A DNA stretch of 40,028 bases, taken from positions 1 to 40,028 of the forward strand of contig JAJFGO010000017.1 in NCBI GenBank assembly GCA_021776095.1, written 5' to 3'. The notes under the pieces are model-generated. The model worked only from the letters and a program-made list of their open reading frames with translations. It was not told the origin of the DNA and did no database searches. A program made the position numbers and the translations under genes. Origin of the DNA: Kiloniellaceae bacterium. Lineage in GTDB: Bacteria > Pseudomonadota > Alphaproteobacteria > Kiloniellales > J153. The first letter of the stretch is position 1. Each line of letters begins with the position of its first letter. Shown here piece by piece: positions 1 through 40,028 of this stretch.

Positions 1-122
1 CTAGTGGTGCGACCCAAACGGATGGTTCCCATCCGTTTGGATAAGTCGCCCCACAAGATCAACGGCTTGGTGGGCCGATTCACCTAACGCTTGGGAACCA
101 AGCGTTAGGATCGGACCACTAG
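1..122. repeat. Nested palindromic element (cloverleaf-like, MITE/REP-type candidate)
   Basis: The ends CTAGTGGT (1-8) and ACCACTAG (115-122) are exact inverted repeats, and pairing continues to about 13/110 with two mismatches. Inside are two perfect 12-bp hairpins with 3-nt loops: CCAAACGGATGG at 14-25 pairing with 29-40, and CCTAACGCTTGG at 83-94 pairing with 98-109. A third arm (46-57 with 66-78) pairs with one mismatch and one bulge around an 8-nt loop. The whole folds as an outer stem with three arms. It has no coding capacity and lies 16 bp past the stop of the neighbouring dehydrogenase gene, so it could also terminate that transcript. A small non-autonomous mobile palindrome is the best guess; the family is not recognised. 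Confidence 0.7.
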
Positions 123-138
123 GCGCGCACCCCCGATT

Positions 139-1224
139 TCATTCGGTCAGCAAGAAGGGCGCCCCGGCCCGCGCGGCCACATCGCGCAAGGCATCCAAAT
201 AAGGCTTGGGGATCGGGATACCGTCTTGGCGCCGCGCCGCCTCGGCGGCCCATTCCGGGTCTCCGGCGACCAAGACCGGCTGGCCCGGCGCCTGCGGCCG
301 GGACTCGCGCAGGGCCGCGACCATGGCCCCAAGGTCGTCCTCGAAAGCGCCGGCCTCGCGGAAGCGCGCCGGGTCTATGGCGATGAAGAAGTGACCGACG
401 TCGAAGCGCCCCTGCCCATTGGCGCCAGGGCGGTTGCGGCCCCGGCTGGGTGCCGTTAGGGCGCCGGGCAGGACGGCCGAGAGGATCTCGATCATGGCGG
501 CCAGGCCGTAACCCTTGTGGCTGCCCAGGTCGCGCGATCCGCCGAGCGGCGTCAACAACCGGACGGCCAAGGCCTGTTCGGGATCGCTCAAGGGCGCCCC
601 GTCCCGGTCGAGCGCCCAACCTTCGGGAATCGGTTGGCCATGGAGCAAGGCCAGCTTGATCTTGCCGATGGCGGCGGTGCTGGTCGCCATATCGAGCACG
701 AAAGGCGCCTGGCCCCTCATGGGCGCGGCGAAAGCCAGAGGGTTGGTACCGAACATCGCCTCCGCGCCAAAGGTCGGCACCACGGCCGCCTTGTGGACAT
801 TGGAGCCGGACAAGCCGATGAAACCGGCCCGCGCCATGCGCAAGGCATAGACGCCGGCGGCACCGTAGTGATTCGAATCCCGCACACTGGTCAGTGCCAA
901 ACCGAAGGTACGGCACTTCTCGATCGCGAGATCCGCCGCCTGGGTCGCCGGCACGTGCCCCAGGCCGCCATCGCCATCGATGAGCGCGGTGACCGGATCG
1001 TCGCGGACAATCCGCGCGGCCGCGGCCATGTTGAGGTGGCCCGAGGCGCGCAGGTCTTCATAGAGGGTCATCATGCCGATGCCGTGGGAATCGATGCCCC
1101 GCAGGTCGGCCTCGATCAGGCGCGCCGCCGCGATCCCGGCGTCCGCCGTCGGCATGCCCCAGGCGATCAGGATTTCGGCGGTTTGCCGCTCCACCAAATC
1201 TGCGGCGAAGTGCGGCGTGGGCAT
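139..1224 (-). CDS. Malate/L-lactate dehydrogenase family oxidoreductase (Ldh_2)
   Basis: This 361-residue protein belongs to the NAD(P)-dependent malate/L-lactate/ureidoglycolate dehydrogenase family, which oxidises 2-hydroxy acids to 2-oxo acids and is unrelated to classical lactate dehydrogenase. Family signatures are visible: GIDSHG with the catalytic-type His near residue 47, DSNHYGAAG around 116-124, and GSHKGYGL in the C-terminal half. The frame stays open to 1347, but an earlier start would overlap the upstream gene that ends at 1271. The ATG at 1224 begins the conserved region; an ATG at 1239 is an alternative, and neither has a strong ribosome binding site. It is the last gene of a minus-strand run with the carboxymuconolactone-decarboxylase-like gene. 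The exact substrate cannot be read from sequence. Confidence 0.88.
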   Translation of the reverse strand: MPTPHFAADLVERQTAEILIAWGMPTADAGIAAARLIEADLRGIDSHGIGMMTLYEDLRASGHLNMAAAARIVRDDPVTALIDGDGGLGHVPATQAADLAIEKCRTFGLALTSVRDSNHYGAAGVYALRMARAGFIGLSGSNVHKAAVVPTFGAEAMFGTNPLAFAAPMRGQAPFVLDMATSTAAIGKIKLALLHGQPIPEGWALDRDGAPLSDPEQALAVRLLTPLGGSRDLGSHKGYGLAAMIEILSAVLPGALTAPSRGRNRPGANGQGRFDVGHFFIAIDPARFREAGAFEDDLGAMVAALRESRPQAPGQPVLVAGDPEWAAEAARRQDGIPIPKPYLDALRDVAARAGAPFLLTE

Positions 1225-1270
1225 TGGCTCACGCATCATCGCGCCCGAGAAGCCATCGAGGGGCGGGCGG

Positions 1271-1654
1271 CTATGACACCGCGTCCAGTTCGGCGAAGAC
1301 GCGCTTGGCGATGCGGAAGCACTCGACGCCAGCCGGGACGCCGGCATAAATCGCGATTTGGTGCAAAATCGCGCGCAACTCGTTCCGCGTCACGCCATTG
1401 GTAATCGCGCCGCGCAGGTGCAGCTCCCACTCGTGCATGCGATTGAGCGCCGCGATCATGGTCAGGTTCAGCATGGAGCGGGTCTTGGGATCCAAGGTCT
1501 CGTCGCCCCAGCCGAAGCCCCAGCAGAACTCGGTCATCATCTCCTGAAACGGGCGGCTGAAATCGTCGGCCTGCTCCAGGGCTTTTTCCACGTAGGCAGC
1601 GCCGAGAACGCTCTTGCGTTTCGCCAGCCCCGACTCGAATCGGTCCTTGTCCAT
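1271..1654 (-). CDS. Carboxymuconolactone decarboxylase family protein
   Basis: This 127-residue all-helical protein resembles the 4-carboxymuconolactone decarboxylase (PcaC) family. Recognisable parts are the segment WGDETLDPKTRSMLNLTMIAALNR, the HEWELHLRGAITNGVTRNEL helix pair carrying the conserved His and Glu, and the LHQIAIYAGVPAGVECFRIA tail. The ATG at 1654 follows a good ribosome binding site (AAGGGAGA). It does not contain the CxxC pair of the AhpD peroxidase branch. It lies between an outer-membrane protein gene and a hydroxy-acid dehydrogenase on the same strand. Family membership is clear. A role in protocatechuate breakdown is not supported because no other pca genes are present, so it more probably acts on some other lactone or keto-acid. 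Confidence 0.85.
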   Translation of the reverse strand: MDKDRFESGLAKRKSVLGAAYVEKALEQADDFSRPFQEMMTEFCWGFGWGDETLDPKTRSMLNLTMIAALNRMHEWELHLRGAITNGVTRNELRAILHQIAIYAGVPAGVECFRIAKRVFAELDAVS

Positions 1655-1692
1655 GTCGGTCTCCCTTGTTCGGCAAGTTACCCTTGCGCGGT

Positions 1693-2856
1693 TCAAAAAT
1701 ACACGTGAGCTCCAAGGCCGATGTATTCCAGCGCGCGATCATAGAACTGGCCGTTCGGGTTGCGGCCGTTAAAGTATTCGATCAAGAGCTGAACGCGCTG
1801 ACTTATTTCCGCCTCGCTTTCGAATTGAACCCCGGCGCGCAGCGACAAGTCCGAGGCGAAGTCGCTTTCCTCGCGGTTCTGCAAATCGGCGGCCACGACC
1901 GGCCGAAGCAGGCCCCTGCCCAGGGTAAAGGGCGCCAAGTACTCCAGGCCCACCTGGGTCGAGAAAGGGTCGATGTCGGATGGCTCCACATTCAAGAGGT
2001 AGCCGACGCCACCATAGACCCGGATGCCGTTGCCGAATCTGTACGACAGCTTCAAATCGGTCGCCTCGTAGCTGAGATTGACCCGGTCGACCCGGTCGCG
2101 CAGCAGAAACTCGTCGCCCAGGTGCGAGCTTTGATGAAACACCCGCAGCATGGCGGCGAATCTCTGACTTCTGTCGCGATAGCTAAGCGGAATGCCGACC
2201 CAGTAGTCGGCGTTGATCAGGTCCTTGGACTCCGCGTCCATATCGAACAGGCCGAACACGGCGGCCTGAAAGTCCACCTGCCAGCGGCCGTCAAATGGCG
2301 CCGGGCCGCCGAGCAGACCGAAGGTCTCCCCGAAGCTGACGGCGGCGGCGTTTTCGATTTCCTCGTCATCGACGAAATATTGATAGGCGGCGGAAAAATG
2401 CGCCCAGCGCGGGTCCGCGATCAGGGGATCGAATAGATTGCCGCGCGGCAGCACCTCGACGCCGCCGTCCTCTTGCGCGGCCGCCGCGATCACCGAGGAA
2501 TCGGCGGGCGGCGACCAAACGGGATTCGAGATCGTGCCGCCGCCGCTTTGGCGCTCCTGCGGCCGCGCGCCTTCGGTCACGCGCACGGCGCTAACCCCAC
2601 GGACCCCAGCCAGGATCGAGGCGATCTTGTCCTGCTGCACCTCGCTCAAGTCGCCGGCATAAATCGTGACCACGCCGTTTTGGACCTCGAAGGCCGGACC
2701 CGTCAGGCGGAACTCCCGCTCCAAGACCGCCGCCACATAGCCGGCGACATAGGCATCCCCAATGGTCGGCGGCGTAGCCCCGTGTCCGGGCGAGGCCAGG
2801 GACAAAAGCAGGGCCAGGGTGCCGCAACGAATGAACAAGACGGTCGGTCGCCACAT
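1693..2856 (-). CDS. DUF1207-type outer-membrane protein with BON-like N-terminal domain
   Basis: This 387-residue exported protein has a signal peptide (MWRPTVLFIRCGTLALLLSL..., cleavage probably after GHGA). Residues about 40-95 look like a BON domain: a short alpha/beta unit with VQNGVVTIYAGDLSEVQ and a following VRGVSAVRVTE strand. From about residue 135 it matches the DUF1207 layout: LPRGNLFDPLIADPRW, then many amphipathic beta strands with aromatic girdle residues, ending in HVYF. A C-terminal Phe is typical of BAM-inserted barrels. The start at 2856 is preceded by AAGGGGG. It is 38 bp upstream of the decarboxylase-like gene on the same strand. Export and barrel character are well supported; the function is unknown. 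Confidence 0.78.
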   Translation of the reverse strand: MWRPTVLFIRCGTLALLLSLASPGHGATPPTIGDAYVAGYVAAVLEREFRLTGPAFEVQNGVVTIYAGDLSEVQQDKIASILAGVRGVSAVRVTEGARPQERQSGGGTISNPVWSPPADSSVIAAAAQEDGGVEVLPRGNLFDPLIADPRWAHFSAAYQYFVDDEEIENAAAVSFGETFGLLGGPAPFDGRWQVDFQAAVFGLFDMDAESKDLINADYWVGIPLSYRDRSQRFAAMLRVFHQSSHLGDEFLLRDRVDRVNLSYEATDLKLSYRFGNGIRVYGGVGYLLNVEPSDIDPFSTQVGLEYLAPFTLGRGLLRPVVAADLQNREESDFASDLSLRAGVQFESEAEISQRVQLLIEYFNGRNPNGQFYDRALEYIGLGAHVYF

Positions 2857-3008
2857 CGCGTTATCCCCCTTGCCGATGCCGGACGCCAAAAGGCCGGGCC
2901 CAGGCCCGTCCTGCGGAATTCTGCCCTGCCGTTTGCCCTGTCCACCCGGTCAGGTCAATATGCGATGAAACATGGCCGAAGCCGCAAGCACCGGGAGGGC
3001 AAACCGCT

Positions 3009-3971
3009 ATGAGCGAAAAAGAAATATCTTTCAAGCCGGTATCCGGCAACATCATGCCCCGGTTTTCCGGCATCGCGACCTTCATGCGCCTGCCCCACGT
3101 GACCGACTATACGGACGTGCATATCGGCCTGATCGGCGTGCCCTGGGACGGCGGCACCACCAATCGGGCCGGCGCGCGCCACGGGCCGCGCCAAATCCGC
3201 GACCTCTCGACCATGGCCCGCAACGTGCACCACAAGAGCCGGATCGAGCCCTTCAAGCTGTGCAATTGCGCCGATTTGGGGGATGTGCCGGTCAACCCTA
3301 TCGATCTCGAGGATACCTTGGGACGAATCGAGGATTTCTTTGCCCGGATCCACGCGGCCGGGGTGGCGCCTCTTTCGGCCGGGGGCGACCATCTGGTTAC
3401 CCTGCCGATCATGCGCGCAATCGCCAAAGACCGGCCCCTGGGCATGGTCCATTTCGACGCCCATACCGACACCTGGGACCGCTATTTCGGCGACAGCAAA
3501 TACACCCACGGCACGCCGTTCCGCCGGGCGATCGAGGAAGGCTTGCTCGACCCCAAGCGCACGGTGCAGATCGGCATCCGTGGCGCGCTGTTCGGTAACG
3601 CGGACAACGATTGGGGTCAGGCCCAGGGCATCCGGGTCATCGATATCGAGGAATTCAACGACCTGGGCGTCGAGGCAGTGATCGCCGAGGCGCGACGCGT
3701 GGTCGGCGACGGGCCGACCTATGTCAGTTTCGATGTCGACGGTCTGGACCCGGTTTACGCGCCCGGCACCGGCACGCCGGAGATCGGCGGCTTCACCACC
3801 CACGAGGCGCAACGCATGATCCGCGGCCTGCGGGGCCTGAACCTGATCGGCGGCGACCTGGTGGAAGTCTCGCCGCCCTTCGACCCCAGCGGCAACACCG
3901 CCCTGGTCGGCGTGACCATGATGTTCGAGATCTTATGCGTGCTGGCGGATGCCCTGGCCGCGCGGCGTTAG
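3009..3971 (+). CDS. Ureohydrolase (agmatinase / guanidinobutyrase / guanidinopropionase family)
   Basis: This 320-residue enzyme belongs to the arginase/agmatinase superfamily, which hydrolyses a guanidino group to urea plus an amine. All binuclear manganese ligands are visible: H128 in GGDH, D150/H152/D154 in HFDAHTDTW, and D242/D244 in SFDVDGLDP. The signature YAPGTGTPEIGG follows. The length is normal and the ATG has a strong ribosome binding site (GGGAGG). The N-terminal region and loop sequences look more like guanidino-acid hydrolases (GbuA/GpuA type) than SpeB, but the side-chain specificity loop cannot be resolved by eye. It is first in a plus-strand operon with a PLP enzyme, a sugar-acid dehydratase and a dehydrogenase. 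Confidence 0.9.
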   Translation: MSEKEISFKPVSGNIMPRFSGIATFMRLPHVTDYTDVHIGLIGVPWDGGTTNRAGARHGPRQIRDLSTMARNVHHKSRIEPFKLCNCADLGDVPVNPIDLEDTLGRIEDFFARIHAAGVAPLSAGGDHLVTLPIMRAIAKDRPLGMVHFDAHTDTWDRYFGDSKYTHGTPFRRAIEEGLLDPKRTVQIGIRGALFGNADNDWGQAQGIRVIDIEEFNDLGVEAVIAEARRVVGDGPTYVSFDVDGLDPVYAPGTGTPEIGGFTTHEAQRMIRGLRGLNLIGGDLVEVSPPFDPSGNTALVGVTMMFEILCVLADALAARR

Positions 3972-3975
3972 GATA

Positions 3976-4938
3976 ATGACCAGCCTTTTGCCACAAGCGC
4001 GAGCGTGCATGGCCGACAGCATTCTACAGACCATCGGCAGTACGACTCTTATGGAACTTCGCCATGTGGTGCCGGCCGGACACGCCCGCGTTCTGGTGAA
4101 GGTGGAGGCAGAGAATCCGACCGGCAGCATGAAAGACCGCATGGCGCTGGCCATGATCGAAGCGGCGGAAGCCGACGGACGCCTGCGAAATGGCGGCCGG
4201 GTTGTGGAGTACACCGGCGGCAGCACAGGTGTCTCACTGGCCTTGGTCTGCGCGGTAAAGGGCTACCCCTTGAGCATTGTCACCTCCGATGCCTTCTCCC
4301 AGGAAAAACGCACCCAGATGCAACTGTTCGGCGCCGAGTTGACTCTGGTGCCCAGCGTCGGGGGCGGCATGACCAAGGAACTGACCCAGAACATGATCGA
4401 AGCCGCCCGTCGGATCAGCGAAGAACCGGGCAGCTATTGGACGGATCAACTGAACAACCGCGACCAGATCGCCTGCTACCTTGAGTTGGGCGAGGAGATC
4501 TGGTCGCAGACGAGTGGGCGAGTCGATGCCTTCGTGCAAAGTGTCGGCACCGCAGCATCCGTGTGCGGCGTGGCGACGGCTTTGCGCCGCCACAACCCGG
4601 GCGTTCATATTGCCGCGGTCGAACCGAGCGAATCGCCCGTGCTGTCGGGCGGCAAGACCGGCAGCCATGCCATAGAGGGTGTCGGCGCCGGCTTCGTCGT
4701 GCCGCTGTGGGACGAAACGATCGTCGACGCCATCCACACGGTCTCGACGGAAGAAGCCATGGCCATGGCGCGGCGCTTGGCCCGCGAGGAAGCGCTTTTC
4801 GCCGGCACCTCGACCGGCGGCAATGTTATCGCCGCATTGCGCGCAGCGGAACGGCTGGGGCCCGACGCCACCGTTGTTACACTGATGGTCGACTCCGGTC
4901 TTAAGTACCTGAGCACCGATCTGTACAAGGACACGTGA
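3976..4938 (+). CDS. Cysteine-synthase-fold PLP-dependent enzyme
   Basis: This 320-residue protein has the fold type II PLP layout of cysteine synthase and cystathionine beta-synthase. The Schiff-base lysine lies in NPTGSMKDR near residue 48, the glycine-rich phosphate loop GTSTGGN is near 275, and the tail DSGLKYLSTDLY is typical of the family. The substrate-binding loop, normally TSGNTG in CysK, reads TGGSTG here, so the usual Asn is Ser. This suggests an acceptor other than O-acetylserine. The ATG at 3976 starts 4 bp after the ureohydrolase stop with TTAGGATA ahead of it; an ATG at 4009 is a weaker alternative. Placement in a catabolic operon argues for beta-elimination or amino-acid breakdown over cysteine synthesis, which is inference. 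Confidence 0.85.
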   Translation: MTSLLPQARACMADSILQTIGSTTLMELRHVVPAGHARVLVKVEAENPTGSMKDRMALAMIEAAEADGRLRNGGRVVEYTGGSTGVSLALVCAVKGYPLSIVTSDAFSQEKRTQMQLFGAELTLVPSVGGGMTKELTQNMIEAARRISEEPGSYWTDQLNNRDQIACYLELGEEIWSQTSGRVDAFVQSVGTAASVCGVATALRRHNPGVHIAAVEPSESPVLSGGKTGSHAIEGVGAGFVVPLWDETIVDAIHTVSTEEAMAMARRLAREEALFAGTSTGGNVIAALRAAERLGPDATVVTLMVDSGLKYLSTDLYKDT

Positions 4939-4969
4939 GTCCGCTGAGCAAATCAAGAGGAAGACCTTC

Positions 4970-6709
4970 ATGACCGATTCGCGCGATAAGGCGCCCAAGA
5001 ACCGCAGCGCCGAGTGGTTCGGCCCGATGGACAAGGACGGCTTCAACCACCGCAGTTGGATGAAGAACCAGGGCCTGCCGAACCACCTTTTCGATGGGCG
5101 GCCGGTGATCGGCATCTGCAACACCTGGTCCGAGTTGACGCCCTGCAACGCCCATTTCCGCACTCTGGCCGAGCGGGTCAAGCGCGGGGTCTACGAGGCC
5201 GGCGGCTTTCCGCTCGAGTTCCCGGTCATGTCCCTGGGTGAGACCTTGATGCGCCCGACCACCATGATGTTCCGCAATCTGGTCAGCATGGATGTGGAGG
5301 AGTCGATCCGCGCCAACCCGCTCGACGGGGTGATCCTGCTGGTCGGCTGCGACAAGACCACGCCGGCCCTGCTCATGGGCGCGGCCTCCTGCGATTTGCC
5401 GGCCCTGGCGATCTCCGGCGGGCCCATGCTGAACGGCCGGTTCCGCGACCAGCAGATCGGCAGCGGCACCCACGTCTGGAAGTTCGATGCCATGGTCAAG
5501 GCCGGGGAGATGACCTTGCAGGATTTCATGGAGGCGGAATCCTGCATGTCGCGTTCGGTCGGCCACTGCATGACCATGGGCACCGCCTCGACCATGGCCA
5601 GCATGGTCGAGGCCCTGGGCATGGGCCTGCCCGGCAACGCCGCGATCCCGGCCGCCGATTCCCGGCGCAACGCCCTGGCCCACATGGCCGGGCGGCGCAT
5701 CGTCGAGATGGTGCGCGAGGATTTGCGCATGTCCAAGGTGCTGACCCGCGCCGCTTTCGAGAATGCGATCCGCACCAACGGCGCGATCGGCGGCTCCACC
5801 AACGCGGTCATTCACCTGCTGGCCCTGGCCGGACGGGTCGGCGTCGAAGTATCGCTCGAGGATTGGGACCGCCTGGGCATGGAAGTGCCCTGCATGGTCG
5901 ACCTCATGCCTTCGGGCCAATACCTCATGGAGGATTTCTATTATGCCGGCGGCCTGCCCGCCGTGCTGCGCGAATTGGGCGAGGGCGGCCTGCTGCACAA
6001 GGATGCGCTGACCGTCAATGGGCAGACCATGTGGGACAACGTGGCAGACGCCCCGAACTGGAACCGGGAGGTCATTTTTCCGCTCGACAAACCCTTTAAA
6101 CCGCAAGGCGGTGTGGCGGTGCTGCGCGGCAATCTGGCACCCGGCGGGGCGGTCCTGAAGCCCTCGGCGGCGACACCCGAACTCATGCAGCACAAGGGCC
6201 GCGCCGTGGTGTTCGAGGACATCGACGATTACAAGGCGCGCATCAACGACCCCGCCCTCGACATCGACGAGACCTGCGTCATGGTGTTGAAGAACTGCGG
6301 GCCGAAGGGTTATCCCGGCATGGCCGAGGTCGGCAACATGGCCCTGCCGCAAAAGATCCTGAAGCGGGGCATCACCGACATGGTGCGGGTCTCCGATGCG
6401 CGCATGAGCGGCACCGCCTATGGCACCGTGGTCCTGCACGCCGCGCCCGAGGCGGCGGCCGGCGGGCCGCTCGCCCTGGTGCAAAACGGCGACACGATCG
6501 AGTTGGACGTGCAGGGCCGGCGCCTGCATCTGGATGTCAGCGACGCCGAACTGGAAAGGCGCCGCGCGGCCTGGACACCCCCCGCGCCCAGCGCGGACCG
6601 CGGCTACGAGCGGCTCTACCACGACCATGTCCAGCAAGCCGATACCGGCTGCGACCTCGACTTCCTGCTCGGCGCCAGTGGCGCGCCCGTGCCAAAGGAG
6701 AGTCATTGA
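4970..6709 (+). CDS. IlvD/Edd family sugar-acid dehydratase, L-arabinonate dehydratase-like
   Basis: This 579-residue dehydratase should remove water from an aldonic acid to give a 2-keto-3-deoxy acid, using an iron-sulfur cluster and Mg. Candidate cluster cysteines are C59 (WSELTPCN), C127 (GCDKTTPA) and C200 (VGHCMTMG). K129 follows the second cysteine, and the catalytic-type serine S480 lies in DARMSGTAYG. From memory, these positions and the length match structurally studied rhizobial L-arabinonate dehydratase. The C-terminus (ADRGYERLYHDHV...GCDLDFL) is also typical of that subgroup and unlike housekeeping IlvD. The ribosome binding site AGAGGAAG precedes the ATG. It sits 31 bp after the PLP enzyme and 16 bp before the dehydrogenase. 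The family is certain; the exact sugar acid (arabinonate, fuconate, xylonate or other) is inferred. Confidence 0.92.
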   Translation: MTDSRDKAPKNRSAEWFGPMDKDGFNHRSWMKNQGLPNHLFDGRPVIGICNTWSELTPCNAHFRTLAERVKRGVYEAGGFPLEFPVMSLGETLMRPTTMMFRNLVSMDVEESIRANPLDGVILLVGCDKTTPALLMGAASCDLPALAISGGPMLNGRFRDQQIGSGTHVWKFDAMVKAGEMTLQDFMEAESCMSRSVGHCMTMGTASTMASMVEALGMGLPGNAAIPAADSRRNALAHMAGRRIVEMVREDLRMSKVLTRAAFENAIRTNGAIGGSTNAVIHLLALAGRVGVEVSLEDWDRLGMEVPCMVDLMPSGQYLMEDFYYAGGLPAVLRELGEGGLLHKDALTVNGQTMWDNVADAPNWNREVIFPLDKPFKPQGGVAVLRGNLAPGGAVLKPSAATPELMQHKGRAVVFEDIDDYKARINDPALDIDETCVMVLKNCGPKGYPGMAEVGNMALPQKILKRGITDMVRVSDARMSGTAYGTVVLHAAPEAAAGGPLALVQNGDTIELDVQGRRLHLDVSDAELERRRAAWTPPAPSADRGYERLYHDHVQQADTGCDLDFLLGASGAPVPKESH

Positions 6710-6725
6710 GAATGTGGAAGCCGCG

Positions 6726-7823
6726 ATGAGAAACGATACAGAGTTCCACGTCGCGGTCATGGCCGGCGACGGCATTGGGCCGGAGGTCATGGCGCCCTGC
6801 TTGGATCTCTTGAACGCGGTGAGCACGCGGGTAGGTGGGTTTTCCTGCCGCTTCGAGGCGGTGGAAGCCGGCGCCGGATACTACGTGCAGCACGGCACGG
6901 CGCTTTCAGAGGAAAACCTGAAACGCGCGGCGTCGGCGGATGCGATCTTGCTGGGCGCCGCCGGCCTGCCGGACATTCGCTATCCCGACGGGCGCGAGAT
7001 CGCGCCGCAGATCGATATCCGCATCGCCCTCGACCTCTTCGCCGGGGTGCGCCCGGTGCGCTCGATCCCGGGGCTGGCCGGACCGCTGAGCGATCCGCGC
7101 GCGCAAAGCCTCGATTTTGTGCTGGTCCGCGAATCGACCGAGGGGCTGTTCGCCTCCATGGGCAAGACCCGGATCGTGGACGACGCGACCGCCTACGACA
7201 CCATGGAGATCACCCGGACCGGCAGCGAGCGCCTGTTCGATTTCTCCTTCGAATTGGCGCGCAGGCGCAAGGCACTGGGTTCGCCGGGCATGCTCACCTG
7301 TGTCGATAAGGCCAACGTCTTCGGTGGATTCGCCTTCTTCCGCAAGATTTTCTACGAGCGCGCGGAGAAGTTCCCGGAGATCGACGCCCGGGCCGCCTAC
7401 GTTGACGCCACCGCGCTCAACATGGTGCGCAACCCCTGGGCCTTCGACGTGATGGCGACCGAGAACATGTTCGGCGACATCCTTTCGGACCTGGGCGCCG
7501 GCCTGATGGGCGGCATGGGGGTTGCGCCCTCGGCCGATATCGGCGCCAAGCACGCGGTCTTCCAACCCTGCCACGGTACCGCGCCGGACATCATGGGCAC
7601 CGGTAAGGCCAACCCGACGGCCATGTTCCTCTCCGCCGCCATGATGCTGGACTGGCTGGGCGAGCGCCACAGCGAGGCTAAGGCGGTCGAAGCGGGACGC
7701 CTGCTGCAAGGCGCCGTCGAGGCCGCCTACGCGCCCGGGGACTTGCGCCCTTGCGAACTGGGCGGGACCAGCGGCCTGAAGGACATCACCGCACGGGTGG
7801 CCGAGGCCCTGGCGAAGGCGTAA
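6726..7823 (+). CDS. Isocitrate/isopropylmalate dehydrogenase family oxidoreductase (tartrate/isopropylmalate type)
   Basis: This 365-residue beta-decarboxylating dehydrogenase oxidises a 2-hydroxy acid such as 3-isopropylmalate, tartrate or malate with NAD(P). Seen are VMAGDGIGPEVM at the N-terminus, the substrate loop VRESTEGLFAS, CVDKANVF with the catalytic lysine, and the Mg/substrate segment ATENMFGDILSDLGAGLMGGMG. The nucleotide loop FQPCHGTAPDIMGTGKANPTAM follows. The substrate loop differs from the RELTGG of LeuB, so leucine biosynthesis is unlikely. The ATG at 6726 begins the conserved region, 16 bp after the dehydratase stop; the longer open frame upstream overlaps the dehydratase and is rejected. 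It converges on the SDR gene with 7 bp between stops. Confidence 0.88.
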   Translation: MRNDTEFHVAVMAGDGIGPEVMAPCLDLLNAVSTRVGGFSCRFEAVEAGAGYYVQHGTALSEENLKRAASADAILLGAAGLPDIRYPDGREIAPQIDIRIALDLFAGVRPVRSIPGLAGPLSDPRAQSLDFVLVRESTEGLFASMGKTRIVDDATAYDTMEITRTGSERLFDFSFELARRRKALGSPGMLTCVDKANVFGGFAFFRKIFYERAEKFPEIDARAAYVDATALNMVRNPWAFDVMATENMFGDILSDLGAGLMGGMGVAPSADIGAKHAVFQPCHGTAPDIMGTGKANPTAMFLSAAMMLDWLGERHSEAKAVEAGRLLQGAVEAAYAPGDLRPCELGGTSGLKDITARVAEALAKA

Positions 7824-7830
7824 CCCAACC

Positions 7831-8583
7831 CTAATACGTCGCGCGGCCGCCGGAGAGGTCGAAGACGCCGCCGGTTGTGAAGGAGCATTCGCGCGATACC
7901 AGCCAGGCGACCATGGCCGCCACCTCGGCGACCTCGACGAAACGACCGCGCGGGATCTTGGACAGCATGTAGTCGACGTGCTGCTCGGTCATTTGATCGA
8001 AGATGCGCGTACGCGCCGCCGCCGGGGTCACGCAATTGACGCCGATATCGTAGCCGGCCAGTTCCTTCCCCAAGGATTTGGTGAGGGCGATGACGCCCGC
8101 CTTGGCGGCACTGTAGGCCGGGGCGTTGGGGTTGCCCTCCTTGCCAGCGACCGAGGCGACATTGACCACCCGGCCATAGTTCCGTTCGATCAGATGGGGC
8201 AGTACCGCACGGCAGCAATAAAAGACGCCGGTCAGGTCGATGGCCAGAACCTCTCGCCAAGCCTCCGGCGGGTATTCCCAGGTCGGCGCGTTCGGCCCGG
8301 AAATTCCGGCGTTGTTGACCAGGATGTCGATCCCGCCCAGGTGCGCACGGGTCTCGTCCACAGCGCCGGTGACCGAGTTCAGGTCCGACACGTCCGCCTC
8401 GATCGGGACGATCCGGCCAAGCGCCGCCAGGTCCTGCACGGCTTGCGCCAGGGTGGCTTCGTCCCTGTCCCAGAGCGCGACCTCCGCGCCGCTCTCCAGC
8501 AGACGTTCGGCGACCGCGCGGCCGATACCCTGGGCCGCGCCGGTGACGACGGCGCGCTGTCCCTTAAGGTCGATCTGGTTCAT
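7831..8583 (-). CDS. Short-chain dehydrogenase/reductase (classical SDR)
   Basis: This 250-residue classical SDR shows the NAD(P) motif TGAAQGIG near residue 14, NNAG near 90, the active-site serine in VVNVASVAGKEGN, and the catalytic YSAAK near 160. An acidic residue after the second strand (LWDRDE) suggests NAD preference. The segment SVAGKEGNPNAPAYSAAKAG and the C-terminal FDLSGGRATY are common in SDRs annotated as 3-oxoacyl-ACP reductase but found in sugar-acid and hydroxy-acid catabolic operons. It faces the dehydratase/dehydrogenase operon tail to tail, so a role in the same sugar-acid route is plausible but unproven. Confidence 0.9.
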   Translation of the reverse strand: MNQIDLKGQRAVVTGAAQGIGRAVAERLLESGAEVALWDRDEATLAQAVQDLAALGRIVPIEADVSDLNSVTGAVDETRAHLGGIDILVNNAGISGPNAPTWEYPPEAWREVLAIDLTGVFYCCRAVLPHLIERNYGRVVNVASVAGKEGNPNAPAYSAAKAGVIALTKSLGKELAGYDIGVNCVTPAAARTRIFDQMTEQHVDYMLSKIPRGRFVEVAEVAAMVAWLVSRECSFTTGGVFDLSGGRATY

Positions 8584-8647
8584 GTGGGCTAGGCTCCAAG
8601 TGCGCCGCCGCTAATGCGACCGCGACGGGGTCTGAACGGCTCTTGCT

Positions 8648-9079
8648 TCACACGCCGGCGGGGCCCCTATCAAGACGCTTGCCCATGCTGATCCTGTCCT
8701 CGATCTCAAATCCAAGGCTTCGATAGAACGCCGCGGCACCGTTGTCGGGCACCCGGACCTGAAGGTTCAGTTTCGCGCAACCGAGCTTCGTCAATACGCG
8801 TTCCGCATGCGTCACGAGAGAGGTTGCAATGCCCTTACGGCGCCACGCCGGGCTGACACCCAAGGAATAGAGCCAGCCGCGGTGACCGTCATAGCCGGCG
8901 ATTGTCGTGCCGATGATCCGATCATTCTCCAAGGCCACGAAGAATAACTCCGGTTGAACCTGTCGCTTTTTGAGAATGACCGCCTCGGGCTCGTTCCAGG
9001 GCGAGGGATTGGGAAAGACCTCGCGCCAAAGGTCCACAACCCCGTCGTGGTGGTGATCTCCATAGATCTCGATCGTCAT
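8648..9079 (-). CDS. GNAT family N-acetyltransferase
   Basis: This 143-residue protein has the GNAT fold. The acetyl-CoA pyrophosphate loop is VSPAWRRKGIATSLV (Q/R-x-x-G-x-G/A type, near residues 76-90), preceded by the strand GWLYSLGV and followed by LNLQVRVPDNGAAAFYRSLGFE, the usual C-terminal motif. It resembles small YpeA-like acetyltransferases of unknown substrate. The start at 9079 gives MTIEIYG; an in-frame ATG three codons earlier is also possible. It lies 32 bp after the denD stop on the same strand and may be a trailing gene of that array or independent. Motifs do not predict a substrate. Confidence 0.85.
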   Translation of the reverse strand: MTIEIYGDHHHDGVVDLWREVFPNPSPWNEPEAVILKKRQVQPELFFVALENDRIIGTTIAGYDGHRGWLYSLGVSPAWRRKGIATSLVTHAERVLTKLGCAKLNLQVRVPDNGAAAFYRSLGFEIEDRISMGKRLDRGPAGV

Positions 9080-9111
9080 CGCACACATGGCAAGGCTAAG
9101 ACTTGCCGCTG

Positions 9112-10101
9112 CTAAATGGCATCAAGGAAATCCTCGATATAGGCCTCGATGATCGGATCGATAGCCTGGTCGACCGGCAGGCCGAGGGCAAGCGCCCGCG
9201 CCGCGTCGGTCTCGCTCGGCCAGGTCGCGACGATGGCCTCGATGCGCGGGTCCGGCTCGACCACGATCTCGCCCAGGTGGCGATTGCCGGCGACCCGGCG
9301 CAGCCCCTCGATCATCTCCGCGACCGTGAAAGTGACGCTCGGGAAATTGATCGCGCGGTCGTCGCCCAAGGCCTCCGGCGAGGCCTCGTGCAAGCGCACG
9401 AAGCCCTCGACGATGTTGCGGTAGCCGAGCACGGGCATGGCGGTTTCCGGCTTGACCGGCAAATTACAGGTTTCTCCGTTCAAGGGTTCGCGGATCACGC
9501 CGCTGGCGAAGCTGGAGGCGGCCAGGTTCGGCTTGCCCGGACGCACGATCACGGTCGGCAAGCGCGCCGAGCGCCCGTCCAAGAACCCCTTGCGACTGTA
9601 GTCGTTGATCAGGAGTTCGCCGATCGCCTTGGTGGCGCCGTAGGTGGTCTGCGGCGTCTGCTTGGTGGCGTCGCCGACCCGCTTGGGCATGGCCGCGCCG
9701 CCGAAGACCGCGACCGAAGAGGCGAAAACCACACGGGGCGTGCTCCCGCGCGCCCGCGCGGCCTCCAGGACATTCAAGCCGCCGGTCAGGTTGACCCGGA
9801 TCGCCAGATCGAAATCCAGCTCGCCGCCGCCGCTGACCACCGACGCCAGGTGAAAGACCGAAACATCGTCGCGGTCGATCAGGCCGAACACCAGGTCGCG
9901 GTCGGCGATGTCGCCGGTCACCACGCGGACCCGTGCGTCCAAGCCCCCAATCGGCCCGGGAGGGGCCACGGCATCGAACAGCACCACCTCGTCGATATCT
10001 TCCGGCGCGCCCGAAGGGCCGGTCAGTTGCCCAAGCTCCAGAATCCGCTTGGCCAGCATGCGGCCGATGAATCCGGTGCCGCCGGTGATGACAACTTTCA
10101 A
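9112..10101 (-). CDS. denD: D-erythronate dehydrogenase-like NAD-dependent epimerase/dehydratase family protein
   Basis: This 329-residue extended SDR begins with the Rossmann motif ITGGTGFIG and has the catalytic pair in TYGATKAIGE near residue 155. The stretches GRSARLPTVIVRPGKPN and FASGVIREPLNGE are characteristic of DenD, which oxidises D-erythronate at C2. The first codon is TTG at 10101, with GAGG a few bases upstream; no in-frame ATG fits the conserved N-terminus. It starts 18 bp after the preceding SDR gene stops, so the two are probably cotranscribed. The partner kinase, isomerase and decarboxylase genes of the known erythronate pathway are absent here. The pathway is therefore incomplete locally or the enzyme serves another C4 acid. 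Confidence 0.82.
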   Translation of the reverse strand: MKVVITGGTGFIGRMLAKRILELGQLTGPSGAPEDIDEVVLFDAVAPPGPIGGLDARVRVVTGDIADRDLVFGLIDRDDVSVFHLASVVSGGGELDFDLAIRVNLTGGLNVLEAARARGSTPRVVFASSVAVFGGAAMPKRVGDATKQTPQTTYGATKAIGELLINDYSRKGFLDGRSARLPTVIVRPGKPNLAASSFASGVIREPLNGETCNLPVKPETAMPVLGYRNIVEGFVRLHEASPEALGDDRAINFPSVTFTVAEMIEGLRRVAGNRHLGEIVVEPDPRIEAIVATWPSETDAARALALGLPVDQAIDPIIEAYIEDFLDAI

Positions 10102-10119
10102 GGCCTCGGGCCTCCCCGA

Positions 10120-10887
10120 TCAGACAGAAACCGTCATGCCACCGTCAACCACCAGGACATGCCCATTAACGTAGGACGCGGCCTCTGAGGCCAGGAACAC
10201 GGCCGCGCCGGCCAGTTCCTCCGGCTTGCCCCAACGGCCGAGCGGCGTGCGCCGGCGCACCATGGCATCGAAATCGGGATCGGCCGCGGTCACTTCGGTC
10301 ATATCGGTCAAGAAGTACCCGGGCGCGATGGCATTGCAGGTCACACCCTTGGGGCCGAGCTCGACGGCAAACGCGCGGGTCAGGGCCGCCAAGCCGCCCT
10401 TGGACGCCACATAGGCCGGAACCGTGGTCCGCGCCTGCAGCGCCATGATCGAGACGATGTTGATAATCCGGCCCCAGCCTTGCGCGGTCATGGGCCGCGA
10501 TGCCTCGCGCGCCAGGGAGAAGCACGCCGACAGGTTGGTCGCGATGGTTAGGTCCCAGTCTTCGTCGGTGAACTCGCCCAGGACCTGGCGATGCGCGATG
10601 CCAGCGTTGTTGACCAGAATATCGAGCCGGCCGTGCTCCTTGAGCGCCGCCTCGACCACCGGGCCGGCCGCCGTTCGCTCGGCAACATCGAAGACGGCGG
10701 CACTTGCCTGTGCGCCGCTGGTCTTGAGCCTGTGGACCCGCTCGTCGAGGGCGGCTTCGTCGCGCCCGCACAGAATCAGCTTGGCGCCGGCCTCGGCCAG
10801 GGCTGCGGCCATGGCCCAACCGAGCCCGCGCGAGGCCCCGGTCACCATTGCCACCCGGCCCTTCAAGGAAAAACGATCCGCGATCAT
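10120..10887 (-). CDS. SDR oxidoreductase, gluconate 5-dehydrogenase-like
   Basis: This 255-residue classical SDR shows TGASRGLG (residues about 16-23), NNAG near 94, a serine in INIVSIMALQA, and the catalytic YVASKGG near 158. The opening (FSLKGRVAMVTGASRGLGWAMA) and the PGYFLTDMT segment resemble gluconate 5-dehydrogenase (IdnO-type) enzymes, which interconvert gluconate and 5-ketogluconate. The ending GHVLVVDGGMTVSV is typical of SDRs. It lies 55 bp downstream of fhs and directly upstream of denD, at the end of the long minus-strand array. Two sugar/aldonic-acid dehydrogenases next to a formyl-CoA module suggest a polyhydroxy acid substrate or product, which is inference. Confidence 0.85.
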   Translation of the reverse strand: MIADRFSLKGRVAMVTGASRGLGWAMAAALAEAGAKLILCGRDEAALDERVHRLKTSGAQASAAVFDVAERTAAGPVVEAALKEHGRLDILVNNAGIAHRQVLGEFTDEDWDLTIATNLSACFSLAREASRPMTAQGWGRIINIVSIMALQARTTVPAYVASKGGLAALTRAFAVELGPKGVTCNAIAPGYFLTDMTEVTAADPDFDAMVRRRTPLGRWGKPEELAGAAVFLASEAASYVNGHVLVVDGGMTVSV

Positions 10888-10942
10888 GATCGGCAGTCTA
10901 GCATGTCGCGGCAGCCAAGGGTTAGGAGAAGCGAACCCCGGT

Positions 10943-12613
10943 TTAGAACAGCCCCTCGATCTGGCCTTGCTCGTTCAGGTAGATGCTGTTGGCCGAGGGA
11001 ACCCTGGGCAGACCGGGCATGGTCATGATCGCCCCGGTCACAGCGACGATGAATTCCGCCCCGGCGGAGAGACGCAACTCGCGGATCGGCACCGTGAAAC
11101 CCTCGGGCGCGCCTTTGAGATCCGGATCGGTCGAGAAGCTGTACTGGGTCTTGGCCATGCAGACCGGGAAGTGTCCGTAGTCTTTCTGCAATTCCTCGAA
11201 ACGCTTCCCGATCGCCCCATCGAACGTGATGTCGTCGCCGCCGTAGATCTTCTGCACGACGGTGCGCACCTTTTCGACCAGCGGCATATCGTCGGGATAG
11301 AGTGGCTTGAATTCCGCTTGGCCCGAATCGGCTAGCTCGACCACGTGCTTGGCTAGGTCCTCGGTCCCGGCGCCGCCGTCCGCCCAGTGCGAGCAGATGA
11401 TCGCCTTGGCACCGAAGCCCTCGGCGGTGGCGCGCACGGCCTCCAACTCCGCGTCGGTATCGGTGATGAACTGGTTGATCGCGACCACGGCCGGCACGCC
11501 AAAGCTCTTCACGTTCTCCAGGTGGCGGGCCAGGTTGGAGCAGCCTTGCTTGACCGCCTCGACGTTTTCCTTGCCGAGGTCGGCCTTGGCGACGCCGCCA
11601 TGCATCTTCAGCGCACGCACCGTCGCGACGATCACCGCAGCCGCGGGCTTAAGGCCGGCCTTGCGGCACTTGATGTCGAAAAATTTCTCGGCTCCCAGGT
11701 CGGCGCCGAAGCCGGCCTCGGTGACTACGTAGTCGCACAGTTTCAAGGCAGCCTTAGTGGCGATCACCGAATTGCAACCATGGGCGATGTTGGCAAAGGG
11801 ACCGCCGTGCACGAAGGCGGGATTGTTTTCCAGCGTCTGCACCAGGTTGGGCGCGATGGCCTCCTTCAACAGGACCGACATGGGGCCCGGCCCCTTGACG
11901 TCCTTGGCAGTGAGCGGATTGCGCGCGCGATCCTGCGCAATCACGATCTTGCCGAGCCGCTCGGTCAGATCGTTCAGGTCCTTGGCCAGGCAAAAGATGG
12001 CCATGATCTCGGAGGCGACGACGATGTCGAAACCGTCCTCGCGCGGGAAGCCGTTGGCGACGCCGCCCAGGGAGTTGACGATATTGCGCAGCGCGCGGTC
12101 GTTCATATCCACCACGCGCTTCCAGGCGACCCGGCGCGAATCGATGGGCGGCTCCAAACCCCAATAGATGTGGTTGTCGATCAGGGCCGAAAGCAGGTTG
12201 TGGGCGATGCCGATGGCATGGAAATCACCGGTGAAGTGGAGGTTGATATCCTCCATGGGCACGACCTGGGCATAGCCGCCGCCGGCCGCGCCGCCCTTCA
12301 TGCCGAAGCAGGGCCCCAGCGAGGGTTCGCGCAGGCACATCATGGCCTTCTTGCCGATACGGTTCAGCCCGTCGCCGAGGCCGACCGTGGTCGTGGTCTT
12401 GCCCTCGCCGGCCGGGGTCGGCGTGATCGCAGTGACCAAGATCAGCTTGCCGTCCGGCTTGCCCTCCAGGCCCTTCAGGAAATCCGGCGAGATCTTGGCT
12501 TTATGATGCCCGAACGGCATGAGGGCATCGGCCGGAATATCCAACTTGGCGCCGATCTCCGAGATCGGCTGCATGGTCGCTTCGCGTGCAATTTCGATAT
12601 CGCTTTTAGGCAT
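10943..12613 (-). CDS. fhs: Formate--tetrahydrofolate ligase
   Basis: This 556-residue cytosolic enzyme makes 10-formyl-tetrahydrofolate from formate, ATP and tetrahydrofolate. The P-loop-like [20 protein letters not shown] is near residues 66-85. Other hallmarks are [25 protein letters not shown], the [10 protein letters not shown] segment, and [16 protein letters not shown] in the C-terminal half. The length is normal for Fhs, and AGAGG precedes the ATG. It follows the formyl-THF hydrolase-like gene by 45 bp in the formyl-CoA array. Formate released from formyl-CoA by the transferase would be its natural substrate here. A general folate role is also possible, but the neighbourhood favours assimilation or oxidation of one-carbon units from the imported acid. 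Confidence 0.96.
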
Positions 12614-12658
12614 GATCGCCTCTCGCTCCCTATCGTGTTTCGGTCTGACGCCCGGGTT

Positions 12659-13576
12659 TCAGCCCAGGCGTGCGCCCTGTTTAAGTCCTACCGCCGCGGC
12701 AAAAGCCCCGGCTGCGATCTTGCCCTCTCCCTCCGGGCGAACCCTTTGCACCTGGATCGCGCCGCCCGGCGCCGCGACTTTAATGCTATCGCCCGTCACC
12801 TCGATCACCTCGCCCGACGCGCCCGCGGTGGCGCCGTCGATCTTCCTGGCGTCGAATATCTGCAGGGTCTTGCCCTCGTGCCGAGTCCAGGCCCCCGGTT
12901 GAGGATTGGTGCCGCGGATCAGATTGTAGACTTGATCCACCGGCTTCGACCAATCGATCTCGGCGTCCTTTTTGCGGCACCAGCTTTCATAGCTCGCCTT
13001 GGAATGATCCTGCGCAATGCGCTGGGCCCGGCCCTCACGGAACAGATCGACCGCCTCCAGCATCGCTGCCACGCCTAGATCGAAGATCTTCTTGAAATAG
13101 ACCGTGCCCAGGGTGTCGTCCGGGCCGATTTCGACCTCTTTCTGGAGCAGGATATCGCCTTCGTCGAGCCCGTCGTTCGGATAGAACAGGGTCAGCCCGG
13201 TCTTGGTGGCACCGCCGATGATCGGCCAATTGATCGAGCTGGGGCCACGGTGCAGGGGCAGCAACGAGGGATGGAAGCAGATCGACCCATGGGTCGGAAT
13301 TTCCCGCGCCTCCTCCGGCACGAAGATCGTGACGTAGGCCATGAGGCAGAGATCGGCGTTTAGCGCGCGCATCTGGGCCAGGACCTCGGGGGCCTTGAAG
13401 TTGGCCGGCTGATAAAGCGGCAGACCCTTCTCGAGCGCCGCCTCCTTCATGGGATCGAGCGGCCGCCCCTCCTTGTCCGGGGCGCAGTAAACCGCAACCA
13501 CGTTGTCCCCGCGCTCTAGCAAGGCGTCCAAGACGGCCTTTCCGAAGGCCTGCTGTCCCATCACGATCAGTCGCAT
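12659..13576 (-). CDS. Stand-alone 10-formyl-THF hydrolase/formyltransferase domain protein (ALDH1L N-terminal-like)
   Basis: This 305-residue protein has a formyl-transferase N-domain and an Fmt-type C-domain. Sequence flow (IVMGQQAFGKAVLDALLERGDNVVAVYCAPDKEG, FHPSLLPLHRGPSSINW, DGLDEGDILLQKE, RGTNPQPGAWT) resembles the N-terminal hydrolase domain of 10-formyltetrahydrofolate dehydrogenase more than methionyl-tRNA formyltransferase. Catalytic-type residues H102 (in FHPSLLP) and D141 (in DEGD) are present. No aldehyde dehydrogenase domain follows. ATG 13576 is preceded by GGGGAA; an upstream in-frame ATG at 13597 is less likely. Beside fhs, simple hydrolysis would be futile, so it may be a regulator of the formyl-THF pool or transfer formyl groups to or from another carrier; this is inference. 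Confidence 0.85.
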   Translation of the reverse strand: MRLIVMGQQAFGKAVLDALLERGDNVVAVYCAPDKEGRPLDPMKEAALEKGLPLYQPANFKAPEVLAQMRALNADLCLMAYVTIFVPEEAREIPTHGSICFHPSLLPLHRGPSSINWPIIGGATKTGLTLFYPNDGLDEGDILLQKEVEIGPDDTLGTVYFKKIFDLGVAAMLEAVDLFREGRAQRIAQDHSKASYESWCRKKDAEIDWSKPVDQVYNLIRGTNPQPGAWTRHEGKTLQIFDARKIDGATAGASGEVIEVTGDSIKVAAPGGAIQVQRVRPEGEGKIAAGAFAAAVGLKQGARLG

Positions 13577-13708
13577 GACATTCCCCGTTCGGTGCATTCA
13601 CTTAGCGTCCGGCGCCAGGCCGGACTGTTCTGAAAACGCGGTCATCTTGACCTGGCGCGAACAAGTGCGATTTCGAGGGCGGTTCGCGCCGCTCGGCCCC
13701 GCACCCGG

Positions 13709-14956
13709 TTAGATCGCGCCGGCGCTCCGTGCCTCGGCGATGTCCTCGTCGCTGAGGCCCAACACGCCCTTGAGGATCTCCTCGGTATGTTCGCCCAAGA
13801 GCGGCGAACGCGTCACCTCGCTGGGCGAATCGGACATCTTGATCGGGTTGCCGACGCTCAGGTACTTGCCGCGGGTCGGATGGTCGATCTCAACGACCGT
13901 GCCGCTGGCCCGCAGGCTCGGCTCCTCCGCGACTTCCTTCATGGACAGGATCGGGCCGCAAGGGATGTTCAGCGGATTGAGGATGTCCATGGCCTCGACC
14001 TTGTCCTTGGTCATGGTCCATTCCTCGATCGTGGCGAAGATCGCTTTCAACTTGGGTAGACGGGCCTCCGGCGTGGCGTAGCCCGCGTCCTCGATCCACT
14101 CGTCCTTGCCGATCACCTTGCAGATCGCCGGCCAGACCGCGGCCTGGGTGATGAAGTAGATATAGGCGTTGGGGTCGGTCTCCCAGCCCTTGCACTTGAG
14201 GATCCAGCCCGGCTGACCGCCGCCCGAGGCATTGCCCGACCGCGGCACCGCGTCGCCGAATTCGCCATCGGGGTACTGCGGATATTCCTTGAGTGGCCCA
14301 TGGGCCAAGCGCTGCTGGTCGCGCAGCTTGACCCGGCACAGGTTGAGCACCGAATCCTGCATGGCGGCCTGGACCCGCTGACCCCGGCCGGAGGTTTCGC
14401 GTTGATACAGGGCGGTCACGATGCCCAGGGCCAGATGCAGGCCGGTGCCCGAATCGCCGATCTGCGCACCGGTTACCACGGGGGGCCCGTCGTCGAAACC
14501 GGTGGTCGAAGCGGACCCGCCGGTGCACTGGGCAACGTTCTCGTAAACCTTGCAGTCTTCGTACTTGCCTGGGCCGAAGCCCTTGACCGAGGCATAGATC
14601 ATGCGCGGGTTGAGTTCCTGAATGCGCGCCCAGGGAAAGCCCATGCGGTCGAGCGCGCCCGGCGCAAAATTCTCCACCAGAACGTCGCAGGCCTTGATCA
14701 GTTTTTCGAGAACCGCTTTGCCCTTCTCGTTCTTGCTGTTCAGGGTCAAGGAACGCTTGTTGTGGTTGAGCATGGTGAAGTAAAGGCTATCGACATCGGG
14801 AATGTCGCGCAGTTGGCCGCGCGTGGCATCGCCCACGCCGGGACGTTCCACCTTGATGACGTCGGCCCCGAACCAGCCCAAAAGCTGCGTGCAGGTCGGG
14901 CCCGACTGGACGTGGGTGAAATCCAGAATACGGACACCCTCTAGCGCTTTACCCAT
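13709..14956 (-). CDS. frc: Formyl-CoA transferase (class III CoA-transferase)
   Basis: This 415-residue CaiB/BaiF protein should swap CoA between formyl-CoA and a carboxylic acid such as oxalate. It follows the Oxalobacter Frc sequence closely, as recalled: [54 protein letters not shown] and the C-terminal [10 protein letters not shown]. The catalytic aspartate is D168 in IGDSGTG. The mobile glycine loop, GGGGQP in Frc, reads SGGGQP (residues 244-249). AGAGGAA precedes the ATG. It lies 40 bp downstream of the ThDP enzyme that would supply formyl-CoA. Family and formyl-CoA link are strong; oxalate as acceptor is less certain because the paired ThDP enzyme is not a canonical oxalyl-CoA decarboxylase. 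Confidence 0.9.
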
Positions 14957-14996
14957 ATCTTCGTTCCTCTTACCCCGGCGGCGGCTTGACGTGCCG

Positions 14997-16724
14997 CTAT
15001 TTGTACATGGTTTGGGCTTTAGTGCCCGGCGCGTATTCGTTGGGGTCGACCCAGATATTGATGACCGCCGACTTGCCGCTGCTGTTCACCGATTCGCGCG
15101 CGCGCCTCAAGGCCGGGCCGATCTCCTTGGCGTCGCGGACCTCTTCGCCGTAACCGCCCAGCATGCGGCCGAAGTGGCTGAACTCCACGTCGCCCAGCTT
15201 GTTGCCGACGTTGCCGCGCTGAGCCCCGTACTTGGCGATCTGGCCGTATCGAATTTGATTCATCGCAGAATTGTTGCCGATCACCGCGATGTAGGGCGCG
15301 CCGAAGCGGTTGGCGGTTTCCATATCGAATGCGGTCATGGAGAAGGCGCCGTCGCCGTAGTAGCACAGGATCTCTTTTTCCGGATGGGCCAGCTTGGCCG
15401 CCATGGCAAAGCCGGTGCCCACCCCCAGGCTACCCAAAGCGCCGGGGTCCATCCACTGGCCCGGCCCGTGCGGGCGCACCGCCTGCGCCGAGATCGTGAC
15501 CACGTCGCCACCGTCGCCGATATAAATCGTGTCGTCGCCCAGGAACTCGTTGATCTCATAGGCCACGCGGTAGGGATGAATCGGCGACTGGTCGCTGGTG
15601 AACAGCGGCATCAACTTTTGGAGGGCGATCGCTTCCGCCTCGCGCAACTGCTGCATCCATTGCTGGCGCTGCTGGCGCGCCCCCTTGTCGATCCGTGCCG
15701 AGGCCGCCTGGGCGACCGCCCCCAGAATCGCGCCCGGATCGCCGACCAGGCCGAGCGAGATATCCCGGTTCTTGCCGACCGTGCGGTAATCCAGATCGAT
15801 CTGGACCAGGGTCGCGTCCTTGCTGATGCGCTTGCCGTAGCCCATGCGGAAATCGAAGGGCGTGCCGACGATCAGGATGACGTCGGCCTTGTCGAAGGCC
15901 AGGCGCCGGGTGCGATCGAAATGGTGCGGGTCGCCGGGCGGCAGCATGCCGCGGCTGGCCCCGTTCAGATACGCCGGGATATCCAGTTCGCGGACCAGGC
16001 CGATCGCCTCGCGATGACCCTGCGCGGCCCAAACCTGTTGGCCGAAGAGCACCGCCGGGCGTTCCGACTTGACCAGAATATCGGCCAGCTTTTCGATATC
16101 GGCGGGATCGCCGATGGATTTGGTAGAGGCCCGGTAATGCCCAGCGGCCGGCAGCACCGCCTTGCTGACCTCGACCTCGCGGTCCAGCACGTCGCGCGGG
16201 ATTTCCAGGTACGACGGGCCGTAAGCGCCGTTGAAGCATTCGCGCGCGGCCATGGCGATCATGTCGGCGACTCGTTCGGTGCTCGACACCGAGGCCGCGA
16301 ACTTGGTGATCGGGCCCATCATGTCGACATGGGGCAGGTCCTGCAGCGACCCCATCTTGTGCTGGGTCAGCGCGCCCTGCCCGCCGATGTGCAGCACCGG
16401 GCTTTCCGACCGGAAAGCGGTGGCGATGCCGGTCACCGCATTGGTGCAGCCGGGGCCCGCCGTCGTTACCACGCACCCGAGCCGCCCGGTCTGACGCGCG
16501 TAACCGTCGGCGGCATGGGCGGCGACCTGTTCGTGACGGACATCGACGATGCGGATACCCTCGTCCAGACAACCGTCGTAAATATCGATGATGTGACCGC
16601 CGCACAGGGTGAAGATGGTATCGACGCCCTCGCTCTTCAGGGCCTTGGCGACCAAGTGGCCGCCGGAGACCACGGTGCCGGATTTGTCTTTTTGGGCCAG
16701 GGTATCGCTTGCCGTGCTGGACAT
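14997..16724 (-). CDS. ThDP-dependent 2-hydroxyacyl-CoA lyase / oxalyl-CoA decarboxylase family enzyme
   Basis: This 575-residue ThDP enzyme has the acetolactate-synthase layout. The cofactor-activating glutamate is E65 in RHEQ, and the ThDP/Mg motif runs from GDG (457-459) to NN (484-485). A GDGGDVV segment near 403 is typical of actinobacterial IlvG/2-hydroxyacyl-CoA lyase relatives. Residues [11 protein letters not shown] (124-134) parallel the MG-x-x-QE-x-PQVE of human HACL1; Oxalobacter oxalyl-CoA decarboxylase differs there. Either reaction yields formyl-CoA, with an aldehyde/ketone (lyase) or CO2 (decarboxylase) as co-product. The ATG has an ideal ribosome binding site (AGGAGG). Its position between gntR and frc makes formyl-CoA chemistry the best inference. 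Acetolactate synthase is unlikely: no small subunit is nearby. Confidence 0.85.
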
Positions 16725-16803
16725 AGATTTCCTCCTGATCGAGACCTAGGTGCCGCGCCGACGACGGCGGGCGGGCCCTTTGGCCGCGGTATACGGATTG
16801 GAG

Positions 16804-17493
16804 TCAGTCGAGATAGTCGACATTGGCCGCGACATGCGAAGCCAGGTTCAAATTGTGTTCGCGCACCAGGCGTTCGGCCAGGTCCGCGTCGCGCCGCTCG
16901 ATCGCCTCGATAATGTGCATGTGATCGATGATCGAACGCTTGGCCCGGTTGTCCTCCGAGATCGTGCGGGCCCGGATCGAACGGATATGGATGAACAGAT
17001 TGCTCGCCATCTCACCAATGAGATCGCATTTGCTCAGCTTTAGAATCATCGAGTGAAAGTCGATGTTGCGCACGGAATACTCGTCGATCCGGGCATTGAC
17101 CTCGTCGCCCTCGAAGCTGGAGAACAAGCGCCGCAGGGTGGCGATTTCCGCGTCGCTGGCCCGCAGGGTGGTCAGGCGCGCCGCCATGCACTCCAGCGCC
17201 GCCCACACCGTGATCATCTCCAGGATTTCTTCCTTGGTCTTACGCACGATGAAGACGCCGCGCCGGGGTACGATGCGGACCAGGCCTTCCTGCTCCAGTC
17301 GGGCCAGGGCTTCGCGAATCGGCGTGCGGCTGATCGCCAGTTTCTCCGACAACTCGCGCTCGTCCAGGCGCAGTTCGGCGTCCTCGGCGTAGATATCCAT
17401 CGAGGTGATGGCGTTCTTCAGGGTCCCGTAGATCTTGTCTTTCAGGCTGAAATTGGCCTCGATCGGGGCGACATCGAGATCTGCTGTTGCCAT
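16804..17493 (-). CDS. GntR family transcriptional regulator, FCD (FadR-type) subfamily
   Basis: This 229-residue regulator has an N-terminal winged helix (about residues 18-85) with the recognition region LAISRTPIREALARLEQEGLVRIVPRRGVFIV. A C-terminal all-helical FCD ligand domain follows. FCD metal/carboxylate-binding residues appear as D/H positions in NIDFHSMI and in the later DHMHIIEAI segment. Such regulators usually sense organic acids and repress catabolic genes. It lies 107 bp downstream of tctA and 79 bp upstream of the ThDP enzyme, in the middle of the cluster. A perfect palindromic operator 45 bp ahead of its start indicates autoregulation; matching operators ahead of tctC and the synthetase pair define its likely regulon. 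Confidence 0.93.
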   Translation of the reverse strand: MATADLDVAPIEANFSLKDKIYGTLKNAITSMDIYAEDAELRLDERELSEKLAISRTPIREALARLEQEGLVRIVPRRGVFIVRKTKEEILEMITVWAALECMAARLTTLRASDAEIATLRRLFSSFEGDEVNARIDEYSVRNIDFHSMILKLSKCDLIGEMASNLFIHIRSIRARTISEDNRAKRSIIDHMHIIEAIERRDADLAERLVREHNLNLASHVAANVDYLD

Positions 17494-17537
17494 AACGCCT
17501 TATCCGTCTTCCTCAGGCCCTTCCGGGACCCGTCTGG

Positions 17538-17554
17538 TGGTATACCTTATACCA
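17538..17554. promoter_or_regulatory. GntR operator 1 (upstream of gntR)
   Basis: TGGTATACCTTATACCA is a perfect 7-3-7 palindrome (TGGTATA, CCT, TATACCA) and fits the T-G-GT-N-AC-C-A style of FCD-type GntR operators. It lies about 45 bp upstream of the gntR start, where bound protein would block the promoter. Nearly identical 17-mers lie at 20842-20858 and 21062-21078. Confidence 0.8.
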
Positions 17555-17600
17555 AAACCCAGGACTGGAAGCAAGCCGCCCGCCCTGGGCGCCGTATCGC

Positions 17601-19106
17601 CTATCCAGCCGCCGCGCGGCGCCTTTTCAGCGCCGAATAGATCGGCATGCAGACCAGCACCGCCGCCATGGCGACGAATACCGCCGACAAGGGACGCTCG
17701 ACGAAGGTCATCACATCGCCGTGGGATATGATCATCGCCTGGCGAAAGTATTTTTCGGCCAGGGGCCCCAGGACGATAGCCAGAACGGCGGGCGCCATGG
17801 GGTAGTTCAGCTTGCGCAGCAGATACCCGGCGATACCGAAGATGAGAATCAGCCAGACGTCGTGCAAAGAGCTCCCTGGGGCGTAGCCGCCAACTAGGCT
17901 GAGCACGAAAATAACCGGCGCCAGGATGGCGAAGGGGGTTCGCAGAACCCAGATGAAGAGCGGTATAAACGCCAGATTAATCAGCAAGGTGAACAAGTTG
18001 GCCGTGTACAGGCTGGCGATCAGGCCCCACACGAACCCCTCGTGAGTAATGAACAGCATGGGGCCGGGCTCCAGGCCCCAGATGATCATGCCGCCCAGCA
18101 GGATCGCCGTGGTCGGCGAGCCGGGAATGCCCAGGGTCAGCATGGGCAGCATGGAGCCGGTGCTGGCCGCATTGTTGGCCGCCTCGGGCGCGACCACGCC
18201 GTTGATCTCGCCCTTACCGTAATTCTTCGAGTTCTTGGACATGCTTTTGGCCATGCCATAGGCCATAAGCGATCCCGGGGTGGCGCCGGCCGCCGGCAAG
18301 ATGCCGACGAAATAGCCGAGCAGCGAACACAGCCCCATGGTGCGCCAAGTCTTGCGCAGCTCGATGATCGCTTGGACGATGTTGCGGAATCCGATCTTGT
18401 GCTGGGCGATCTCGACCCTGCCCTTGCTCGAATCGAGCGTCCAGAGGATCTCGCCGATCCCATAGATGCCGATCGCCAGCACGATGAAACTAATGCCCTT
18501 GTAGAAGCCCGGCAGGTCGAAAAAGATCAACCGCGGCTGCCCGCTGATGATGTCCAGGCCGACGGCGCTGAGGATCAGGCCGAACAGGATGGACAGGATG
18601 GTCTTGGGAATGTCGTCGCCGCTCAGCCCGACAAAGGTCGCGAACGCGACCACCATGAGGGCGAAATTCTCCGCCGGGCCAAAGCGTAGAGCAAATTCGG
18701 CTAAGGGCGGCGCGAACAGAGTAAAGAGAATGACGGCGATCGTGCCGCCGACGAACGAGGCGACCGCGGCCGCGACCAGGGCCCTATGCGCCTCTCCCTT
18801 CATGGCCATCGGCCGGCCGTCGAAGGTTGTCGCCACCGCCGTCGAGGCGCCGGGAATACCGAGCATGATCGAAGAGATCGCGCCGCCGAACATGGCGCCG
18901 TAATAGATCGCTGCCAGAAATATTATGGCGCCGGTCGGGGGTACGAAAAAGGTGATTGGCAAAAGGATCGCGACGCCATTGACCGAACCCAGACCGGGCA
19001 AGGCGCCGACGAACAGCCCCACCGTGCAGCCCAAGACGAGCAACCCGAAGTTAAGCGGTTCGAAGGCCGTCGCGAAACCGCCGGCGAGGTGAACGAGTGT
19101 ATCCAT
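17601..19106 (-). CDS. tctA: Tripartite tricarboxylate transporter large membrane subunit TctA
   Basis: This 501-residue integral membrane protein is the large permease of a TTT-family importer, driven by an ion gradient. Many hydrophobic helices are visible, with the family landmarks VGALPGLGSVNGVAILLP near residue 32, GIPGASTAVATTFDGRPM, and a second repeat-related motif GYFVGILPAAGATPGSLMAYG. TLGIPGSPTTAILLGGM follows in the second half. The length is normal. It follows tctB by 62 bp. TTT systems import di- and tricarboxylates and other organic acids; the sequence does not fix the substrate, but coupling with CoA-thioester enzymes suggests a carboxylic acid that is activated on entry. Confidence 0.94.
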   Translation of the reverse strand: MDTLVHLAGGFATAFEPLNFGLLVLGCTVGLFVGALPGLGSVNGVAILLPITFFVPPTGAIIFLAAIYYGAMFGGAISSIMLGIPGASTAVATTFDGRPMAMKGEAHRALVAAAVASFVGGTIAVILFTLFAPPLAEFALRFGPAENFALMVVAFATFVGLSGDDIPKTILSILFGLILSAVGLDIISGQPRLIFFDLPGFYKGISFIVLAIGIYGIGEILWTLDSSKGRVEIAQHKIGFRNIVQAIIELRKTWRTMGLCSLLGYFVGILPAAGATPGSLMAYGMAKSMSKNSKNYGKGEINGVVAPEAANNAASTGSMLPMLTLGIPGSPTTAILLGGMIIWGLEPGPMLFITHEGFVWGLIASLYTANLFTLLINLAFIPLFIWVLRTPFAILAPVIFVLSLVGGYAPGSSLHDVWLILIFGIAGYLLRKLNYPMAPAVLAIVLGPLAEKYFRQAMIISHGDVMTFVERPLSAVFVAMAAVLVCMPIYSALKRRRAAAG

Positions 19107-19168
19107 CTTACGGTTCCGTCATGCCGGCTGGGGGCGCTGCGATGCCGGGGCTGCGCACCGGTCCATGC

Positions 19169-19666
19169 CTAGAAGAATGTCTGATACAAGGGATAGAACA
19201 GCGGCTCCGTAATCCCCTTGGGCAACAGGATGCGCATGCCGATTTCGAAAAAGAAAAAGGTCAACACGGGCACCGTGACCGCCAGGATACCGGTCGTCAT
19301 CCAAGAGCGCCGGCCGACCAGCCGGACCCAAAACACGAACAAGAACGGGATCGCGACATAGAACCCGAGCCAGGTGATCAGAATCAGCGCCACCAGCAGA
19401 GAACCGCCCGCCATGGCCAAAAGCTTGACCGTCGGACCGTCCATGAAGGGGCCGTGTGTGCGGCTTTCCGGCGTCGCACCCCTTAGGGCGCGGACAAAGA
19501 TCCATGCCGAACAAGCAAGCATGGCCGCCGAGAGCCAGAACGGGAACGCCCCGCCGGCCGGCCCCTTATCGGGGATCCAGCCGACGGGTAGTTCCGCGCT
19601 TTTCCACATCAGGTAGCCGGAAAGCAAGGCGAACACGACAGCCGTAAATAGTTCCGCCCGCCGCAT
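19169..19666 (-). CDS. tctB: Tripartite tricarboxylate transporter small membrane subunit TctB
   Basis: This 165-residue protein has four predicted membrane helices: LFTAVVFALLSGYLMW at the N-terminus, FWLSAAMLACSAWIFVRAL, LLAMAGGSLLVALILITWLGFYVAIPFLFVFWV, and the ILAVTVPVLTFFFFEIG helix. Between the first two lies a periplasmic loop with the family-typical PDKGPAGGAFPFWLS. This matches the small poorly conserved TctB subunit in size, topology and position between tctC and tctA. The ribosome binding site GAGGGACGG precedes the ATG. It serves as the second membrane component of the importer. Confidence 0.9.
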   Translation of the reverse strand: MRRAELFTAVVFALLSGYLMWKSAELPVGWIPDKGPAGGAFPFWLSAAMLACSAWIFVRALRGATPESRTHGPFMDGPTVKLLAMAGGSLLVALILITWLGFYVAIPFLFVFWVRLVGRRSWMTTGILAVTVPVLTFFFFEIGMRILLPKGITEPLFYPLYQTFF

Positions 19667-19715
19667 AGCCGTCCCTCACCTCGTCGCCCGATGCCGTTTC
19701 GCCGTTAAATCGGCC

Positions 19716-20711
19716 TTACTTGATTTCGCCCATAGCCTTGAGCAAATCGTGGTGCTTATCGCGCTCCGCGACGAAGTACGACATGAGGTCGTCGCCAGTC
19801 AGCCACGCCCGGTTCAGGGCCTTCTTGGTCGTGTATTCCTTCCACTCGGCCGACTCGTTGACCTTGCGAAACACCTCAACATAGAAGTCCTGGGCCTCCT
19901 TGGGCATGTTCGGAGGCGCGACCACGCTACGCTGCATGTAGTAGACCAGATCTTGACCCATCTCCTTGAAGGTCGGCACGTCCGGGAACACCCCGATACG
20001 CTCCGGCGTGAAGGCGGCGATGGGCCGGACCCGGCCGGCCTCGAAGAAACCGAGCTGCTCGGAGGGGTTGTTGACGGTCGAGGTGATCTGCTTGCCGACC
20101 AGGTTCTTTGCAACCGTTCCGCCGCCCTTGAAGGGCACATAGGTCATCTTCAGACCGTAGGCTTTCTCAAGCATGGCGGTGACCAGAGAATCCTCCTGGC
20201 CGGTGCCGGTGCCGCCCATGACCCACTTTTCGCTACCAGCCGCCTTAACCGCGGCCACGTAGTCGTCGATGGTCTTGATATCGGAGTCGGAGTTAACCCA
20301 GAGCACAAAGGTATCTTCGGCCAGCCGCGCGACCGGGGTGAATTTCGAGATATCGACGCCGATGCCCGGATTGCGCAAGGGGGTGGTATAGAGGCTGTTC
20401 AGGGTCGCCATGATTACGTGTGGATCGCCGGCCTTGTCTTGCAGATAGCGCAAGGCCTCGGCACCCGAACCGCCACCCTTGTTGACCGGGATGAAGGGCT
20501 GGTTCGAGAAATTGTTCTTCTCGATAATGCTTTGAATCAGCCGGGCCAGGCGATCGGCGCCGCCGCCTTGGCCGGCCATGATGACGAATTCGACCGGCTT
20601 TTGCGGCTGCCAGGCAGCCTGCGCCGGTTGCACGGCTAGGGACGAAACCAAGCCTAGGCCAACGCCCAGGGCGATTCCGCATGACACGGCTCTCATGGCC
20701 AGATTTTTCAC
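19716..20711 (-). CDS. tctC: Tripartite tricarboxylate transporter substrate-binding protein TctC
   Basis: This 331-residue periplasmic binding protein belongs to the Bug/TctC family. It has a signal peptide (VKNLAMRAVSCGIALGVGLG..., cleavage probably after AQA). The mature part follows the family: WQPQKPVEFVIMAGQGGGADRLARLIQSI, PVNKGGGSGAEALRYL, WVMGGTGTGQEDSL, and YVPFKGGGTVAKNLVG. I chose the GTG at 20711 because GGAGG stands 7 nt ahead of it; an ATG at 20744 would place that site inside the gene. It is the first gene of the minus-strand importer operon, with a GntR operator about 130 bp upstream. The ligand is probably a carboxylate; its identity is not readable. Confidence 0.92.
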   Translation of the reverse strand: MKNLAMRAVSCGIALGVGLGLVSSLAVQPAQAAWQPQKPVEFVIMAGQGGGADRLARLIQSIIEKNNFSNQPFIPVNKGGGSGAEALRYLQDKAGDPHVIMATLNSLYTTPLRNPGIGVDISKFTPVARLAEDTFVLWVNSDSDIKTIDDYVAAVKAAGSEKWVMGGTGTGQEDSLVTAMLEKAYGLKMTYVPFKGGGTVAKNLVGKQITSTVNNPSEQLGFFEAGRVRPIAAFTPERIGVFPDVPTFKEMGQDLVYYMQRSVVAPPNMPKEAQDFYVEVFRKVNESAEWKEYTTKKALNRAWLTGDDLMSYFVAERDKHHDLLKAMGEIK

Positions 20712-20841
20712 GAGTAGTCCTCCCATCGGTTCACGTTTCGACACGCCACAAGCGCGCCTTGGTACAACGATGCCAGGTTCCGGGGGATCTGGGGAGTCAC
20801 GATAACCTGTTATAGGCGCCCCATATCCACACCCTGGTCTT

Positions 20842-20858
20842 TGGAATAAGGTATACCA
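20842..20858. promoter_or_regulatory. GntR operator 2 (upstream of tctC)
   Basis: TGGAATAAGGTATACCA read on the other strand is TGGTATACCTTATTCCA, which matches operator 1 at 16 of 17 positions, including the asymmetric central CCT. It lies about 130 bp upstream of the tctC start and overlaps a possible minus-strand -10 box. Confidence 0.75.
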
Positions 20859-21061
20859 GAGGGCAGTCTAGGCATCATTTTTGTCTCTGTACAGGCCCAT
20901 ATCGCGGTTTTCTTACCAACCGGCAGTGGCCAAGCCCGGTTCCCGCACCGCACCAGCTTCGCCTTCCGCGCCGTCCCTGCTCTGCGCCTCATCCCATTCT
21001 GGCTTGTCATTCCAATGACATCCCAGCGGCATCGCACGGGTTGTTGCATTTTACCAATCTC

Positions 21062-21078
21062 TGGTATATTGTATACCA
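21062..21078. promoter_or_regulatory. GntR operator 3 (upstream of the synthetase pair)
   Basis: TGGTATATTGTATACCA has perfect 7-bp half-sites (TGGTATA, TATACCA) identical to operator 1, with a different 3-bp centre (TTG). It lies about 108 bp upstream of the first synthetase gene and overlaps a plausible plus-strand -10 box (TATATT). Confidence 0.78.
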
Positions 21079-21186
21079 ACGATTCGATATCTAGCCATTT
21101 GCACAGCGGTGCAGATCAAGATCGCTTGAGGGGCCCCGAAGAGAGGCCCCGGCGAGGTGCCCGCGAGGGCGCAAAGGGAGGGGCAT

Positions 21187-22374
21187 ATGGATATCCACGA
21201 ATATCAGGCCAAAGATCTGCTTCAGGGCTATGGCCTGCGCACGCCGCGCGGTGGCCTGGCGCGCAGCATCGACGAGGCCGAGACCGTCGCCCGCGCGCTG
21301 CGCGGCAGCCCCTGCGTGGTCAAGGCCCAGGTCTTGGCCGGCGGGCGCGGCAAGGCCGGCGGCATCAAGCTGGCGCGCTCGGTCGAATCGGTCGGGGGCA
21401 TGGCGGCGGAACTGCTGGGGTCGACCCTGATTACCGCGCAGACCGGAACCCAGGGCCGGCCGGTCAAGGCGGTCTATGTGGAGGAACAGGTCGAGGCGGC
21501 GCGGGAGTTGTACCTGGCCGTTCTGGTCGACCGCGGCGCCGGGCGGGTCGCCTTCTTGGGGGCGGCGCAAGGCGGCGAGGATATCGAGGAAACCGCCGTC
21601 CGCGAGCCCGCCAAGCTGAAACGCCTGATCGTCGATTCGAACGACGGCCTTGTGGCGAGCGAGGCGGAAGCCTTCGCGTCCGGCCTGAATCTGGAAGCCG
21701 GCCCGGCCAAGGCCGCCGCGAAATTGATGGCGGGACTCTACAAGGCCTTCGTCGAGCTGGACGCCAGCCTGATCGAGATCAATCCCTTGGTCCTGACCGA
21801 GGCCGGCGATCTCTTGGCGCTGGACGTGAAAATGAGCTTCGACGACAACGCCCTGTTCCGTCATCCGCGGATCGCCGACCTGCGCGACCGCGACGAGGAC
21901 GATCCCAGCGAGGTCGAAGCCGCCCGCTACGAAATCAATTACCTGCGCCTGGACGGCGATATCGGCTGCATGGTCAACGGCGCCGGTCTGGCGCTGGCAA
22001 CCATCGACCTGCTCAAGCAACGCGGCGGTCGGCCGGCCGATTTCATGGACCTGCGCCCTGTGGTCACCCGACAACAGGTCGCGACCGGCTTCAAGATGAT
22101 CCTGCGCAATCCCAAGGTGAAGGCGATCCTGGTCAACATGTACGGTGGCGGCATCTTGCGCTGCGACACCATCGCCGAAGGCATCGCGGAGGCGGTCAAG
22201 GAAGACGGCCTGAAGGTGCCCCTGGTGGTGCGCGCCGCCGGCACCAATATGGAAATCGCGCGCAAGATCCTGACCGGCCAGGCGGTTCCGGCGATCTTCG
22301 CCGACGACATGGCGGAGGCGGCCGAGCGCACGGTCGCGGCGGCCGGTCAGTCTCCGGACGGGGGGGCAAGCTGA
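21187..22374 (+). CDS. Succinyl-CoA synthetase beta-like acyl-CoA ligase subunit (atypical)
   Basis: This 395-residue protein has the ATP-grasp plus ligase-CoA layout of SucC/MtkA. It opens with the hallmark [12 protein letters not shown] and keeps [23 protein letters not shown], and [11 protein letters not shown]. Two normally invariant C-terminal motifs are altered: the usual NFLDVGGGA is replaced by DFMDLRPVV (285-293), and VNIFGGI by VNMYGGGI (316-323). The ATG at 21187 has a strong ribosome binding site (AGGGAGGGG). The pair is under a GntR operator and faces a carboxylate importer, so it probably activates the imported acid with ATP (malate-CoA-ligase-like). A housekeeping TCA role is unlikely given this context and the motif changes. 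Confidence 0.85.
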
Positions 22375-23249
22375 TGGCAATCCTGGCCGACAAGACGACC
22401 AAGGTGATTTGCCAGGGCCTGACCGGCACCCAGGCCAGCTTTCACTGCGAACAGGCGATCGCCTACGGCACCCAGATCGTCGGCGGGGTGACGCCGGGCA
22501 AGGGCGGCACACGGCACCTGCAACTGCCGGTCTACGATACGGTGGCCCGGGCCGTGGCCGAGACCGGCGCCGACGCCAGCCTGGTTTTCGTGCCGCCGCG
22601 CGCGGCCGCGGACGCCATGATCGAGGCGATCGACGCCGAGGTGCCTCTGGTGGTGTGCGTGACCGAGCGCGTGCCGGTGCAGGACATGGTGCGGGTCCGC
22701 CGCAGGCTGGAGGATTCCAGCACCCGCCTAATCGGCCCCAACTCCCAGGGCATCATCACGCCGGAGCAATGCAAGATCGGCATAATGCCGGGGCACATCC
22801 ACTTCCCGGGCAAGATCGGCATCGCCTCGCGCTCGGCCTCGCTCACCTACGAAGCGGTCGGGCAATGCGGCGACGCCCGCCTGGGCCAATCGAGCGTGGT
22901 GGGAATCGGCGGCGACCCGGTCCATGGCCTCGGCTTCGTGGAGTGCCTGGAGCTGTTCCTGCGCGACCCGCAGACCGAAGGCATCCTGCTGGTCGGCGAG
23001 ATCGGCGGCAGCGCCGAGGAAGAGGCGGCCGCTTTCATCGCGGCGGAAAAACCGAAAAAACCGATCGCCGCCTTCGTCGCCGGAACCCACGCCGAAACCG
23101 GCCGCCGCATGGGCCATGCCGGCACGGTCAACGTCTTCGGCCGCGGCGGCGCGGAGAGCAAGCTCGAGGCGCTGCGCAATGCCGGGGTGCGCATCGCACC
23201 CAATGCGGCCGAGATCGGCGCAACCATGCGCCGGGCGATGAGGGGCTAA
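22374..23249 (+). CDS. Succinyl-CoA synthetase alpha-like acyl-CoA ligase subunit (atypical)
   Basis: This 291-residue partner subunit binds CoA and carries the phosphohistidine. H248 in RRMGHAGT is the expected active-site residue, and [11 protein letters not shown] (208-218) supplies the glutamate. CoA-binding features ([29 protein letters not shown]) are normal. Differences from SucD are GPNSQG for GPNCPG (121-126) and SRSASLTYE for SRSGTLTYE. The ATG at 22374 shares one base with the upstream stop (TGATG), indicating translational coupling and equal production of the two subunits. The product is probably a CoA thioester of the acid imported by the neighbouring TTT system; malyl-CoA-type ligases (MtkB) are an alternative model. 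Confidence 0.86.
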
Positions 23250-23281
23250 ATCCCCGATACGGCGCGCGCGGATGCCGGATC

Positions 23282-23333
23282 ACCGCCGCGCGGCGGTTAC
23301 CCGGTTCGGTTTCGCGGACACGCCCGAACCGGG
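23282..23333. terminator. Paired inverted repeats between convergent genes
   Basis: A 16-bp perfect palindrome (ACCGCCGCGCGGCGGT, 23282-23297) is followed by a perfect 10-bp inverted repeat, CCCGGTTCGG (23300-23309) with CCGAACCGGG (23324-23333), around a 14-nt loop. They sit between the converging synthetase alpha subunit and PNPOx-family genes. No T-run follows on either strand, so a factor-independent terminator is only a weak call. Confidence 0.4.
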
Positions 23334-23418
23334 GCTCGCGGTGCCCGGGTGGCGCGGCATCATAGGGCGCGCCACCACAAGCCATCGATATCGTAACGCT
23401 TGATTTCGGACCGGCCAC

Positions 23419-24105
23419 CTAACCGATCTTGACCTGCTTCAAATAACCCGGCTGGGCAATGCCCGGGTTCAGGCGCGGGTCGTCCTCGGCGGCGCCAATG
23501 GCGGTGCCGACCGGCACGACGCCGGCCCAAACGTCCAGGGCATAGTCTTCCTCGTCATCGCCGGGCGGGCCGGTGCGCACCTTGCAGGCGACCTCCTCCA
23601 GCTTCATGGAAAGAACCGTGGTCGCCTTAAGCTCCTGCTTTTGGATCGGCCGCAATTCGGCCCAGCGTCCGGGCGTCAAACGCTCCGAAAACGCCTCCAG
23701 CGCCGCCGTCTTCTCGGCCTCGCCGGTTATCTTCTCCGCAACCCCAAGCGCGATGATCGAGCGATAGTTGATCGAGGAATGAAAGCCGGAGCGCGCTAGG
23801 ACCAACCCGTCCAGATGGGCCACCGTAAAGCAGACATCGATACCCTTTTCCACCGCGCGCAGCATCTTGCTGGCGGAAGACCCATGCCAATACACGCGGT
23901 CGCCCTCGCGCCAATAGGCCGTGGGCGTGACATAGGGTTGGCCGTCGATCACATAGCCGACATGGCACATGAGCCCGGCATCCAAGATCTCGTAGACCGT
24001 CTTGCGATCGAAAACGGCCCTTTGGTTCAGGCGTTTGATCCGGGTCCGCTCGCTCGGCCGAAAATCCGGCATGGCGGTATCGTTGGGCGGTGTCACGGTT
24101 TCCAA
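23419..24105 (-). CDS. Pyridoxamine 5'-phosphate oxidase family flavoprotein
   Basis: This 228-residue protein has the split-barrel FMN-binding fold (Pyridox_ox_2, NimA-like). The landmarks are LNQRAVFDRKTVYEILDAGLMCHVGYVIDGQPYVTPTAYWREGDRVYWHGS, with the FMN-contacting HGSSASKMLRAV, and the later NYRSIIALGVAEKI. Such proteins bind FMN or related cofactors and include oxidoreductases of unknown substrate; it is not the housekeeping PdxH. The start at 24105 is a TTG close to a GAGGAG site; an ATG at 24072 is an alternative. It is divergent from a MocR/PdxR-type regulator, which often controls vitamin B6-related neighbours, so regulation by that protein through the shared 114-bp gap is likely. 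Confidence 0.85.
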   Translation of the reverse strand: METVTPPNDTAMPDFRPSERTRIKRLNQRAVFDRKTVYEILDAGLMCHVGYVIDGQPYVTPTAYWREGDRVYWHGSSASKMLRAVEKGIDVCFTVAHLDGLVLARSGFHSSINYRSIIALGVAEKITGEAEKTAALEAFSERLTPGRWAELRPIQKQELKATTVLSMKLEEVACKVRTGPPGDDEEDYALDVWAGVVPVGTAIGAAEDDPRLNPGIAQPGYLKQVKIG

Positions 24106-24143
24106 GGCTCCTCAAGCTTGATGGCGGACCCCAAGCTAGGCAT

Positions 24144-24193
24144 AAAGTGGTTGTGTGAAAAGATCCACTTCTGAATAAATAGCAGAGCCACTT
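24144..24193. promoter_or_regulatory. Three AAGTGG elements, putative MocR/PdxR binding sites
   Basis: AAAGTGG stands at 24144-24150 in forward orientation. CCACTT stands at 24165-24170 and again at 24188-24193; these are AAGTGG on the other strand and lie 23 bp apart, about two helical turns. The group fills the gap between the divergent flavoprotein and MocR genes. PdxR-type MocR regulators are known to use repeated AAAGTGG-like boxes, so both genes are probably controlled here. Confidence 0.6.
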
Positions 24194-24219
24194 TTTGAAT
24201 CACCGAAGAGTCGCAATCC

Positions 24220-25752
24220 ATGGCCCGATCGCAGCTTCGGCCCCAGCCCGGCCGCCGGCCGCCGCCCCATTTCATGGCCTTGACCCTGGCGGCGGGTGCC
24301 GCGTCGGCACCGAAGCACCGGCAGCTTTACGATCAGATACGTGGCCATGTCCTGAGCGGGCGCCTGACCGGAGGCGCGCGCCTGCCCGCGAGCCGAACCC
24401 TGGCGCGCGAGATCGGCTGTTCCCGAAACACGGTTCTGAGCGCCTACGAGCTTCTGCTGGCGGAGGGATACCTGACCGGAACCCCGGGGTCCGGGACCTT
24501 TGTTTCCAGGGTTCTGCCCGATCAGTTCCTGGCCGTGAACAACGGTCGACCAAGCGGCCCGCCGGACACGCGGGGCACCACCGCCCAGGCGGCGCTGTCG
24601 ACCCGCGGGCGCGTGCTGGCAGAACAGACCCCACGCCCGCGCGGTCCAGCGGGCGCCTTCATGCTGGGCCCCGACGCGGCACACTTCCCGTTCGATATTT
24701 GGGGCCGCATGCTGGGCCGGACCTGGCGCCGGCCAGACCCGGCGCTGCTTCGCTACGGCGACCCGGCGGGGCATCGACCGCTACGCGAGGCGATTGCCGA
24801 ATACCTGCGTGCGACCCGTGCCCTGCGCTGCGACTGGCGGCAAGTGGTGATAACCAGCGGGGCGCAGCAGGCGCTCGACCTTGTGGTCCGGGCCATGCTC
24901 GATCCCGGCGACGCGGTCTGGTGCGAAGACCCCGGTTATGGCGGCCTGCGCGGCCCCCTCATCGCCGCCGGCGCGCGTATCGCGCCGGTGCCGGTCGATA
25001 CGGAAGGCTTGTCGGTCTCGACCGGGCGGGCGCGGGCACCGGCGGCCCGCTTGGCGGTGGTCGCCCCCTCGCATCAATTCCCCTTGGGCGTGGTCATGTC
25101 GCTCGGCCGAAGATTGGAGCTCCTGGACTGGGCGCGCGCCGCCGGGGCCTGGGTTCTGGAGGACGATTACGATAGCGAGTACCGCTATGCGGGCCGGCCG
25201 CTCGCCGCGCTGCAGAGCCTCGATGCCGCGAGCGGCGCCGGCCGCGTCATCTACGCGGGCACTTTTTCCAAGGTGACGTTTCCGTCCCTGCGGATCGGCT
25301 ATCTGGTTGTTCCCGACGCCCTGGTCGAGCCCATGGTCCGGGTGCGCGCCGCGCTCGACGACCATCCCTCGGCAGTGGTCCAACCGGCGCTGGCCGCCTT
25401 TATCGGTGAGGGGCACTTCGGCGCCCATATCCGGCGCATGCGCGCCCGTTACGCCGCGCGTCAGGAATCTCTGATCGCCGCCGCCCAGCGTTGGCTGGAC
25501 GACAAGCTCATCCTAGCCCCGGACGAGGCCGGGCTGCACCTGGTGGCCCGCATGACCCCGGCCCTCAAGCGACGCATGAACGATGCGCAAGCCGCCGAGC
25601 GCGCCGCCGCCGCCGGCATCGCCACCTCCGCCCTATCCGGCTACGCGGTCGAGGCCAGAAGCGATCCCGCCCTTCTGCTCGGCTATGCCGCCGTGCCGGA
25701 AGACCGCATCGAAACCAGCGTGCGCAGCCTGGCCGCCGCCTTGGCCGGCTGA
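24220..25752 (+). CDS. MocR/PdxR-type transcriptional regulator (GntR wHTH plus aminotransferase domain)
   Basis: This 510-residue regulator has a GntR-type winged helix at about 30-105 (LYDQIRGHVLSGRLTGGARLPASRTLAREIGCSRNTVLSAYELL). A linker follows, then a fold type I aminotransferase domain. In the latter, GAQQALDLVVRAMLDPGD, a DPGYGG segment, EDDYDSEYRY and TFSKVTFPSLRIGYLV carry the residues that bind PLP, the lysine being in SKV. MocR proteins use PLP or its adducts to sense vitamin B6 or amino compounds. It is divergent from a PNPOx-family gene and nearly abuts (11 bp) the converging DUF1203 gene. The target is probably the divergent flavoprotein and itself. Confidence 0.93.
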   Translation: MARSQLRPQPGRRPPPHFMALTLAAGAASAPKHRQLYDQIRGHVLSGRLTGGARLPASRTLAREIGCSRNTVLSAYELLLAEGYLTGTPGSGTFVSRVLPDQFLAVNNGRPSGPPDTRGTTAQAALSTRGRVLAEQTPRPRGPAGAFMLGPDAAHFPFDIWGRMLGRTWRRPDPALLRYGDPAGHRPLREAIAEYLRATRALRCDWRQVVITSGAQQALDLVVRAMLDPGDAVWCEDPGYGGLRGPLIAAGARIAPVPVDTEGLSVSTGRARAPAARLAVVAPSHQFPLGVVMSLGRRLELLDWARAAGAWVLEDDYDSEYRYAGRPLAALQSLDAASGAGRVIYAGTFSKVTFPSLRIGYLVVPDALVEPMVRVRAALDDHPSAVVQPALAAFIGEGHFGAHIRRMRARYAARQESLIAAAQRWLDDKLILAPDEAGLHLVARMTPALKRRMNDAQAAERAAAAGIATSALSGYAVEARSDPALLLGYAAVPEDRIETSVRSLAAALAG

Positions 25753-25763
25753 GGCCGGCGAGG

Positions 25764-26237
25764 TCAGGCCCGGTCGATGCGGCAGGAAAAGCAGTTGTTC
25801 AGGGACGAACGGACGTGGATGTAGCGCACGTCCTCACGCGCAAGAATGCGCGCCGCCGCCGCGTCCATGTCCTTCGTTGGTACGATCTGCCCGGTGCCAT
25901 AGACGATGCGATCCTCGGCGTTGTAGCCCTTTATGAGACTGCTCTCGCGGCGCTGGAACATCGCCGGTATCTCGGCGGTCTCCGGATTGCGCGTGCAGGG
26001 TTTCGCATGGAGGAAGATCGGGCCAATCTCGGCATAGGGCTGAGCGTTCGGAAACGGACGGTAAGCTAGAATTAGATAGGGCTCGTCTTTTCCGACGTCC
26101 TGCAGGCAATGGCGGCAGGGCACGCCGCTCCCGTTGGAGATATGGGTTTCCGGCTTCTGCCCGTTGGCATCGGGCGCGCCGGCCCGATAGGCCTCGGCCT
26201 CTTCGCTCGGCATGGAGGAAAAACGAATTTCGGTCAT
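25764..26237 (-). CDS. DUF1203 family protein
   Basis: This 157-residue protein matches DUF1203, a bacterial family of unknown function. Recognisable are IRFSSMPSEEAEAYRAG, the CRHCL cysteine pair, DEPYLILAYRPFP, the GPIFLHAKPC strand, and the closing HVRSSLNNCFSCRI with a second cysteine pair. The four cysteines could bind a metal, though this is not established for the family as far as I know. The ATG at 26237 follows GAGGAG. It converges on the MocR gene and lies downstream of acs, separated from it by a terminator, so it probably has its own promoter. Confidence 0.85.
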   Translation of the reverse strand: MTEIRFSSMPSEEAEAYRAGAPDANGQKPETHISNGSGVPCRHCLQDVGKDEPYLILAYRPFPNAQPYAEIGPIFLHAKPCTRNPETAEIPAMFQRRESSLIKGYNAEDRIVYGTGQIVPTKDMDAAAARILAREDVRYIHVRSSLNNCFSCRIDRA

Positions 26238-26321
26238 GGCGCTGTCGGCTCCTCTGATTGGATCTGACTGCAACATGGGGCAGGGCCGGATGCTTCTCTA
26301 TCCGGGTCTTGCGATCCGCCG

Positions 26322-26352
26322 AAAGAAAAAGGGCCGGCCCAATGGCCGACCC
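26322..26352 (-). terminator. Rho-independent terminator of acs
   Basis: On the minus strand a 9-bp stem (26344-26352 with 26331-26339, one G-U pair) closes a 4-nt loop and is followed by CTTTTTCTTT. It begins 28 bp after the acs stop. The fit to an intrinsic terminator is good. Confidence 0.8.
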
Positions 26353-26379
26353 CAAAATTGTATCTGGTTGAACCAGTAT

Positions 26380-28320
26380 CTAGCGATTCTGCCGGTTCTC
26401 CACCAGGTCGTCGACCACGGCGGGATCGGCCAAGGTCGAGGTGTCGCCTAGATTGCTGAATTCGTTCTCCGCGATCTTGCGCAGGATGCGGCGCATGATC
26501 TTGCCCGACCGGGTCTTGGGCAGGCCGGGCGCCCATTGGATCAAGTCCGGGCTGGCGATCGGGCCGATCTCCTTGCGGACCCAGCCAACCAACTCCTTGC
26601 GCAATTCCTCCGAGGACTCGATGCCAACGTTCAAGGTGACATAGGCGTAGATACCTTGGCCCTTGATATCGTGCGGATAGCCGACCACCGCGGCCTCGGC
26701 GACCTTATGATGCGCGACCAGGGCACTTTCGACCTCGGCTGTGCCCATGCGGTGACCGGAAACGTTGATCACGTCGTCGACGCGCCCGGTGATCCAATAG
26801 TAGCCGTCGCTATCCCGCCGGCAGCCGTCGCCGGTGAAGTACTTGCCGGGATAGGTCGCGAAATAGGTCTGTATGAAGCGTTCGTGATCGCCGTAGACCG
26901 TGCGCATCTGGCCCGGCCAGGCGTCGGCGATACACAAGTTGCCTTCGCAGGCCCCGTCCAGAACCTTGCCGTCCGCATCGACGATGACCGGTTTAATACC
27001 GAAGAACGGGCGGGTCGCCGAGCCCGGCTTGAGCGGCGTCGCGCCGGGTAGTGGCGTAATCAAAATGCCCCCGGTTTCGGTCTGCCACCAAGTATCGACG
27101 ATCGGGCAGCGGTGGTCGCCGACCACCTCGTGATACCACTTCCAGGCCTCGGGATTGATCGGCTCGCCGACCGAGCCCAAGAGGCGCAGCGAGGTCCGTT
27201 CGGTCTTTTTCACCGGGTCGTCGCCTTCGCGCATAAGCGCGCGGATCGCGGTCGGCGCGGTGTAGAAGATCGAGACCTTGTGCTTGTCGCAAACCTGCCA
27301 GAAGCGCGAGGCGTCCGGATAATTCGGCACACCCTCGAACATCAGCGTCTTGGCGCCGTTGGCCAGCGGGCCATAGACGATATAGCTGTGCCCGGTGACC
27401 CAGCCGACGTCCGCCGTGCACCAATACACATCGTCGTCGTGGTAGTCGAAAACGTACTGATGGGTCATGGACGCGAAGACCATGTAGCCGCCGGTGGTGT
27501 GCAGCACGCCCTTCGGCTTTCCGGTCGAGCCGGAGGTGTAGAGGATGAACAGCGGGTCCTCGGCGTTCATGGGCTCGGCCGGGCAATCGGGCGAGGCCGC
27601 GGCGCACACCTCGTGGTACCAGACGTCGCGGCCGTCCTTCATGTCCACATTGCCGCCGGTCCGCTTGACCACGATGACCTTGTCCACATGGTCGATGTTC
27701 GCGATCGCCTTGTCGGTGTTGGCCTTGAGCGGAATGCTGCGTCCGCCGCGCAGGCCCTCGTCGGCCGTGATCACGAAGTTGGACTTGCAATCCTCAATCC
27801 GCCCGCCCAGGGAGTCGGGCGAGAAACCGCCGAAGACGATGGAGTGCACCGCGCCGATGCGCGCGCAGGCCAGCATGGCGTAGGCGGCCTCGGGAATCAT
27901 CGGCATATAGATGGTCACCCGATCGCCCTTCTTGACCCCCAGGTCCTTCATGGCGTTGCTCAGGCGGCAGACCTCTTCATGCAGTTCCCCGTAGGTGATG
28001 CTCTTGTCGACCGCCGGATCGTCGCCCTCCCAGATAATGGCGACATCGTCCTTCTTGGCCGGCAGGTGGCGGTCGATGCAGGTGTAGGCCGCGTTTGTGG
28101 TGCCGTCGGAGAACCATTTGATGTGCACGTCGCCGGGGCCGTAGGAAACATCCTTGACGCTGGTGTAAGGCGTGAACCAATGAATCCGCTTGCCGTGCTC
28201 GCCCCAGAACCCTTCCGGATCGCTGATCGACTGCTCGTACATCTTGAAATACGTGGCCTCGTCGCACCACGCCTTCGCCGCGAGATCCTTAGGTATTGGA
28301 AAGACAAGGTTTTCGGACAT
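26380..28320 (-). CDS. acs: Acetyl-CoA synthetase
   Basis: This 646-residue AMP-forming ligase converts acetate, ATP and CoA to acetyl-CoA. Seen are the N-terminal [24 protein letters not shown] and the ATP loop [36 protein letters not shown] is the acetate-pocket motif with the conserved Trp, and [31 protein letters not shown] is the hinge. The C-terminal [11 protein letters not shown] holds the acetylatable lysine. The ATG at 28320 follows AAAGGGAG; an upstream in-frame ATG at 28344 overlaps that site. Length is standard. It is monocistronic, with its own terminator. Confidence 0.96.
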
Positions 28321-28466
28321 GCTGGATGGCTCCCTTTGTAACAATCCCCTGGGTACGCGGCGTTGCCCGCCGGCTCGTCAATTCAACCTGTCGTAATAAT
28401 CTACGGATTTCCCGTTTCGGCACAAGCGCCGCACCGGCAGCCGCACCGGGGGGGCCAGCCAGCGGC

Positions 28467-28805
28467 TCAGTCGCCGTCTCGTAGCATGACCGATCCGTCG
28501 GCCTCGACGCGCAGCGGTACCGGTGACAAGCGGTCCCCCATGCAAGGCCCGGAAATACATGCCCCATCGGCGATTTCGAACAAGGCGCCATGGGTCGCAC
28601 ACAGGATCTGCCCGGTGTCGTCGCTGATGAATTTGTCGGGCGTCCAATCCAGGGGCGTGCCCTGATGGGGGCATGAGTTTAGATAGCCATAGGCCGCTTC
28701 GCCCTCGCGGACCACGAAAATGTCGCGGCCGTCGGCCAGACTAAAGCCCTTGGCCTCCCCATCCTCGATATCCTCGAGCGCGCACAGCACGCGCGCGCCG
28801 CTCAT
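28467..28805 (-). CDS. Small Rieske [2Fe-2S] protein
   Basis: This 112-residue protein consists of a single Rieske domain. Cluster ligands are C45-x-H47 in SCPHQGTPLDW and C69-x-x-H72 in CATHGALFEI, followed by GACISGPC and the usual C-terminal strand. It resembles stand-alone ferredoxins of the NirD/dioxygenase type that pass electrons to an oxygenase or reductase; no such partner is visible here. The ATG at 28805 overlaps the stop of the EVE gene (ATGA), so translation is coupled to that gene. The longer open frame upstream lies inside the EVE gene and is rejected. Confidence 0.9.
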   Translation of the reverse strand: MSGARVLCALEDIEDGEAKGFSLADGRDIFVVREGEAAYGYLNSCPHQGTPLDWTPDKFISDDTGQILCATHGALFEIADGACISGPCMGDRLSPVPLRVEADGSVMLRDGD

Positions 28806-29215
28806 GCCTCGGTGCGGCCCATCTCGCAGATATGGCGCCATTGCGCCCGGTCGACCGGCACAACGGAAAGCCGCGACTGGCGAACCAAGGCCAGCTCCGC
28901 CAGCTTCGGTTCCGCCTTGATCTGGGCCAGTGATACCGGCGCCTCGAAGGGCTTGACCGCCTTGACGTCGACCATGCCGAAGCGGCCGGATTTGTCGGTG
29001 TGGTCGGGATAGTACTCCTTGACCACCTCGACCACGCCAACGACCTGCTTTTCCTTGACCGAGTGATAGAAGAAAGCCCGGTCGCCCAGCTTCATGGCTT
29101 TCATGTTGTTCGACGCCTGATAGTTACGCACGCCATCCCAGTGGGTGCGTCCATCGGCGACCATGTCGTCCCAGGAATAGGATCCGGGCTCCGACTTCAC
29201 CAACCAATAAGCCAT
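28802..29215 (-). CDS. EVE domain-containing protein
   Basis: This 137-residue protein is a single EVE domain, a PUA-like fold related to YTH that binds modified bases in DNA or RNA. The signature start MAYWLVKSEPGSYSWDDM and the segments DGVRNYQASNNMKAMKLGDRAFFYHS, VVGVVEVVKEYYPD and WVDV-like FGMVDVKAVK are conserved. The ribosome binding site AAGGATGA precedes the ATG. In many alphaproteobacteria the EVE gene sits near YciI, gpsA and tsaD; here it is separated from them by about 3 kb containing an MFS transporter and two exported-protein genes. The Rieske gene overlaps its end. Confidence 0.93.
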   Translation of the reverse strand: MAYWLVKSEPGSYSWDDMVADGRTHWDGVRNYQASNNMKAMKLGDRAFFYHSVKEKQVVGVVEVVKEYYPDHTDKSGRFGMVDVKAVKPFEAPVSLAQIKAEPKLAELALVRQSRLSVVPVDRAQWRHICEMGRTEA

Positions 29216-29311
29216 GATCTCATCCTTTGCTCGCGCGAACGTTATTGGGAAACTCGTGTGGCGACTCCGCTCCTAGTGTTAGCCGGAAATCAGGGGAGAG
29301 AAAACCGCCCG

Positions 29312-29341
29312 ATGTTCGACCGCCAAGGCCGCGCCGCGTGA
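29312..29341 (+). other. Possible 9-codon leader ORF of the MFS gene
   Basis: An ATG at 29312, well placed behind GGGGAGAG, opens a frame of nine codons (MFDRQGRAA). Its TGA at 29339-29341 overlaps the GTG start of the transporter (GTGA). The transporter GTG has no ribosome binding site of its own, so it may be translated by coupling from this leader. This is a positional argument only. Confidence 0.4.
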
Positions 29342-30561
29342 TCGCCGGGTCCAAATGGGCCTCGCTCGCCGTCTTGTGCCTGTGCCAGGTGGCGGTGATG
29401 GCCTTGTGGTTCTCCGCCTCCGCCATCGTTCCCGCGTTGAGCGCCGAATACCACCTGGACGGTTTCGCCAAGTCGCTCTTCACCAGCAGCGTGCAGGCCG
29501 GTTTCGTGGCAGGCAGCCTGACCAGCGCCATCCTGGGCCTGGCCGACCGGATCGAGCCCCGGCGCTTCTTCATGGTCAGCGCCCTGATCGGCGCGGCGGC
29601 GAACGGCGCCATCCTCCTGGTCGAACCGACCTCGCTGTGGGTCGCACCCTTGCGGTTCGTGACCGGCGCCTGCATGGCCGGGGTCTACCCGGTCGGCATG
29701 AAGATCGCGTCGACCTGGGCGCGCGCCGGCGCCGGCGGCGATATGGGCCTTTTGGTCGGTCTCTTGGTCGGCGCCCTAACCCTAGGCTCCGCCCTGCCCC
29801 ATCTGTTCAGCGCGCTGGGCGGTATCGATTGGCGCCTGACCCTGGCCGTGGCCTCGATCTCCGCCCTGGCCGGCGGTCTGGGTATCGCGGCCGCCAGACT
29901 GGGCCCGAACATCCAGGCGGCGCCGCGCTTCCGGCCCGGATTCGTGCTCTGGGCCTGGAAGATCAAACCGGTCCGCCTCGCCAACCTGGGTTACCTCGGC
30001 CATATGTGGGAGCTTTATGCCATGTGGGCCTGGATTGGCGTCTTTCTGCACGCCAGCTTCGCCGAGACCCTGGCGCCCGAGATCGCCGGCCCGGCGGCCA
30101 AACTGGCGACCTTCGCCACGGTCGGCATCGGCGCCCTGGGGTGCCTGGCCGGGGGTCTTTTCGCGGATCGCCTGGGCCGAACCACCCTGACCATGCTGGC
30201 CATGACCATATCGGGGGCCTGCGCGGCCACCGTCGGCCTATTCTACGGTGGCGCGCCCTGGTTGCTGGTCGCGGTCTGCCTGCTCTGGGGCTTGAGCGTG
30301 GTGGCCGATTCGGCGCAGTTCTCCGCCTCGATCGCGGAGCTATCGAACCGGTTTCTGGTCGGCACCATGTTGACGATCCAGACCGCCATGGGCTTCACCC
30401 TGACCCTCATCACCATCCACCTCATGCCCCATTGGGTCGAATGGCTGGGCTGGCGCTGGGCCTTCGCGCCCCTGGCGATCGGCCCCATCCTAGGGGTTTG
30501 GGCCATGGCCCGCTTGCGCGCGCACCCGGAATCGACCCGCCTAGCCGGCGGGCGGCGCTAA
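29338..30561 (+). CDS. MFS transporter
   Basis: This 407-residue major facilitator has about twelve hydrophobic helices. The first is WASLAVLCLCQVAVMALWFSASAIVPAL. A loop 2-3 motif is weak (LGLADRIEPRRFF), and the second half has the clearer GGLFADRLGRTTLTM. The start at 29338 is a GTG giving VIAGSKWAS; longer frames from 29227 would add a non-conserved hydrophilic extension. Similar carriers in alphaproteobacteria are annotated as putative cyanate/nitrate-like or unknown-substrate MFS proteins. It is divergent from the EVE gene and converges on the lipoprotein gene with 19 bp between stops. No substrate can be inferred. Confidence 0.9.
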   Translation: MIAGSKWASLAVLCLCQVAVMALWFSASAIVPALSAEYHLDGFAKSLFTSSVQAGFVAGSLTSAILGLADRIEPRRFFMVSALIGAAANGAILLVEPTSLWVAPLRFVTGACMAGVYPVGMKIASTWARAGAGGDMGLLVGLLVGALTLGSALPHLFSALGGIDWRLTLAVASISALAGGLGIAAARLGPNIQAAPRFRPGFVLWAWKIKPVRLANLGYLGHMWELYAMWAWIGVFLHASFAETLAPEIAGPAAKLATFATVGIGALGCLAGGLFADRLGRTTLTMLAMTISGACAATVGLFYGGAPWLLVAVCLLWGLSVVADSAQFSASIAELSNRFLVGTMLTIQTAMGFTLTLITIHLMPHWVEWLGWRWAFAPLAIGPILGVWAMARLRAHPESTRLAGGRR

Positions 30562-30580
30562 AATCAACCGGTGGCCGTCG

Positions 30581-31534
30581 CTAGCTCGACGGTGACACCG
30601 CGGGATCGGTGGAGAACAGCCCGACGAGCGCGGGTTCCACCCGGCCTTCGGCACCGGCCGCCGGGGTATGCACGGCCTTGACCCAGAAGGCCTCGCGCGC
30701 GCCGAGGGCGAAACGGCCCGGGATCATGGCTACGACCCAGCCGTCATTGAAGGCCACATACTGTGTGGCGTCGGTGTAGCTTTCGACGCCCTCGCCAAGG
30801 TCGCTGACGCCGACTTGAACGCGGTCGCCGGTGGGCAGGCGATCCTCGAACAGCACGACGATCACCCGGTCGCTGGGCCCAGGCGCCGGGGCGGCCGTGG
30901 CCGGCAGGCGCAAGGGTGTGGCCGAGGTGCGAACCAGGCGGTAGAGATCGCCATAGCTATGGACCTTGGGCAGGCCGGCCTCCATAGCCGCGCCCGGGAC
31001 CACGTACATGACCGCTCTGGCACCGCGCGGAAACGCCGGCGCCAGCGACGCGCGCGTAATGACCACCGGGCTGATCCCGGCCACATGATAGTCCATATCG
31101 AAGCCGACCGTGGCCCGGCGGCGATTGCCGTCTTCAAAGTGCAGATACCCCGCAATGCTGCGTACCGCCGGTCTGTCGTCAGGGGCTTCGAGCTTCAGAA
31201 GCTCAATATCGACGACCGCGAAACCGGCGTAGTCGAATCCCGCTTCGGGCAGGACCCGCTCGCTGCTGGCGACTTTCAGCCGCTTGCGCACATCGACGGC
31301 GGAATGACCGCGCAGACGCATGACCGCGGCGGTCAGGGCCGCCTCCACATGGATCGGCAAGTCCTCGGCACTGACCGGATAACGTCCTGGTTTTTCGTCG
31401 CCGAACAGAGAGATTCCGCTCAGACTCTGTTTAAGCTCGCCGAGACCGAGATCGTCGGTAACGCAGGCCGACAAGCCGCAGGCGGCCAGGAACGTCAAGA
31501 GAGCGCCACGGAACTCGCGAATGGGGTTCTTCAT
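30581..31534 (-). CDS. Predicted lipoprotein of unknown function
   Basis: This 317-residue protein has a lipoprotein signal: MKNPIREFRGALLTFLAACGLSAC, with the probable lipidated cysteine in LSAC and an alternative one in LAAC. No family is recognised. The mature part has a helical stretch (LPIHVEAALTAAVMRLRGHSAVDVRKRL) and then beta-rich segments: FAVVDIELLKL, RRATVGFDMDYHV, AVMYVVPGAAM, and VIVVLFEDRLPTGDRVQVGV. The frame is open further upstream, but the ATG at 31534 starts the signal peptide. It lies 37 bp downstream of the other unrecognised exported protein on the same strand, suggesting that the two are made together and act in the envelope. Confidence 0.75.
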   Translation of the reverse strand: MKNPIREFRGALLTFLAACGLSACVTDDLGLGELKQSLSGISLFGDEKPGRYPVSAEDLPIHVEAALTAAVMRLRGHSAVDVRKRLKVASSERVLPEAGFDYAGFAVVDIELLKLEAPDDRPAVRSIAGYLHFEDGNRRRATVGFDMDYHVAGISPVVITRASLAPAFPRGARAVMYVVPGAAMEAGLPKVHSYGDLYRLVRTSATPLRLPATAAPAPGPSDRVIVVLFEDRLPTGDRVQVGVSDLGEGVESYTDATQYVAFNDGWVVAMIPGRFALGAREAFWVKAVHTPAAGAEGRVEPALVGLFSTDPAVSPSS

Positions 31535-31571
31535 GGTTTGAATCCTATGGTCTTGCGATCGATCGCGGGGA

Positions 31572-32375
31572 CTAGTCGGCGCTGGGAACGCAGGTCCCAC
31601 CGCAATAGAGGTAATACTGGTTCCAGCCGGAGTGATCTTCCGCCGCGCCTAGGCCGTTCGGCGTGGCCCGCGCGGTGTTCACGCCCGGTCTCGACGGCTG
31701 ACCGGCCGCGAGGATGGGCGCACGGCCATATTCGGCCTGCAATTTGTCATAGGTCTCGCTGCCGAGAAAATGCTCCGCCTGCTGGCGCGATACCCATTCC
31801 GCAAATTTGCGTCTGATCTCTTCGGCCTCCTCTTCCGTAATACCGAAGAACATGGCCATGCGTTGCCTCTGCGTCAGGTTCTTCGTGTCTTCTTCGATCC
31901 GGCCAAGGACTGCTTCTATGTCGAAGCGCTCGACGACCGGCTCACTCGCCCAGACCTGGGTCCTGAAGGTGGTTTGGGTATCGGTGCCGGTACTGCCCGC
32001 ATTTGATGGTACCGGCGCGTAAGTTCCCGGAAAACGATACGAGAAGCGGGGCGTGAAATAGGTCGTCTCGTCTTCGCTCAGACTCGGCCCGCCAAGTTCG
32101 ACGTCCGGCTCGCCGTCGCTTCGTTTCAATTCGTAGGTCACGCCGAGGTCGAACTTGGTGCTGAGGCCGGAGCCAAGTGAATAGGAAGAAGAGAAGCCAC
32201 TTGGCGCTTCGTCTTCTTCATCATCGTCGTCGCTGTATTCAGGCGTCACCGAATAGGTTCCGAATTTGATCCCGTCGCCCCCGCCGTCAGCCGTGGCGAG
32301 AGATGGGATCAACACCAAGCCCATCGCCCCCAAGGCCACGAGAATGCGCACAAGAGATCGCCAGCCAGAAGACAT
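31572..32375 (-). CDS. Exported protein of unknown function with acidic tract
   Basis: This 267-residue protein has a signal peptide (RSLVRILVALGAMGLVLIPS..., cleavage after ATA). Next comes a short acidic run, SDDDDEEDEAP near residue 48, which could bind calcium. A beta-rich part with aromatic residues follows (KFDLGVTYELKR, TTYFTPRFSYRFPG). A charged helical segment covers about 150-205 (LGRIEEDTKNLTQRQRMAMFFG, EEIRRKFAEWVSRQQ). The tail holds two cysteines (YLYCGGTCVP) that could form a disulfide. No family is recognised. It is upstream of the lipoprotein gene and 83 bp downstream of yciI. Base composition is slightly less GC-rich than the neighbours, which may hint at separate origin. 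Confidence 0.65.
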   Translation of the reverse strand: MSSGWRSLVRILVALGAMGLVLIPSLATADGGGDGIKFGTYSVTPEYSDDDDEEDEAPSGFSSSYSLGSGLSTKFDLGVTYELKRSDGEPDVELGGPSLSEDETTYFTPRFSYRFPGTYAPVPSNAGSTGTDTQTTFRTQVWASEPVVERFDIEAVLGRIEEDTKNLTQRQRMAMFFGITEEEAEEIRRKFAEWVSRQQAEHFLGSETYDKLQAEYGRAPILAAGQPSRPGVNTARATPNGLGAAEDHSGWNQYYLYCGGTCVPSAD

Positions 32376-32458
32376 GGCTCCGCCTTTCGTAAACGCGGGT
32401 CAAAAAAACCGTCGGGGGAATCTTGCTAAATGGTGGTTAGCAAAAGGTTAATGCCCCG

Positions 32459-32743
32459 CTAGTCTGCCGGCAGGACCTTGCGGTAAGGACAGATGGTCAC
32501 GGTCTTGAACAGGCCGGCTTTGGCATAGGGGTCGGCCTCGGCGAATGCGCGCGCGCCATCCGCATTCTCGAACTCCATGATCAGAAGACTGCCGACCGGC
32601 GACTGCCCGTCGTCGCTGAGCAGCGGTCCGGCAATCACGATGTGGGATTCGTACGCCTTCAGGTGGTCAACATGGGCCGGGCGGTTTTCCATCCGCACGG
32701 CGAGATGATCCGGTTTATCGAGACAGACGATGGCGAATTGCAT
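32459..32743 (-). CDS. YciI family protein
   Basis: This 94-residue protein has the YciI ferredoxin-like fold. It opens with MQFAIVCLDKP; the conserved His is in RPAHVDHLKAY and the Asp in EADPYAKAGLF, the pair usually proposed as active site. The ATG at 32743 begins the conserved domain; the long frame extending upstream runs through gpsA on another frame and is rejected. It follows gpsA by 32 bp on the same strand, a common alphaproteobacterial arrangement. The biochemical role of YciI proteins is mostly unknown. Confidence 0.9.
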   Translation of the reverse strand: MQFAIVCLDKPDHLAVRMENRPAHVDHLKAYESHIVIAGPLLSDDGQSPVGSLLIMEFENADGARAFAEADPYAKAGLFKTVTICPYRKVLPAD

Positions 32744-32775
32744 GTGCGCGTTCCTTATTCGATGGTGGTTACGGG

Positions 32776-33783
32776 CTAGAATCCTTCGGCGGTGAAAGGC
32801 CGCGCGAGCAGCCCGCGAATGGCGTCGTCGATATCGGCGCCGCGATTGAGAAGGGCATCGACCGCTTGGGTGATCGGCATCTCGACCTGGTGGCGACGCG
32901 CCAGCTCCATCGCGGCCGAGGCCGAGAACACGCCCTCGGCAACCGTGCGGCGCCCGGCCATGATCGCGCTCAGGTCTTGCCCTTCGCCCAGCGCGACTCC
33001 CAGGGTGTAATTGCGCGACAGCGTACTGGTGCAGGTCAGAACCAAATCGCCCAGGCCGCTCAGGCCCATGAGGGTTTCGCGGCGTGCGCCCAAGGCCGTG
33101 CCCAGGCGCATGATCTCCGCCAAGGCGCGGGTAATCAACGCGGCGCGCGCATTGTCGCCCAGGGCGCGCCCTGCCACGATGCCGCAAGCGATGGCTATGA
33201 CGTTCTTCAGCGCACCGCCCAATTGCGCGCCCAGCGGATCGCTCGAGAGATAGGGCCGGAAGCTGGCGCTGCCCAAGGCAGACACCAGTGCCTCGGCCAA
33301 GGCTTCGTCGCGCGCCGCCAGGGTGACCGCCGCCGGCAGGCCGCGCGCCACCTCGGCGGCGAAGGTCGGGCCGGACAGCACGGCGAAACCTTGTCCCGGC
33401 ATCACCTCCTCAAGCACCTCGCTCATCAAGGCGCCGCTGCCCTGCTCGATTCCCTTGGCGCAAATGACCAGGGGCGGGCACGCCGCGCTGCCGGGTATCG
33501 CGGCCGCCAGTTCGCCCGCGATCCATCGGATATGCTGGGCCGGCACCGTCAGCAATAGGGCATCGCACCCCGCCGCTTGAGCCAGGTCGTTGGTGCCGCG
33601 GATCGCCGGGTCGAGCGCCACCTCCGGCAGGTAATCCGGATTGGCGTGCTGGGCATTGACCCGCGCCGCCAGCGCCGGATCGCGCGCCCACAGCACGACA
33701 TCGCGCCCGGCGCGCCGGGCCGCCGTGGCCAGGGCGGTGCCCCAAGCGCCCGCACCGACCACGCCTATGCTTTGTGCGCTCAT
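32776..33783 (-). CDS. gpsA: Glycerol-3-phosphate dehydrogenase [NAD(P)+]
   Basis: This 335-residue enzyme reduces dihydroxyacetone phosphate to sn-glycerol-3-phosphate for phospholipid synthesis. The dinucleotide motif GVVGAGAWGTALA opens the protein. VICAKGIEQGSG, SGPTFAAEVARGLP, and the substrate-site LGGALKNVIAIACGI with its catalytic lysine follow, then LSGLGDLVLTCTS. Length is normal. Its ATG lies one base after the tsaD stop, so translation is coupled to tsaD. It is upstream of yciI. Confidence 0.97.
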   Translation of the reverse strand: MSAQSIGVVGAGAWGTALATAARRAGRDVVLWARDPALAARVNAQHANPDYLPEVALDPAIRGTNDLAQAAGCDALLLTVPAQHIRWIAGELAAAIPGSAACPPLVICAKGIEQGSGALMSEVLEEVMPGQGFAVLSGPTFAAEVARGLPAAVTLAARDEALAEALVSALGSASFRPYLSSDPLGAQLGGALKNVIAIACGIVAGRALGDNARAALITRALAEIMRLGTALGARRETLMGLSGLGDLVLTCTSTLSRNYTLGVALGEGQDLSAIMAGRRTVAEGVFSASAAMELARRHQVEMPITQAVDALLNRGADIDDAIRGLLARPFTAEGF

Positions 33784-33784
33784 C

Positions 33785-34846
33785 TCAAACCCTCTCGCTC
33801 GCCGCGGCGGCGGCCGTCGGACCCCTGACCTCTTGCAAGGGCCAGCGAGGCCGCGGCGCGAAATCGAGGGAATCGGTCAGGCCGAGTTGCAAGCGCTCCA
33901 GCCCGGCCCAGGCAATCATGGCGGCGTTGTCGGTGCAAAGACTTGGCGGCGGCGCGACCATAACCGTGCCGGCCGCCCGAGCGACATCGTCAAGGCGCGC
34001 GCGCAGCATGGCATTGGCGGCCACGCCGCCGGCCACCACGAAGGGCCCGGGCCGTCCGTAATCGTCTTGGAACAGCGCCAGGGCGCGGGCGCATCGATCG
34101 GCCAAGACGTCGGCGACGGCGGCCTGAAACGACGCCGCCATGTCTCGCTGGTCCGTTTCGCTTATCGGCTCGTCCAAGGCCGCGACCTTGTGGCGCACGG
34201 CGGTCTTGAGGCCGGAGAAGGAAAAATCCAACGTGTCCCGGCCGAGCATGGGCCGGGGCAAGGCGAAGCGCGCGCCGTCGCCGCCCTTGGCGGCGGTCTC
34301 GACCGCCGGACCACCGGGGTAGCCGAGGTTCAATAACTTGGCCGTCTTGTCGAAGCATTCGCCGACCGCGTCGTCGATGGTGGTGCCCAACTGCCGGTAG
34401 GCGCCGACCCCCTCGACCGCCACAAGCTGACAATGGCCGCCGGACACCAGCAGCAGCAGAAAGGGAAAATCCGCCTCGCCGCTCAAGCGCACGCTCAGGG
34501 CATGGCCTTCCAGATGATTGACCGCGATGAACGGCAGGCCGCGGGCCGCGGCGATGGCCTTGGCGGTCATCACCCCGACGAAGACCCCACCGATCAGCCC
34601 CGGGCCGGCGGTCGCCGCGATGCCGTTGAGTTCGTCAAAACCTAGGCCCGCCTGCGCCAAAGCGCCGCTAATCAAGCCGTCCAGGTGGTCGAGGTGACTG
34701 CGCGCCGCGATCTCCGGCACCACGCCGCCGTAGGGGCGATGCTCCTCCAGTTGCGAGAACACCAGATTGCTCAAAATCCGCCGCTCCCCGTCCACCACGG
34801 CGGCAGCTGTTTCGTCGCAGGAGGTTTCGATTCCCAGGACCTTCAT
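33785..34846 (-). CDS. tsaD: tRNA N6-adenosine threonylcarbamoyltransferase
   Basis: This 353-residue protein transfers threonylcarbamoyl to A37 of ANN-decoding tRNAs with TsaB and TsaE. Seen are [34 protein letters not shown], and the metal-binding histidines of [24 protein letters not shown] and [16 protein letters not shown] follow. The ATG at 34846 begins the conserved sequence; the frame stays open for a further kilobase antisense to hemC, and that extension is rejected. It is divergent from hemC with 103 bp between starts, the usual alphaproteobacterial layout, and coupled to gpsA downstream. Confidence 0.97.
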
Positions 34847-34949
34847 GGCGCCGGAGACTACCGGCTTGGACCGGACTTGACCACCGTCCTGCCGCCCGTT
34901 CCGATGCGGCCTTGCGCGGTTTTCAGACAGCCCGTAAAGCTTGCCAATC

Positions 34950-35900
34950 ATGACCGCGCAAACGCCATTCCGCCTCGGCACCCGGGGCAGCCCGCTCGCT
35001 CTCGCGCAGGCGCATGAGGTGCGACAACGCCTGGCCGCCGCGCACGGCGAACTCGCCGCCGAGGGCGCGGTCGAGATCGTGGTCATCAAGACCACCGGCG
35101 ACCGCATCCAGGACCGCACCTTGGCGGAGGCCGGCGGCAAGGGCCTGTTCACTAAGGAGATCGAGGAGGCCCTGCTGGACGGGCGCATCGACGCCGCGGT
35201 CCATTCCATGAAGGACGTGCCGACCTGGCTGCCCGACGGCCTGGGCATCGCCGCCATTCTGCCGCGCGAAGACCCGCGCGACGCCCTGTTCGCGGACCGC
35301 GGCGACAGCCTGGCCGCCTTGCCGGCCGGCGCGGTGGTCGGCACGGCGGCGTTGCGCCGCCAGGCCCAGGTTCTGCTGGCCCGTCCGGACCTCAAGGTCG
35401 TGCCCCTGCGCGGCAATGTGCAAACCCGCCTGCGTAAACTGGCGGAGAGGCAGGTCGATGCCACCTTATTGGCCATGGCCGGGCTGAAGCGCCTCGGGCT
35501 GGTGGACCAAGCCACCGCCATCCTATCCCCAGAGGAAATGCTACCGGCGGTCGCACAAGGCGCCATAGGGATCGAAATCCGTCTGGATGACGCCAACGCC
35601 CGGGGCACGATCGCAGCCCTGGACGATCCGGTGTCGGAACGCCGGGTCGCCGCGGAGCGCGCGTGCCTGGAAACCTTGGACGGATCGTGCCGGACGCCGA
35701 TCGCGGCCTTCGCCGAATGGGCCGGGGGGAACGACACGCTCAGTTTGCGCGCGCTGATCTGCCTGCCCGACGGGACCCAGGCGCATCGCGCCAGCGGCGC
35801 CGGGGCGCCAGGCGACGCGGACCGCCTGGGTCGCGATCTTGGCGAAGAACTGCGCGCTGCCGCCGGCCCAGCGTTCTTCGACATTCTGGCCACGCTTTAA
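34950..35900 (+). CDS. hemC: Hydroxymethylbilane synthase (porphobilinogen deaminase)
   Basis: This 316-residue enzyme polymerises four porphobilinogens into hydroxymethylbilane in heme synthesis. It begins [15 protein letters not shown], has the catalytic Asp region [13 protein letters not shown], the [11 protein letters not shown] loop, and [11 protein letters not shown] with the cysteine that carries the dipyrromethane cofactor. The ATG at 34950 is favoured over a TTG at 34941. It is followed 16 bp later by hemD. The pathway step immediately after it is therefore encoded next in the operon. Confidence 0.97.
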
Positions 35901-35916
35901 GAGCAAGGGTCCGCGC

Positions 35917-38130
35917 GTGCGCATTCTCATCACCCGGCCGCGCGAGGACGCGGCGCCCTTTGCGGCGGCCCTGCGCACGCGCGGGCACACGCCGATCCTC
36001 GAGGCCATCATCGAGATCGTCCCGGCAACCGCGGCAGGCGCACCAATCGCCCTGGATGGGGTTCAAGCCGTTATCTTCACCAGCGCCAACGGCGTGCGCG
36101 CCTTCGCGAAGCTGAGCGACCGGCGCGATCTGCCGGTCTTCGCGGTCGGCGATTCCAGCGCGCGGGCCGCGCGCGAGGCCGGGTTCGCCAAGGTCGAAAG
36201 CGCGGCCGGCGACGTCGACGATTTGGCCCGTTTGGTCGCCGCCCGTCTGCAACCCGCCGACGGCGCCCTGTTCCATGGCGCGGCACGCAGCCTGGCGGGA
36301 GATCTGAAAGGCACCCTGGAAGGCGCCGGCTTCACCCTGCGCCGCGAGGTGCTTTACGAGACACGGACGGCAACGGACCTGTCGCCCACCACACGTACGG
36401 CCTTGTCCCACGGCGAAATTGACGCGGCGACATTTTTCTCTCCCCGAACGGGCCAAAGCTTTGTAGACTTGGTGCAAAAGGCGGACTTGGCTGGGGCGTG
36501 CGCGTCGGTCGACGCGGTATGCCTAAGCGCCGCGGTCGCCGAAAAACTAGACGTACTTCCTTGGCGGAGCATACGTATAGCGGCGCAGCCCAATCAGGAT
36601 GCGCTGCTTGAGTGTATCGATGGCATGGCCGCGCGAGACGAGGCCGGTGCCGTGGAGGGGACGATGCCTGCAGACGAGAAACCAGACCATAGCCCGGCCG
36701 CGAACACCGGCGGCAGTAAGCCGGAGCCGGCGAAAGAGGTTATTGTCAAGTTCGGCGGCATCCGGCCCATGGCGAGCAAATTGGGCGTCGCGGTCAGCAC
36801 GGTCCAAGGCTGGCGCGAGCGTGACTCGATCCCGTCCGCCCGTCATCATCAGATCTTGGCGGCGGCCAAGGCTCATTCTATCGATATCGACGCCGAAACC
36901 CTGGCCGCCAGCGACCGCGCGCCGGAGGGTGACAGCTCGGCCCAGCCGGAGGAGCCCGCCGCCATGGCAGAAAACGTCAAAGAAAACGCCGCCGAGGCCC
37001 CCGAACCGGCCAAATCGAGGCTGCCGACGAGACCGAGCGAACCGGCGAAGCTGAGCGACACGGCGGAACCGAGCGCGCCGGTGGCGCGTGGCGGCGGTTG
37101 GACCGGCCCGTTCCTGATTGCGGCGGTCGTTTTCGTCGCCGGTGCCGGCGGTGCCGTACTGACCCGCGAGGCTTGGATGCCCTATCTCGCCGCCACGCCG
37201 GGGGAGAGCCCCGAGGCGGCGCGGATCGAGGCCTTGGAAGACCTTTTAGCCGAGATGTCATCCAAACTGAACGCCGCCCCAGGCGCGGCGCAAATCACTG
37301 AACTTGAGGACAAGTTCGCGGCGCTTGCCGCCGCGTCGTCCGCGGCACCGGACGAGGGCGCGCTGGCGGCGGCTCGCGCCGAAATCGAAACCCTGCGCGG
37401 CGATTTGACCGCCATGAGCACGCGCCTGGACTCCCTGGGCGAGATCGCCCAGGCCGGCGCGGATACGGAACAACTGGGTGCCGCCCTGGGGAAAATCGAG
37501 GCCCGCAACGCCGAGCTATCGGCGCAAATGGCCACGGACATCGACGCCCTGCGGGCTGAGATCTCGACCTTGGCCACGCAGCGCACTGCGGCGCCCAGCG
37601 CCAGCGAGCCGGCCATGGCCCTGGCGATCCTGCGAATCCGCGATGCCCTGCGCGGCGCCGAACCCTTCGCGGACGCCCTGGGCACCGTCGAGACCCTGAC
37701 CGCCGGTGTTGAGGGTGAGGCCGGCAACGCCCTGCGCGCGGCCATCGCGCCCTTGCGGCCCTATGCCGCCCAGGGCGCGCCCAGTCTGGAGTCCCTGCAA
37801 GCGGCCTTTCCGGCGGTGGCGCGCGCCGCCATCGCCCAGGCCCACGGCGGCGAGGGGCAAGATCTTTGGGTGAAAACCGTGCGCAGCCTGTCCGCGCTGG
37901 TGTCGATACGCCCGCACGGCCCGGTCGAGGGCGACAGCACCGAGGCCATCGTGGCCCGGACCGAGGCGCTGCTCGAAGCCGGCGATCTGGCCTCGGCCGT
38001 GCGCGAACTCAACAGCCTGAACGCGCCGGCCATGGACGCCGTCGCCGAATGGCGCCAAAGGGCCGAAGCGCGGCTTGCGGCCCAATCGGCGCTCGATCGC
38101 TTGGGCGGCCTGCTCGCCGGCCAGGGATAA
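35917..38130 (+). CDS. hemD: Uroporphyrinogen-III synthase continuous with mitofilin-like membrane protein
   Basis: The frame is open for 737 codons. Residues 1-249 look like HemD, which closes hydroxymethylbilane to uroporphyrinogen III: ILITRPREDAAPFAAAL, VIFTSANGVRAF, a HGAARSLAGDL segment, and ATFFSPRTGQSFVDLV. Residues about 270-325 contain a helix-turn-helix-like unit (VIVKFGGIRPMASKLGVAVSTVQGWRERDSIPSA). After an Ala/Pro/Glu-rich linker there is one membrane helix at about 391-413, then coiled coil and a mitofilin/COG4223-like C-terminus. The start is a GTG at 35917. No stop separates the HemD and membrane parts, which are two genes in most relatives. A strong internal start at 36664 suggests the second part may also be made alone. 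Confidence 0.85.
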   Translation: MRILITRPREDAAPFAAALRTRGHTPILEAIIEIVPATAAGAPIALDGVQAVIFTSANGVRAFAKLSDRRDLPVFAVGDSSARAAREAGFAKVESAAGDVDDLARLVAARLQPADGALFHGAARSLAGDLKGTLEGAGFTLRREVLYETRTATDLSPTTRTALSHGEIDAATFFSPRTGQSFVDLVQKADLAGACASVDAVCLSAAVAEKLDVLPWRSIRIAAQPNQDALLECIDGMAARDEAGAVEGTMPADEKPDHSPAANTGGSKPEPAKEVIVKFGGIRPMASKLGVAVSTVQGWRERDSIPSARHHQILAAAKAHSIDIDAETLAASDRAPEGDSSAQPEEPAAMAENVKENAAEAPEPAKSRLPTRPSEPAKLSDTAEPSAPVARGGGWTGPFLIAAVVFVAGAGGAVLTREAWMPYLAATPGESPEAARIEALEDLLAEMSSKLNAAPGAAQITELEDKFAALAAASSAAPDEGALAAARAEIETLRGDLTAMSTRLDSLGEIAQAGADTEQLGAALGKIEARNAELSAQMATDIDALRAEISTLATQRTAAPSASEPAMALAILRIRDALRGAEPFADALGTVETLTAGVEGEAGNALRAAIAPLRPYAAQGAPSLESLQAAFPAVARAAIAQAHGGEGQDLWVKTVRSLSALVSIRPHGPVEGDSTEAIVARTEALLEAGDLASAVRELNSLNAPAMDAVAEWRQRAEARLAAQSALDRLGGLLAGQG
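36654..36666 (+). promoter_or_regulatory. Internal ribosome binding site and ATG within the hemD frame
   Basis: GGAGGGG at 36654-36660 stands at ideal spacing before an in-frame ATG at 36664, exactly at the boundary between the HemD domain and the membrane protein. Starting here would give a 488-residue mitofilin-like protein (36664-38130) without HemD. This looks like a relic or active start of a formerly separate gene. Confidence 0.6.
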
Positions 38131-38141
38131 GGATAAAGCGC

Positions 38142-39551
38142 ATGATCCGCGTCCTCTGGTTCGCGTTCAAGCTCGCGGTTCTGGTTGCCGTCGCCTACTG
38201 GCTGGCCGAGCGCCCCGGTGAAGTGTCCATCGACTGGCTCGGCTATCGGATCGAAACCTCGGTCGGCATTCTTCTGGCCGCGGTCGTCTTACTGGTCGGC
38301 ATTTCGGCGCTGGTCTACCGGGCCTGGCGCTTTCTGCGCCGCTCGCCGCGCAACATTGGACAAAGCTATCAGGCGAGCCGTCGCAAACGCGGCTACAAGG
38401 CGCTGACCCAGGGCATGGTCGCGGTCGCGGCCGGCGAGGCGGACGAGGCCGCGCGCCACGCCCGGCGTGCCGACAACCTGCTGGATGAGCCGCCCCTGAC
38501 CATGTTGCTGTCGGCCCAGACCGCGCAACTGAACGGCGACGAAGCCGCGGCCAAGCGCTATTTCACCGCCATGCTGGCCAATCCCGAGACTCGCTTTCTG
38601 GGCCTGCGCGGCCTGCTGACCCAGGCCCTGCGCGAAGGCGACGAGCCGCAAGCCCTGGACTACGTGCGCCAAGCCCACGCCATGCGCCCGCGCACGCCCT
38701 GGGTCTTAACCTCGCTGTTCGATCTGAGCGAACGCTGCGGCGATTTGGCGGCCGCCGAACGCGCCCTCGAGTCGGCGGCCAAGGCCAAGGTTTTGCCCGC
38801 ACCGGAGGCCGGCCGCAAACGCGCGGTCATCGCCATGGAGCGCGCCCAAGAGGCGGCGCGCGCCGGCGATCACGCGGCCGCCGTGGCCCACGCCCGCACG
38901 GCCAACAAGCTGGCGCCGGACCTGGTGCCGGCCGCCGCCCTCCTGGCCGAGCAAATGATCGCCACCGGGCAGGACCGCAAGGCGGCCAAGGTCTTGGAAC
39001 GGGCCTGGAGCGCCGCGCCTCACCCGGATCTGGCCGCGCTTTACCTCACAACCCTGAAAAGTGATGACGGCTTGGAGCGCCTGAAACGCCTCGGCCAACT
39101 GACCGCCAAGCGCCCGGACGATGCGGAGAGCCACCTGGCCTTGGCGCGCGCCGCCCTGGAAGCCCGCCTGTGGGGCGAGGCCCGGCGCCACATCAAGGAC
39201 GCCGCCGGCCCGGACGGCCTGGACGGTACGCCGGGCGAGAGCGTCTGCCGCCTCATGGCCGAGCTCGAAGAACGGGAGAGCGGCGACAGCGCCGCCGCCC
39301 GGTCCTGGCTGGGCCGCGCCGCCGGGGCGCCCCGGGACCCGGCCTGGGTCTGCACAAATTGCGGCGCGGTTTCGGCCCAGTGGAGCGCGCGCTGCGGCGC
39401 CTGCGAGAGCTTCGATTCGATCGCCTGGCAACCGCCGCCGCGTGTCGTCCCGGCCCTAACCGCGGGTGGCGACGATGTGACGGCCGAGATCCAGGGCGAA
39501 CTCGAGGCCCTGCCCACCTCGCCCCAGGCCGCGCCCGTGACGACGCCATGA
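38142..39551 (+). CDS. HemY-like membrane protein with TPR region and C-terminal zinc ribbon
   Basis: This 469-residue protein has two N-terminal membrane helices (IRVLWFAFKLAVLVAVAYWLA, and VGILLAAVVLLVGISALVYRAW), the HemY_N arrangement. A long Ala-rich tetratricopeptide-type helical region covers about 80-390. Near residues 403-422 is a zinc ribbon, CTNCGAVSAQWSARCGACESF, with two CxxC pairs, as found in alphaproteobacterial HemY proteins and LapB. It follows the hemD/mitofilin frame by 11 bp, giving hemC-hemD-mitofilin-hemY. Despite the name it is not protoporphyrinogen oxidase; a scaffolding role in the inner membrane is likely. The start is the ATG at 38142 behind AAGGA. Confidence 0.9.
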   Translation: MIRVLWFAFKLAVLVAVAYWLAERPGEVSIDWLGYRIETSVGILLAAVVLLVGISALVYRAWRFLRRSPRNIGQSYQASRRKRGYKALTQGMVAVAAGEADEAARHARRADNLLDEPPLTMLLSAQTAQLNGDEAAAKRYFTAMLANPETRFLGLRGLLTQALREGDEPQALDYVRQAHAMRPRTPWVLTSLFDLSERCGDLAAAERALESAAKAKVLPAPEAGRKRAVIAMERAQEAARAGDHAAAVAHARTANKLAPDLVPAAALLAEQMIATGQDRKAAKVLERAWSAAPHPDLAALYLTTLKSDDGLERLKRLGQLTAKRPDDAESHLALARAALEARLWGEARRHIKDAAGPDGLDGTPGESVCRLMAELEERESGDSAAARSWLGRAAGAPRDPAWVCTNCGAVSAQWSARCGACESFDSIAWQPPPRVVPALTAGGDDVTAEIQGELEALPTSPQAAPVTTP

Positions 39552-39608
39552 GGCGCGCTTAGGCGTAGGCCAACCGCTATGGTGCTGTCGGACCCACCGG
39601 TGCGGCCC

Positions 39609-39675
39609 TCGACAAGCTCAGGCTGAAGGCGATCGTGGATGGCATACAGAAAAACCCTCATGCTGAGCCTGTCGA
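39609..39675. repeat. REP-like inverted repeat downstream of the hem operon
   Basis: TCGACAAGCTCAGGCTGA (39609-39626) and TCATGCTGAGCCTGTCGA (39658-39675) are inverted copies with three differences over 18 bp, separated by 31 bp. The core CTTCGACAAGCTCAGCATGA type sequence is a dispersed intergenic repeat in many bacterial genomes. It may end or stabilise the hem operon transcript. The rest of the 306-bp gap 39552-39857 has only a short tandem repeat and no gene. Confidence 0.65.
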
Positions 39676-39687
39676 AGCACGCACCAA

Positions 39688-39713
39688 GGCGGCCCTTGGC
39701 GGCCCTTGGCGGC
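39688..39713. repeat. Short tandem repeat of a 10-mer
   Basis: GGCGGCCCTT is present twice in a row (39688-39707) and is followed by a third partial copy (GGCGGC). It lies just after the REP-like repeat in the gap before the tRNA gene. Nothing suggests a function. Confidence 0.6.
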
Positions 39714-39857
39714 ACTGTCACGATTTGCGATGGCCCGGCCGTCAACGACCTAGCCCGTTGACGAAGACCGCGCCGCGCGATTAGGTTGCGGCGGTCGCGG
39801 GACGTTAACCGCCCGGCGCTAATCCCGCCGGCCAAGAACACCCGGAAACCGGGGAAT

Positions 39858-39933
39858 GCCGCCTTAGCTCAGTTGGTAGAGCATCGCATTCGTAATGCGG
39901 GGGTCGGGTGTTCGAGTCACCCAGGCGGCACCA
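39858..39933 (+). tRNA. tRNA-Thr (anticodon CGT)
   Basis: The 76-nt sequence folds as a standard cloverleaf. The acceptor stem is GCCGCCT with AGGCGGC, the D arm contains AGCTCAGTTGGTAGAGC, and the anticodon loop TTCGTAA gives CGT, reading ACG threonine codons. The T loop is TTCGAGT, and CCA is encoded at 39931-39933. The 95 bp after it to the window end hold nothing recognisable. Confidence 0.96.
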
Positions 39934-40028
39934 TTTTCCGACATCTCGGTGATACTAAGCGGACGCGATCGCCGGCATCGTCCGATGTCTGCTGTGTGCC
40001 GGGGTCGATTAATCCGCGCGCACCTGAG

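Follow-up and report, generated by a model that had tools for sequence, protein, structure and literature searches.

The window analyzed here, a 40,028-nucleotide stretch of DNA from a Kiloniellaceae bacterium, carries three copies of a predicted operator whose placement points to a regulon for oxalate catabolism under a GntR-family protein of the FCD subfamily, with the thiamine-diphosphate enzyme TppB as a substitute for canonical oxalyl-CoA decarboxylase (Oxc). We give this explanation as a whole a probability of roughly 70%. Its sharper form, in which TppB is a second oxalyl-CoA decarboxylase repeatedly swapped with Oxc in one GntR regulon and the direct activation of oxalate falls to an ADP-forming ligase of the SucCD type, we regard as an even bet.

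Operators and the units they precede

The features of the locus are collected in Table 1. Both domain scores of the regulator exceed their gathering thresholds (27 for PF00392 and 24.3 for PF07729), which places it in the GntR family and FCD subfamily, while its score on the NanR model (61 of 260 bits) stays below the cut-off. All 17 aligned rows (17 of 17) share Asn143, His147, His191 and His213; these residues may correspond to the Asp/Asn plus three His motif in the pocket of metal-dependent FCD effector domains.

Table 1. Genes and predicted operators in the window; where two bit scores are separated by a slash, the second is the model cut-off.
Feature	Position	Strand	Evidence or context
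fhs, formate-tetrahydrofolate ligase	10943..12613	-	NF010030 905.6 bits, above cut-off 652
Fmt-like formyltransferase	12659..13597	-	PF00551 + PF02911; below Fmt cut-off, 163.1/201.5
frc, formyl-CoA:oxalate CoA-transferase	13709..14956	-	TIGR03253 721.2 bits, above cut-off 504.2
tppB, thiamine-diphosphate enzyme in oxalyl-CoA decarboxylase's place	14997..16724	-	TIGR03254 210.3/739.4 bits; nearest solved AcHACL 7pt3
gntR, GntR-family regulator, FCD subfamily, presumed operator-binding protein	16804..17493	-	PF00392 54.7 bits, PF07729 81 bits
Operator 1	17538..17554	-	perfect match; upstream of gntR-tppB-frc-fmt-fhs
tctA, large membrane subunit, tripartite tricarboxylate transporter	17601..19106	-	PF01970 480.6 bits
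tctB, small membrane subunit, tripartite tricarboxylate transporter	19169..19666	-	PF07331 64.9 bits
tctC, periplasmic binding protein	19716..20744	-	PF03401 101.9 bits
Operator 2	20842..20858	-	one change; upstream of tctCBA
Operator 3	21062..21078	+	perfect match; upstream of sucCD-like ligase pair
SucC-like CoA ligase subunit beta	21187..22374	+	NF001913 464.3 bits, above cut-off 370
SucD-like CoA ligase subunit alpha	22374..23249	+	PF02629 + PF00549

A preliminary description of this DNA had named three operators of the pattern TGGTATA-N3-TATACCA, two perfect and one with a single change, and had seen no other full copy. Our scan of the window returned exactly these three matches, with 0, 1 and 0 mismatches, and nothing further even when three mismatches were allowed; 100 dinucleotide shuffles of the window gave a mean of 0.12 matches and a maximum of 2 at the same threshold. 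The site centers lie 53 bp upstream of the start of gntR, 106 bp upstream of that of tctC and 117 bp upstream of that of sucC. Operators 1 and 2 do share an asymmetric center in opposite orientations, as had been described (plus strand CCT at site 1 and AGG at site 2). This is largely due to a general asymmetry of the operator, which has one strict half, TGGTATAC. Position 8 is C in 34 of 35 distinct sites, a figure inflated by the turning of sites to favor the half.

The genome-wide search of the 17-mer that had been proposed, with up to two mismatches allowed, was run on the whole assembly (4.98 Mb). Perfect matches were the two window sites and one on another contig (C27:44187-44203); operator 2 was the only match with one mismatch and C110:3049 the only one with two. 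About 0.0014 perfect sites are expected per genome from base composition, against the three observed, and the reversed control gave no match at one mismatch or fewer. When up to three mismatches are allowed, the pattern matches no more often than the reversed control does (28 sites versus 61), so three-mismatch matches are background. The idea that the sites are chance palindromes can draw on that last comparison, and is already contradicted by the excess of perfect sites and by their conservation in relatives.

The perfect site on the other contig lies 60 bp before a small DUF3553 ORF, which is followed by fdhB and fdhA. The fdhA gene (L016:10126-13071) scores 759.2 bits on the formate dehydrogenase model TIGR01591, above the cut-off of 666.25, and sites preceding fdhBA also occur in two relatives (G001, G006).

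A sigma-70 scan of positions 17400-21200 found one consensus promoter where 1.2 were expected. It overlaps operator 3 and points away from sucC, and we therefore assign no particular promoter element to any of the sites. Operators 2 and 3 are 220 bp apart in the window and 189, 213 and 102 bp apart in G001, G003 and G007; given this variation, we do not claim looping either. As a separate observation, the operator sequence includes TGGTATA, which is similar to an extended -10 element.

Conservation in relatives and distant genomes

Of 38 loci retrieved from relatives with gntR as the sole query, 32 have a site before gntR with no more than two mismatches, and for 33 no more than 1 of 200 shuffles scored as well. 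Sites with 3-6 mismatches make up the remaining six (L071, L073, L074, L077, L079 and L085). Loci fetched by gntR also kept a tctC-upstream site at up to two mismatches in 11 of 18 cases (7 missed) and a sucC-upstream site at up to one mismatch in 5 of 7 (2 missed); an fdhB-upstream site was found in 0 of 3. At the position of operator 2, a one-mismatch site is likewise present in G001 and G003 (L048, L049). These fractions omit loci L114-L133, whose retrieval depended on the presence of a site. The gntR loci are mutually related, and one species may occur twice across the two genome sources; the Frc proteins of L074 and L149 are nearly identical.

Since sites are kept before gntR, tctC and sucC, conservation supports the regulon. 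The preliminary description had linked the ligase pair, the importer and the formyl-CoA array in one GntR regulon, and that linkage is supported by the conserved sites. Its extent had been drawn too narrowly, however: a fourth perfect site precedes the DUF3553-formate dehydrogenase genes, and the position of oxalyl-CoA decarboxylase in the array is taken by a different enzyme.

Presence of the regulator and of the operator go together. Of the 30 relatives that have a gntR orthologue (G054 and G060 being counted as holders from fragment matches), 24 carry a site with at most one mismatch, versus 3 of the 28 that lack the orthologue (p = 8e-8, uncorrected for relatedness). A refined pattern gave 26/31 versus 4/30; many of these genomes also supplied the sites from which it was built, so this is not an independent result. 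The concern that the motif might be common at unrelated promoters was checked in the 24 holders, where 40 of 44 sites at up to one mismatch adjoin regulon-type genes.

It is conceivable, and in our judgment quite improbable, that the sites are bound by another regulator, such as the MocR-like protein encoded at 24220-25752, or by several FCD regulators, and that the linkage to gntR is incidental. The window, G001 and G003 all have the MocR gene alongside, and in G035 a one-mismatch site precedes the gene of a different FCD GntR regulator. Against this, many gntR loci carry sites with no MocR match in the examined stretch, sites also accompany genes on other contigs, and NanR, which is likewise a GntR regulator of the FCD type, binds the element GGTATA (PMC8012715, in excerpt).

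The footprint is weaker beyond the order than among near relatives. In 53 distant named genomes, the gntR-upstream site had at most two mismatches in 22 and at most three in 43; for 29, no more than 1 of 200 shuffles scored as well. Three or more mismatches were counted in 31, including the TppB organisms Nisaea, Hansschlegelia, Neomegalonema and Burkholderia sp. (three each). These counts leave our confidence in the regulon unchanged because the claim rests on near relatives.

TppB and its exchange with oxalyl-CoA decarboxylase

TppB scores well below the cut-off of the Oxc model TIGR03254, and it scores higher on the actinobacterial 2-hydroxyacyl-CoA lyase model NF058623 (350.6 bits, cut-off 600) than on Oxc models (210.3 and 228.8). 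Its nearest solved chain is the 2-hydroxyacyl-CoA lyase AcHACL (266 bits). Like AcHACL, TppB has His44, Leu127 and Gln128; the Leu-Gln pair stands in 11/11 TppB rows where 5/5 Oxc rows have the Tyr-Glu pair of DYEE. TppB differs from AcHACL in having Cys for Gln41 and, in 11/11 rows, Ile for the catalytic Glu493. An Ile also occupies an Oxc Tyr position that presumably holds the oxalyl carboxylate (roles from part of PMC8760513). Structure prediction for TppB from six sequences was poor (mean pLDDT 59.8, with several active-site stretches below 50) and supports no claim.

These resemblances fit a real regulon that serves a 2-hydroxy acid in TppB organisms: the ligase would make a 2-hydroxyacyl-CoA, TppB would cleave this product to formyl-CoA plus an aldehyde or ketone, and the formyl-CoA would be cleared by Frc together with the formate enzymes. 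A GntR gene is also reported near a 2-hydroxyisobutyrate lyase cluster (excerpt of PMC7176365). The loss of the acid-base Glu493 speaks against a lyase, an argument tempered by human HACL2, a lyase that has Ile at the same position (PMC13327070, in part). The window Frc, moreover, is close to Oxc-type Frc proteins, with 74-83% identity to those of 16 Oxc-type loci with a full gene and 62-81% to those of a second set, and the interleaving of Oxc and TppB types in the Frc and TctC trees fits a single substrate. We therefore consider the 2-hydroxy-acid reading rather unlikely. Oxalate is favored by a Frc that passes the oxalate-type model and by the canonical Oxc found at many orthologous gntR loci.

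Oxc and TppB were mutually exclusive in the samples searched. Among 93 loci with regulator orthologues, at a threshold of at least 60% identity, 53 hold canonical Oxc, 27 hold TppB, none hold both, and 13 have neither in the examined stretch; the Oxc type includes Cupriavidus, Enterovirga, Bradyrhizobium, Azospirillum and Ancylobacter. The 58 relatives' genomes divide similarly (Oxc over the cut-off in 14, TppB in 16, one of them, G036, a fragment, and both in 0). A draw of 385 genomes was used for a class-wide TppB search. Frc exceeded its cut-off in 33 of 372 genomes, accompanied by Oxc in 16, by TppB in 15, by both in 0 and by neither in 2.

The top NCBIfam name for TppB is acetolactate synthase (PRK05858, 440.5/587 bits), so it might be an enzyme of that kind, unrelated to formyl-CoA and in the operon by chance. 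This is very improbable, given the mutual exclusion with Oxc and the fact that tppB adjoins frc in 14 of the 15 class-wide loci and lies about 5 kb away in the remaining one. In 4 of these 15 loci (L226, L227, L239 and L240) no gntR was present within the short stretch examined; TppB is therefore not tied to this regulator.

The Frc tree requires at least eight switches between Oxc and TppB, six of them forced by well-supported branches, and 0% of 200 bootstrap trees had a single switch. This careful tree omits six rows that are long or paralogous (L075, L148, L156) or diverged (L170-L172). A quick tree that includes them gave 10 changes, and quick gntR and TctC trees, both with long rows or long branches, gave 12 and 5.

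Proposed pathway and comparison with known systems

We propose that the three window sites and the DUF3553-fdh site are operators of the GntR/FCD protein, which most likely represses four units (gntR-tppB-frc-fmt-fhs, tctCBA, sucCD and DUF3553-fdhBA) and would be released by the binding of a pathway metabolite to its C-terminal domain. TctA, TctB and TctC domains occur together, as expected of a tripartite tricarboxylate transporter; from the gene context, its substrate is probably oxalate. The SucCD-like ligase would prime the pathway by making oxalyl-CoA. Its beta subunit passes the succinate-CoA ligase (ADP-forming) model NF001913 and falls short of the malate-CoA ligase MtkA model NF010647 (441/604 bits); the genome has three more SucC-like genes, 46-51% identical to it. 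TppB, as a functional substitute for Oxc from another thiamine-enzyme branch, would decarboxylate oxalyl-CoA to formyl-CoA, and Frc would pass CoA from formyl-CoA to the next oxalate, freeing formate. The dehydrogenase may then oxidize this formate, or Fhs may attach it to tetrahydrofolate.

NanR, an FCD-type GntR protein that represses the sialic acid regulon in E. coli, is similar in its GntR type and effector domain, its GGTATA element, its control of several operons of one catabolic pathway and its asymmetric binding; its GGTATA elements are direct repeats, whereas the window operators have inverted halves separated by N3 (PMC8012715, in excerpt). Like the frc-oxc operons of Cupriavidus necator, where deletion of frc-oxc abolishes growth on oxalate (excerpt of PMC7486775), the window has an oxalate-type Frc that would convert formyl-CoA to formate. 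It differs in having TppB for Oxc, and its single proposed GntR regulon also takes in TctCBA, the SucCD-like ligase, Fhs and the Fmt-like gene. The best solved relative of the window Frc is YfdW (1pt5) of E. coli yfdXWUVE, an operon that, by contrast, EvgA switches on during the acid response and that has YfdU as its Oxc (PMC3720670, in part). Within the open-licence literature searched, we found no description of oxalate or formyl-CoA genes under a GntR regulator that uses this operator. In Pandoraea grown on kraft lignin, formyl-CoA transferase and formate dehydrogenase were raised, and mentions of GntR in the part of that paper seen are general (PMC5987411).

If the proposal is correct, it supplies a regulator and operator of the CoA-dependent oxalate pathway testable in many proteobacteria, along with candidates for a Tct-type oxalate importer, an ADP-forming oxalyl-CoA ligase and a decarboxylase of another thiamine-enzyme branch, the last adding a new enzyme type to formyl-CoA chemistry. 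The absence of oxc would then not mean the absence of an oxalate pathway, which would change the reading of oxalate use from genomes: oxc-based surveys would overlook TppB organisms, 15 of the 33 Frc-carrying genomes in the class sample.

Some loci have extra ORFs. No ApbA-type oxalyl-CoA reductase was found among those tested in L120, L123, L124, L126 and L128. In the last four of these loci the ORFs tested lie between fhs and the tct operator, and all four encode Usp-domain proteins; the two in L120 gave a Usp match and a short MCP match.

Operators and the genes behind them

A pattern scan of the window found the three 17-bp sites (TGGTATA-N3-TATACCA) at the positions reported in the preliminary description. 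Its statement that no further full copy is present also held, as allowing up to three mismatches returned these three alone (0.12 expected). The genome-wide search that it proposed, with two mismatches allowed (4,976,739 bases, 122 contigs), gave three perfect copies, two in the window and one on contig C27, together with one copy carrying one change (the second window site) and one carrying two. From base composition, about 0.0014 perfect copies per genome would be expected, and 0.08 at up to one change. At up to three mismatches the pattern is background, with 28 sites genome-wide against 61 for the reversed control.

The first window site precedes a minus-strand series of gntR (FCD type), tppB (encoding a thiamine enzyme), frc, an Fmt-like gene and fhs. 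The genes tctC, tctB and tctA form a second minus-strand series, with the sucCD-like genes on the opposite strand. Because the genome holds three other SucC-like genes (46–51% identity), the sucCD-like pair is probably not its only citric-acid-cycle enzyme. The Fmt-like protein scores under the Fmt cut-off and may pass formyl groups to folate or take them from it; its gene is retained in many operons of both the TppB and Oxc types. The MocR-like gene also occurs in genomes G001 and G003. No operator copy lies in the separate gene group near the start of the window.

In the C27 locus (L016), the formate dehydrogenase alpha subunit encoded after the NuoEF-like gene exceeds its curated cut-off. 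An operator also precedes fdhBA in G001 (one mismatch) and G006 (perfect), and a G001 ORF resembles, by eye, the DUF3553 ORF of L016. In loci L123, L124, L132 and L133, fdhBA lies downstream of sucCD, behind the sucC operator. It lies within the gntR series in L071, L075 and L078, downstream of frc or fhs, and no separate operator for it was found in these three loci. Universal-stress-domain proteins adjoin fhs in L123, L124, L126 and L128 (Oxc type) and in L120 (G026, TppB type).

Coordinates of operators and associated features
Feature	Position	Match or size	Context
Operator 1	window 17538-17554	perfect	before gntR
Operator 2	window 20842-20858	one change	before tctC
Operator 3	window 21062-21078	perfect	before sucC
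gntR to fhs series	window 17493 to 10943		minus strand
Fmt-like formyltransferase gene	window 12659-13597		between frc and fhs
MocR-like regulator gene	window 24220-25752		downstream of ligase pair
Separate gene group	window 139-7823		Ldh_2 dehydrogenase, DUF1207, PLP enzyme, IlvD/Edd dehydratase, isopropylmalate/tartrate-dehydrogenase-like gene
Fourth operator	C27:44187-44203 = L016:8188-8204	perfect	60 bp upstream of DUF3553 ORF
DUF3553-family ORF	L016:8265-8444	59 codons	between fourth operator and formate dehydrogenase genes
NuoEF-like fused subunit	L016:8594-10309		downstream of DUF3553 ORF
ORF resembling DUF3553 ORF	L114:6209-6421		G001
Different FCD GntR gene	L129:6540-7360	one-mismatch operator copy upstream	G035; enolase-superfamily and aldehyde dehydrogenase genes follow

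Conservation of the operator

Orthologues of gntR (at least 44% identity; next match 38%) were found in 40 of 190 genomes searched, a count that includes the window genome and two fragment matches. We fetched 40 gntR-centred loci, 38 of them testable, and took the closest-matching 17-mer from the 450 bp preceding gntR. It had at most two mismatches in 32 of the 38, and in 33 it was equalled by no more than 1 of 200 shuffles. In these gntR-fetched loci a site preceded sucC in 5/7 at up to one mismatch (missed in L085 and L087) and tctC in 11/18 at up to two (missed in L065, L071, L076, L079, L080, L081 and L083). A wider collection of 53 testable named loci gave gntR-upstream sites in 22 at up to two mismatches and 43 at up to three, equalled by no more than 1 of 200 shuffles in 29; Paraburkholderia, Caballeronia and several others lacked a convincing site there.

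Among 58 relatives, a site with at most one mismatch occurred in 24/30 genomes with a gntR orthologue and 3/28 without, a comparison whose p-values overstate the significance, as the genomes are related. The motif is not common at unrelated promoters, a possibility raised in the preliminary description: 40 of 44 sites in the 24 holders adjoin gntR, tct, sucC, fhs or fdh genes, a figure that includes two sites on G013:C83 preceding a tctBA copy that lacks a tctC match. The four unexplained by their neighbours are on G007:C160, G008:C39 (contig end), G030:C99 and G030:C218.

From 70 sites selected at up to two mismatches, site-fetched loci included, 35 were distinct; turned to the better half, their consensus is TGGTATAC-nnn-A-t-a-CCA, in which positions 13–14 of the second half are loose. 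Position 8, free in the selection pattern, is C in 34/35, partly due to turning, and the shared CCT/AGG centre described earlier for the window sites is one instance of this preference. The refined pattern TGGTATAC-N3-AYRCCA, derived from overlapping data, gave 49 matches across 61 genomes from the order (reversed control 5) and was present in 26/31 gntR holders and 4/30 others. NanR recognizes GGTATA elements and, as described in an excerpt of PMC8012715, its binding is asymmetric: one domain contacts the consensus and its partner a non-consensus sequence. The strict and loose halves of the operator described here may be analogous.

The window GntR has only distant named relatives in NCBIfam and PDB. 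Asn143, His147, His191 and His213 are invariant in 17/17 orthologues, which we take to be consistent with a metal site at which a small dicarboxylate could bind. In L087 and L236-L238 (f37, 1.4 Mb genomes), tctA, tppB and frc are retained with a diverged gntR (41–44%), and the gntR–tppB interval contains a perfect operator. L178, on a contig labelled Candidatus Eremiobacterota (outside Pseudomonadota), carries gntR (55%) and TppB (66%), which could reflect transfer or mis-binning.

TppB and canonical Oxc in the same slot

TppB falls short of the cut-off on the oxalyl-CoA decarboxylase model (210.3 of 739.4 bits) and on that of the actinobacterial lyase (350.6 of 600). It scores best on a model that bears the name acetolactate synthase, again under cut-off (440.5 of 587). 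Of seven proteins tested from the same slot of other gntR operons, five are canonical Oxc (955–1004 bits on TIGR03254) and two belong with TppB (212 and 235 bits); the types share 23–25% identity. A search of the window genome, rated 95% complete, found no Oxc.

The two enzymes were never found together in the three samples searched. The 58 relatives include 14 with Oxc over cut-off and 16 with TppB (G036 as a fragment). Across two collections, 93 gntR loci (95 examined, two of which lacked a gntR match at 43% or above) comprised 53 Oxc, 27 TppB and 13 with neither within the stretch examined, with a threshold of 60% identity for calling either enzyme. In the class-wide draws, which overlap but may differ, Frc was over cut-off in 33/372 genomes, Oxc in 17/372 and TppB in 16/385. 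The 33 Frc genomes divide into 16 with Oxc, 15 with TppB and two with neither (G297, G369); G186 (Oxc) and G130 (TppB) are absent from the Frc list. frc adjoins TppB in 14/15 class-wide loci and is about 5 kb away in G286, and gntR is near TppB in 11/15 stretches (absent from L226, L227, L239 and L240).

On a careful Frc tree (62/68 rows, six dropped), the Oxc/TppB label switches at least eight times, six forced by starred branches, and none of 200 bootstrap trees had one change only. A quick TctC tree interleaves the types, with five changes. Swapping one enzyme while regulator and transferase stay constant would be expected if the two were functionally equivalent, although frc moving between lineages could have raised the number of switches.

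Relative to the actinobacterial lyase AcHACL, 11 TppB rows retain His44, Leu127 and Gln128, with Gln41 replaced by Cys and the acid-base Glu493 by Ile. Five Oxc rows have Tyr-Glu in the 127–128 columns and Tyr in the 493 column. Excerpts of PMC8760513 and PMC13327070 describe Glu493 as important for proton transfer in the lyase, a transfer that Oxc decarboxylation does not need, the oxalyl carboxylate of OfOXC as bound by Tyr483 and Ser553, and human HACL2 as a lyase with Ile at 493. The TppB residues match neither known type and leave the reaction undecided. A conserved C-terminal APGT..QTMY stretch may, as a guess, be a lid holding the acyl group.

Substrate and ligase

Both GntR regulons and frc-oxc operons are established types of system. 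As far as our searches of open-licence literature reach, this regulon and the replacement of Oxc are new. We infer oxalate as the substrate from the Frc model, the canonical Oxc in orthologous operons and carriers that belong to genera known for oxalate use.

In C. necator, frc-oxc is required for growth on oxalate (excerpt of PMC7486775). Formyl-CoA has a half-life of 1.9 h in quenched mixtures (excerpt of PMC3720670), and because hydrolysis loses formyl-CoA, a ligase would be useful despite CoA recycling by Frc. The same paper reports that neither YfdE nor UctC could use succinyl-CoA as the CoA donor for oxalate, in a test from which Frc was absent. We favour the sucCD-like pair as a putative direct oxalate ligase. 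That the window's class is Alphaproteobacteria is suggested by genome G166 of the same class, whose Frc is nearly identical to that of Nisaea denitrificans.
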